From positions 3,090,829-3,154,828 of the forward strand of contig JAJEKV010000041.1 in NCBI GenBank assembly GCA_021234155.1: a DNA stretch of 64,000 nt, written 5' to 3'. The stretch's first letter is position 1. Every line of letters begins with the position of its first letter. Positions 1 through 64,000 of the stretch are shown here, piece after piece. Below the pieces are notes generated by a model. The model did not search any database and had not been told where the DNA came from. It saw only the letters and a program-made list of their open reading frames with translations. This DNA comes from Isoetes taiwanensis (Eukaryota; Streptophyta; Lycopodiopsida; Isoetales; Isoetaceae). A program made the translations under genes and the position numbers.

Positions 1-161
1 AGAGTCACTCTTACGACGCCGGCCGGCAATCCAAGAGGCGGCCGAGGCAAAGATAGTACAACATTTTGAAGATTCAACAGCCTGCACTATCCATCGCCAA
101 GGTAACCTTAATGCGACAAGACATGAGTCTTGCGACCCGCATTAAGGGAGAACGCCCTTAG
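1..161 (+). pseudogene. C-terminal end of a histone-H3-like leader gene in E1
   Basis: The sequence cut by the window edge encodes residues matching the C-terminal half of the H3-like protein at 41535-42020 minus, including the shared peptide VQHFEDSTACT and a final IKGE-like end. The matching part of canonical H3 is the end of helix 2 through helix 3 (GLFEDTNLCAIHAKRVTIM). It is followed, as in the other copy, by AT-rich sequence and then by 65-bp hairpins. It belongs to the leader of a Gypsy element and is decayed. It matters because it gives an independent second copy of the arrangement H3-like gene, hairpins, gag. Confidence 0.75.
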
Positions 162-309
162 AAACTTTTGTTGTAAATAATTAAAAATTTTGTAATATAG
201 AGCAATTTTGTGTACCTTGATGACATAAACTTGGGTAATTAGAGCAAATTAATAAGTTCTAGCTTTTATTTCAGTGAAATAGGACATTTGGGAGCCGAGA
301 GACATGATG

Positions 310-373
310 TCTCGCAGTCGCTACTGTCATAAAACAAAAAGTTAGGATTGAAGCGAGGCGCAAGCTGTGAGAC
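310..373 (+). repeat. Leader hairpin 1 of E1
   Basis: An inverted repeat starting TCTCGCAG and ending in CTGTGAGAC, with a loop holding AAAACAAAAAGTTAGG. It is less perfect than the second copy at 507-571 but clearly the same unit. It lies between the H3-like gene and gag. Confidence 0.7.
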
Positions 374-506
374 CTCGCCCAAGCTTGACCAAAACAGCTC
401 CAAATCGACCAAATAAGGGGTCGATTCTGCCTAATTTGATGAGCCCATCACCCTTACACCATTAGTTTACCCAACTTGGACATCTTTGATCGAAATGAGG
501 CTGATG

Positions 507-571
507 TCTCACAGCTCGCGCCTGGTCGCAAAACAAAAAGTTAGTTTTGAAGCGAGGCGCAAGCTGTGAGA
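507..571 (+). repeat. Leader hairpin 2 of E1
   Basis: A near-perfect inverted repeat: the left arm TCTCACAGCTCGCGCCT pairs with the right arm AGGCGCAAGCTGTGAGA. The loop is AT-rich. The arms differ in sequence from the hairpins of E3 (41327-41391, 43147-43211) but pair equally well. Confidence 0.8.
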
Positions 572-760
572 CCTCTTACCAATTCTTCACCAGGACTTGT
601 CAAAGTCACCCTCAACCTACTGCATAGCATCTTTTAGGTAACCTAGCCTTGCTCAAGCATCTCCTATAGTCCTCAAACTCCTATTTTGACCTCAGATAAG
701 TTAGAATTACCCAATCCTAGGAAATTTTCAAGTCATCCAAAAATTAGGGTTTCCCCCTTT

Positions 761-770
761 TCTATAAATA
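761..770 (+). promoter_or_regulatory. TATA-box-like site upstream of gag in E1
   Basis: TCTATAAATA lies about 120 bases before the first ATG of the gag-like region (885), after a stretch with typical plant promoter composition. It could be an internal promoter separating H3-like and gag expression. No transcript evidence is available. Confidence 0.35.
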
Positions 771-884
771 GACCCGTCACTTCTCAGATAGCACCCTACA
801 AATCTGCTCCTGCCCTTCTAGCCGATTTTCCAACTCCCTGAGGCGCTCTTGCAACCGTTTGTTACCCTCTTCTGCAATTAATCA

Positions 885-3800
885 ATGGCAACTTCGATTT
901 CGGAGATGGTACAGCGCCCGGCCATGCATCTTCTTGGTAGACGTCGACCAAATCTTCCGGATCTTCGGAAGGAGGTAGACGCCCAAGCAACCTTGCACGA
1001 CCCGACTTTTATAGTAGAGTCTTGACTGAAGTTCCAAGCTAGGGTAGAACCAGCGCTTAGTGCAACTCCCCCTTGTGTAGGATATTTTGTTTCCTAGACA
1101 GGTCCACAGGGCGATTAGACGATGTCCCGAACATCGCCAAATACCTCACAAACAAAGCGCACCGCGACACCGAGCCAATGGTCCTAACTGTCAAGCGGGA
1201 CCAAGTACTTCTCTTTCAACACCGCCTCGCAATCTTTCTCACCCACCGTGCCGAGAACACCGCGGGGAAACCTCCATTCCCCCATGGACGTGGACCCATT
1301 AGCCGTAGTGCTTAAAGAACAACGGCTCCTCACACAAGATGAACAGGAGCGGAAGGGAAGGAAGAAGACTTGATGAACAGAATCAGGGAGGAGGAAGACG
1401 GCGATGTCGAGCTCGACCCAAAGCAGAGGAGCCGCGACAAGGCAGCGAGCAGTGGCAAGACTTCGAAGAAGCCGGCAGACTCCTCGTAGTCGCCACCCCC
1501 CAAGTTAGGCATCACAAGCCTAGCCCCCATTATCGTCGAAGGTGAGGAGTTTCGCCCTGCGACATTCAAAACCTCCCGAGTGCGAGGGAAAGGGAGTACC
1601 GACCAAGAGTTGCTGCACCAACCCGGTTAGAACGGACTTGACGACTTCATCGTCCCAGGAGAGTCCTGACTTCCCTCCAAGTAAGGGAAGCCGACACTTA
1701 CACGGGAGAGTTTACTCCGACATCCAAGCCTACAAAGAACATCAGCAGCGGTTTATGGAGGCGGCATAAGGCCGAACAAGCTACCGACGGAGGAAGAGTT
1801 CCTTTGCTCTCCAGAATGTATGGGGATCCGCTTATGCGACCTCAAACATCCTAATCCGGCAAGCTTCGTGCGCTAAAGCACCTCCCCTGATAGGACAAAG
1901 CGACCGACCTCCCGGAGGGCTTCAAAGAACAAATGAGACTACAGGGAGCTCACCACGGTGGAGGTTGATGATTTCGAAGGCATTACTGAGAGATACCGAG
2001 TGGCCGAGGACCCGCCTCAGAACGACGAGTCACTACGCTTATTACCCGCCATTGCCGATGGATGGAAGAATAGCGTTATCCACCGCGAAATTCACCCCCG
2101 TGAGGCGAGGAAGGAGTATCGCCGCTGATTGCACTCTCAGATTCTACCGGCATGCACGGCTACCCCCAACACCGGTATGCAATCCCGTGAAAAGAGCTGG
2201 TAGCACTCGACGCCTTCGACTTCGCCTATACCTTACAAAGGGGCAGGCAAGATCGCCGCTGACAGCAGCCTTATACCTCCCAATCGAGAATAGAAGATTT
2301 GGCAAGGGCATTACAAGGTGGATCTCCAGCCAATGTCCTTAGGAACTTGGGCCATTCAAGGGGAACAGCCCAAGTGAAAAGTTCCCCGGAGGATAATCCA
2401 TCTTACCGACATCAACGTAAATGATTAGCAAGAGTTGCAAGTTCTTGTATTAGTGTAATATAAAATATAAATATAACATTCTCTTGCACTATAAATGTTT
2501 TGTTGATATATTTTGTGTCCCCTCAACCATGCCAACAAACATAAATAATGCAAGAAAGCAAGGAAAACTAACCATGTAGATATGAACCACTTGTGTATGC
2601 AACTAGAGGCCTAAGCCGCAGAGAACGACAACCGCGGAACTTACAGGGGAATGAGCCCGCCTGTGCCACGCCCGGCAAGGAACCCGCTTTTGAAGAATTT
2701 GGACAAATGACCCCGAAGAAGAAATATCGCAAATGAGGACGGACCTCGAATGGATAAAGGCCTTGCTAGCCGCACAAGCGGAGCAGTGTTCGGTGGTAAC
2801 GCCAACCGCCGCAAGCATCAGCTCGAGAAACGTAGAGACAAGAAGAGGAGCAAGAGAGGAAGGTCCCCAGCGGACTCCTCCGACTCAGCTTCCTCGATTC
2901 GCATCTGATTCCGAGGAAGAAGAAGAGCGTAACCAAGTCCGAGCATTACGAAAAAGGCGAGGAACCACCCTGAGGGACTAATAAAGGGACACAAGAACCT
3001 CTCGACTACCGTAAGAAAGTAGACTCGTGATTGGGAAATGTTTGAAGGCCAGAAGCTCGAAAGCAATTCTCAAAGCGAAACGTCGCATGGAGGCAGAGGC
3101 TTGGCTTGACGAGATGAGCTAATACGCAATGCCTATGGTATGAAGGATAAGGATAAAGGCGTGGTGGCAACAAATAACCTCAAGGGAGCAAAGACGCATT
3201 TGGTGGAAGGGCTATGCCAAGGCTCATGGCTTAAGCAGGATGCTTGCGTGTTCAAGAAGTTTGCTAAAGCCTTCAAGCCGCCATTACGCTCCAAGAGAGC
3301 AATAAGTCCAAAGATGATGCCAGCTTCTACAAAGCTGCGTTAGAAGGCAACAAGTCAAGATTTAAATACACGGGAGGAATTTATGAGGCTAAGGCCGTAT
3401 GTGCCAAAGTTAGGTGAGAAGCATGCAAAGGGAAAGCTACATTGAAGGTCCGAATGAGGAGATCCGCAAGCTTGTAAGGGCAATAAACCCTAGAACAAGA
3501 TTTGGAGGAGTCCAAGGCAATAAGCTTGCAAGGGACAGGACCTCCTAATAGCGGCAGAGGCAACAAGATACCAAGATAAAGGCAAGGCAAAGAAGCTTTT
3601 AGCCCGAGGACAGCCCGGCAGATCTCAGCTAGAGCCCCATATAGTGGCAATCAAGGGAAGCAGCAGAGAAGAAGCGGTGTCCTTCAAAGACAAAATGGGG
3701 AAGGGTCAAACTACTCCAAAGCGGTCACGATCCTTCTCGCGCAGCCATGCCCAAGGAAAAAGAGACAGAGTGCATAGAAAAGCAGCTTTGCTTCCGTGTG

Positions 3801-4300
3801 TTTCCAGCCGGGCCAAATGAACGCCCATATGTCATGAGTGCAAATAGCGCAGAGTTGGGAGATTGGGACACTCGTCGACTTCGACGACGACGGCAGGGAG
3901 GCCCGCTGACTACATTCGTGGTGAGTGTCATATCTTTGCCGCGAATAGATACGTAGCAGCAAGCAGAGAGCCAAGATAAAGTAATTTCCACGGGGAAAGG
4001 CCAAGGCCAAGTCATTTATAGTCCCGATAGATTCTGAAGTAGCCATAACTTTGCATCTCCCGCAATGGTTCAAATGTTGAAGTTGAAACCATTAAAGTCA
4101 AAGCCAAGGCCCGCTTGTCTTAGCAAGTGGAGCAAAGAAGGCGCATCGGGCAGTAAAAAGAATCAACTTTGACATCGACTTGCCGGGGATTAAGATCCAG
4201 ATGGGGGCGAGGTAATGGGCATCGGCAAATATGACTTGATAATAGGTATGGAGTACCTTGGACCAGCAGGGCCATTATTGATTGTGGAAGCTTTAAGGTG
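885..4300 (+). mobile_element. E1 gag and protease region (decayed)
   Basis: The stretch starts with an ATG followed by MATSISEMVQRP and continues as coding-like sequence rich in Arg, Glu and Lys. A weak aspartic-protease-like segment occurs around 3990-4290, before the clear reverse transcriptase. Assignment to gag and protease rests mainly on position. The region is broken. Confidence 0.5.
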
Positions 4301-4639
4301 ACCTTCCCAAAGACCCGACGACAAAGATCATTGAGATAACAGGTAAAGAAGTTGTTCCCATCATGCGGTGTATGTCTTCTAAACGATTGTTCAAGTGCTT
4401 CAAGAGTGAGCAAGTGGCATACATTTTCAAGCTTGAGATTAGTGAGCCGAATCTAAGGAAGCAAAGAAGACAAGATGCTCGCCAGTTGCCGAGGCAAATA
4501 AGTTGATCACGCGAGTTCCACGATCTCTTTCCGTATGAGATCAAGCGACTCCCTCCTATAGAGGAGTCGAAAGTGCGAGATAGCACTCGAACCGAACAAA
4601 GCCAACAAGCAAGGCTCCATATAGAATGACAACGCAGGA

Positions 4640-7408
4640 GTTGCCGGAGCTAAAGAAGATTCTGCGGAGCCGCCGACCTAGGTTTCATTAGACCTAGTGT
4701 CTCCGCCGTTTGGAGCGCCCATTCTTTTTGTCAAGAAGAAGGATGGATCTTTGAGGATGTGCATAGACTATAGACAGTTGAATAAGCACACCATTAAGAA
4801 CAAGTATGCGCTTCCAAGATCGGGGCGACTTGATGGATCAGCTTCAAGGAGCAAAGATCTTCTCAAAATCGACTTAAGGTCGTTATCATCGATACTGGAT
4901 AAAGGAGGAGGATATCCACAAGACCGCCTTCGTGACGCTGGATGGGCATTATGAGTTCACAAAGATGCCTTTCGGCTTATCAAATGCCCCCGCAACGCTC
5001 ATGAGGCTCATGAACGATATCTTCGTGGAGTTCCCCGGACACCTTTGTGATTGTTTTCTTTGATGACATTTTGGTGTATAGCAGATCCCTTGAAGAGCAC
5101 GGCAACACTTGAGAAGGGTGCTAGAGAAGTTGAAGAGGCACCGGTTATGCGCCAAGTTGTCGGCGCCACCGCAACAGAAGGTGGAATACCTTGGTCACGT
5201 GATCTCGGCGAAGGCATCTCGACGGACCCCGCCAAGATTGAGGCAAATGATTCAAAGGCCGGCGCCAAGAATGTGCACGCAGGTCAGAAGTTTTCTCGGC
5301 CTAGCGTGGTACTACAGAAGTTCATGAAGAACTTTGCTAAGATAGCAGCCCCCGCTAACGCACTCGACAAGGGGGCGTAGAAGGTGAAAGATTGGGTAGA
5401 GCATTGGCACAAGAAAGCCCAAAAGGGGTTTGAATTGTTGAAAGAAGCTCGGACGACAGCCCCGGCCTTGACCTTGCCGGACCCGAGAAAGATAAGCTTG
5501 TAGCAACAGATGCGGTAGTAAGATAGCTACAAAAAGGTTTATGCAAGAAGAGCGTGTGGTAGCGTATGATTCCGTGAAGATGAACGACGCCGAGACGCCA
5601 GCTACCCAACGACGATCGTGAATTGCTTGCGGTTGTCGGGCATTAAGAATTTGGAGGCACTACCTTTTGGGAAGGAAGTTCCAATTGATACCCACCATCG
5701 AGCCTCCAATATGTATTCACGCAAACCACACCTCAATCCGAGGGCAAATGGAGATGGATGGAGTTCCTCGAGGAATATGACTTTGATATAGTCTACAAGC
5801 CGGGAAGCTCAATGTGGTAGCAGATGCGCTTTCAAGGCATCCCCGACAACTAGAGTGACATTGCAAAGCGCAATTTCGACGCTCTCCAGCTTACTTTGGT
5901 AAGAAGATTGAAGAGTCCTTGCCAACGGATGTGGATTTCATGGAAACCGGACAAGCCTCTCTAAGGAGGCTAGAACGTATAAAGAGCGGGAGGCCTTCAA
6001 GCATTATAAGAAGGAAGGCAACCTGTTATACCATAAGAACAAGTTGTGCATGCCCGAATCATCGGGTGTAAGGAAGTTGATCCTCCATGACACGCGACAA
6101 CAGCCCAATAGCTGGCCATGCGATTCATGAAAACATATTTCAAAGTGCGCAACAGCTATTATTGGCCGGAATGAAGAAGCAAATAGCTTCGCTACATCAA
6201 GGAATGTCGCCTATGCCGCCATGGGCGAAGGAGGAGCGACTTCAATTCCGTGGGCGTTAGAGCCATTAGCGGTGCCAAACGCTAAGTGGGAGGTAATCGA
6301 AGATGGACTTCATCACAGGACCTCCAAGAACAGCGAGAGGCAAGGATGCCTTGATGGTAGTGGTCGACAAGTTGTCGAAGATGGCACATTTCGTGCCTTG
6401 CGTGACCACAGATACAACTATGGATACAAAGAAAAGCTCTTCACCAAAGAGATCTTCGTGCTTCATGGCATGCCAAGGGAGATTATCTCCGATTGTGGAT
6501 CCGGTTCATGAGTGCCTTTTGGCAAGACCTCTTTGGCGACGATTCTGACCAAGCTATCCATGAGCACGGCAAGTATCATCCTCGCATCGGATGGCCGACG
6601 GAGGCTTAACCAACAGATCTTAGAAGACATGCTAAGAAACTATGTCCGAATAAGCAAAGTATGTGAGAAGAATTTATTCACTTGGTGGAGTTTGCATACA
6701 ATAGCACCAAAGCGTGAATTGTCCCAAATGTCGCCATTTATGATCAATTATGGCTATCGCTGCCTAACTCCGACACTTGGCACAACCCCGTGTCAAAAGT
6801 AGAAGTTTCAAGCAGCGGATGTTGGCCGATATGCGCCAGCTCGGGAAGAAGTGCGAGGTTATCCGCTAGCGAAAGAAGTCGTCGAAGAGCATCGCCGACA
6901 AAAGCATCGTCGCATCGAGAGTTCAAAGTTGGAGATGATGTATGGCTCAAGATAAAGGTGAAGCAAAAGCGAAGCTCGAGATTGGCAATTGCAAGAAGCT
7001 TGCTCCAAGGTGGGCTGGACCCTTCCGAATAATCAAGAGAGTAGGTAACCAATCCTACAAGTTGGATTTGCCAAAGACACCTAAAGATTCATAAGGTCTT
7101 CCACGTGAGTTTGTTGAAGAAGCATACTCCAAATCCGCATTTAAGTCTTGGACACTCCAACGTTGTTGGAAATGACGGAGGAGCAAAATTGAAATAGTTC
7201 CGAGATGATTCTTGATAAAGCTTTCAAGAAGACAAGGAGGTCGGAATTCCTCCAATACTTGGTCAAGTGGAAACACTTGCCGGTGGAAGACGCGACGTGG
7301 GTACTTAAGAAGGATTTAGTAAAGCAAGCACCCACGCTTTATGGAGCAATGGGACGGCAAGGTCATCTCCAAGAAATCGGCTCGTGCATGTCGATTTGTG
7401 TAGGTTAA
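4640..7408 (+). mobile_element. E1 pol: RT, RNase H, integrase, chromodomain (decayed)
   Basis: Reverse transcriptase is recognisable from 4697 ([14 protein letters not shown]), followed by RNase H-like sequence to about 5860, a zinc-binding and catalytic integrase region from about 6050 to 6800 ([20 protein letters not shown] at 6303) and a chromodomain at 7205-7408 (FLQYLVKWKHLPVEDATWV). Chromodomains of this kind are known to direct integration to heterochromatin. The region is broken in several places. Confidence 0.85.
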
Positions 7409-8270
7409 TTCTTGTATAGATTAATCTCGCGATGCAACCCGCGCTTGGTATGGGTCGCATGCGTTGTTACCGATGATGAGACCACTACGGTGATCTCTAG
7501 GGCGTGGTGTAATGTCAATGTAGGCATGACCGCGTTTCCGATTGGGCGAGTGGAAGGTAGATTAGAAAGTCTACTTCTGTTCCACGGAAGTAGACGACCT
7601 CGAGAGAAAGGAGGTCATTAAGGAATGCATTGATAGGGAAAGCACCTTTAGCCCCATATATGTTTTGATAGGAGGAATCCATCCTTCACGCCCCCCACGC
7701 GAGAAGGATATCCTCCACGCTGGGCAACTAGAGGTGTAGGCATGAGCGGCATATAGGCATATAGGCGCTGTCTCCACGGCCATTATGGAAGATTCATCCT
7801 CTTCCTACGCCGGGAGATTAGCCATGCATTCATGTAGATAGGTGGGTTGGTCACCATATAACCAAAATTTATTAAATAATTAAAAGCGGTACTAACGTGG
7901 TGTCGACCGCCAGCCGAGAGAGCTCCCGGAGGGCAAGGAGGTCGAGCTACGAAGACTTGCAACACAAGTTTTGTTGGAATGTGTTGCAAGGAATGAAGAG
8001 TACCTCGGACAATAATTATAGATATGAAATGTTGAAATTTTGTCTAACTTAAGATAGTGAATAACTTGTTAATGGCGTTATGAATTGATAAGTATTCCAT
8101 AATATAATGACGTAATAATGTTCTAAAAGTAATTACCTTAGGGTAATCGTGATAAATGTATAAAGATTATATTATAGGCATCACGTTGATTGCGGGTTGC
8201 GGGTTAGAAGATCCCAAGGTGGGGAGACCCGACTTTGCCGCTGACGAAGATCATTTCAAGGTGGGGAGAA
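7409..8270 (+). other. E1 3' internal non-coding stretch
   Basis: Between the chromodomain and the 3' LTR. No coding similarity seen. It ends in the purine-rich run AAGGTGGGGAGAA directly before the LTR, the expected place and composition of a polypurine tract. Confidence 0.6.
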
Positions 8271-9817
8271 TGTGGCGTTCCAAAGCCGCGATTATACGGT
8301 CCCGGGCGATATCGCATCTTTGCCCAAATCGCTGCGTACACACCATCTCGACCGGCGTGTGCCAACCGGATAGCCGTGTAAGTAGCCTAGGGGCAACTTG
8401 CTAGAGTGTTCATATATTATTAATGTGCACATGTGCACATTAATGAGGGCACACCTTTCCATGTTGGCATATTTTGCCACCTAGCCATTAAAGGCAAGTG
8501 GGGCCTTTCCAATTATCCCACATGCCAAATTGGGCAATTGGAAACCCTAGCCTAAACCCCATGTCTATTTAGGGTAGGAAAACCCTAGCTTGCTAGCTTT
8601 TTAGATCCTTAGGGTTTTTAGAGCTCGGTTTTGGCTGCCCTGGAGCCAAAAACCGCCTCCCGTGACGCGCCCGAATGCGCCATCGGTTCCCCTCAATTCG
8701 ATCAGCTCGGCCGGGATGGTTGAACTTCAGTCGAGGAGCCACTCAAGGATCGGGTATTTGGTCAATTTAATAGCTTAAACCGTCTTCTAGTCATAGAATC
8801 AGTAGGTTTAGACTATTAAATTGCCCATAGTAGCTATCTAGATCTTAGATCTCGGACACTAACTAAAGAACCTAACTCTATGATTAGATCTAGTTCTTTA
8901 GTTCTTCTGTGATGTATTTGGATGATGTATCTCTGTGAACTCCTTGTATTGGGAAGGGGGGTAGAGGCCCTAAAGCTTGTAGTTGATGCTCCTAGAATAG
9001 CCTCTCTAGCACACTGTAGATTCGGCCTGTGTACAAGAGCCACACCTGGTTGTGGGTGGAGGGGCCGGCCGGCTAAGAATGAGGTTCATGTTACGACTCC
9101 CGAACGATCCCCCGGTGTGTAAAGCCTACCGGGATCATTGTGACTAGGTCTAATGGCTTACCACCGAAAAGCGGGTAAGGCATGGGCTCGACACCCGTGA
9201 AGTGGTGTACACTTTCCATGGGGTTCACGAATATGGGCAAGGGCCCTCTAGTCACCTTGAGTCGGCATGTAGATCTCTGAGGGAGTGATCCCTACCGCCC
9301 CATCGGGCTGGGAGGATGAGACCCGGAATAGCCCCTTTGGCTATGCATCCGTGAGGGCTGGTCGAGTCCCAACACTTTTCAACCTACTCGCAAAGTGTGC
9401 ACAGGGAGGGGCGGATGGAGTGGACAACCCTATGCCATGTTCTTATGCCAGCCAATTCCATTGCCATGAATTACAATGCCTCAGACTTGAACTCGGAGAT
9501 CCAAGCCGTCCACCACCCTTGAGTCTCGAGCCTTGGGTAGGATCCCCTATGTGATGTCTTGATCTTTGTCCATGCAGATATGAGGAGGACCATCCTTCGA
9601 GATGGTCGCAGGATGTTGATATATGTGCTACTGACATGTATGTTTACGCTTCGCAGCCTAGGTAGGCCCTGAGGGAGACGGGGTAGAATGACACCTTCAC
9701 TCTCCCCCACTTCGTTAGTGCAAAGATATGTGGAGGGCCCCAGACGATGGAGTGGTGTGGGGAAGAACTCCTGTTTGTATACGGTGAGTGCACCGTATAC
9801 GAGTAGGGGACGTCACA
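8271..9817 (+). repeat. E1 3' LTR
   Basis: Starts TGTGGCGTTCCAAAG and ends GGGGACGTCACA, giving TG...CA ends, preceded by a polypurine tract. The same sequence in reverse orientation forms the 5' LTR of E3 at 43419-45016, for example the shared end around CGTATACNNNNAGGGGACGTCACA. Element E4 sequence begins at the very next base. Confidence 0.85.
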
Positions 9818-10570
9818 GAAGTTAATTCCCAAACACATTCAGAGTGCAAGGGCGATCTCTAGCATAAGAATCAGAGGAAGAAGATGGCACTATAAATTTA
9901 TCCATGGCAGTGGAGACAGGCGGACAGAAGGGATATTTCACAGCAGATCAAAGCAAGCTTAGGTTCACTGGATTTGATGGCCGAATTCAAGCAGGGTCTG
10001 CCGGATTTGGAAGCACAGAGCAAATGGGCATGACAGATTTTTATTCATAACTGGAGTTGGGCTTACAGGCAGGTGGCGGCATGCTTCAGAGACTCAGCTC
10101 TACATAATCCGTCCCCAATCAGGCCGAAAATCAATATAAAGATCAAATCCCCACCTGAATTTAGCTTTGGACTCTTGTTTTCCTTGCTCTGCTGCCAATT
10201 TGATCAGCCCAACCGATTCTCTTTCTTCCTCCTTTAGCCCATCCGGCTACTCCTTCTGCTCTTAAATACTTTTTGCCCTAAGAACACTTGGCAAGATCAA
10301 TCCCAGGATCAGGACAGATGGTGCCTTGACATGCCACATGCATCTCTGAGCGGAATCCTCCCGCTGGCAGCCACGATTCTTCCTTCCCCGATTTTAGTGT
10401 GCTCACACTTTTTTCATTCAATTTATTAAGGTTTTAAATTACCTTAGCTAAAGATTTTATTTAGTTTTAAATGGCGCCCCCAACACACCTATAGAACATA
10501 TCAACACAATCCGATACTGACAACTAGAACATGCAACTATAAGCTCGTCTAAGCGACTAGGTTCGTTACA
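9818..10570 (-). repeat. E4 3' LTR, cut by E1 insertion
   Basis: Almost identical to 14945-15697 over the full 753 bases. By eye there are about 16 differences (roughly 2%), so E4 is a fairly young insertion. The outer part of this LTR is missing here because E1 begins at 9817; the rest should lie to the left of E1 outside the window. The inner end reads TGTAACGAACC on the minus strand, next to the purine-rich ACAAGGTGAGAA. Confidence 0.85.
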
Positions 10571-13500
10571 TTCTCACCTTGTAAAAATCAACTCATGTCC
10601 TCATGAGTTATGGGAAAGGTCGGATATAAATTCTTGAACTTGTCAGCGTCTTCCCATGTCGCATCCTCCTGCGGATATCCTGCCCATTGGACTAGGTATT
10701 TCTCGATGGTGCTATTCCTCAGTACTCTAGTATCAACTCGCAAAATTGTTTGAGGTTTTACTGCGAGTGTCTCTTCTACTGCAACCAAGTTATCATGTGG
10801 CAGGATATGTGATGGATCGCTGAGATACTTGCGTAAGTTGCTGACATGGAATACATTATGGACCTTGACGTCAATAGGCAATTCCAGACGGTATGGGCCT
10901 TGCCGATCCTCTGTATGATTTTAAAAGGGCCCGCATATCTAGGTGCTAGCTTGCCAGCTTTCTTAAACTTCAAAGTACCCTGCTTAGGGTTAATCTTTAG
11001 GAACACCATATCATTCTCCTGGAATTCTAAAGGTCTTCTCCGTTTATCTGCATACTGCTTTTGTCAGTTTTGTGCTTTGGCAATATTTTGTCTAATAATG
11101 CGGAGCTGTGTCCCAATATCCTCTCCCATGGTCTGGACCAAATCAACTTTACACTGCGGACTACACCAAGTCAAGAGATATCGGCATTCTTGCCCATATA
11201 CTGCTTCAAATGGGCTCTTTATGGAATCTTGATATGTATTGTTGTAGGCAAACTCAACTAAGTACAGATAAGATTCTCAAGTGTGCGGATGTTCGGGAAC
11301 ATACATCCGGAGCATGTCTTTGACAACCTGATTAACTCTTTCAATTTAGCCATCGGTTTGAAGATGATAGGCTGTACTCATCCTTAATTGGGTTCCAATC
11401 CCGTGGAACAATGCTTGCCAAAACTGGCCAACAAAGTGCGTGTCTCGGTCTGACACAATAAGCTTAGGCATACCATGCAGACGGAATATATCCTTGATGA
11501 AAATCTTAGCAATATCTGCAGCAGTAGCCGTGATTTTGGTTGGCATAAAGTGGGCTTGCTTGGTGAGACGATCCATTACTACATAGATGGAATCATATCC
11601 TGCTCGTGTTTTAGGCAATCCCACAATAAAATCCATACCTATACTCTCCCATTTTGTATCAGGAATATCTAACGGCTGCAATTCCCCTGGGACCTTTTGG
11701 TGAGAGGCTTTCACTTTCTGGCATGGTAAACATCTGGCCACATAGCTTAATATTTCCTTCTTCATACTAGGCCAAAAGAACTACTTGCGGACCTTGCGAA
11801 GAGTTTTCTGAACTCCTGGATGACCCGATACTGGACTATCATGAGCTTCTTTCATAATCTGCTGTTTAAGCTCGGCATTATCCGGTATACACAACCGATT
11901 GTGGTAGAATAACTTGGATGCTTCAATCTTATAGGGATTCTTTTTTTCCCCTTGCTCAAGTGCTGCTACTATAGGCTGAAAATACGGATCCTCCCGGATC
12001 AACTGCGTGAGATTGCTGTCCCATTGCGTATTAGCAACACTAACGGCAGCACAGTATGATCGTCGGGACAACGCATCTGCAATTATGTTATCTTTCCCAG
12101 GCTGATACATTATGGTAAGATCATACTCCTGCAGCAGTTGCATCCATCGTTTCTGGCGATTATTTAGCTGAGGCTACGTCAGGAAATACTTAAGACTCTG
12201 ATGATCAGTCTTGAGGAGAAATTTCTTACCCAAAAGATAATGCCTCCATAACTTGAAGGCGTGCACAATTGCAAGCATTTCCAAATCATGGGTTGGGTAA
12301 TTCTGTTCAGCTGGATTAAGTTTCTTTAATGCATATGCACACACATGGCCATCCCTGAATTCTTCTAACACCTCCTGAATAGCTTTTGGAACAATAGTTC
12401 CTGGCATTTATGTAGCTTTACTTATCATCCCAACATACATGATTCCTCCCTTGCGCAAATAGCGCTTTGCCTGCTTGCAGGTCAACACGGAAGGCCCAGA
12501 GAGCATAGGGCGACTACCCAATCTCTTGATAGAACCATTTGACAAGGTGCAAAGGACAGCCTTGCCTTTACAATCGATGTAGGCCCCTACGGCTTTCAAC
12601 CAGGACATTCCGAGGATTAAATCGTACTTACCCAGATCAAGGACTTCAAAGTTAGTATGAAACTTTATCCCACAGAGTTTAAAGTCCAGGCGAGGCACAA
12701 ATCCATCTGACATCTTAATCACACCATCTGCTAACTCTACAGATCTAGGATTCCGTGTAATGACATTCAAACCCATCTGAGCAATCAATCTAGGCGAAAT
12801 AAAATTGTGTGTGCTACCACTGTCAATCAAAAAAATGAAAAGGTTGCGTTCAAATGGTACCTGGTAGATGGATAACGTCGCAATATACTCAGCAGGATCT
12901 CCACCAATGGCGTATGCACGCATATCTGGTGCTGCTCCTGCTTCCTCCAATGTGACTGCTTTAGCTCGTGCAGGCCTCTCCTCCGTACGAGTATTCCGAG
13001 GTCCACTAACACTTGGCGTACTCGCCACTCCCACTACTAGCTTGCGGTCCTGCATTGCCCCTATTTTGCCACTTCCCAGGACAACGAGCTGAAATATGCC
13101 CAGCTTCTTTACAATAGTAACACAATCTTTCTCGGCGGCAACGTTCCTCTGCTCCTCAGAACTCATCCGGTTTGGTCCATTTGACCGCCTCTCTTGAGTA
13201 GGACGTGTATTTCCCCGAGTATCTCCAGAAGCCGCAAAAGATCTCTCTCTGCTTATGAGGGTACTCCTTTTGGGTGGTTTCCTCTCGGCTTTTGGTGATC
13301 CGACTCTGGACTTGTTCTTTGAACTTGGAGACTCGGCTAGCTTCTTCCAAACTGGGATAGATTACCCCTCCAACCAACAAAGTCAACTCCGGCTTGAGCC
13401 CCTGAATAAACTTGTCAACTAATTGCGCCACCGTCATAGTGGGTCCGTATGGTTGCAATGCCCTAAATGCATTGGCGTATACTTCTACTGTATCCTCTTG

Positions 13501-13700
13501 AACCAAATGTGATCTGGCTCAGAAGAAGATGGTTAGCCTTCTTATACTCTTCCCACCAAATCTTGGCGGGTCCAGTTAATAGCATGTCGGCAATGGTTAT
13601 TTTCCATAAATCAACTCTACTTTCTAGGAGACTTCTTAAGTTTCTAACCCTTAATTCCCACGGCCCGAAGGTTGTCAGAACTTTGGGCTCTGATACCAAC
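10571..13700 (-). mobile_element. E4 internal region: Gypsy chromovirus gag-pol fossil
   Basis: Read on the minus strand from high to low coordinates: gag (about 13699-13000), retropepsin-like protease (about 12900-12420; LFIFLIDSGSTHNF and LGMSWLKAVGAYIDC), RNase H (12407-12174; ALKKLNPAEQNYPTHDLEML and LLKTDHQSLKYFLT), integrase zinc region (12143-11781), integrase core (11765-11346; MDFIVGLPKTRAGYDSIYVV) and integrase tail with chromodomain (10881-10588; KYLVQWAGYPQEDATWE). No reverse transcriptase core was recognised. The element is broken and cannot be autonomous. Confidence 0.9.
13687..13698 (-). other. E4 primer-binding site
   Basis: On the minus strand TGGTATCAGAGC, complementary to the 3' end of plant initiator tRNA-Met, two bases inside the end of the 5' LTR (13701). 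Confidence 0.8.
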
Positions 13701-15697
13701 TGAAACGGACCTAGCCCCTTGGCCTAGGCCATCGCACTAAGTAACTCGGGTATAGACAATCAAATCATCACGAACTTCTATTCATAAATATTTGGTTTAC
13801 AATCAAAACATTTACATCCGGTCCAAGGCCACACATACAAAGGAGAGTTCCCATCATCCTCATCCCATAATACACCCATAATATACAAAAACCCCAAGGC
13901 CACCCCGTCACCCATGCCTAATTGGCCCTTTGATCTTCCCCCTCCTCGGAAGCGACCGAGGAGGAGTCGCCAGAGCTACCCTCGGAAGACTCTCCATCCG
14001 TATCCGGGTCTTGGGCCTCAATCTGGGGTTGCCTTTGCGCATAATACAACTCCCTAAACAAAGATATTAGGATCTCGTAAACTCGCTCCTTAGACATTAA
14101 AGCTGGCTCAGCCTCCGTCTCGTTGAACCATCAAGTAACAAAAGAGTCTAGGTCCAACACAATCGTGGCTTCAGGACGTGCCATCTTACAACACAGCAAA
14201 CATCGGGGGTTAGTCCACAAGGACTAAGTGGGGAGGAATATTGGGATCATCAAATTCATGCATAACAATAAAAATAACAATAATACGTGATTTACCTGGT
14301 ACGTTGATACTCTCCTGCAAGGTTAGTACATTCTATGACTACCATTTCCCATGTATACTATATGCCAAACGTAATCCTTGGGTGGCGACCCCAAGGAGAC
14401 CACTCTCTCCATCTGTACGTATAGGGCTCAACTCATCCGTCAGGCCATCTGGCACGGATGCGGAGTTACACGGCCACCCCACCCCTCCGAAGGTGGGCCG
14501 TTGAATGCAAATGCACAACATTCTTGATACAAGTGCACTACATCCATAATACCATCTCAAATACAATTCCGTAAGGTGCCCCCATACCCCATTCATATTT
14601 ATAGAGCAATCTTAAATGCACACATAGACATCCCACGTCATAGACTAGCTAGGCAGATTCTTTTCCCAAATCCTAGACTGGCAACAACATTCACTGGCAT
14701 CTTGGTCCTATGGGGTTTATTTGCCTAGCGGTTTGGTAGAGGTACAACTTAAGTTTTACTTTAACTTATAAGCAACTTAAAAGTGTTAAGGTTTAACTTT
14801 AAAATAAGTTTTTAATGGTCTGGGGATACCGGACCCTGGTATCCCCCCTTCAATAGAATCAGAAAATAACTGTGACAGTTTCGTGGGCGCCCAACAGCGG
14901 CCCCTTTTTGCTGGCCGATTGGCTCTACAAGCTCGCCCAAGGCCGGAGTTAATTCCCAAACACATTCAGAGTGCAAAGGCGATCTCTAGCATAAGAATCA
15001 GAGGAAGAAGAGGGCACTATAAATTTATCCATGGCAGTGGAGACAGGCGGACAGAAGGAATATTTCACAGCAGATCAAAGCAAGCTTAGGTTCACTGGAT
15101 TTGATGGACGAATTCAAGCAGGGTCTGCCGGATTTGGAAGCACAGAGCAAATGGGCATGACAGATTTTTATTCATAACTGGAGTTGGGCTTACAGGCAGG
15201 TGGCGGCATGCTTCAGAGACTCAGCTTCACATAATCCGTCCCCAATCAGGCCGAAAATCAATACAAAGATCAAATCCCCATCTGAATTTAGCTTTGGACT
15301 ATTGTTTTCCTTGCTCTGCTGCCAATTTGATCAGCCCAACCGATTCTCTTTCTTCCTCCTTTAGCCCATCCGGCTACTCCTTCTGCTCTTAAATACTTTT
15401 TGCCCTAAGAACACTTGGCAAGATCAATCCTAGAATCAGGCCAGATGGTGCCTTGGCATGCCACATGCATCTCTGAGCGGAATCCTCCCGCTGGCAGCCA
15501 CGATTCTTCCTTCCCCGATTTTAGTGTGCTCACACTTTTTCCATTCAATTTATTAAGGTTTTAAATTACCTTAGCTAAAGATTTTATTTAGTTTTAAATG
15601 GCGCCCCTAACACACCTATAGAACATATCAACACAATCCGATACTGACAACTAGAACATGCAACTATAAGCTCGTCTAAGCGACTAGGTTCGTTACA
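13701..15697 (-). repeat. E4 5' LTR
   Basis: On the minus strand it starts TGTAACGAACCTAG (15697) and ends GGTCCGTTTCA (13701), followed by the initiator tRNA-Met primer-binding site. Length 1997 bp. The outer 753 bp match the E4 3' LTR fragment at 9818-10570. Confidence 0.85.
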
Positions 15698-16507
15698 TCA
15701 AGCTAGGCGATAACTACCTTTTACAATACAATGATCTATAATGTAAGTTCTGAAGAAATGAAAGTCAATGACCAAGATGCCGCATAGACTATCCTCTTAT
15801 TTCTCCTTCAGTATATATATATATAGATTATGACGAATGTATTTTTAGTTTTGACTAATCAAGCCACTTTTTGAAGTCCAATAGCTACAAATGGATAAGT
15901 AACATGAGTCTTTGGGTGGAAGCAAGGGCAATCAGCGCGGAGAAGCTCAAGGATTAATTATGTGATTTGGTTCCAAGTAAAACATGGAGTTTATTATTGT
16001 AAATTGCTCAATATGACCTCAATATTCGATTGACCAATGTCGGAAATGCAAGGATACCCACAACGAAAAATCTAGAACTCCAATGGTGCAGAATCATCAA
16101 GAATGGCCTTGTCAATTAGTGAATAGGCATCATTCTCGAGAAATAGCCTCCTGCTCTTAATGCAATTCGTGATCAAATAGGGCTTTGAATAAGAGGATTT
16201 AGATCATAAGCATTTAGATTCCTGTTAACTAAGGGCATTCTCCCTTAGTTAACGAGGATTTATTTAAATGTTAACTACTTTTAAAACACCTAACCCGATG
16301 CTCGCAAGGTGGATCTAAAATTTGAACCTCAGTTTGAGACACTTGAATATGAGGGCAAAACATCATGGTTTTAGAGCGCTTAGAGATAGTTTCCACACCG
16401 GTTCCAAGTGACACAAATTCTCACGCAATGGATTTAGATGAAGAGAAATGCTCGGGGGCATTGGCTCCGGGATAAATAAATGTCTTGTATACATATCATG
16501 ACCACCT
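15698..16507. other. Intergenic, nothing recognised
   Basis: AT-rich sequence with a short AT microsatellite at about 15812-15826. No open frame with exon-like splice signals was found, although upstream exons of the phosphodiesterase gene could have lain here before the E4 and YR-element insertions. Confidence 0.5.
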
Positions 16508-17642
16508 AAAATTTGGGTGGGGCATTTTCTGCTCCATCCGCCAATCCCTGTGTGCCACGTGGCACACATTCTTTCCCAGAAACAGTGATTCTTCGAGTCT
16601 ATTTTTTCAGAATCATTGATTCTCCAAATTTCCTCTGGTATGTTTTTAACTCAAAAATATGTTTTCCAAACACAGTTATACCAGTTATATTAAAACACAG
16701 CTATACCATTACAGTTATAAAATCAGAACATTCAGTTTTTCATTCAATTCGAGAACACTCCAGTTTTTCAGAACATTCAGTTTTTCATTCAATTAAAGAG
16801 ATTACAGAGATTTCTGATCCAGATTCCAGAGATTACAGAGAATTATGCAGTTTGTTTCTCTTCTCGATCATAAATTCCTGAAATTCTTTCCTGAAACTCA
16901 ATTCGAGGAAAAAAAAGGCATTAGGCACTAAAAATATATATATTCTAAAAGAAAATGCAGCAAAAATGCTTACCTATATCAAAATCCGGGTTCTTAGAAG
17001 TAGTCTGAGTCGTCCAAGCAGTTTCAATCTCCGAGTTGAAGGTGCAGTTGCTAAAACAAAGAAACAATAAGACGCCAGACAAGAATCAAGCAAGAATCAA
17101 ACATTCTTACTGAAAGGAGGCGCTCCAGTCGAAAAAGGTCCAGAAAATTCCAGAAACACACAAGGAAGTGCAAGATCCACCAAGAACTCTCCAAATCTGT
17201 GGCGCTCTGTATGAAAATGGGATCAAAGGAACGAGCAGGCCAAGCCGTATAAGAAAAGAGGAAGAACCGGCACATGCAACATGCCTAGAGGCCTGGTGCC
17301 ATAGAAGATGCAAGATCCATCAAAAACTCTCCAAATCTATGGCGCTGTGTATGAAAATGGGATCAAAGGAACGAGCAGGCCAAGGCGTGTAAGAAAAGGG
17401 GAAGAACCGGTGCATGCAACACGCCTAGAGGCCTGGCGCCATAGCCGACGCCATAGCCGGAGCTCGGCCAGCCAAAATGAACAGTGAACAGTGAACAGTG
17501 AACAATGCAAAAAATGGCCCACCACAAATTTCACGTCACACGAATGTTTGGATGTTAGGATTCCGGCCAGAAAATTGGCCTCCACGCGTCGGACGCGCGT
17601 CGTCCAATTTTCTAGGCCGGAATCCTTACCACCCAAACATTC
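16508..17642 (-). mobile_element. Short, internally deleted copy of the YR (Crypton-like) transposon
   Basis: Its left end (GGGTGGGGCATTTTCTGC) matches 29041-29062 and its right end matches 32040-32198. Inside, the segment around 16845-16905 still encodes the last residues of the recombinase gene of the full copy (the EFQEF end at 29400-29460), and 16955-17120 matches the 5' untranslated region at 31495-31680. The central recombinase exons are missing, so it could move only with help from an intact relative. It ends 67 bp before the first visible phosphodiesterase exon. Two imperfect direct repeats of about 120 bp (17160-17285 and 17305-17430) lie in its 5' part. Confidence 0.75.
17542..17642. 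repeat. Terminal foldback of the short YR copy
   Basis: A palindrome with arms of about 38 bases: GAATGTTTGG...CCAAACATTC outside, with CCAGAAAATTGGCC-like inner arms around a GC-rich loop. The same structure ends the full copy at 32101-32198. Confidence 0.8.
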
Positions 17643-17709
17643 CTATATACACGTATTCTGGGACCTCCTTTTTGTAATTTTCTTCTACACCTAATATATG
17701 TCTTCACAG

Positions 17710-20271
<2,562 letters not shown>

Positions 20272-20584
20272 GCTTGATCTTTTATTCTTTCTGGCTTTTA
20301 CAAGCTTTTACAGATTGCTTGGATTAATAATGAACTGGATTAGATAAAGAAAAATAGTCTTATGACTTTGTATGATCACAACGCAGGACATGAGCATTGG
20401 AATGTGGGAAAGTTAATGTTAAGTGTTGCTGCACATATTTTACCAAAAATGCATGAAGAGCTGATGTCATATTTATCTGTGAATCTGGAAAGTTGGATGT
20501 TAGATAAATTTCGTTTCACAATATGTCACATCAAAAATGATGCCCACATCCTCCTTAAAATACCCCCTTTTGGAAATGGGGGAT

Positions 20585-21235
20585 TGACGAGCAAAGGATA
20601 ATTTTTTGAGGAGAAGAGGATTTTAGTTCTATGTTAGGGGTACTGAGGGAGTAATAGGGGGATTGCAATTTATAACATGGGAATTTTCTATAAAAAATGA
20701 AGAGTCAGGGGTACTAGGGGTAATGATGGAGTAATAAGGGGTTTGCAATTTAGAACATGGGGATTCCTTAAAAAAAAATGAAGAATGGGGGATGAGGAGA
20801 AACTAGGTAGTTAGGGTTAGTAGGGGTAATGAGGGAGTAATGGGGGATTGCAATTTAGAACGTGAGGATTTTCTGTAAGAGATGAAGAATAGAGAATGCA
20901 GAGAAATGGGGTAGTCAGGGCTAATGGGGGTAATGAAGGAGTAATAGGAGGATTGCAATTTAGAATATGAGGATTTTTAGTAAAAAAATAAAGAATGGGG
21001 GACGACGAGAAATGGGGTATCCAGGGTTAGTAGAGGTAATGAGAGAGCAATGGAGGCTTGCAATTTACAATGGGGAATTGCAATTTAGAATGGGGATAAG
21101 ATTAGTAAGGGTAATGAGAGCCTAATGGGGGAATTGCAATTTAGAATGGGGGGATGAGGAGAATGGGGATGAGGAGAAATGGGGATTCACATGAAAAGGG
21201 AATGAAGGAAAGGGAGGATGAGGATTATATTTAAG
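20585..21235. repeat. Left subterminal minisatellite
   Basis: Diverged tandem units of roughly 75-110 bp built on GGGGGATTGCAATTTAGAA, GGTAATGAGGGAGTAAT and AAAAATGAAGAATGGGGGA. Strongly G-rich on the plus strand. Confidence 0.85.
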
Positions 21236-21362
21236 TTAATATTTCAGTGATTCTTGCTTTAGAAAGTGGGTGTTGTTTTAGATTGCCAATTTGAGAACAC
21301 CACTAATATAACTAATAACATTTAAACCTTTGCAGTAATCTTATTAATACTTATTATACTAG

Positions 21363-22139
21363 TCAAAAGATTACATGTTGGTCCGCAAGTGGTTGAATTA
21401 GCTCATACCCTAGAATCTTTGTATCATCGTATGGCACAGGGATGAACTTTTGAACTAGAGAGTTAATAAACCTGGTCTTTTCAAAGGCTATATCTAAGGA
21501 AAGGATCCATGCCTCTGTAAATGGATCTTTGTTGCTCGATAGAAGTAGTTTGCCTTGCTCTCCAACAGATTCATGAACAAAGATTGTTGATATATTACCC
21601 TTAGGCTCTATATGGTTTTCCTCACTTAACTCTTGTGATGACACATAGTCTCCTTCTTTATAGATTGTTCCACAGAAAAGAACCTTCTTAAACTTGTAAC
21701 TTTGCCTCTTCATAAGTGTTTGATCATGTAAACCATTCAGCTCCATCACACCAGTCAAGTCTATAATCACCCCTTTTTGCTCACTCATGGCTGATCCTAT
21801 AACTATGCCCTTCTTGGTAATGGCCTCCTTGCAGCCACAATGATTTGGAAGGTATTCTAACTTATCCATAATGCTTTTAGCTACTTCTACTGATGGCACT
21901 CGAATAATTCCTTTCCTATGGTCTCGAATGCCAACTGGTAGCCAAATGTACTTATGTACCTCTTTCAAAGTGTACTCAGCAGGATTGCCTTCTTCGGCTT
22001 CAAGGAAAGTTGTGGTGAAAAGGTAACGCGCATGATACCTCATATAGGTAAGTTCAACTTCCAAGTTGTTGGTCTTCACTTGCTTATGGATCTTCACATC
22101 TCGCTCTTGAGGGAAACACCAGGTGCCATCATGAGGCAT
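21363..22139 (-). CDS. Unrecognised 258-residue protein inside the TIR transposon
   Basis: A single uninterrupted frame with an ATG at 22139 (MPHDGTWCFPQERD). I do not recognise the family. The protein is mixed alpha/beta in composition with no signal peptide or membrane segment. A segment near residues 150-165 (SYKFKKVLFCGTIYKEGDYV) recalls the start of a BAH-type domain, but this is weak. It has an open frame in a region where everything else is decayed, which suggests recent function or capture. It lies next to the left minisatellite and is transcribed towards it. Confidence 0.5.
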   Translation of the reverse strand: MPHDGTWCFPQERDVKIHKQVKTNNLEVELTYMRYHARYLFTTTFLEAEEGNPAEYTLKEVHKYIWLPVGIRDHRKGIIRVPSVEVAKSIMDKLEYLPNHCGCKEAITKKGIVIGSAMSEQKGVIIDLTGVMELNGLHDQTLMKRQSYKFKKVLFCGTIYKEGDYVSSQELSEENHIEPKGNISTIFVHESVGEQGKLLLSSNKDPFTEAWILSLDIAFEKTRFINSLVQKFIPVPYDDTKILGYELIQPLADQHVIF

Positions 22140-22666
22140 TTTGAAGGTCTACAAAAATTGCGGAAAACATTATGGCAACATCAAAGGGCCACAAGACCTT
22201 GGACTGTATTTGAACAGGTTTGAACAAATTATAAGTTGGAAAATATGACCAGCATAGTGAGGTACGTTTAAAAAAAAAAAAATCGAATTTTTGACATGTC
22301 TAAAGAAATCAATCTGTGCCACAAGATTATGGAATGTATTTAAACATGTTTGGACGATTTTAAGCTTGAGATGCCTAGGTAGTATGGTATACTAACACAA
22401 GATTTGGTGGAAATACCAATAAGTAGGGGATCTTATTGTGACAAGGGAATAAAGGAAAAAGTTTCTAAGGTAATTGAAATACAATGGTTATGCAAAAGCA
22501 AATTTAGGGCAAACTGTGGCAGAACGTGGCATCCAAACCCTAGTTTGGATCGAAGGCATATCTCTGCCGATGGCTCGAATATGACCTTTTCGGATCATGA
22601 TAGCAGATGCAGTACCAGAATATTTGGAGCACGGCCAGCTCCTGGAAATAAGACGACAAGAAATAG

Positions 22667-23149
22667 ATGGAAAAGGTATGGCCTCTACCGGAAATGCACA
22701 GCTGGAAAATTCGTGCTCCCCTGTGGATATTTGTCCCTTTGATTCTATATGTAACAATTATCTTTCTCTCAAAATCCGGTCTGCCTGCTACACCGGCAAT
22801 GGGAAAGACTGAAGGCGCTCTTAACAAGGGTGCTACTAGGGCAAAACTCTTGGATCTAATTGATAGAGCGGGCCTGGATATGAAGTCCTTATGCAGAATG
22901 GAAGGGGAATCTATAACCCAGCCGACTAAGCAGTTTCTTGAGCGAATTGTTAGCAAATATAATTTGGATCCTCCAGCTTCAATGGCTCCACCCAGTAAGG
23001 TATCAGGAGTGAAGAAATTCTTTGCTAAGAATGTGGAGACGTCTGCAAGCATGGCACTAGGCCCCAGCATCACTAGCATAGCGGATTCACCAGAACAAGA
23101 GGAGCGAAATGAGGAGGAAAATGAGGCATTTGCTGAGGAAAATGAATAG
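22667..23149 (+). CDS. Unrecognised 160-residue protein with an N-terminal hydrophobic segment
   Basis: An ATG at 22667 opens a frame to a stop at 23149. Residues about 18-36 (APLWIFVPLILYVTIIFLS) are hydrophobic. The middle (KLLDLIDRAGLDMKSLCRM) looks helical, and the C-terminus is rich in Glu (EQEERNEEENEAFAEENE). It may be an exon rather than a whole gene, since the same strand has exon-like pieces at 24415-24801. Unknown function. Confidence 0.4.
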   Translation: MEKVWPLPEMHSWKIRAPLWIFVPLILYVTIIFLSKSGLPATPAMGKTEGALNKGATRAKLLDLIDRAGLDMKSLCRMEGESITQPTKQFLERIVSKYNLDPPASMAPPSKVSGVKKFFAKNVETSASMALGPSITSIADSPEQEERNEEENEAFAEENE

Positions 23150-23352
23150 ATCCAACTCAACCAGATTCTTTAACAATTTTTTTCTAACATGGAAACTCTC
23201 TATCTATGTGGTTGGCTTCTATACTTTTCTTTGTTTCTTTGTCTTATGCTGTTGTTTTTAAATTATAGACTAGATACGTATTGAAGACTGCATGTTTTAG
23301 TGGCTCATTACCTAGAAACAATGGTGTGGGTCATAGCATTTGACCTTAAACA

Positions 23353-23514
23353 GGTGGATCCAAGTTACAATGGTGGCAGTGCATGTGTAGCCAGCAGACA
23401 ATTAATTCCTGGCACATCTTGATGAAGCTCAGTGGATCCGATTTACAATGGTGGCAGTGCATGTGTAGCCAGCAGGACAATTAATTCCTGGCACATCTTG
23501 ATGGAGCTCAGCCC
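23353..23514 (+). repeat. Tandem duplication, two units of about 80 bp
   Basis: TACAATGGTGGCAGTGCATG and the following CCTGGCACATCTTGATG occur twice with only a few differences. Confidence 0.9.
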
Positions 23515-24414
23515 CTTATCCTGTAATGCAGGGGGCTGGTCAATGGGTCTGTGACTAGGCCTAGAGTTATGCTGGGCCTTTAAATGACCTATAATCTTAT
23601 CTTTGTGGCATAGCCTAACTAGATAGGGTCTAAGCCCTGTTCATGAATAATCTAAACATAAGCCAGCAGCTGGTATCAACTATATAAAGTGGCAGTGAAT
23701 AGGCTTAATTATGGAGGACTGATTGACATGGCTCTGCCCCCTTTCATAATGTAACTTTGCATGTATATGTATGTATCTTCTGATCCACATACAGGAATTT
23801 ATCTGAACTGTATCCACTTGCATGAATTTGGATATGAAGGGAAGATATATATCTCTTGCTTACAGATCTGCGTATGGTCTCAGAAGTGTAGTTCGGGGCT
23901 TTACATTTATTTTAAACTTGTATCTTGCTCCCCGTCCATTATTTTTAGAATGGATTTAATGGTAGAATTGAATAAGGGACGTGTTGACATAAGGTGTATT
24001 AACATCTGAATGTAATGGCTGATTGGAATGGTAGAATAATATGGTAGCCTTGCTTGTGGGATATAATATTAGACAGCTGATGTAGCCTAATTTAGGGTAA
24101 AGCATGAAGTAATATGCTGGCAACAAGTCTACAGAACCATACTAATCTTGGGACCTTATTGTAGACATGTAATCTCATCCTTGTATCTTGACGTATTTGG
24201 AAAAACCTCCAAGCATACGGTTTTTTGAAAGGAGTGAAGGCTTCTACCAGCCGTGTTGATGTTGTTACCCTGACTAATTCTGAGGAGGACGATTCTGATA
24301 ATAATTCCATCCAGCTAAATCAGGTCCTATACTAATTTAGAATGCTGTAGATGTTTATGCTGTAGTCATTTCATGTATTATATGCAAGTTACTAATCAGG
24401 ATTTATAAATCCAG

Positions 24415-24801
24415 AGCAAGAAGAGGACGTTGTATCTTCTCAGGAAAGACATGCAGTCCTTGTTAACACGTTGGACTTAAGGTAACATGCATACATTATA
24501 TTGATATTTTAACAAGTATTGACATTTTCATTTTTTAGTGTCAAAGAAAAAGAAGCTGTTTGTATGTTTCTAATGAAGATCTCAACTGTCAATGAGATGT
24601 ACACTCAAATTCCAAAATTTATGGCAGAACAAAACAGGTTTAGGCAAAGGACTTTTAAAGGTATTCGAAACCTCAGTCAATTAGAGAAGCTAGATCTAGT
24701 AGTAAAGCACTTACTAGAGCAAAATTCTGAGTTGGCTGCCAAACAAAATGCTCACCAAGTGGGGTTCTGTGTATCTGATTTGTTTTTCGATGTCAGCTCA
24801 T
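24415..24801 (+). CDS. Exon-like pieces of an unrecognised gene in the TIR transposon
   Basis: An exon-like stretch (24415-24482, QEEDVVSSQERHAVLVN) ends at GTAACA. A second one starts after TTTTTTAG at 24540 and runs to a stop at 24801 (MFLMKISTVNEMYTQIPKF, NLSQLEKLDLVVKHLLEQNS). The phases of the two match, which supports splicing. An acidic piece upstream (24230-24330, VDVVTLTNSEEDDSDNN) may be another exon. Function unknown. Confidence 0.4.
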
Positions 24802-25019
24802 AGTTGGCAGGCTATAAGGAATGACTAATGTACTGATCTTTGATCTCTTAATAGACCGATTTACTGACTTTGGTCTTGGTATTAAGAAATTGCATATAAT
24901 TTTCAGTTTCTCTTTTTTTTTGTATGGAACATAATTTGTTTTATAGAATCCACATCCAATTCCGTCCTATCTGCATTCAAATCTACATCTTCATTATATG
25001 ATCTAAGTAAACTACAAAA

Positions 25020-25560
25020 TAAAAAAGGGGGATTGTTGAGAAAAGGGTATTAATTAAGTACGGGATATTAAATACAAGGTCACAAAAGGGGAATGGTTGA
25101 GAAGAGGGGTATGAACGGACACAAAAGGGGGATGGTTGAGAAGAGGGGTATGAACGGAATAAGGGGATATTAAACACAAAATCACGAAGGGGGGATTTTT
25201 GAGAAAAGGGTATTAACAGTATGGGATATTAATTACGAGGTCACAAAAAGAGGATGGTTGAGAAGAGGGGTATGAACGGAATAAGAGGATATTAAACATA
25301 AAAGGAGTATGAACGGAAAAGGAGTATAAACATAAAAGGGGTATGAAAGGAATAAGGGGATATTAAACATAAGGGGATATTAAACATAAAAGGAGGATGG
25401 TTGAGAAGAGGGGTATGAACGGAATAAGGGGTATGAACGGAATAAGGGTATATTAAACTACAAAATCACAAAGGGGGATTGTTCCTAGAAAGGGGTATGA
25501 ACATTATTTGTGAGAAAAGGGGTATGACCATTGCATATGGCAATGGGGGATATAAAAAAA
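25020..25560. repeat. Right subterminal minisatellite
   Basis: Units of about 30-70 bp combine GGTTGAGAAGAGGGGTATGAA, CGGAATAAGGGGATATTAAA and CACAAAAGGGGGAT. The composition resembles the left block, as expected for the two ends of one element. Confidence 0.85.
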
Positions 25561-25719
25561 ATTCAAATAAGGGGATATTAATCTACAAAATCACAATGGG
25601 GGGATTGTGGCCAAATACCCCGTTTCTGAAAATCATGTCCATTCCACGAAAAGGGGGATTTTAAGGGGTTTTTTATGGGGGATTTTAAGGAGGATATGGG
25701 CATCGTTTTTGATGTGTGT

Positions 25720-26322
25720 TGAAATTTATTAGTTTTGCAGATCATTAAATTTTACATCCTACGAAATCTTTGTTGAGACAAGTCTCTTTGCTTACTGTGC
25801 TTTTTTGCTGTATAGGACCAATAAGATCCTTCCGTTTCCTCTTCCCAGCTGAGCCTACATGCAAACACTTTTATATTTGTCATGTACAGAAGACGAATCA
25901 GTTTGATTGCAGTAATATCTTCCGTGCATTTTGAAGCCACAAACTATTATAAAGACAAATAACACTAAAATGTAGCATGCCTTCAATTAGTATATGGGTG
26001 TATGTGTTGGGGAACAGGCAATAAACGCGGCAGGGGTGAGGGGCTGCCTATATATTCATGATCCCTTCTCCAGATTGACAGGTTGTTAGGCACTCTCAAG
26101 CACAAGGTTCCAAATCTTAACATGGTATAAGTGGGGGAAAAGAGTTCTTGAGACTAACCACTCAAGGACTCACTTCTTGTGGTGGGATCTGTGGGTGTGG
26201 GATGTGGGATCTATGGGAGATTCAGAATAGAAATTTTGAAGCATGGTTTGAACAAAGGGTTTATCCAGGTAGTTTTTGAACCCTACTTGTAAGTTGTGGG
26301 ATATGTGGGTGGATTTTTTGTT
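25720..26322. other. Former downstream flank of the phosphodiesterase gene
   Basis: No coding similarity was found. The first bases continue the phosphodiesterase strand across the transposon: TGT-TGA, the codon at the insertion followed by a stop. Confidence 0.5.
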
Positions 26323-26466
26323 AGGGGAAATGTTCGCTGGCTGGCCATTATGCGGGATGCGGCCACCAAGCATGCGTGGCTGGCCATTACGCGGGGTAAG
26401 GCCACTTGTTAGGGCTCGACAAGTGGCCTTACCCCGCGTAATGGCCAGCCAGCGAACATTTCCCCT
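26323..26466. mobile_element. Foldback MITE
   Basis: The arms AGGGGAAATGTTCGCTGGC and its reverse complement end the unit. A second, inner palindrome (TTACGCGGGGTAAGGCCACT and its complement) occupies the right half. A related copy lies at about 26833-26970. Confidence 0.8.
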
Positions 26467-26539
26467 CAAAATATTGGGCAGTCCACATTTCGCACGTGCC
26501 GCCCCCTTTTGTTCAATCTGGCGAGCACTAGCAGCCTGC

Positions 26540-27320
26540 CAGGTGGCACTAGCAGTCTGGCAGCTGGGACATGAAAGTTATAGGATGTAATAAGGGTGAT
26601 AATATGGAGAATTGTGGCCTGCCCTAACATTTCGAACCCTGCTTGTGGGATATGTAGGTGTTCGATCTGTGGGAGATTCAGAATAGAAAATTTTGAACCA
26701 TGGCTTGAAGCTACAACTTCGGTAGATCAAGACTATCTTGGTCATGAAAATCCAGTGATGTTGATGGTGAAGCTGGTGGAGTGTTGATGGTAAAGCTGGT
26801 GGAGACGGTAAAGATCTATGGTGATCTTGAAATGGGCTGGCCATTATGCGGGATGCGGCCACCAAGCGTGCGTGGCTGGCCATTACGCGGGGTAAGGCCA
26901 CTTGTCGAGCCCGTTAGGGCGAGCCAGTGGCCGCACCCCGCGTAATGACCAGCCAACGAACATTTCCCCTCGAAATGTTGGGCAGTCCACATTTCGCACG
27001 TGCCTGCCAGGTGGCACTAGCAGTCTGGCAGCTGGGACATGAAAGTTATAGGATGTAATAAGGGTGATAATATGGAAAATTGTGGCCTGCCCTAACATTT
27101 CGAACCCTGCTTGTAGGATATGTGGGTGTTCGATCTGTGAGAGATTCAGAATAGAAAATTTTGAACCATGGCTTGAAGCTACAACTTCGGTAGATCAAGA
27201 CTATCTTGGTCATGAAAATCCAGTGAGGGACCTGTTGATGGTGAAGCTGGTGGAGTGTTAATGGTAAAGCTGGTGGAGACGGTAAAGATCTAACATCTAT
27301 GGTGATCTTGAAATGAGGAA
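26540..27320 (+). repeat. Tandem duplication offset by 468 bp, including a foldback MITE
   Basis: GATGTAATAAGGGTGATAAT starts both units (26583 and 27051), and more than 200 following bases match, including GAACCATGGCTTGAAGC and AAGCTGGTGGAG. The first unit contains a second copy of the foldback MITE (26833-26970). Short partial repeats of GATCTATGGTGATCTTG continue to about 27375. Confidence 0.85.
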
Positions 27321-27535
27321 GATCTATGGTGATCTTGAAGAGAGAACTATTTTGCGGAAGATCTATGGTGATCTTAGAAGGAGGAGGAACCTAATGGTAC
27401 AAAGATCTGTGGTGATGTGGAAATGAGGAAGACCTATAGCAATCTTGCAAAAGAAAATGAAGCGGAAAAGGCAGGATAGCCTCTGCTCAAAAATAAGGGG
27501 GCAAGGTTGTCTCGCCTTTGGTGGAATAAGATGTA

Positions 27536-27672
27536 GATAACGCCCTGGCCCGAGGATGTTATTGGAAAAAAAGAAATTGAGATGGCGAGAATGTGCGTGC
27601 AATGCACGCCCGAGCCATTTTGATGGCCCGATTTTTTTTTTTTCAATAACACCTAGGAGCCAGAGCATTATC
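27536..27672. mobile_element. Small foldback element
   Basis: Imperfect inverted repeat with arms of about 45 bases (GATAACGCCCTGGC...GTTATTGGAAAAAAA against the reverse of TTTTTTTTTCAATAAC...GAGCATTATC). No open frame. Confidence 0.65.
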
Positions 27673-29035
27673 GCCCTTAACAGTCTGCCCCGAGAGTTTT
27701 GGGCTATCCGATCACCATCAAAATTGATCTATATCCTCCATTTTCATTACAGCTTAGGGTGTTATGAAGGAGCAGTGTGTTATATGTTATGGCTCCAGTA
27801 AACCACTGATCAAGATTGATCTCAACCGTTGGATTCTCTTTGTTGAGGTCTTGATCTATGCCTTGGTTGGATTTCTATTTCCATGGTCGTGATCTTGGCC
27901 TAAATATTTCTAGAGTGTGATTTTGGCAGGATTGCTTCTGGGCAGGTCAGTTGGAGGCATGATTCTTTGGTTGCGGCTTGGTCTGATTTTGGAAACTTAT
28001 CCTTTTCGTGGGAGGGGCCGGATTTGGATGCGTTTTCAGGGTCTTAGGGTGCATCACCATTATGGTAGAACCCAGTTCTTCGAGCTTTGCCATGTAAGCA
28101 AAGCAAAGGCATTTGCATCAAGACCATTCCCGTTTCAAATTGGTGCTCCTATACCTAAAATCAGAGCAAGAAACAAATCATAGTAGATCTCTTCACTATA
28201 AGACAAACCAAATCTAACAAGAAGACAAACCCAGTTCTGAATTCGGCAATTGGGAAGTCCGCTCCTACTTCCGAATTTTTTGAAGTTGCCTTTGCCACAA
28301 AGGACGAAATCAGGTTGGAAAGATAATGCGACCAAACTATTTTTGTCACGATCTGTCACAAAGCAAAGGCAGGGCGACGTAACAGACTAATGGGGATGCA
28401 CCCTTATTTAAATACTGATTTATGGGGCGATGATCCTAGTAAGGAAAGTTCTAAATCTTAGAAAGAATTTTAAGCCATAGAAAATGATGAATGGAATGAT
28501 GAAAAGGAACTGGATCATGCCCGAGGAAAATTACGAACTAGCCCAATTGAGATTGGATCATGCCCAAGTTGATAAGAACTAGCCCAGCTGAGATTGGATA
28601 ATCTTTTGAAAGATTACTTGTAATTTTTTGTTCAAAAAAAAGAGATGAGTTCATGTGGTCCTCCTCCGACCGAAATAGAAGACGGATGTTTGAGACATGT
28701 GTAAATAAGGGTGGAGAGTGGAGCGCAGGTGCATATGCTTTTAGAAAATGGGGAATGAACAATGCTCATGCTCGGATGTCATGGCAAGATTCTAATACTG
28801 GAATTTGGAAAGGTTTTAAGGATAGTCCCCTGATGTTGGAGTCGAGACGAGATGCTGAAGGCATGGACCAAAATTTTGACGTAAACAACGTAAACAATGG
28901 TGGCCTCAAATTACTGTTAACTATAGCATGTTTTATCTTAAATAATGTTTGGAGCGACGCCGCTGAAGACTCCATGCGTGCTATTCTCGAAGCCCTGTAC
29001 TTCTTGTTCTTTTGCATCCAAGCAGTCCCATTACC
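27673..29035. other. Intergenic, one open frame of unknown status
   Basis: A 128-codon plus-strand frame with ATG at 28653 (MWSSSDRNRRRMFETCV, ending near 29039) overlaps the end of the YR transposon. I see no family features in it. The rest holds nothing recognisable. Confidence 0.3.
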
Positions 29036-29399
29036 GTAAAATTGGGGTGGGGCATTTTCTGCTCCATCCGCCTATCCCTGTGTGCCACGTGGCACTGATT
29101 CTTTCCAGGAATCACTCATTCTCACAGGCTATTTTCTAGAATCAGTGATTCTGTTTGCAAATGTTTTCAGTTAAAAAACATCAAAACATTACAATGAAAA
29201 ACATTATATCCACAAATACTGAAACACTGAAACATTGAATCAAAACACTGAAACACTGAAAACATTGAATGAAAGCATTGAAACACTGAAACATTGAATC
29301 AAAACATTATATTGAAACACTGAAAGCCTGTAGAGTATCTTCAGATATCCAAAAAACAAAATTACATTGTTCAGAAATATTGTTCAGACTGAAACAGAA

Positions 29400-31390
29400 T
29401 TACAGAGAATCACGCATCTTGGATCTCTTCTCTATCATAAACTCTTGAAATTCTTTCTCAAGTTCAGCAGAAGCCACGAACGTGCAGTTGTTGAATGAAC
29501 CACCATAGATGTTTGTACCTGAAGAACTTCCGATATTGATATTCAGACTCAAAGCCGTTCGAGCTATTGGGCATTTTGCTAGCTCAGCTTCAACAATGTC
29601 GAAGTAGGTAGCATCTACAATCTGTTCCAGAGTCCTGTTCTTCAAATATAGCACCTGTACTCCCCGACTTGCAAGTTCAGAAATAGAACCAGATGTCTCA
29701 AATTTCTTACCAGATTCTACATCCTGAGGACAATCAACATCCATCGAACACTGCCCTACATCAGCTGCTGCTACGGCTCCATCTTGTTGTGCATCAGCCA
29801 ATAAAACTGCACCTGCACTTCCACGATTCTCACACTCATCTCGTCGCTTCAGTTCTTCATTGTAAACATCCTCAAACATTCGCCTATTTCCAGAATCATC
29901 GAAAGGCTTACTAACCACAGACATTGCACACTTCGCCCGCAATTCCACATTCTTATCATATCTACACAGCAAGAAAATATTATAAATCAACAAAGAAACA
30001 AAAAAAAGAATGATATTACCTATGATATGCTTCACTAGTCCTTTGCCCAGTAATTTGCATGCCAACAGCATCCGAAACACCAGCTCTAACCATCCGACTT
30101 ATCACACTTGTCCTCCCTGATTTTCCAGAAAAATTCCCATCGATCCCTATTGTCTTCATCATATATTTCACCCAGCTCGCTAATGCCTGACCACTAACCC
30201 TCAGCTTCGAGTTATACCATACTGGAGTTCTTGGAGAAACAATTGCCTAAAACAATAACAATTAATATAACGAACTAAAAGGTAAATACTAGCAGATAAA
30301 AATACATACCTGCATAAATGCAAACCTCTTAGCAGGCTTTACAGGATCAGAACTGCACTCAATCACAGGTAGATGCCTAATAAGTTGTTTGTATGTAAGA
30401 ACGACATCAACTTCGGAACACCTGCAAGGTAGTCTAAAGGATTCCTCCTGATAATGGTTCATATCCACATCACGATTCTTGGAAATCCTTTTAGAATATT
30501 CTAAATATTCTGTACCATCATCGTAACCAATCACAAAGTCAGTAATTAAAAGCTTATGCAACTCTTCCTTTGCACGAATGGCAAACCTAGCAACACAATA
30601 ATACAGGAACCGCCGTTGTAGACCTCGATTATGGTATATCTGATGGTCAATGTCATTCAATAATGCTGTCTCATCAGCAAAACTAATCTCCTCAACTTTT
30701 TTTCTCTTTTTACAAATACCAGGAGCCATTCTAGATCTCCTCATTGTTGCAACACAAGCCAACCTTGCCCTCTCAAAGATAGGACTATGACGAATATCAA
30801 ATGGGAATTCCACGCGACCTTTCTTTGTAGCTTGAATTTCCCTATGACGCCGAATCATGCTCCCAAATTTCCTAGATCCTGCAACCTGTAAAACAAAATA
30901 CAATAATTAAAACCAATTTATAATCACAATAAAAAATAACAGAATACAATACTTATGATTCGGTGGGATAAAGCTGGGCATCCAATTTGGTTACTTGCAG
31001 CATAAACTGCTCAAGCATTCCCGCAAACTCCACAAGGTCAAGTTCTTCAACAGATTTCTCACATGAAACTTCTTTGCACCTCCAGCATCAACCTCTTTAC
31101 AAAGGTTCTCATCGATCTTTATAAATGGTATCCGCTCCCCATTCTTTCCAAGAATACTAGGGTTTTTGGGCAGAATTGGCCTGTCAAACATTCCCGAAAC
31201 TTCTGCATTTGTGATGTAATCACAAATCACTGATTCTGAAAACTCCTTACTAATCTCTGCCTCGAAATCCAAACTTTTCTTCTCTCCCAATCTGCCAGAG
31301 GCACAACCATGCTCATTGGTAATATCAGACAAAACACTAAAGCTTGGAACCTCTGCCATTCCTGTATACTCCAGACTTCGAGTCATACAT
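29400..31390 (-). CDS. Tyrosine recombinase, Crypton/DUF3504-like, at least four exons
   Basis: Exons on the minus strand, highest first: about 31390-31000 (MAEVPSFSVLSDIT, acidic N-terminal region), 30885-30310, 30246-30020, 29961-29400. The last three are joined by GT-AG sites in matching phase. Exon 30885-30310 has the N-terminal part of the catalytic domain (YYCVARFAIRAKEELHKLL, then DDGTEYLEYSKRISKN with the expected beta-strand Lys). Exon 30246-30020 has KSGRTS with the second catalytic Arg position and ITGQRTSEAYHR. The nucleophile Tyr follows at the exon junction (HRYDK). The last exon ends in a linker and GGSFNNCTF plus a helical tail. In this superfamily the Tyr makes a covalent 3'-phosphate link during recombination. 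The position of the first exon end is uncertain. No frame damage was seen in the three catalytic exons. Confidence 0.75.
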
Positions 31391-31494
31391 CTAAAAAATA
31401 AAACAAGAATGACAATACTAACTATTGACATACTTCAGACTCTGCATGCAAAAAAAATGACATTAGACAGTAAAAAACATCATAAAGAACAACA

Positions 31495-32060
31495 TGCACG
31501 AGGAATGCTTACCTAGATTAGAATCTTGGCTCACAAACTTCTTCTACAAGTCGCCAGACTCGTCCTAACACTCTGGATCTTGAACTTGAAGCTCCAGCTG
31601 CTGAAAGAAACAACAAATCGAAGGTCAGAATCAAGAAAATAAGAATCTACTGCAAAAAGTAAAAGTATTCCTACTCAGACAACGCCTTGCAGTTGGAAAA
31701 CCCCCGAAAATCTCCACAAAGATATAACAAAACAAGGATCCTTCAAAAAGTAGTCGCAAAACTCGGGCGCTCTTCTTCAAAATCAGATCAAAAGAAACAG
31801 CAGAATCAACTTCAAGGCTTTCCAGTCGAAAAGACACTCCAAAACTCCAAAATGACACAGGAATATAAAGATTCTTCCAAAAACTAGGAAAATCTAAGGC
31901 GCTCCTCTCCAAAATTACATCAAAAGATAGGTCTCGATCCAGCGCCTCAGGTAATACAAAAAGCAGCCGGATCGACGACGCCTAGGCCACTGGCGTCACG
32001 ACGGCGCCATAGCCGGACCTTGGCCGCCCAATGAAAATCATGAACAGTAAAATGGCTGAC
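31495..32060 (-). other. 5' leader of the YR gene
   Basis: Contains splice-donor-like sites on the minus strand (for example GTAAGC at 31507-31512) and pieces conserved in the short copy at 16955-17500, suggesting a spliced non-coding leader. A GTTCACTG-like repeat lies near the end in the short copy. Confidence 0.4.
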
Positions 32061-32100
32061 GTGGCAGAAAATGCCCCCCCCCCCCAATTTCACGTTACAC

Positions 32101-32198
32101 AAATGTTTGCACGTCGCAAATTCCGACCAGAAAATTGGCCTCTGCGCTGACACGCATCGGCCAATTTTCTAGGCCAGAATTTGCTCCGTGCAAACATT
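32101..32198. repeat. Terminal foldback of the full YR copy
   Basis: AATGTTTG...CAAACATT outer arms and CCAGAAAATTGGCC against GGCCAATTTTCTAGG inner arms around a GC-rich loop. Homologous to 17542-17642. Confidence 0.8.
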
Positions 32199-32671
32199 CA
32201 TGTATACAAAAATTTAGCTCCATCTTTTGCTTCAATTCATTTGTCCAAAAGGGCTTCAGATACCTTAGAAGAAGGTCCTAAACTATCCAAATGGGATGCA
32301 TTTGCCAAATCGGCCTTATTGGTTGCGAACAGAGGAGTAAAAAGGGCAATAGAAGAAAAAGCACCATTCAAGCTTTCTCTGGAAGAAGCAGAGTAGAAGC
32401 AAAGCATTTGGATCCACCGCAAAGCAAGAATTGATGCAAAACAGGGAGGGACGGATTGCTTTACCTAGTCGATCTGGTTTGGAGGTCGTTGGGTTGCTGG
32501 AATCTGCTTTCATTTGAACAACAACTCAGTTTTTCCATAAAAAAGAGCTTCCTTCTGCTGGATTGAAAACCTTTAGGCTCACGTGAGCGGCGATGTCTGA
32601 GCTCCATTTCAAAGAATGGAGAAGCTCGCTTCAGCTGGACGTAATTTGGCGCAAACCGTTGTTTACGTCCG
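32199..32671. other. Intergenic, nothing recognised
   Basis: No coding similarity was found. A 71-codon plus-strand frame (32181-32396) overlaps the transposon end and is likely chance. Confidence 0.4.
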
Positions 32672-32828
32672 GTAATGCATAGCCTTCGAGATTCTTGCCT
32701 ACAATTTTTTTCGGTGGCGCCGCCAGCCTCGGCGGCGACTTGCGGCTCCGCTGCTCGTCAGCCGCCTCTGCTCGCAGCACTACCTCAAAAAATTATAGGC
32801 CGGAATCCCTTCCGGCCGTGCATTACCT
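32672..32828. mobile_element. Foldback MITE of about 157 bp
   Basis: Imperfect inverted arms of about 45 bases starting GGTAATGCA and ending TGCATTACC, with a GC-rich centre. No open frame. Confidence 0.7.
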
Positions 32829-33099
32829 AGTACGTAAAATTGGATTTTAAGGGTGATCTTTGAAGCAGAGTGATGTTCTATTTTAACAATGTAAAGCACC
32901 TAGAATTTATTCTGTTGTTTCTATTCTAAATTCTGCTATGCTCTTCTTTTCCAAAAATATTATTAATTTCTTAAGTTACTTGCAATTCCATTTTTAGTTG
33001 CATTCAATTAGCATTACAACTTAAAATCTGATACTAAAAGTATCAATTACACCAAAAACACTAAAATTTGAAGAAGCAAAACCATCAGACCTTCAACAA

Positions 33100-33750
33100 G
33101 TAGAGCAGGGCCAAAACCACCAAAAGTTTTACGAATTTTTGGGCCAAAACTCTTCATCATCTTGCTCATCATCTCCTTAGACATGAATGGCATAACAATG
33201 CTGCAATTGTGAAAGTAATCACAAAAAATATGATATTCTAAAAACCTATACGCTTCACATATGGAGAAGATTCCATCAACATGTCTATATCTTTGTTCAG
33301 TTGTATGCCATATCTATATGATATTTTGAAAACCTACACACTTCACATATGGAGAAGAACATGTCTATATCTTTGTTTAGTTGTATGTCATCATCTGACG
33401 AAGATTCTATCGACATGTCTATATCTTTATTTAACTGTATGTCATCATCCTTCAAATCCAAAGCATGAAACTGTAGATCAAAACTAGGAACAGTGGCAAC
33501 AAAATTCACATTTCCTACAGTGGCAGGTTCCACAGAATTCATATCACAACTAGGAACAACGTACAGGATCCACACCAGAAATGGGCACACCAGAACGACA
33601 TGAACATTGAATACTAGAATTACCTGCACTTTTCTTCCCTATATACAACTTCAAACATTCTTCTCTTTCCTTTCATAGCAAAAGTCTATGAAACACATGA
33701 TATAGCACATTTTGTTTGCAAATCCAAGGTCTTGTCATACCTGCAATACA
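33100..33750 (-). pseudogene. Relic of a third YR recombinase gene (last exons)
   Basis: On the minus strand a TATGACAAGACC start after a CAG acceptor encodes YDKTLDLQTKCAISCVS, matching YDKNVELRAKCAMSVVS of the full copy at the same exon boundary. Farther on, FHNCSIVMPFMSKEM matches the C-terminal FNNCTFVASAELEKE. Between them is an acidic tandem repeat, DDDIQLNKDIDM twice, from a 33240-33450 DNA repeat (CATGTCTATATCTTTGTT). The linker is expanded and interrupted. No upstream catalytic exons were found. Confidence 0.6.
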
Positions 33751-35318
33751 CATTATAAATTAGAACACATTAAACAACTAAAAGAAAGAACAGTTGTTGC
33801 CCCCAAAGGGCAACATACTAATCATTAGTTCTTGCATTGGTTTCTAGGTTTGAAGAATTATAAATCTTGGTAGGGAACCTTGGCATCACAGTCAAGGAAG
33901 ATTCATTCTCATTTCAACACAAAGCACTCAAGATCAAACCTGACAAAAGGTATCAAATTTGAAGTCAAACATTAGTCAAAGCATGCTCTAGAAGTTCCTG
34001 GGTGTGAAGATCGGAAGACACTTATTTGAAGTTTGGAAGTCAACACATGAAGTTTGGAAGACCATATGGTATTTAGTTCTGAATTCCTAGCCATTTCATC
34101 CATTTTTACCCCCTACATCCTATTTTTACCCCATTGTGCTTATTTTGCCAAAAATCCACCTTTGAAATATTTTTGTCTAGTCCTCCTATTCCCATATGTG
34201 ATCCTTGTGACTATTCACATTCCTCACTCTTGCTTTTGTTTTACCACCCTTGCTGCATACCAAAAATCCACCATATCCTGTTTTTTATTTATCACCTCTC
34301 AAACCTTTACCTTCACCATCTTGCCATATATCCTTACCATTGAGTTTTTAATGCTTTGCACTTTGACCATATTTATTGCCTCGTTTATGCCGCCCCTTTT
34401 TTGTTAATTCTTTGCCTATACTATATCACATGGGATCTACCTTTGCTTCATCATTTGCCAAAAGTCCTTGTGCATAACAGTCTCAAGCCTCCTAAAAATG
34501 AGCTCAAAAACTTGCAAGATCCAAGGTTTGGGGCAAAATTGCTCTACCATGGTTAATGCCTTAAGAAGTCTATAGGCCTAAATACCCTCTTGATTTTTAT
34601 TCCCTTATACACCATGGGCGAAGCTTTTTAGAATAAAAAGACATAGGGAGTGTACTCAGTTTATACCCTTGGGAATACACGAAACATATCGAGCGTTTTC
34701 ACGAAAATACAGCCAGATGAACTCTACATTTAAAACAATCTGCTCGAATCACGTTGAATTTGGATCCTTAGATACTGAAACCCACCTATTCTTAGAGTTT
34801 CCTGCACAAGGAGTTCATCAAGCCTAAAATCAAGTCCAAAGATGCTGGAACTAAAAAAATTCAATCTATATATTAGAGAATGAGTTGCAAAAAGTTTTTG
34901 AAGGCCGTGACACGATTTTGAAGTGCCATTGATATGCTGAACATGAACTAGAGTGATTTTGAGACTATCTATGCGTTCCTTAGTCCAGATCTAATTTTTG
35001 AGGCTGAAAAAATCTTCTTTACATTATTTTTCAGTGATTTTTACTGTGTTTATGATTTGAATGACATGAACACCACTATATTGTAATTATTTGACCATGA
35101 TATCAATAAAATTCTCTGCCAAGTTGTAAAAAGAATGATCTGGTATCATTCTATGGTTTTCAATCTAAAACATTTTGATCGTAAAAGTTTTTGCACCTAC
35201 ATATCCAAATTTGATAGATTGCCATAATTTCTAGTAGCATTGAGTACCCGTGTGCTCTGAAATCATTCAAAAGAACTATTGCAACTCAAGTTCCAAAATT
35301 CACCATTCTGTCTACAAC
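33751..35318. other. Intergenic, nothing recognised
   Basis: Pyrimidine-rich sequence at 34050-34430 gives long hydrophobic frames that are a by-product of composition. No family similarity. Confidence 0.5.
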
Positions 35319-35823
35319 TGTCATGAACCTACGTGAAAACAAGGAAAATACTTGGAAAATATGCAAGAAATACGGAGGAAATACGCCAAGATCAGCGAAG
35401 AATCTAATATATGAATAAGAATCACGAGTACAATGGCCTAAAGGCAAGCAGGAATACGAGACAGATGCCTAGAAGGCTCAAGACTAGTGTTGAACCAGAA
35501 TGGTTCGACAAGAAGGAGGTGCCTCCTTATATATCAAGGCCAACGGTCAGGATCGCGCCACTCCAATAGATGAAATCACACCAAGCACGTAGGTTCTAAA
35601 ATATTCTAGGCCCTCTTGGAAACAGGCGCACATATGAGAAAACGTGAGAATGTCTTCAACAAATATTATTAGTGCACTTGGCAAAAGTATGTGACTTACA
35701 ACTAGAAGATTACAAGTTCAAATCTTGTTTTGTTCAACTACCCTTTTACATCCATGTGATGACCATCTTTTATACATACAAATATAATGTTCGTATGATA
35801 CGAATATCCGTATGATCGTCACA
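35319..35823 (-). repeat. E2 3' LTR
   Basis: On the minus strand it runs from TGTGACGATC (35823) to GTTCATGACA (35319), length 505 bp. It is preceded by the purine tract AGGAGGGAGATGG at the end of the pol region and contains a TATATAAGG site at about 35533. No matching 5' LTR is present above 47650. Confidence 0.75.
35665..35735 (+). repeat. Possible tRNA-like relic inside the E2 LTR
   Basis: ACAAG-TTCAAAT-CTTGT forms a perfect five-pair T-arm with a seven-base loop, and TGGCAAAAGTATG upstream could be a worn A box. No acceptor stem was found. Confidence 0.25.
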
Positions 35824-36755
35824 CCATCTCCCTCCTATGACGGCGACGGCGACGGCGACGAGTCCTCGGAGCTGGGGCTGGAGTACTCCAACTTGGCTTA
35901 TCTGGGTAGCGTTGGTGAAACTCCACAATTTTATCAGGAGCATTAATCACATGCTCGGCAGGCTCCCAGGTTCTATCACTTGGTGAGTAACCTTCATAAT
36001 CGACAAAGTAATACAATCGCCGACGAAGGAACTTGGAGTCCAGAATCTCTCGAACCTCATTAATTTCCACTGGTGGTGGCGGCGGAGGAATGTACTGGGA
36101 AAGTATTATCTATGTAACGCTCCAATAGAATAGAATAGAATAGAATAGAATAGAATATGATTTTATCGTCCACGGAGACCAAAATAGAGAAACATGAAAT
36201 ATTGAAGAGCCGAACAGCTGGAGGGAGCTTGAGGCGGAATGCCACATTGCTGATCTGAGCCGTGATCTGGTAAGGACTAAGGCAATTATAGTCAAGTGTG
36301 TTGTAGGAATATGAGGTAGGGAGGTCCCTACGAAGAAGCTAGACAAGGTCACCAACGTGAAATTTAGGAGATTCCTGCCGATGCAAATCGACATAATGCA
36401 GATAGTGTTCCTGTGCTCGGTGAAGATGATGTCGAAGATCTGATTGAAGAGCTTGGAGTTGCTCAAGTTGAGATTCGGCACTAGGATTGACAGAGTCACT
36501 GCCAGCGACACTAAGGGACCAACGAGGATGCTTATCAGAGTTCACAACGAATGGAGTGTGGCCAGTAGAAGCATGTACTGAGTTATTATAGGCAAACTCC
36601 GCTAATGGAAGGTAATCGACCCAATCATCATGCTGATAACTAATAAAGTATCTTAAGTATTGCTCCAGAGTCTGATTAATGCGCTCTGCTTGCCCATTAC
36701 TTTCTGGATGATGACCGAATATCAATGAGCGGTCGATATATAACAACTCCAATTA
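35824..36755 (-). mobile_element. E2 3' part: integrase C-terminal half and chromodomain
   Basis: The integrase end (36752-36339; HPESNGQAERINQTLEQYLR, LPLAEFAYNNSVHASTGHTP) and the chromodomain (36070-35819; LYYFVDYEGYSPSDRTWEP) identify a sushi-like Ty3/Gypsy chromovirus. A short LINE tail is inserted between them. The similarity stops at 36755. The 5' part of what is probably the same element resumes at 45017. Fossil. Confidence 0.85.
36113..36170 (-). mobile_element. Very short LINE 3' tail inserted in E2
   Basis: On the minus strand GGTCTCCGTGGACGATAAAAT is followed by an ATTCT microsatellite. The same 3' motif with a different tail occurs at 47735-47785. The insert is about 60 bp, between integrase and chromodomain. 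5' truncation to a tail is typical of LINE insertion. Confidence 0.6.
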
Positions 36756-37390
36756 CTTAGCGCATTAATTTACTAGCCTTAGCTAACATATATAACCATC
36801 TAAGATGGATGCACATATTATGTTATCATTTATTTCAATATAGTTATGGGTTACCTACTTAGTTAGAATGATTCTAAACCACAAGGTTTTGTCATCATGA
36901 CAATTCCTTTTGTCTCAAAAGACTATTTGATTACTATAATTCTTATTTTAGAGGTACCTTGCATGTATTATTCTTTTATATTCTAGAGATTCCCCCTTTC
37001 TTAGTTATTTAAACTCTTAGAAATTCCTACCAATCGAATTGATGCCATCGTAACAAGTTGGCCGGACTTGTTAGATTACTTCTTTTCTTTCGGTTGGATT
37101 ATTCTTTGGAGGTACTGGATTTATACATTGTCAACAATTATCCTAGTAATGAATCCTTCTTCAGTCTCACCAATGTTGGATGTCTGTTAACAATCGTGTA
37201 TAATTTTAGTTACTCCTATGCATTTCCTTCCCAATCCTTGACGCTTAGCTCAATATTGGGGCAATCCTCTCAGCGAGAATATTTGGAAATGCCTTCTAAT
37301 CCCAATATGGATGTTAGCATCCATACATTTAACCTACTAGGCCCCATGGCCTTAGATACTCGAGCTTGCTAGAAGCTCATCCGCTCGTTG
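36756..37390. other. Unassigned AT-rich segment between E2 and E3
   Basis: No similarity to the E1/E3 LTR, although the 3' LTR of E3 might be expected in this region. Nothing recognised. Confidence 0.5.
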
Positions 37391-40300
37391 CTTGCTTGAA
37401 GCAGCAAGGTAACGTTCTTTCGAGTCGCTCGATACTTCGGTCTCCTTGATGGTGGCTCCTCCTTGATGTAGAGGTTGACTTTGTTCGTTAGAAGCCGGGT
37501 TTGATGGCGTAGTTGATCACTTGAAATCTTTCATGCCTGAAGGTGGCGCCGTTGAAAAAGATATTTCATCTTGAACTCTTTGTCTTGGCAGCTAAAGAAC
37601 GACTCTGGATCTGATATTATTTCTTCGACTCCATCGACGTCTCATACGTCGAGTCCTCCTGTCGCTATCGTGTTGCCCGAAGAGTGTTGAGGATGTTGAT
37701 TGCTTCACCCCTGCAAATTGCCTGACATCTCTTCCTTTGATCTGTTACGCTATGGGAGGGAAGGAATAACAAGGGAACTATACATGCAAAGCATATAGCT
37801 TACATAATTACAATTACTACTAGAGCTATTAGGTCCCCCTTGTGCCTCCCTTCGAGTTGCACACCTACTCCTTGGCAATGTCATCGGTGTTCTTCCCAGT
37901 GCAATGGTGTTGATGATCTATATCCTCCTATTTGTACGTCAGCTCATACTCCGGGGTAACTTTTTGATATACTTGGGCCCTTCGGTGTTTATCGGCTATG
38001 GCACAACACGCTTTGCATCACATTCTAACTAAAGGTGTGCTGGTCGTTGATGCTTCGGCATTTCGGTCTGTTTCCTGATCCTGTTCTTGGGCGGTAATTG
38101 TTCCCCCTTCATGATGCTTGAAGCTATTTGGAGGTGTCTCTTGAGGTTGTGCGCGATTCCTTTGGCTATACTCCTCTGGAGTTGTTCTCTTCTGCAGTTG
38201 TTCTTTGAATCGTCGATCCTTGGGTTCATCAAGTTGTATGCAAGTCATCGGCTCGACTCGCCTAGTCGCTTCTCCATCGAGCTTCCAATCTTATTTGTTT
38301 GATCCCTTGGACGTTGTCACCATTCTACAATGCTATGCCGTCTTCTTGTCTTGAGGTACCTTCCGGTGACTTTGATTGTGCTCGTCAGTTTTGATCCTCA
38401 TGTTGCCTCTAGGGAGGTCGTGGAAGAAGTCGGTTGCTAGCACTTCTCCAGCTTTCAGTTCCTGGCCTTTGTCCCTCCATGCATGTCGGTCTCTCTCGCA
38501 ACTAAAGCATCATGGCTCTCCTCCCTGCTGGCTATGTTGTCGGGATGATGGATCCTTATATCCGCGCAGTTTGACCCTTGAGTTGAAGAAGTACCTGCCT
38601 TAGATATACTCTTGTCGTTGAATAGCCTGGCTATTATCTTGAACTCTCTTTTTTGTCAAAGGTGCTTCAGTTGCTATCCTTGTCGTTAAGGTGTCGAATG
38701 CTTCTACCTTGGGCATTTGAGGTCCCACATGTCGGAGATACGATCGGCTTCTTCTCTTCTAATTACTGGTAGGAGTACCTGACGAAGCCCTCATCTAGTT
38801 GTTGAAGGCATATCCTTTCGTAAGTGCATCTCCATCTAATACGCGTGTCATAGCGCATCACCCTATATCACCACAAGGTGGAATTATGGTTGTCGAGATG
38901 TTGCCTTCTTAGTTGGCTCGTTGATGTCGGGTCGTCCCGAAGAATTTTCTCGACATCTGCCGGCTTGGCTCATGGCCGCGGCTTCTGAAGATGTTTGCGC
39001 GTTCCTCCTATTGTTGAGGACACTCGTGTCATGATGTCGTCAAGTGTTGCCACTGCTATAAGAGGTAGTGTTGCGCCCTGACGATGTCCTGGTGCAGCGT
39101 TGATGATCTTGACATGACCGGCGTTGTCTCTTATCCTGACATTGTGCTGGACGAGTGGTCTTCTGGCTATAGTTGTGCTTCTTTGCTTCATCGTTTTGGC
39201 ATCCGAAGTGATGGAGCTTCTTGATCTAAGCGCTAAATCCCTAAAACATGACTCTAAACTCATGTTTCTCTACTATATATGTGAGCCCCCGAGATATACA
39301 ATAGACATATACGCATTTACATTGGGATTTTAATTCATCCACTTTTCCAAAACAACTAAGAAGGTATACTTAAATGTTTATACTCCTTTAGGGTTTCCCC
39401 TCCTCCTATCGCGTTTGATTCTTCAGTTTTGCTGCTTATTCTTCGTTCTGGTTGACTCCGTGATTCCTTGAGATGCTGCTACTATTGTTGACCTTCATGT
39501 CTGATCCGAGCTCGTCACTCCAGGTTGCGAAGAGTGTTCGTCGTTGTGATCCCTTGAAAAAGATGCTCCTCCTTAATGTGTATGTCCATCGTGAGGAATG
39601 CGGTGACCGCTCAACGTCCCTACATGCGGTGTGTCGTTGCAAGGTTGCCGATGTGCGGTGCCGTTGATCGCTTGAGTAGGATCACCTGACTGTTGCAGTC
39701 GGGCATTCTTGAATGTCTTCGAAGCTCTGAGATCGTGGTCGATAGGCAGGCATTGTCGTTCCTCTGCCGGTTGAATTTCTGAGCGCGACTCCTATTGCTT
39801 GGGCTTTGCTTCATTTTAAGATGCCTCTCCTGTGCCTGGAAGTGTGGTCATCTCCATTGCAAGCTCCTCCTGGTCGCCTTTGTGTGATTTGTACCTGCTG
39901 GCTAGGCCGTCTCCTTCGTCCTTTGGGTCCAATCCACTCGAGTCTCCCACTACTTGGCTGAAGTAGTAAAGTCGTCCTTCCTTCGGTTTCTAGGTGTTTC
40001 TGGGTCCGAAATTCTTGTTCGAGCAGAATATTCTCCTCCTTGATCTTGCCCCGAATGCTGATATAGGCCTTCAAGTCGGAGATGTTCCTTCCCTGATATG
40101 TGTCTCCTCCCCATCATGGTCTCCTACTTTTTGGAACCGATGAAAGTTCTCCTGCTGAGTTGGAAGCTCGTCATGGTCAGCCTTAGGTGCTTTGTAGTTG
40201 CCTAGCTTGGTTGCTCCTTTTGGTGACGTTGCATGACATTCGCTTGAGCTGCTGGGCTGCAAGGTCGTGGTGGTCTTCCCTCCGGTTTCTATATGCTCCT

Positions 40301-41200
40301 GTGTCGCCCTGACTTCTCTCCTCGACGGAAAATTATGCTCTCTGGCCCTAGCTCGTGATGCTAACGCGACATCGATGTCTAACGTCTTCCTGCACCTGTA
40401 TTTTGCTGCCTTGCATTCTTCTATTTGAAACTCATGTGCTCGAGTTGGTGAAGGCGTCGAGATCCTCTTTCTGATGTGAGCTAGTGGACGTGGTAGCCGG
40501 GAAGTTGCCATCTAGAAGATTCTTGATGCCGTTGGTTACCAAATATTCTTCCCATTTGACGAAGATTGATGATAGGCCGGTGGTGTCCTGTTCTACTCGT
40601 TTGTCGGTTGAGGTGTTTGTCGTTGTGCTTCCCTCTCTTGGGTCCGCCTTTTTTCGTCTCCTCTCCTTATGCAATGCGTACATGGGCTCGGGTCCCCATG
40701 TCTTCAAGAAGTTAAGGTCCTCTAGCTCTTACAACATTTTGGCTCTATAAGCAAGCCCTCAGATTGAAGGCAACGCCATATACCCTAGAGTCTAAGGCTC
40801 ATACTGGACGGGTTTTGTGGGGGTCCAATCTCTACACATGGAGTGACTTGGGCAGCTTTAGACTCTAGCTCCTTTCTAGGTATCCTGGCAATAGGGAGTG
40901 TCAATGTGGCGGCTATATAAGTCAAACTCTATTAGAAGGACACAAAATTAGGTCAAGGTTTATGCCTTTGGCATGAGCAGAGGTGATGTACGAACAGTTG
41001 AACTTGGGTTGCTATGCTGAGGTCTAGATGACTATAACAAAGGGGTGTTCTTGAGCACTTCTATCTAGGAGTAAGGTATCAGCTTCGAGCCGAGAGCAAT
41101 ACTTGCGAGGTACTAATGGGGTATGCTTCTATTTACAAACAAACCACAGTTTGGAAAAACAATTCAAGGGTTTGAGCAATTTTGGTCATTTTGAGCTGGG
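37391..41200 (-). mobile_element. E3 body, probably a decayed gag region
   Basis: Minus-strand coding-like stretches (40707-40432, 40511-40071, 40074-39811 and weaker ones down to about 37400) are rich in Arg, Lys, Glu and Thr. They lie downstream of the E3 leader, where gag is expected. No protease, reverse transcriptase or integrase was recognised and no 3' LTR found. The assignment rests on position. Broken fossil. Confidence 0.4.
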
Positions 41201-41326
41201 GTTTGACATCTCTAGCCTAATTTGATGTCATAAATGGATTCTAGACTGTCTAACGGTCCTATTGCAACAAATTTCAGGCGATTTGGAGCTCTGCAGCTCA
41301 AGTTATGGAGGTTTAAAGTTTGGATG

Positions 41327-41391
41327 TCTCATGGTATGCGCTGGGAGGCAAAACCAAAATTTGGTTTTTGGTCTGGGCGCATACCATGAGA
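41327..41391 (-). repeat. E3 leader hairpin downstream of the H3-like gene
   Basis: Near-perfect inverted repeat: TCTCATGGTATGCGC pairs with GCGCATACCATGAGA, with an AT-rich loop that is itself partly palindromic (CCAAAATTTGG). Confidence 0.9.
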
Positions 41392-41534
41392 CATTGGGCA
41401 CTATTTGGCCTAAAAATGTCCAATTTAACTAATACAAAGGGCAACTATTGCTAATTCAACCTAATTAACAACAATTATGCACTCATAATTTATATCAAAA
41501 CACTTTGTATTCACAAAATTTATCATTTACAAAA

Positions 41535-42020
41535 TTAATGGGGTTCTCCTTTAATGTGGCTGGCCAGATGCATACCTTTCTTCATTAGAGTTACTCTCTT
41601 GGCATGTACCGTGCATGCCGTTGAGTCCTCAAAATGCTGCACTAGTTTCTGCTCCACTGCTTCTTGCAAGGCTAGTAGCATCTCGCCTGTTACTCTCATG
41701 TTGGAGCTGAATTCTTGCACGACTTCCTTCACGAGCCTGGCGAATGGTGCACGGGGAATTAGAAAGCCATAGCTCCGCTGAAAATGTCTGATCTCCTGTA
41801 TCGCTCGTGACAGGTTCGAGTGGGCTTTCCTTGCCTTTGGCTTCTTTGGAGGAGTAGGCTTCTCTGGCGGCGGCTTGAGAGTCTGCTTCTTGGATGGCCG
41901 TCCACCTGCGACGTAAGTGACCTTGTTCGCCTGGTAGTAGGAGTTGTAGGCCTCCCACTTCTTCATGAACTCCAAGTGCGCCTTCAACTTCTTCTGGTAG
42001 ACCCTGGGATGGTCTACCAT
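41535..42020 (-). CDS. Histone-H3-like protein encoded in the leader of Gypsy element E3
   Basis: One uninterrupted frame of 161 codons from ATG at 42020; it stays open further upstream, to about 42110. Residues 1-67 are a basic, Pro- and Lys-rich region (KPPPEKPTPPKKPKARKAHS) unlike the canonical H3 tail. Residues 68-159 form a full H3 histone fold: IQEIRHFQRS (alpha N), FLIPRAPFARLVKEVVQEF (alpha 1), a loop 1 of canonical length, EMLLALQEAVEQKLVQHFED (alpha 2), and TVHAKRVTLMKKGMHLA plus IKGE (alpha 3). In canonical H3 the same positions read REIRRYQKS, LPFQRLVREIAQDF, ALQEACEAYLVGLFED and IHAKRVTIM. It is not a standard H3, lacking the ARTKQTARKS tail. EIRHFQ and LLIPR-like words also recall centromeric H3. 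It sits between the primer-binding site (43406) and the gag-like region. Role unknown; chromatin targeting or packaging is conjecture. Confidence 0.85.
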   Translation of the reverse strand: MVDHPRVYQKKLKAHLEFMKKWEAYNSYYQANKVTYVAGGRPSKKQTLKPPPEKPTPPKKPKARKAHSNLSRAIQEIRHFQRSYGFLIPRAPFARLVKEVVQEFSSNMRVTGEMLLALQEAVEQKLVQHFEDSTACTVHAKRVTLMKKGMHLASHIKGEPH

Positions 42021-42149
42021 ATAGGACTCCTTAGCAGGTCGGGGCGGCTTCTTGAGGTCCTTGTCTTTCTCCCATGTCGGTAGGGCGGGGGTGCCTGCAC
42101 CTGCCGATCCTGCTCTGCCTGCTCCTGGTCCGTCCGCTCCTCATCTAGG

Positions 42150-42424
42150 GCTTGGAAAAGCTCCCTTCTTCTAGGTGAGGATTGTAATCCTCGTCGTCTA
42201 AGTCGTCCGAGGATGGGGGCTTGTCGGGCGGCCGTTCCTCGATGACGATGTTTGTCATCGGGGTCTTCTTCGTCTTCCTCTTGGGCTCCTCCACATTTTT
42301 GCCCTTGAGTTTCTTCTTTTGTTCGGCCTCCTTTGCCTCCTTTTCTTCTCTTTTCCTCTTCTTCTCGGCCTTTTTCTTCTCTCGGCGTCGCGACTTCGCC
42401 TCGAAGTGCGGAGCTAACTTCTAG
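42150..42424 (-). other. Lys/Glu-rich coding-like stretch upstream of the H3-like frame
   Basis: On the minus strand a highly charged stretch (RRREKKKAEKKRKREEKE, later EERPPDKPPSSDDLDDEDY) reads like a nuclear, disordered domain. It may be another part of the leader gene or a separate reading frame. No relationship to the H3-like frame is asserted beyond position and strand. Confidence 0.45.
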
Positions 42425-42620
42425 ACATGAAGTCTACAAATGAGAGGGGTTTGGGTCTATGTATAGTTTGGGCAATTTTAGGTCAAATTCTAAGTTACTC
42501 TTTTTCATGTGCCAAAGCACCTATTAACCTATAACATATGCTTACTTCAGAGTTTTCTAGTCCATTGGTCTCACGGTGTGCGCTGGGAGGCAAAACCAAA
42601 ATTTAGTTTTAGGTCTGGGC

Positions 42621-42987
42621 CAATGTTGTCCCGTACGCGTACTGTTCCATACGTTTCGGACGTATTTTTTGAAAAAATACGTATTTTATACAATAGGTAC
42701 TTAAAGTGCTTAAAATACATTTTTTAAAAAAATTGAAAAAAAGCTTAAATATAACAAATTATGCAATAAACACAAACAGACTGTTGGAAAGTTGGTTAGC
42801 ATGTTTGTTTGCTATCTGGGAGGCCTAGGTTCGAATCCTAGTGGGTGCAAATTAAGTCTGTTTTGAGAAAACTGTGTCTGTTTTTTTGAAAAAAGCATTA
42901 AGCGTATTTTTTAAAAAATACGTGTACGTGTATGGTATGGTACGGTACATATGGATTATCAAAAATACGCGTATTAGTACAACACTG
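42621..42987. mobile_element. hAT-like MITE with tRNA-like insert
   Basis: Terminal inverted repeats CAATGTTGT and CAGTGTTGT are flanked by an 8-bp target-site duplication GTCTGGGC (42613-42620 and 42988-42995). The 8-bp size and CA-G/A-TG ends fit the hAT superfamily. Inner palindromic ACGTATTTTTTGAAAAAATA blocks follow. No open frame. Confidence 0.8.
42783..42851 (+). repeat. tRNA-derived sequence inside the hAT-like MITE
   Basis: GTTGGTTAGCATG resembles an A box, and CTAGG-TTCGAAT-CCTAG is a perfect T-arm with a B box (GGTTCGAATCC). The 3' acceptor strand TGGGTGC has no partner at the 5' side, so this is a tRNA-like relic or SINE head, not a functional tRNA gene. Confidence 0.6.
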
Positions 42988-43146
42988 GTCTGGGCGCATA
43001 CTGTGAGACATTTGGCATTCTTGACTAATGATTTCTAGGCATATTCGTAGGGGTATAACATACAGATCTAACTAATTCTTACCTTAAAACTCGATTTAGC
43101 ATGTTAGTTTGTTAAAATTCATCATGTTTCAAGGTGATTATGGCCC

Positions 43147-43211
43147 TCTCACGGTGTGCGCTGGGAGACAAAACTAGAATTTGGTTTTTGGCCTGGGCGC
43201 ATACCGTGAGA
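43147..43211 (-). repeat. E3 leader hairpin upstream of the H3-like gene
   Basis: TCTCACGGTGTGCGC pairs with GCGCATACCGTGAGA. About 190 bp from the primer-binding site. Confidence 0.9.
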
Positions 43212-43405
43212 CCTTTGCTACTTTAGGTCAAAATTTATTCAACTTTTTAGTCTTCTTGGTTCTTCAATTCTTCTAACTGTTACTAGCTTAGCATATACTA
43301 CAAAAATTAGAAAAAAAAATTCCCACTTTTTCGAGGTTAGAATCCTACTACGTTAGTACTACTGGGAGTATAGTCAGTGCTTTGCTCTTGGTCTCCAAGA
43401 ACATT

Positions 43406-43417
43406 GCTCTGATACCA
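43406..43417 (-). other. E3 primer-binding site
   Basis: TGGTATCAGAGC on the minus strand, one base from the LTR end, complementary to the 3' end of plant initiator tRNA-Met. It fixes the LTR at 43419-45016 as the 5' LTR and the strand as minus. Confidence 0.85.
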
Positions 43418-43418
43418 C

Positions 43419-45016
43419 TGTGACGTCCCCTACTCATATACGGTGCACTCACCGTATACAAACAGGAGTTCATCCCCCATACCAGCTCCATGCTAATACA
43501 GGGCCCTCCACGTATCACTGCAACCTTGAAGAGTTCCAGTGGGAAGAATGAAGGGGTCATTTACCCTGTCTCCCTCAGGGCCTACCTAGCTGCGGAAGCG
43601 TAATATACATGTCAGTAGTACATACATCAACATCATATGACCATCACGAAGGATGGTTCTCCACATATCTGCATAGACAAAGATCAGCACATCACATATA
43701 GAATCCTACCCAAGGCTCAGACACAGGGATGGACTGACAAGCTTGGGTCTCCAGAGGTCATTGCAGACAGAATTCATGGCAATGGATTTGGCTGGCATAA
43801 GAACATGGCTTAGGGTAGTCCACTCCATCCGCCCCTCCTGTGCACACTTTGCAGAGTAGGTTGAAAAGTGTTGGGACTTGACTGTAGCCCGCCGGATGCA
43901 TAGTCAAGGGGGCTATTCCGGGGTTTCATCTCCCCAGTTCCGATGGGGCAGGTAGGGATTGCTCCCACCAGAGGTTGGCATGCTGACTCAAGGTGACTAG
44001 AGGGCCACTGCCCGTACTCGACTGAACTCCATGGAAGGTGTCCACCACCCCAAGAGTGTCGAACCCATGCAAAGTCCTCACGCAGTGGCAGAGCATTAGG
44101 TCTAGTCCACAATAGTCCCCGATAGGCTTTACTACCAGAGGGACATGATCATGAGTCAGGACATGAACCTCCTTATAAGCCAGTCTGGCCCCTTCACCCA
44201 CAACCAGGTTTGGTTCTTGTACACAGGCCGAATTTAATAGTGCATTAAAGAGGGCTAGCTAGGAGCATCAACTACCAGGCTTTAGGGTCTCTACCCCCCT
44301 TCCCAATACAATGAGTCCACAGAGATCATCATCACATACATATCACAGAAGAACTAAAGAACAAAGATTTAATCTAAATCACAGAGTTAGGTTATTTAGT
44401 TATGGCTTGATATCTAGAGGTCTAGATGGCTGTTATGGTCTAGAGGTCTATAGGCTAAACCTACTTACGCTATGCCTGGGAGGCGGATTAGACTATTGAA
44501 TTGGCAAAATACCTGATCCCTGGCTTGCTCCTCCTACTATGAACGCATCCATGCTACAGAACTGCTCGAAGATGAAGCTAGAAAGGGAAGCTGATGAGCT
44601 AGGCTGCTCAGACAGACTTCGGAAGTTGAGATTGGCTCTTGGATCAAGCAAAACGGAGTTCTAGAAGGCTATGGACGAAAATGGAAAGTTAGGGTTTCCT
44701 ATACTTATATAGACTAAGGGTTAGGGCTAGGGTTCCCTATTATCCCTTTGAGCATGTGGGATAATTGGTGTGGCCCACTTGCCTTTATTAACTAGGTGGC
44801 ATAAAGTGTACACATGGGTAAATGTGTACACATGGATAAATGTGCACATGAATAAATGTGCACATAAATAAATGTACACCTTGCAAGTTGCCCCCTAGGG
44901 TGCTACTTGCTTGGCTACACGTCGGCGTACACGTCAATGGGGATGGCGTGTACATCGCGATTTAGGCAAAGACAAAGATACGCCCCGGGACCGTGATCTT
45001 GTCTTTGAACGTCACA
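43419..45016 (-). repeat. E3 5' LTR
   Basis: On the minus strand starts TGTGACGTTCAAAG (45016) and ends GTAGGGGACGTCACA (43419), 1598 bp. Homologous to the E1 3' LTR over its whole length with many substitutions and small length differences, so the two copies separated long ago. It is inserted in the RNase H region of E2. Confidence 0.85.
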
Positions 45017-47650
45017 AATGTCTCCACTCCTCAAAAGAATCAACTATCACCAACAACTCCTTATCATAAATTGGATAGTTGATTTCGATAGCCTAAAACT
45101 TCTGCGAGTGATAGGTGATCAGATGCAAATCATGGTCATCCCCTTCCCATGACAGGATACCGCCAAGAGCAAAATCAAAAGCATCTGCTTCGACAACATA
45201 TGGATGCGAAGAATCTGCATAAGCAAGAACTAGTGCCGTGGTAAAAAGCATGATTCAGGGTAACGAAAGCAGTTCTGCTTCCACGCTCCATTCAAAAGGC
45301 AATCCTTGATCGTGAGGCGTGTCAAAGGAAGGGCAATCTTTGAATAATCCCGAATAAAATGCCGATAGAAATTGGCAGACCCAAGAAAACACTGAATATC
45401 TCGAATGGAAGAGGGTGTCTGTCACTCTAGAACAGTGTTGATTTTTTTGGGATCCATAGATACTCCGCGTGGAGTGATACAATAGCCAAGAAACTCCACA
45501 GTATCCTGCTCGAACTGACATTCCTTAAATTTGGCATATAACCCATGCTCATGAAGCTTCTGAAGGACCTGTCGAACATGCCTCTCATGTTCTTCGAGAG
45601 TCTTAGAATAAATAGGCATATCATCCAAATAGATGATAACAAAATGTCTAAGAACTCTCCATATGCTGAAATACTGCGGGAGCATTGATAAGCCCAAACA
45701 GCATAACTGTGTACTCAAAATGGCCATACCGAGTACGAAATGATGTCTTCCACTCATTGCCTTCCCAGATCCGGATAAGATTGTAGGCACCCCGAAGATC
45801 ACACTTCGTGAAATAGTGTACACCCTGGAGTGGGATCAGAGGAAGCGGATATCGATTTGGCACTGTGATTTTATTACCACGATAATCAACAACTAGACAC
45901 AGAGAATCATCCTTCTTTTTGACGAAGAAGATAAGCGCTCCAGGAGGGGACTGAAAATGTCGAATGAAGCCAATAGCTAGATTCTCTTCCATATAATCCT
46001 GCAAAACCTTCAACTCAGCAGGAGATAGACCATATATAGGACCATATGGTAGCATTGTCTCGGGCTGTAAGTCAATAGGACAATCATATGAACGATGCTC
46101 TAGGAGCTTGGTAGCCTTGACTTTGTCAAAAACAATAGAGAAGTCGCCGTTATTTATCTGGGAGCATTGAGCAGACTTCACTCGTATAGAGCTAGCCGAC
46201 GGATGAACCTGGATTGTAAATACTGAATTTGGATCTTGCCTTCCAGATTTAATAAATTCGCGAAGAGAAATCTTCGAGATACGAAACTGAGGGCGTGAAG
46301 AAGCCTCTATAGAGACAGGAACAGGAGCAGGAACAGGAGCAGGAGCAAGAGCAGGAGCAATTGGAACATGAATTGGAGCAGAAACTGGAGCTGGAACATC
46401 ATCTAAAACATGGTCAGAATCTAGGATATGAACTGGAGCGGAGACATGAGCTGAATCAGGATGTGGAGCAGAAACAGGAACAACAAGGACAGAATCAGGA
46501 GCCCACGATACTGCATGGACTGAAGTAGATGTTGGGTGCAGAGGCATGACTTGCAGATGAACTGGAACTAGAGTTAGTACCAACAAACCAAAAACATCTA
46601 GTACGCCAATCAATCTATAGGTTGTGTAGCTCGAGCTAGGGCAGACCCACGACTACTGGCGCATGTGGACTAGCGATGAGATTGAAGGAAATGCTATAAG
46701 AATCTCCCTCGAACAAAACCGAAGAGGTGCATTGCATTCTGTGACTGCGCCCGAGGAGATCTCACGTCCATCAATTACACCGACAGAACTGGGATGTTCA
46801 ACCTTGTTTCTAGGGATGGCTGCTTAGTGGCAAACACACTATCCATAAAGCAGGCATTTGCACCACAATCAAGTTGTGCCAATACTTCCAACCTCCCAAC
46901 CTCTGATTCCAATGATATAAAGATAAAAAATTCCTTGCTGACCTTATCTGATGGGATGAACCTGTCATGAAGCGTGCAAGGAGTCTGAGAAATGGCGGCC
47001 ATCCAACAAGAGACTCCTACTACTCGGACCGGCCCTTGGAGTTTTCTGACTAATTTGGGCACTTCACAGGGCATCCACGCGCAATATGACCAGCTCCTCC
47101 ACAATAGCGGCAAAGATTAGCCTCTCTCCGACGCTGCTTCTCAACAGCAGACAAGGGCCCTCGAACCGCCCGATCAATCTGCATAGGCTCGGGCCCGGAC
47201 TTACTGGATAGGACCAGAGCAGACGTAGCAACAGGCACTTGAGAGATTGAAAAGCCATGATTACGTCTCTCTTGCCTACGTTCGAAGAGCCAATTATCAC
47301 AACGGACTGCAAATCTGATGGCTTCTTCTAGAGTCTGAAGGTTCTCCATAGATAATAACATATCTTTGACATCCTCACGTAAACCTCTTCGAAAACAACT
47401 GCTAAATTTGCCTGAAATAGGCCTTGATATTTGATTGTTATAAGCTATCAAATGAATCAATCGACCTTGCTTGTATATATCATGAGGGACAGATCCCATA
47501 AAAAAATCGGCCAGCGAGCTTGACCAAAAATTTTCGGGTCTGCAGGTCTGCCAAATTTATAGGCTGCTGGATATACTCCACCATATCTACCGCTCGTACC
47601 AGTTCTTCAGACATTACATCAACGAATATCTGTTGCGCAAGGAATATTTT
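45017..47650 (-). mobile_element. E2 5' part: gag, protease, RT, start of RNase H
   Basis: Gag (about 47640-47050) with a CCHC knuckle (CRYCGGAGHIARGC), a protease-like stretch (47113-46775; LAQLDCGANACF), reverse transcriptase (46613-45420; [40 protein letters not shown]) and RNase H up to the sequence encoding YDKELLVIVDSFEEWRH, where the E3 LTR begins. The RT words are typical of sushi-like chromoviruses. Upstream of the RT is a Pro/Ala/Val-rich repeat (46310-46520). No 5' LTR seen. Fossil. Confidence 0.85.
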
Positions 47651-47734
47651 CTACGGAGAGCCTTCAAGTTTGGATTAAAACCAAAATACTATGAAGCAAA
47701 TTGAAACAATGAAACAGGAACTTTGATAAGGAAG

Positions 47735-47885
47735 GAAGGAAGGAAGGAAGTTTATTTTAACGTCCACGGAGGCCAGAGGCCTATGAGACGGCACAGAACA
47801 GGCAAAAAAGCCAAAAACCCCAACACCAAAAACAAACAATGTAACTGTACAGTAGAACCCTACTACCGGGATGAAAGACAAAACC
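47735..47885 (-). mobile_element. LINE 3' end with TTCC microsatellite tail
   Basis: On the minus strand the sequence runs through TGCCGTCTCATAGGCC and GGCCTCCGTGGACGTTAAAAT into a TTCC repeat. The common motif with 36113-36170 but different tail repeats points to a LINE family whose 3' end is followed by a variable microsatellite. Confidence 0.6.
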
Positions 47886-49439
47886 TCTAATTGTTATGCG
47901 AAGCAAAAAGCTCTATGCGACTGCTATGTGGTTGCGTTTTCTAGCGACTGTAACATAGACTAAAATTAAATATTTTAAAGACTTTTCACCCAAAATAGAG
48001 CCAATTCCAAGCACTGTAACGTAGCCTAATATTAAAGATTGGCTAATCTATATGCTTCACCCAAAATAGAGAATCAATTAATTCCAAACTCTACTTCGCC
48101 TCGCAAAAAGGCATAAAAATCTTCCAGAAGCCATATCTGGTGCCCCAAAAAATTTTTGCCATAGCATCAAAACCTTGAACGAACAAAGGAAGCCATGTTT
48201 TTCTTATAATTTTTTAGATAAGCTGGCCCCTTACTCAAGTATTACAAAAATTAATAGAAAAAAATGTGCAGAAGAGGGAAAAAAGGCAAAAATCAAGAAA
48301 AAACCTTTCTTCTACATTTGCCGTCACCAAAAAGAGGCATTAAATGTTAAGGGCATCGTGGAAATTTCGATAATAATATTGTCTGCTTCTCTGGTGTTGG
48401 AATTGATGTGCTCATATCTTTGAGATCACAATCGCAATCTTTTTTCAATCCAAAATATACTCTGCCCTGCATGATGCTCTAAAGCATGGATTTTGCTATG
48501 GAGATGCAGTAGGGATGCACCCGTTTGGCCTTATCTTTTCGGTAAACCTTCACCGCCATAGCCACCTTTAATTTTCCTTTGCTAGACTTCGCACTCTCAA
48601 ACTTCTAAATAGGCAAATCATCTCCGAGAAGGCACACTAAGACTCGGGCACAAGCGCTAAGGCTCGTAAGGGCTAAAAAATTGTGGATTGATGAAAGGCT
48701 ACTTTTAATTCAAAGGAAGAAGACCCTAGAATCTTCTGGTAGGTTCGAATGCTCATTCGTTTTATACGTGTTTATTAACCATTAAAAAATATCACATTAA
48801 AGAACTTTCTAGAATCTACCCTATTATAATTATATATTAGAGATAACACCAAATATGTATTTACGTAAATGTTGCCTAGACTATTTTTGACGTTTGAGCC
48901 AATCATGAGTTGCCACATGTCGTATATTCTTTTCTAGAATGCTCTTTACTCATATTCTTGGTTTGGGCGACATTCTGATCTACATTCTTGTTTTAATCAA
49001 ACATTCTTGTCACTCACTATTCACAATACACATAATTCACTACTATTCATTACTAACAGTAAACTAACTTACTGAATTACCCAAAGATCACAACATTCAG
49101 ACAAAATACTCAATAAACAGAATTCTTCTAGCGAGATCACAATTGCATTGGTTTATAACAGAAGATTACAAAAGCCTGTAGATCTCAAAAGTTTTACCAA
49201 AAGCAACAAAAAACATCCAAATCTAGAAGTTCACAAAAGCCTATATTTCTCCCATATCATTTCTTCATCATATGCTTCATCAACACATTGAAATCCTGTA
49301 CTGAAATGCTTGGCATCACGATGTTACAATTTTGGAAGTTGCCACCTGAAATTGGTCGCACGGGTGGCCTGCCAGCCTATATGCAAGAATAGGTGCTGGA
49401 GGTCTGAGTCTACTTCCTCATCCCGACTGTTTGTTCCAA
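47886..49439. other. Intergenic, nothing recognised
   Basis: A pair of diverged direct repeats (CACCCAAAATAGAG... at about 47950-48010 and 48010-48080). An 82-codon plus-strand frame at 48175-48423 has no features beyond Lys richness. Confidence 0.5.
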
Positions 49440-49675
49440 TGCTATGGGTAATCAGGTGCAGACCTTGCTCCTCTGCCAGTACATAATCCACCATACTGGT
49501 GCCGCCCTCCTGGTTCTCCTAGTCTGCAAGTGCAGTCCTAAAAGATGGCACTGTGCTAGCCCATTGCAAATGACCAAGTCAAAGATACTGCGAAGTAACA
49601 ACTGTTCATCTGACATCCTTGGCAAGCAACTTTGCGGGTCTAGTTGCAACACATCGCCTACGAGGGGTTCAAATT

Positions 49676-50152
49676 TCAGGATCTCGCAGCCCCTGTGCGC
49701 GCATTAAAGTCTCCAAGCAACAAGACCTTGCCCAATTGTTTGTGCTGATGTATGTCATCACATAGATCGACATAGGGCTCCAGCCTGTCCACATCCAAGT
49801 GGGTGTGGTAGAAGTTGCTCTCGGCATATGGGAAGTAGCAAGCCGCCACAAAGAGAGGGCTGCCATCGCAGTATTGCATGCACACCCACATGTATCTGTT
49901 GTGCCTGTCCGTCTTGCACTGGGAAACTAAGTGTGACAAGGCTGTCTGATAGTAGCAGGCGACCCCTCCGTGTCCCCACTCTCCTGTGCATTCATTGAAG
50001 TCGGAGTGGTACTGGTATTCTGGTAAGTCGGATAGCCTGTGTTCAGCATGCTCCCATGTTTGCATGAGAAAAATGAGGTCCATATTGGTGGTAACTGAGT
50101 TGAGACTGTCACCCTTCTGCCATGGGAAGCCCCGACAATTCCAAGAGATCAC
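49676..50152 (-). CDS. LINE ORF2 apurinic/apyrimidinic-type endonuclease domain (partial)
   Basis: Nicks target DNA for target-primed reverse transcription. Frame from 50152: MISWNCRGFPWQ (first motif, Asn), DLIFLMQTWEH (position of the metal-binding acidic motif, E replaced by T-W-E context), HGGVACYYQ, LFVAACYFPYA and GDFNARTG near the end (the canonical catalytic GDFN). The domain's last part continues in another frame at 49652-49452 (SIFDLVICNGLAQ), so there is a frame break near 49670. No reverse transcriptase follows. Confidence 0.8.
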   Translation of the reverse strand: MISWNCRGFPWQKGDSLNSVTTNMDLIFLMQTWEHAEHRLSDLPEYQYHSDFNECTGEWGHGGVACYYQTALSHLVSQCKTDRHNRYMWVCMQYCDGSPLFVAACYFPYAESNFYHTHLDVDRLEPYVDLCDDIHQHKQLGKVLLLGDFNARTGAARS

Positions 50153-50552
50153 GCGAAGGCATAATCCCTATTTGCTGGCAGGAGTTGCCCTTGCAAATCC
50201 AGTGGTAGCGGCACAAGGGATGGCGGGAGAGGTGGAGACAACATGTGGTGTGGCAGTAGTTGCAGCCGGGATTCCATTAGAATGCCCTCGAGGGTTCGAG
50301 GTGTCTACATCAGTGTTTGGTTGCTGGAAGACCTGCATCCTTCCCCAGACAAGTCCCGTTGCTCCTCCCTGTTTGTGGAAGTTCCTGACTTTTTTCAACT
50401 CGCGCCTGTGGGCTTCCTATCGCAGACATGTGGCGCCCCTTCAACCGCCTGCGGCATAGGATTGCTGCTCGCTTTTTGCGCTGTCCCCTCGATCGTGAAG
50501 ACGACCACCCCTGGTGGTCGTGGCGCCAGCTCCATAGTGGCTTGCCCTAGTA

Positions 50553-52145
50553 ATTTGTAGGGGCACTTGGAACATCATCCGGGCCAAGATCTGTGTCTGG
50601 AGCTAGGTAATGAGGTGCTCTTCTGTCTCTTCTGTCAGGCCATGTGCCATCACATTGTAACTCCTGCGTCTCTGCTCCTGAAGCTCTGAGGCTGCTGTGG
50701 CAGGTGCTGATTGCGGTGTGCGGGATGTGAGCTATGGCTTGCATTGGGGTGGTGGGGTGAAAGCGTGGAGCTGGGGGACATTTTTGCGCAAGTAAAGCAC
50801 CCACTAAGCACCTAGTGCTAAAAATTTTACTTGTTTTTATCTTTTTTTTTTTTTTCGTAACTCCATTGAAGCTGAAATTTTGTATTCTAAGGCGTAATAT
50901 TAATGCGTTTTAGGAAAAAATATAAAAAAAAATAAAAGAAAAATATTTTTTAAAAATTAAAAGAAAATGTCCCAAGAAAGCACCCCCTAAGCACCATGTG
51001 TCGTTGACATAAAAAATGTCCCCCACCTCTATGCTTTGACCCGGTGGCGGTATGGAGCGGCCTGATGGTGCAGCATTGGGTGGTCCCGGTTGACGTCTTA
51101 CAGGCTACTGGGTATGTGGGACTGGCGTGTCCTGTGTTGCGGCTTCTGCTTTCTGAATTTGGAATCTCAGCTCCTATTGAACTTGGTGCTGCCTTGTTAG
51201 TTCTTTTGTGCACTACCGCAATTGTTCATGGGCCTCTGCATGGAGGCCCTTGCCTTGCTGGGCGACGATAGCCCCAAAGCTCCTGCACCTCCTGGTCTCG
51301 TGTCAAGACCCTATTTCAAAGAGTTCTCAGCTCTACCTGGCTTGCTTCAAAGGCATCCTGAATGCAGTATCGTGGTGGCAGCCTCCTCAACTTCTAAAGA
51401 GAGGTGGGAGATGGTTGCCATTGTCTCCTGCTTAGCACACTGCCTATGCTGTGTCTGGGCTTCTATGGTGGTGGAGATGGAATCCATGTGGGCTCGCAGA
51501 TCAGCAAGACCCTGCTTCTACACCTCTGATTGGAGCCGAGATGTGGTTGCTATTGTCTCCTGCACTATCTGTTCCCTGTCCTGGGTTATGGCTTCCACGG
51601 TGGTGGACAGAGAGTCCAGGCGGGCTCCCATTTCAGTGAGCTCCTGCCGGTCCCGTTGCCTCTCAAAGTGTGCCAAGCCGAGGCTGGCCTCTGTCTGCTG
51701 TACGCGGGCCTCCATCTCTGTGGTCCTCTGCTTGTCTGTTGCCAGCTACCTTCTCAGCACATGGGGTATTGAAGGCTGCATCTCTGCTGCTAGACATGCG
51801 ATTCGTGCGCTGTTATCTGCAACACCAGCCTAGAGCTGGCTCCAAGGCTCTGCTGGTGCTAGGTTCATTGTGGGGCCTGAGCAACCAACCTCACAATGCC
51901 GGGCAGGTTTTGCTGATTGGGTATTGGCCCGGGTCTCCCTCTTCATGGAAGAGGAGGCTCTCCCTTGTGCATGATGCTAGTCGGGGTCGTTTCTGTAGAG
52001 GCCTCTCAGTTTGGTCCTCCCAAGCAGGGTTGTCCTGCATGTACCAGCAGATGGTGGGGGTACCTGGGCAGTAGACTGGGTCTGGCCCGGGGCTCGGGGC
52101 TGAGGTGTATCTCCTTCCAAGTCGTGGGTTGCATGTATTGGCCAT
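50553..52145 (-). pseudogene. LINE ORF1 region
   Basis: Opens with an ATG at 52145 right after the monomers (PSPGPDPVYCPGTPTICW). The stretch 51715-51518 (RQELTEMGARLDSLSTTVEA) has heptad-like hydrophobic spacing and reads as a coiled coil. Stops divide the region, and a MITE interrupts it. ORF1 proteins of plant LINEs bind RNA, but no RNA-binding motif was seen here. Confidence 0.55.
50754..51046. mobile_element. MITE inserted in LINE ORF1
   Basis: Inverted ends of about 30 bases, with core GGGGGACATTTTT and its complement, flank an AT-rich centre with runs of T and A. No open frame. Confidence 0.7.
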
Positions 52146-52150
52146 AGTGT

Positions 52151-52690
52151 CTACCGGCTGTCACATAAACCCTAGCACACATCCAGAAAAGTGCCAATTT
52201 GAACCCCGAACCAAGGCCAAACATGCAGATATTATACACCATTGGAAAGATATCTGAACCAGCTTTCAAAAGAATCTAGGCAGACAAAAATCTGACACCA
52301 GATGGCTGAGATACAGCCCATCGAAGTGTCTACTGACTGCCACAAAAACACCCTAGCACACACCCCAGAAAAGTGCCAATCTGAGCACCAAAACAAAGCC
52401 AAGCATGCAGCTATCATATGTCATTGGAAAGATCTCTGAACCCGCTTTCCAAACAGTCTAGGTACACAAAAATCTGACACCAGATGTGCGAGATACAACA
52501 CATCAAATTGTCTACCGGCTGCCACAAAACCCTGAGCACAGCCCAGAAAAGTGCCGATTTGAGCACCAAAATAGAGCCAAATATGCAGGTACCATATGCC
52601 TTTGGAAAGGTCTCTGAGACATCTTTCCAATGAGTCCAAAGACCTGAAAATCTGACACTGGATGTGAGAGATATGACCGATCAAAATCCT
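52151..52690 (-). repeat. Three tandem ~178-bp LINE 5' monomers
   Basis: Units start at about 52151, 52329 and 52508. Each holds CCAGAAAAGTGCC, ATTGGAAAGAT or a variant, AAAATCTGACAC and GAGATA. They lie upstream of the first LINE frame, as promoter monomers do in some animal L1 elements. Confidence 0.8.
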
Positions 52691-53829
52691 ACAAAAACCC
52701 TAAGCATGAACTCGATACATGTAGTCCCCTCCATTCAAGATGGAGCCGACCCAGTACCCTGATCAAGCAAAGGGGAAGAGGAAGGTGTGGAAATGTTGTC
52801 AATTAAACATGCAACATGATTCAAGGAGGAATTCAATGGTAATTATACTTATTGGGATGATAAGATTATGCTGCTGGGAATGGTGTGTGAATGGTATGTT
52901 TTTTACTAGGAAAAATGGTTTTCCTAGCTTTGGCTTTGGAAAATAGCAATGATGTATGAGAGGAGGGAAAATGAGATATGAGAGATGGTTTTTGGATAAA
53001 ATCATGGTACCAAAACCTTGGAAAATGATAAATCATGCCGTGGGAAGCAAAATAACATGCCAAAAACTTGAATCTAGCAAAATACCAATGTAACTTGAGG
53101 GATCTTCCAAACTTTGACTTAGGGGTCTCCAATCTTTGCCTTTCAAGTGTTGAAAAATGCTTTAATTGATCAAAATTTCTTCTTGCAATGCCAATATGAT
53201 ATACAATCGAAGTCTTCCCTTGGTTCTTCATAGCAAAACGTTTTCTACAAGTCTTCAAAGATAGATGTTTGCAAGATCCATGTTCCACTAGCTCATGCAT
53301 ATATATATATCAAGTCAAGTATTAGCAAATTGTGTGATGTATACACATGGCTCTTCTATGCTATCAAAATGTGGCAGCATGTGGAAAGGCCAGAATGTCC
53401 ACATCTTCCAGTTGTTCTTCGCTTCCTGCAATGTAGCTTCTGCCCACAAAGTTGAAATTTGTGTGATTTATTTGCGTTTCATTGAGGGATCTCCACTTAA
53501 AGTATTTAAAGCCCATCTAGGCAGTCTTTATCAACCATTTTGAGCCTCTCCCTAGTTAGACGCTCACACCCCGTTCCCCCCCCCCCCCCTCCCCGAAAAC
53601 CCTTTACACCATTGTTTTTGTCCTTTTTGTGAATCCTTTTCAATTATTTGTCTTTAAGTTCTCTGCTGATAGTTTTAGGTTTCATTTCTGGGTTGCCCCT
53701 AGGGGGCAAACCCTTGTTTATGTGGGTTTTTGGCATATCCTAGGTATATGCTAGAATATCCCTAGGATATGCTGGTGACTGCTACAAACCTATTCTTCCC
53801 TGTAAATTCTCGGTCACCTGCGTTGTGGA
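52691..53829. other. Intergenic, nothing recognised
   Basis: An AT microsatellite near 53300, a poly-C run at about 53577-53590 and TAGGGGGCAAACC/GGTATATGCTAG short repeats near 53700-53775. No gene similarity. Confidence 0.5.
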
Positions 53830-53972
53830 TCAGGGATGCTTGAACCGGCTAACTGGGAAGATAGACGAAGCTCCAATCTTGCATTCCTTATTTCTGTGTG
53901 TGCCACAGGCTTTTGGTATTACATGTTACAGCTCCCTAAAGATTGCAGTTTTGGAGCTTTGAGCTCCTCATT

Positions 53973-54377
53973 TTATCGTTTTGTTAAATATGAAATGCTG
54001 AATGCCTGCACCCTAAGACTAAGCAGTGCCTTGTGTGGCTGAATGCGTGATTGGATTCTTGAAATTTCTGGTAAAAAGCCTTGTTGACTCCAGGAGAACA
54101 TTGGCTCCAGGGTCGTCAGCCATGCCGGAATTTGCAGGGGTTTGACTAGAACTATGCCATGCAGGGTTTCTCCATCTTCGCTGAAAATTCCACGATGCAT
54201 TACCAAGTGTCCATCATTCTTTGTACCTTCTGAGAAGCTAACTATGCCTTCTATATCCACGATGGCTGCATGCAGGGAAATTGGGGCTAGCGAGCTGACT
54301 GCTGGCCCTAGAAAGATTCTATGAAGTAGTCTTGCACGATTCAGGTGCCTGTTTTCCATTTTCTCATTCTGATGCAT
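53973..54377 (-). CDS. Unrecognised open frame, 134 codons
   Basis: ATG at 54377 (MHQNEKMENRHLNRARLLHR). No family features, no membrane segment. The plus strand of the same stretch is also partly open. It could be an exon remnant or chance. Confidence 0.25.
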   Translation of the reverse strand: MHQNEKMENRHLNRARLLHRIFLGPAVSSLAPISLHAAIVDIEGIVSFSEGTKNDGHLVMHRGIFSEDGETLHGIVLVKPLQIPAWLTTLEPMFSWSQQGFLPEISRIQSRIQPHKALLSLRVQAFSISYLTKR

Positions 54378-55290
54378 TATGAAAAAATTGTATACAATGA
54401 GCCCTGTTGATCTGAGGAATTGGGGAAGTCTGGCTGTTCATTTTTGGGGCAAATCCAAGAACAAATTTCAACGCATAGAATGAAGCCATGGAACTTCATG
54501 CAAGGTGAGACTTTTGCACTCATTGTTGCTTCTTTCCAGTTGTTTTGCTAACTCTAATATAAACAGGATGAACTTGGATCAGCATTCCAGGATATTTACA
54601 TTGTTGTTTCCGAATTGGTGGTTTACTCTTGAAGAGCTTCTCTTTTTACTAGACCGGATATTTTCCAATTTTGCAAACCATATGACGACTCAAACCTTGC
54701 TACTGCTGTGGAAATGGGGTGAGAACAGCCTTTTGCCTCTTAGCTTCAAGCACGACAACACACAGATGGCAACATCCCTTTCCTTGATTCTTCTTTGTAA
54801 GTTCATATTTGATATTTCCTTTTATTTGCTTCATTCGCTTCATAATTGATCTTCCTTTCAATCCCTTTTCACTTGGTTCATTCGCAGTGCACATGTCTGC
54901 AACATATCGCTTGGACATCCTGGGAAACATGTACATAGTTCCCACATGCATAATAGGCATTATGGCAAAGCTTTGGAGTTCAGCTATGCATTCTAGCTAT
55001 GTAGCCTTGGAGTTCAGTGATGCATTCTGGCTATGGCGGCTTCTGGGGCTTTGCAATTTGGCAGTATGGCAGGCAGTGTTACTTTCTTCTCCTTGGCAAA
55101 GTATATGAATAGTTTGATATGAGGGATATGAGTGTTACTATACCAGGAGCAAGCGAAGTGACCACAAATTCTGGAGAAGAGGATCTCCCAGCATTCTTTT
55201 TCTTCCGCATGATGTCATTCTGCAAATGACATGTATGTGTCAGAAACTAGACAGTTATCAACATTGCTAGCATCGTCCTTAGGGAAATAA

Positions 55291-55467
55291 ATGGGCGGCA
55301 CAGTTGATATTGCTTCTAGCATTGGAATATCAGAAACACGCGCTCAGCTTCTTCATGACATGTTGGCATCGATTTTTTCAAATGAAGAGTTAAATGCAGA
55401 TCTTTTGGCAAAAGCACCAGTAGATGAAATTGAGTCTGTTGGCATAGATGTTGATGATATCCTTCTT
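55291..55467 (+). other. Exon-like plus-strand stretch
   Basis: ATG at 55291 opens MGGTVDIASSIGISETRAQL, with even composition and acidic residues up to about 55460 (DEIESVGIDVDDI), after which the frame becomes hydrophobic and poor. It reads like a coding exon of an unknown gene. Not recognised. Confidence 0.3.
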
Positions 55468-55723
55468 TTTTTCTTATCTGTTAATCTATTGGAAAGTTCC
55501 TCCATGGTCGCGATAAAGATGTTGCAAATTGTGGCGGTTTGAACTGTAGAGTGTCATCTAAATTTGTTGAAGCCCTCTTCATTCTACAGTAAATACTACA
55601 TAATGCCAGTCTATGAAATGAAGGAACCATTTTTGTTAACTTGGTCTACAGACCAAATTATTGAGTCATTCTTATTTCCATATGTTGCTGTGCTGAACCT
55701 TAGGTTCGTATTTCCTTTTTTAC

Positions 55724-56020
55724 TTGGCTATGCAAAAAAGCCGATCCAGATTCCCTCCACTATTTCAGCGGTTGTTTGGTCGCGAAAAAACAGAATATCT
55801 GGAGACATGTACCCGTTGCAAGTTTTTGATGCCGTTTCAGCGGAATCTGCATTGGTCTCAGCGGAATCTGCATTGGTACAGTTGCCAATGCATAAAGATG
55901 ATGCTGAGGTTACGCAAGAAGTTTATTGTCGAGAAGTGTTTTTTTTGTATTACCCAACTGCGTGCCAAAAAGAGATTCAATAAGGAGAAACCGAGATACT
56001 ATGGCTCGAGAAGATGGTGA
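55724..56020 (+). pseudogene. Possible relic of a ubiquitin-specific protease exon
   Basis: LFQRLFGREKTEYLETCTRC followed about 50 residues later by VEKCFFCITQLRAKKRFNKE resembles the ubiquitin-protease pattern in which a C-x-x-C pair precedes an F/Y-x-C-x-x-C pair and an AKKRF word. Spacing and residues are only partly right. A 21-bp tandem duplication (TCAGCGGAATCTGCATTGG) interrupts it at 55837-55877. No catalytic Cys or His box was found. Confidence 0.3.
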
Positions 56021-56689
56021 AAAATTAAGCAAGTGTTGGTCAAATTTGATTCGCGGCTTAAAAACAACTTATTCTTCAAATGACTTGTGCTTTGTCCCAA
56101 TTTCATATCTCCGTGAGATTTCTAGAAAGGTAAGCGTGAAGCAACGGTTGTTGGTTCAAGTGCAAAGATGGATTGTAACTTTCAAACCTTCGAATTTTAG
56201 CAAGCATATGCTATCAATACGCTGATGTTAGAGTTCTTGGAAATAATGGATCTTCATACAAAAAAACTATGACAAACTGCTTAGGCATGCGGCTCATAAC
56301 ATAACACAGTTGCAATGGTTCTAATTTTGGCTTTGGGTGTTTTGCATATTTCACACAGGGCACTTGATTTGCCTCCAAAGTTTCTGTGTTGGTGCCTTGG
56401 AAAATACAACACTCAGTGATGTGAACGTCTTAGTCCGTTGCAAAATTGGCTTCTAAGACTTGCATGTGTTTTCTTGTCGAGTTGAATACATAACCGAGTA
56501 ATTAATGGTAAGAAAGCATGTCCATAGTGGCTTCTATCTTGCTTTATCTTCTATTCGAAATTGATTATTTTATTTGGTGGCATGAGAAGAAAAGTTCAAC
56601 TTATATTATTTTATGAGTGAATTGTTGAGCTATTGTTTTATGAGTGAACTGTTGTGCAGTATTTTCTCCGTGTAGTTTTTCTGTGTTGA

Positions 56690-56828
56690 AGCATCTTTTA
56701 ACCACCATGTTGTCCCATTTTACATGCTCGCGTGGCTTATTTTTTATGGCTATCGGGAGCCTTGGAGCCATTGCACATGGTTTTGCATTACCTGCACTTT
56801 CTATTATATTTGGAAACTTTATTGACAT
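56690..56828 (+). pseudogene. Relic of an ABCB (P-glycoprotein-type) transporter exon
   Basis: GLFFMAIGSLGAIAHGFALP and ALSIIFGNFIDM match the first membrane helix of plant ABCB transporters (MAVGSLGAIANGFALPLMTLIFG). The upstream family word PFYMLA is present in a different frame, so one frameshift separates them. A splice-donor-like GTAGGT follows FIDM. No further exons, Walker A or signature motifs were seen nearby. Confidence 0.6.
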
Positions 56829-57667
56829 GGTAGGTTGGCCCATAATCCTCAGAAGATGTATCAAAAAGTAACTAAGCCTTTCCATGTTTGTTTGTTCTAT
56901 TTGTTGTAGCAATTTATGGTCCTCTTAGACATGTTGAGTAACGGGTTCATAGAGAAAATTTCATGACATATTGAAAATTCCATGACTTAGTTGTTGAATA
57001 AGTGCTTGGAACTCAAGATAAAGCAAGCAATCTACTCTTTTAGCTTCCCCGTGCTATTGCGCGAATTTATAGGCTTTCATTTTATAGTTTCCTGGGCTAT
57101 TATACAATCAACTTTTCTTCTCCAATGGTGAGGTATGTAGCCTCAAGAATTACTGATTGTGGCCATGTTGGTGTCAAAGGGAAGCGCACAAGTTGGAATT
57201 GTGGCATCCCATAAAATATGCAGTTTTAACATTATGCATAATTGAGGTCCATTTGTTTTGCTCCTCATGTCTTCTAGACGTCATTTTTCAACCCAGAAGG
57301 CAATTGATTTTTGTTAATAAACATCTACTTATTCAGCATGTAGCAGCTTGCAAAGTTTTTCATACCTATTAGCCCAACCCAAGAGGTCATTTATATTCTT
57401 GATTTTCTCATGGTGTCACTTGTGATTTGTCACAACATCTTACACTAGTAAATGAGAGAAAATTCTTTAATGCTTATAGAAGCACGCAAATTTCTCATAT
57501 TTTTCACGGTATGGTGCCATGCTCTATGATGTCAATGATATTTTTCACGCAAGGATTTCTATAAAGTAGGCCATGACATGCGTGCTTATAGCTAGCTTCA
57601 ACGTGTCTTACATATGAATAAAGGTTTCTCTAGAACTTTTTCCAGCTAGTGAAACCTTGGGAAGAAT

Positions 57668-59318
57668 TTGACAACAGAGGAGGATAGGGAAAAGCTTACT
57701 GCCTCCAGCATTGTAACAGGGAATGAACAATTGGAAGTATCAAGAAAAAAAAAAGGCTTCAAAACAAATGGCTTCATTGATGTGCCCAAAATTGCCTTGT
57801 TGCTCGAACGTTGTTCTAGTACCAAGGCTTTGTCAGAAGGTCAACAGATTCATTGTTACATAATGCAAAATGGATTGGATCAGCATGTGGTCCTATCTAA
57901 TTTGCTTATACAAATGTATGGCAAGTGTGAAGATTTGCAGAATGCAAGGGCTGTATTTGACAAGATGTGCATTCGGAACGTTTATTCTTGGAATATCTTA
58001 ATTGCAGTTTATGTCCAACATAGGCACCTTGAAGAAGCACTGGTGCTTTTTTATCAGATGCCCGTGCGGGACATAGTAACTTGGAACACAATGATTGGCA
58101 TATGGACAGCAAGGCAACTTAGAGATGGCCATTAAGTTTTTCAAGCAAATGCCTCGAAGACAATGTGGTATCCCGGAATGCCATCATTATGGCTCTCATT
58201 AAACAAGGGCATATCAAGGAAGATGATCGATGGTTCAACAAATGCCTCAACGTAATGTAATTTCATGGAACACTATGATTGCTAGTCACGCTGAGAACAT
58301 GGGCAACTTGAGGGGCCTTTGAAACTCCTTGCAAGAATGTGCAGAGAAATGTCGTTACATGGAATTCTATAATTGGAGGTTTTATAAAGAGGGCAATGAG
58401 GCTTGTATACTGTTTCAACAAATGCCACAACGTGATGTAGCGTCCTACAATGCTATGATCTCAGCCTTTGTTGGGGCTGCCAACTTAATGAGGCAGTATA
58501 TCTCTTTAAACAAATGCCTTATAAGGATATCATTTTATGGCCTGATGATCAGTAACAACATTCTCTGCTGGCATGTCGTTTTAATAGTGGATGTGGTAAT
58601 GTTGATTATTAACATTGCTATCAAACATTAAGGAAATTTCATCTTTGCAAATAGCTACTTGCTTTGAGTTCAAAATATCCGGTGCCGCAATACTCTTGGC
58701 TCTTGCCCTCTCCTAGCCTCAATGACATCTGGCTTAGAATGGCCAAATATTTGCTCAACAACTAGATTATAATTCCATCTAGAGGAGGTTTGCTTTGAAG
58801 ATGTGCACAAAGTGTTCAACCAAATGCAGGAAAGGAATATTATATCATGTTCAACCATGATTGCAGCACACATAGAGCATGGTTATGGAAAAGAGGCATT
58901 TGGCATTTATCAACAAATGCAGTTAGCAAAGGAGAGTCCAAACACCATTATCTACATAGTTCTTCTCAACGGTTGTGCCAGCTTTAGTTTTTTTAACAGA
59001 AGGCAAATTAATTCATGCACATGCTATATAGTATGGGTTTGAATCAGCAACTATCGTTGGGAATGCCCTCATCAATATGCATGGGAAGACTGATAATCTG
59101 AATGATGCATCTGAGATTTTCAACCGGATGGATGAGAAAGATGTCATATCTTGGAATACAATTGTTGCAATGTATTCCCATTATGGTTTTTTCAAAGAGG
59201 CCCACTAACTTTTTCAACAGACGCAGTTGCATGGCTTCAAACCAGATGAGGCTATGTTCATCAGCATTCTAAATGCATGCACTACCAGAGCTTCAATGAA
59301 AGCTGCAAGAGTTTAAGT
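57668..59318 (+). pseudogene. PLS-type pentatricopeptide repeat (PPR) protein pseudogene
   Basis: PPR proteins bind organellar RNA, and PLS types guide C-to-U editing. Motifs in order: LLERCSSTKALSEGQQIHCY, YGKCEDLQNARAVFDKM, NVYSWNILIAVYVQHRHLEE and DIVTWNTMI in one frame (57668-58135), then NVVTWNSIIGGF, DVASYNAMISAF, NIISCSTMIAAHIEHGYGKE, and DVISWNTIVAMYSHYGF ending near 59318. Frameshifts and stops (at least five changes of frame) separate the motifs, and 58600-58790 is non-PPR sequence. No ATG at the start of the first frame, and no E or DYW domain after the last repeat. A dead gene copy. Confidence 0.85.
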
Positions 59319-59559
59319 TACGATCTTTCAATCGGTCCGTAGTAATCGTTGTTGGATTGGGCTCTTTGAGGGCCTATTCTTTTGGTGGATTCAAAATTTT
59401 TTTGGGAATTGTTGTTGGAAGTATAGTTGCCATCTTTTGTCTCATATTTGTGGTGATCAGATTTAGGATGATCTTGAAGCAATTGCAGAAATGGTATCTA
59501 ACCTTAAACAGACAATGAAAGCAGTTGTAATGCCGTACAAATTCTAGCCCCTATTTCTA

Positions 59560-59685
59560 TGTGGTTGTCTTTTTGCAAAGATACAACTTGGAGTTCTACA
59601 CGGACATACAATGACTTACATTCTAGAAAATACAACTTGGAGTTCTACAAGGACATACACTGACTTACACTCTAGAAAATACAGG
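59560..59685 (+). repeat. Tandem duplication of about 52 bp
   Basis: ATACAACTTGGAGTTCTACA occurs twice, each followed by a GGACATACA...CTAGAAAATACA unit. Confidence 0.9.
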
Positions 59686-60639
59686 CCAGTGTATGAAGTT
59701 GCGAGTTAATATTACATTTAATATTATTGGCTTCTAGAACTTACAAAGAGTTATCCGGTTATTGAAGACTATTCATTATTCTACTTTAACATGCTTAGAA
59801 ATTTAATTCGCAAGGGTATTGCATCATTCCCTCTAACTATAAGCTAGAGATTGTGCAAGTGATTACATCTTAAACTTAAGCTACTGGAATCCAACAACAC
59901 ATCTAGGCTATAAGTTATGACTCAAGCATTCTTACATCATATTGATACCATTCTTACACCATATCAATGAAATTTCAAATTAGCACTCTTGGTCTTGGTC
60001 ATCCACTGGTCCAAACTTAAAACATAGAAATTGCACTGCACCGCACCCCCTGCATCAATGCTCATATATGGCTACGATCTCTAAAGGTGTCATATCTAGG
60101 TCTTGGAATTGTTGTTGATGCTTTAGAACATAAAAACAACAAATAACGCCTCTTCCTACAAAGTATGTAAAGCTGCAGGCAAAAAGAATAATAAAAATCT
60201 CATGTCAGGAATATTAAGTCATTAGCACCATGCTAGAAATGCTTGCTCCATGCACAATTCATAAACAAAGGAAAATAAAACAACACAAAACAAAACACCC
60301 CCTTTCAAACCATTAATAACCCCAAACACATCAAATGACCCAACAAGAACCATGAAACGAAACGACAGCAAGAAACATGAAAACACACTCTCGGGCCACC
60401 GAAGGGCAACCCTCCATGCGCAACACCTTGTTTCGCTTTTGCTATGTTGTTACATGGATCATGGATTAGATGGATCATGGATGGCTCTTTGCTCTGGAAT
60501 GTTATTTTGTGCTAGAATTGTGGTGGCCCTCGAGCTAGGAAGTGTAGTGGCCCTTGGGCCAGAAATGTGGCGGTCCTCGTGCCAGGAGTGGGGTCCTCAT
60601 GCCAGTGGCTTGTGGTTGGCCCTTGTGTTGGCTAGTTGT

Positions 60640-60905
60640 TGCAATGTTTGTTATATTGTAGGTGAGTTTATGTACTACTAGGAGCATGTTGCATTTATCA
60701 CATTTTGGAGTCAAGACGAGTTTGGTTCCATTTGGCACTATCGAAAATCGAGCAATTGGAATGCTACATCGTGGATTTTGTGATGACGTCATGGAGATCC
60801 TTGGTGGGTTGGTTGCTGCATTGTTTGTTAAATTATAGGTGAACTTATGTATTACTAGGAGCATGCTGCATTTATCACATTTTGGAATCAAGATGAACAT
60901 CCAAA
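60640..60905. repeat. Diverged direct repeats spaced about 180 bp
   Basis: GCATTTATCACATTTTGGA and flanking 60 bp occur at 60650-60715 and 60830-60895. They lie in a 200-codon minus-strand frame (61137-60535) whose only regular feature is this repeat (PKCDKCNMLLVVHKLTYN twice). I do not count that frame as a gene. Confidence 0.75.
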
Positions 60906-62970
60906 GACCAAAGTCCTTCATTTCTCTTATCCTTTTGGCAATTGCATCATATGGTTGAGTTGCCTTTGTTACCCAATTTCTAGTTCTTCTTTGGATTGCC
61001 TTTGCTGTACTCATGACTTGCACATAATAAATAACAAAAAAATACATGATTAGTAATGCCCAAGCCTTATCATGTGAAATAGTTAAGCCATAACATGAAA
61101 CTTGGAGAACAAAACAGTTATAGATTGTAGGGGACAAACCACTCTAAAGCAGAATCCAGAGCCAGAAGAATGGTAACAGGAACGTTGTTTATAATAGCAA
61201 AGACATCATTTGGTTTAGAAGGCCCTCGTCTTTCATGATGGTGTACTGCAAAATCAGCAATTGTGCAGACTAAACAAGAATTCCCCAAGCGTTTCCAGCT
61301 CCAAAAGGTAAGCTTAGATAGAAAACATTACCTGTGCTTGAGACTTGAAAAAGGGCAACGCCAAACGTACCGTCAATGAACCTCTATGAAACTCAACTTT
61401 GCTTTTAAGGGGTAGCTATGACCACTTATCTATGGGGATGGGTATTGAAGGAGCTGGATTTGGAGCCACATCCCACAAGACAAAGGAGGAGAAGCGATCG
61501 ACATAGCCATACCATCATCTACATTTTCTTAGTAATAAATAGGTGGTCATCTGTAAGAAATTAAGTTAGCTTGGCAATTGACCAGGGAATAGGAGATATG
61601 GATGACATGTGGTGCACCAGTTTTATTCAAAACTAGGAAAATACAAGAAACTCTTCAGGGGAGTGTTACGCAGGTCATCACCATGGGGGAAGAGGCTCTC
61701 ACCACCCTTCCCTGGGCCTGTTACTACCTAGTCTCCATGGGACTTCCATGAGCGGAAGTGAAGGAGAGCAAGTCCTCTCAAGATATTTATAATTTTTTGC
61801 ACAAATCTTAGCCATGCACTGGCCTTTTATTTTTACACCTCATCAATCTCCCCCATTTTGTCTTCTTCTCCCTTTTAACAACTTTTGTCTATATTGTATG
61901 TAGATTTGTCCGATCACTCTTTCTCGTGGCATTTTGCCACACTAGTGCTAGTGCCACTTATATCCTCATCAGATCATGTACAAGTAGGAAAGCATGCAAT
62001 GGTTGATAGAAGCAGTGCAAATGGTGGAGCAAGGGATCGAAAAGTGGGGGTTAGGTTCGAGGATTACCGGTTGACTTCTTAATTTTTGGTTGACTCTTTT
62101 GCATGCCGAGAAAAAAACTCGTAGAAGGAACATAGTTCGTATATATATTATAAATTGTGATGTATATATATACGGTTGAACAAAATTTTCTAGTTATACT
62201 TCAAATAGTTTTCGAACCCTAGCTGCAGCCAGGAGCATGAATTTAAATCCAGAGGACGATCAGATTTTCCAATTGTAAAAATGAACATAATACAGTGCCA
62301 CGTGGACGCATTGATCGTCTGGGGCTAATTGAACAGTTAGGTTGACAGAACTTTAAGGGGCCGGTGCATTCAAACTTCTCGTTTTATGACAAACCCAGAG
62401 GGACCTTGAAGCAGTATGTATTTACTAATCCTTTCAAGTAACAAACAATTACAATAAAACTTGAAGTTTCAAAATGATTTCTGAAACAAGTAGGTAAACT
62501 GGTTGGCTAATAATTTACCTAAAGGATCCTTGTTCTTTTGTTTTGAACAGACCGTCGCTGAGCTTTACATGATTGATGCGTATGAATGATTGCATACTGC
62601 ACATAAGAGGTATGTATGGCATTTAGAAATAGAAGCGTCTAATTGGTTCCAAAATTGAGCTCAAAGAGCTTATTAAAATATGTGGATATGCAGAATATAT
62701 ACAGTCCTTTACAAAATTGATGGGGGCAAATATTCTATATTAAGCGTTCCTTCGATGTCCATATGCTCCAACCCAAGGGTTGCTTTGCAGCTCTTTTAGA
62801 GCCATTAGTTAGACTTCAATAATTTTGCAACCATAATAAAGTGTTCATGTTAAGCCTAATATCATACTTGTCAAGAACAATTAAAACTTAAAGAAAAGTT
62901 GACAGAACAAGTTAAGATTAGGAAAAGGTTTATGTAATATTATTTTGAACGTATGTGAGTACCATTATCC
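60906..62970. other. Intergenic, nothing recognised
   Basis: AT-rich sequence with short AT runs near 62140-62170. No family similarity. Confidence 0.5.
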
Positions 62971-63336
62971 ATGACGAGTCAGATGTATTATGCATCCCTT
63001 CTTTTCCATCGTCTAATAGGGAGCCTATATCGAAGATGTATCATTGAGAAGAGAACGTGGCTTATAGTGGTGTCTTCAAGTTACATTCCACTTCATAATA
63101 TTTATTTGTACACTCATCTTCTTGCTTATAAGTCTGAGTTAAAAAAAACTTATGCAACTTATAAGGTCTTCCCGTGTTGCATTCTCCACCATTTTGCTAG
63201 AGGAATTAGCCAGCCACTACATATTGAAATCCCAACCAGTTGGGAACTGTCAGTAACCAAGCCTCGGTTCCGCCAAAGTTGCTCGAACATGCCATTTATG
63301 AACTTGCATGTTCACATAATCAGTCAGACATCCTAA
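62971..63336 (+). CDS. Unrecognised open frame, 121 codons
   Basis: ATG at 62971 (MTSQMYYASLLFHRLIGSLY). Aromatic- and hydrophobic-rich with no repeat, signal or known motif. Low coding evidence. Confidence 0.2.
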   Translation: MTSQMYYASLLFHRLIGSLYRRCIIEKRTWLIVVSSSYIPLHNIYLYTHLLAYKSELKKTYATYKVFPCCILHHFARGISQPLHIEIPTSWELSVTKPRFRQSCSNMPFMNLHVHIISQTS

Positions 63337-63654
63337 ACATTGGGTGAAATTTGTATCTGGTGAATAAGTTTTAAGAATTCCATTGAAATTTGTTCATGAT
63401 GTTGTTACGCCCAGATTGTGGTGCTAGAGCAAGTTCAAACGAATCTGCTGCTTTACAGCGCAGTGAAGTCATGGATTGTACTTTGCTTCTTTTGAACATT
63501 AGAAATTACAGTCAATGGAACAAGTCCGTGAAGGTTAGGGAGCTATTAAAGGGTAGAAAAGAAATCAAAGTGTTTGATTACATAACATCATGCCATTAGA
63601 TGTCAAACAGATGGTGTTGTGCATCCACAGGTTGTTCAAGTTGTAGAAATGTCT

Positions 63655-63775
63655 GGGCTAGCCTTCCTTATTCGCCCCCCCTGCTAATGTGGCATCATAT
63701 CTGACCGTTGATGCTTGAATTGGAGGGCCAGACTTGATGCCACGTCAGTAGGGGGCCGAATAAGGAAGGTGTCCC
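63655..63775. mobile_element. 121-bp foldback MITE
   Basis: Ends GGG...CCC with long inverted arms (CCTTCCTTATTCG, then TGGCATCA and complements) and a flanking 7-bp direct repeat AATGTCT (63648-63654 and 63776-63782). The duplication size (7, perhaps 8 with a mismatch) suggests a hAT-like origin. Confidence 0.8.
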
Positions 63776-64000
63776 AATGTCTGTAGTCCAGTTTAAAGTT
63801 GATGAGAACAATTGGTCATGAAGAAAATCTCATCATGGACTTTTGGAAGAAGGCTGAACATGTAGGCATGGACAGTGCTCTTGTAACTCTGCAGAGTAGC
63901 AATCGGTGGTGGCACAATGCAAACCACAAGAGTAGGTCCTTTTGTCATACATTCTTGTAACCTGCTGAAGGTGAGGACACCGTTTTGTGTATCTCCAGCT

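Follow-up and report, generated by a model that had tools for sequence, protein, structure and literature searches.

Can an LTR retrotransposon carry a core histone as a gene of its own? The question is raised by the window (the whole 64,000-nucleotide stretch of the Isoetes taiwanensis assembly analysed here), in which a first-pass annotation, made from the sequence alone, had recognised a histone-H3-like frame inside the leader of a Gypsy element, E3. The frame (41535-42020, minus strand) encodes 161 aa from its ATG and 201 aa from stop to stop. A profile search agrees with that reading: the frame matches Pfam PF00125 (Histone) at E=2.5e-25 and PDB H3 chains at E=3.1e-23 over residues 38-159, and the best PDB matches listed are H3. 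The presence of a histone H3 fold, with similarity far above chance, is thus confirmed. Loop 1 is of canonical length, as had been proposed, and the PDB H3 alignment is gap-free there. A single-sequence AlphaFold model of the same ORF (mean pLDDT 51, pTM 0.26) was too poor for use.

A truncated H3 gene in a broken chromovirus

The frame belongs to a chromodomain Gypsy element, i.e., a chromovirus. The 5' LTR of E3 (43419-45016, minus strand, approximately 1.6 kb), with ends that can be read directly as TGTGACG...ACGTCACA, is 75.7% identical over 1631 columns to the 3' LTR of E1, a related element in the window. One base separates the LTR end ACGTCACA from the primer-binding site TGGTATCAGAGC (43406-43417, minus strand, also read directly), which we take to be of the initiator tRNA-Met type. 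The leader that follows contains a 65-bp inverted repeat (43147-43211, minus strand), found with a complementarity script, and a second inverted repeat interrupted by a stretch at 42625-42985. Sequence and alignments show this stretch to be absent from related copies: alignments of the E3 leader to copies L007 and L032 end at 42987 and restart at 42620. The stretch holds GGTTCGAATCC, presumably a tRNA-B-box-like motif, and is a possible SINE-like insertion.

At 42457-42465 (minus strand), the sequence reads TATACATAG where related copies have TATAAATAG, some 105 bp 5' of their ORF1, the frame that encodes the H3 fold. At 42396-42403 (minus strand), blastn places a deletion junction where ORF1 has lost its start, the codons for MARTKQTAR and codons beyond them. 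The deletion amounts to approximately 415-480 bp, start codon included, when E3 is compared by blastn with copies L007, L032, L034 and L036. This loss accounts for the N-terminus that the first-pass annotation had described as non-canonical and basic, which is damage and not a property of the gene: an (M)ARTKQTAR-like start is recognisable in 24 of 34 related copies.

What remains of ORF1 (41535-42309, minus strand; Pfam, PDB and tblastn) comprises a charged region, a conserved YQKKLK segment and the H3 fold, with a frame shift near 42140. It is followed by another 65-bp inverted repeat (41327-41391, minus strand, from the same script) and by the remnant of a second frame, ORF2 (39521-40149, minus strand; tblastn with L036 ORF2, E=1e-12). 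Farther 3', the tblastn map gave no match to a gag or reverse transcriptase (RT) of E3 within the window. E3 is a broken copy, and its H3 gene is truncated. On its other side, the E3 LTR directly adjoins a minus-strand RT and RNase H fragment (46097-45018), which probably belongs to another element that received the E3 insertion.

Other elements in the window

The left edge of the window is occupied by E1, a related element that extends further than E3 but is likewise broken; the genes and LTR listed next lie on the plus strand. The C-terminal end of its H3 gene, which had been reported at 1-161, is present at about 23-161 by sequence comparison and is split by a frameshift. Then come a broken ORF2 (984-2403; tblastn, best E=6e-39), a broken gag (2712-3494; tblastn), broken protease, reverse transcriptase, RNase H and integrase (3945-6965; tblastn), the C-terminal end of the integrase with a chromodomain (7145-7470; tblastn with the L036 fragment that matches Pfam Chromo at 8.3e-10) and the 3' LTR (8271-9818; LTR alignment). 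E1 also has 65-bp inverted repeats at 310-372 and 507-571.

A further element, E2 (9820-15698), is a Gypsy element with a chromodomain integrase and 752-bp LTRs that are 98% identical; comparison with H3 and ORF2 gave no match in this element. Elsewhere in the window, an open frame at 57653-58135 resembles a PPR protein by eye, and tandem or direct repeat arrays occupy 25008-25507, 26339-27315 and 52146-52707.

Type A copies in the genome

We searched the assembly (1,658,258,908 bases in 1110 contigs) and found at least 150 copies of E3's kind, hereafter type A, at 69-100% identity to the window protein. The first-pass annotation had argued from E1 that the H3 gene belongs to the element family, and these copies, together with the second type described below, bear this out. 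By hand count among the matches listed, 48 of the 150 type A copies have an internal stop within the match. Some copies, however damaged others may be, keep a single frame open for over 400 codons, and in L034 and L036 ORF1 runs uninterrupted from ATG to stop.

The details of type A come from 34 of the 150 listed copies. Among the 24 recognisable starts, 11 read exactly MARTKQTAR, 21 have the ATG, and all 24 have K4 and R8. Residue 9 is more variable (V in 14, K in 8, L in 1 and P in 1), and the eight copies with K at this position read ARKY. This tip, which is that of the canonical H3 tail, is separated from the fold by approximately 240-260 residues with a high content of K, E and D, including a conserved YQKKLK...KKWEAYNSYYQ segment. 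All 24 copies also have a TATA motif 88-120 bp (approximately 105 bp) 5' of the start; such a TATA box suggests a separate H3 transcript. The exact primer-binding motif is found in 17 of the 34 stretches, many stretches ending short of its position.

In many type A copies, ORF1 is flanked on both sides by 65-bp inverted repeats, while in several others (e.g., L004, L009, L016 and L036) the complementarity script found no such repeat. For 13 repeats, hand-picked from script matches with at least 12 of 18 complementary positions, the arms change together between subfamilies, with 86% of cells paired, a count biased upward because the repeats were chosen for complementarity. Covariation was 0.205, against 0.111 (sd 0.014) after shuffling, and none of 500 shuffles scored as high. 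The repeats might form RNA hairpins or serve as palindromes that proteins bind; we offer the paired changes as a lead only.

Type B, a second H3-bearing element

The matches listed in a search with canonical H3 comprise 15 genes of host type (96-98% identity) and at least 135 further places (71-86% identity); a hand count gave 6 of the 135 with stops. Compared by eye, the type A list and this list have no place in common. Ten of the 135 places were inspected (L047-L056); each is a fragment of an LTR element belonging to a second type, type B, and three of the ten are decayed.

In seven copies, type B ORF1 is 404-430 aa long and consists of an orphan N-terminal domain of approximately 200 residues, a linker and an H3 fold. 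The fold is close to that of host H3, with 83/97 to 88/98 residues identical in the three copies compared. The N-terminal domain has no Pfam or PDB relative (best PDB E 0.6-0.8, which is chance level). The primer-binding site lies 706-789 bp 5' of the start in 7/7 copies, and the interval between them gave no match to TATA[AT]ATA. The linkers of L051, L052 and L053 (three of the seven copies) contain an ARKS motif, which resembles the K9/K27 context of H3 and could be methylated.

Architecture and possible exchange of the 5' module

In full elements, the order is tRNA-iMet primer-binding site, H3 gene, ORF2 and gag-pol. The first-pass annotation had placed the H3 frame between the primer-binding site and gag; it was right about the primer-binding side, but the next gene is ORF2, not gag. 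This architecture was read in L036, L034 and L032 (type A), in L047 and L048 (type B) and in E1. L036 shows it most completely, with the primer-binding site at 1000, a TATA motif at 1583, ORF1 at 1694-2980, a second TATA motif at 3583, ORF2 (open part 3763-5232), gag, RT, integrase and chromodomain, and with Pfam matches to gag (1.7e-15), RVT_1 (5.4e-39), Integrase_H2C2 (8.2e-19) and Chromo (8.3e-10). ORF1, ORF2, RT and integrase follow in the same order in L047 and L048; gag was matched in L047, no gag match was obtained in L048, and the L048 integrase has the chromodomain end. The PR-RT-RH-INT order and the chromodomain typical of chromoviruses are both present (Pfam matches in L036, order in E1). 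This placement of an H3 gene, behind the primer-binding site and ahead of ORF2, is shared by two element types and hundreds of copies.

ORF2, the second frame between the H3 gene and gag, is preceded by a TATAAATAG of its own in the majority of the 10-kb type A loci; neither Pfam nor the PDB yielded a relative for it (best PDB E again 0.6-0.8, chance level). It had escaped the first-pass annotation, as had the MARTKQTAR start, the chromodomain, the H3 of type B and the truncation of the E3 copy. In the ORFs scanned in type A and type B elements, no histone other than H3 was matched. The Pfam hits of the scanned ORFs include no hAT domain, and the elements are LTR retrotransposons. The two LTRs are 91.4% identical in L048 (a 394-column part) and 92.3% identical in L034 (1019 columns), where the second LTR may be a neighbour's because primer-binding-site letters recur after it; no LTR pair was found in L036.

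Different parts of the elements give different groupings. Types A and B are alike in pol (70-78% identity in PR-RT and 71-82% in integrase; type A RNase H is 80% identical to that of L048 and 42% to that of L047), whereas their ORF2 proteins share only 27% identity (E=1e-6). E1, being degraded, gives only rough identities: against type A, 37-46% for most pieces of pol (reaching 63% where the chromodomain lies) and 26-48% for ORF2, while its H3 end matches type A at 75% and 61% identity and type B at 57% at best. Since pol groups A with B and H3 plus ORF2 group A with E1, the comparison suggests that the 5' module (ORF1 and ORF2) may have been exchanged between element lineages.

Selection and ancestry

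Purifying selection, which the first-pass annotation had proposed to look for, is strong on the element H3 in both types. The copies compared were the best protein matches to the query, a choice that lowers dN, and gave a mean dN/dS of 0.105 for type A (34 copies, 561 pairs) and 0.095 for type B (6 copies, 15 pairs, with L049 left out). Within type A, dN/dS was 0.150 5' of the fold and 0.079 within it (527 usable pairs), and it falls in more distant pairs; within type B, it was 0.102 for the N-terminal domain plus linker and 0.029 for the fold. The other two reading frames gave pN/pS of 1.2-1.6 (type A) and 2.7-6.1 (type B fold). With values above 1 in the alternative frames, the purifying signal is specific to the coding frame.

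Host H3 (L041) and the type B fold differ by a pS of 1.01-1.06, i.e., saturation, and a pN of 0.09-0.11 in 6/6 copies; pS among eight host H3 genes reaches 0.76 by the same method. Saturated synonymous divergence combined with low pN indicates an old acquisition that has been preserved as an H3. In a tree of the fold, type A (100/99) and type B (97/93) form separate groups, with B beside canonical H3, and the bootstrap did not settle. The parts of ORF1 upstream of the fold showed no homology between the types (hhalign E 0.12 and 0.3). The difference between A and B may reflect either a single capture followed by divergence or two captures.

The fold and the tail

We assessed H3 interface positions and L1/L2 DNA-contact positions, which we take to be known important sites. 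C110, H113, A114, L126, I130, R83, K115, R116 and T118 are each conserved in at least 32 of 34 type A copies and in 7/7 type B copies, and D123 is present in 30 of 33 type A copies. Type A deviates at R40, R42, R63 (P in 32/34), K56 (R in 31), K79 and R129, all of which type B retains. As judged from these residues, the element fold retains the H3-H3 contacts and most DNA contacts. Its R63, K56, R40 and R42 being absent, however, the type A nucleosome may be unusual or may fail to form. The tail has, by the same sequence comparison, been rebuilt in both types: in place of the canonical N-terminal tail, type A has only the ARTKQTAR tip and type B has none of it.

Proposed explanation and its rivals

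We propose that a chromodomain Gypsy lineage long ago captured a canonical H3, which is now the element's own gene, an explanation that, taken whole, we regard as standing at even chances. The captured protein would pair with H4, as the first-pass annotation had supposed and as the conserved core residues allow, and go into nucleosomes, a step that we rate as quite probable. There it would replace the tail that bears silencing marks (K9 and K27), type A retaining the activating K4, and element chromatin would thereby withstand silencing linked to H3K9me2. That the replaced tail confers such resistance is possible and somewhat short of an even bet, the anti-silencing step being weakened by the K9 of 8/24 type A starts and the ARKS of 3/7 type B linkers. 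Two different H3 modules in related elements would point to a lasting need for an H3; the idea that element-made variant nucleosomes hold element chromatin open, with the H3 "slot" exchanged within the family, is the more tentative part of our proposal.

The main rival, which we consider unlikely, is that the protein is an integration tether: element H3 would mark nucleosomes, and the chromodomain of the integrase would find that H3 or its N-terminal domain, directing new insertions into chosen chromatin. Chromodomains read a peptide close to ARTKQTARK. Some type A tails retain exactly these residues, and the integrase does end in a chromodomain (Pfam Chromo 8.3e-10 in L036; also in E1 and L048), but K9 is absent from 16/24 type A starts and type B is without an H3 tail. 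The protein might instead be a chaperone decoy that titrates CAF-1, HIRA, ASF1 or H4 and thereby impairs the assembly of host chromatin in general. The retained fold and H3-H3 surface would suit that role, and an extra H3 made from many copies could compete by dose, yet a decoy would not need the long conserved N-terminal part, and the N-terminal domain and linker of type B are under selection (0.102); this we hold to be rather improbable. The roles raised in the first-pass annotation, a nucleosome mimic at the integration site or packaging, remain conjecture. We give slightly poorer prospects than to the decoy to a role in packaging or chromatinising element cDNA, either inside the particle or soon after the cDNA reaches the nucleus. 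The gene is fixed beside gag-pol, and newly made DNA could be loaded with an H3 that brings a tail of its own, but no Gag fusion or Gag-association signal was seen, and H3 requires H4, whereas H3 was the only histone matched in the scanned element ORFs.

Two further readings have very little probability. A centromere mimic would be a CENH3-derived gene that brings the element to centromeres, and type A does have EIRHFQ, LIP and VTLM in common with plant CENH3, for which a single sequence was our reference. The residues that lengthen loop 1 in Arabidopsis CENH3 are, however, missing here; by identity, type A stands closer to host H3 (44-48/87) than to the reference CENH3 (41-43/89), and type B is near-canonical. 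Canonical loop length and the tree likewise disfavour an origin from CENH3, with one CENH3 sequence as the reference. The least probable reading is that the H3 gene is a passive passenger, transduced and copied along without function. Host genes in LTR elements are common, according to the available part of PMC7264820, but dN/dS values of 0.105 and 0.095, saturated synonymous divergence from host H3 and the occurrence of two types all speak against an idle gene.

Returning to capture of a canonical H3 by the element, the findings suggest that H3-bearing elements alter DNA packaging to their own advantage. An LTR retrotransposon that keeps a core histone until synonymous saturation would be a parasite supplying part of its host's nucleosome, and it becomes possible to test whether mobile elements use their own histones against chromatin silencing. 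The elements also offer two natural H3 designs, one in which a charged insert follows an intact K4 tip and one with an orphan domain replacing the tail. We infer, in addition, that some genes annotated as H3 variants in the genomes of such plants may belong to elements.

Comparison with known systems

The first-pass annotation knew of no described LTR element with a histone gene, and our literature searches, which covered listings, abstracts and passages, likewise found none. Chromoviruses share with the Isoetes elements the gag-PR-RT-RH-INT order, the chromodomain at the integrase end and the tRNA-iMet-type primer-binding site, but the Isoetes elements have two extra ORFs 5' of gag, one of which is a histone H3. 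The nearest case in an LTR element is a Ty3/Gypsy element of Phalaenopsis with an ORF for an AlkB-type m6A demethylase (PMC9289625, from the passages available). It, too, has an extra ORF with a host-derived domain that is kept across subfamilies; it differs in that the domain is AlkB, the element is 25 kb long, the gene is ORF2 and the passages describe no histone.

For an element-encoded anti-silencing protein in plants, a known example is VANC of the VANDAL transposons (PMC5735166 and PMC10398659, in the portions accessible to us). The parallel is a proposed one only and concerns such a protein together with noncoding repeats that differ between related elements. VANDAL is a DNA transposon whose VANC is a DNA-binding protein, with no histone in those portions, and anti-silencing by the Isoetes elements is only proposed.

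An H3-like gene (H3L) is carried by hAT DNA transposons of Dothideomycete fungi, as the available text on Pyrenophora tritici-repentis describes (PMC3538342): this species has 26 near-identical, recent H3L genes, all with N-terminal tail insertions. The hAT elements of Pseudocercospora fijiensis and relatives also carry H3L, with 784 inactivated copies in P. fijiensis (PMC6710886, excerpts). As far as these excerpts go, the fungal and Isoetes elements are alike in having a mobile H3-like gene next to an ORF without known function, and they differ in that the former are DNA transposons, whereas the latter are plant LTR retrotransposons of two diverged types under long-term purifying selection. 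An H3 with tail insertions beside an ORF of this kind has arisen independently in fungal hAT elements, which suggests that carrying a modified H3 is a recurrent strategy.
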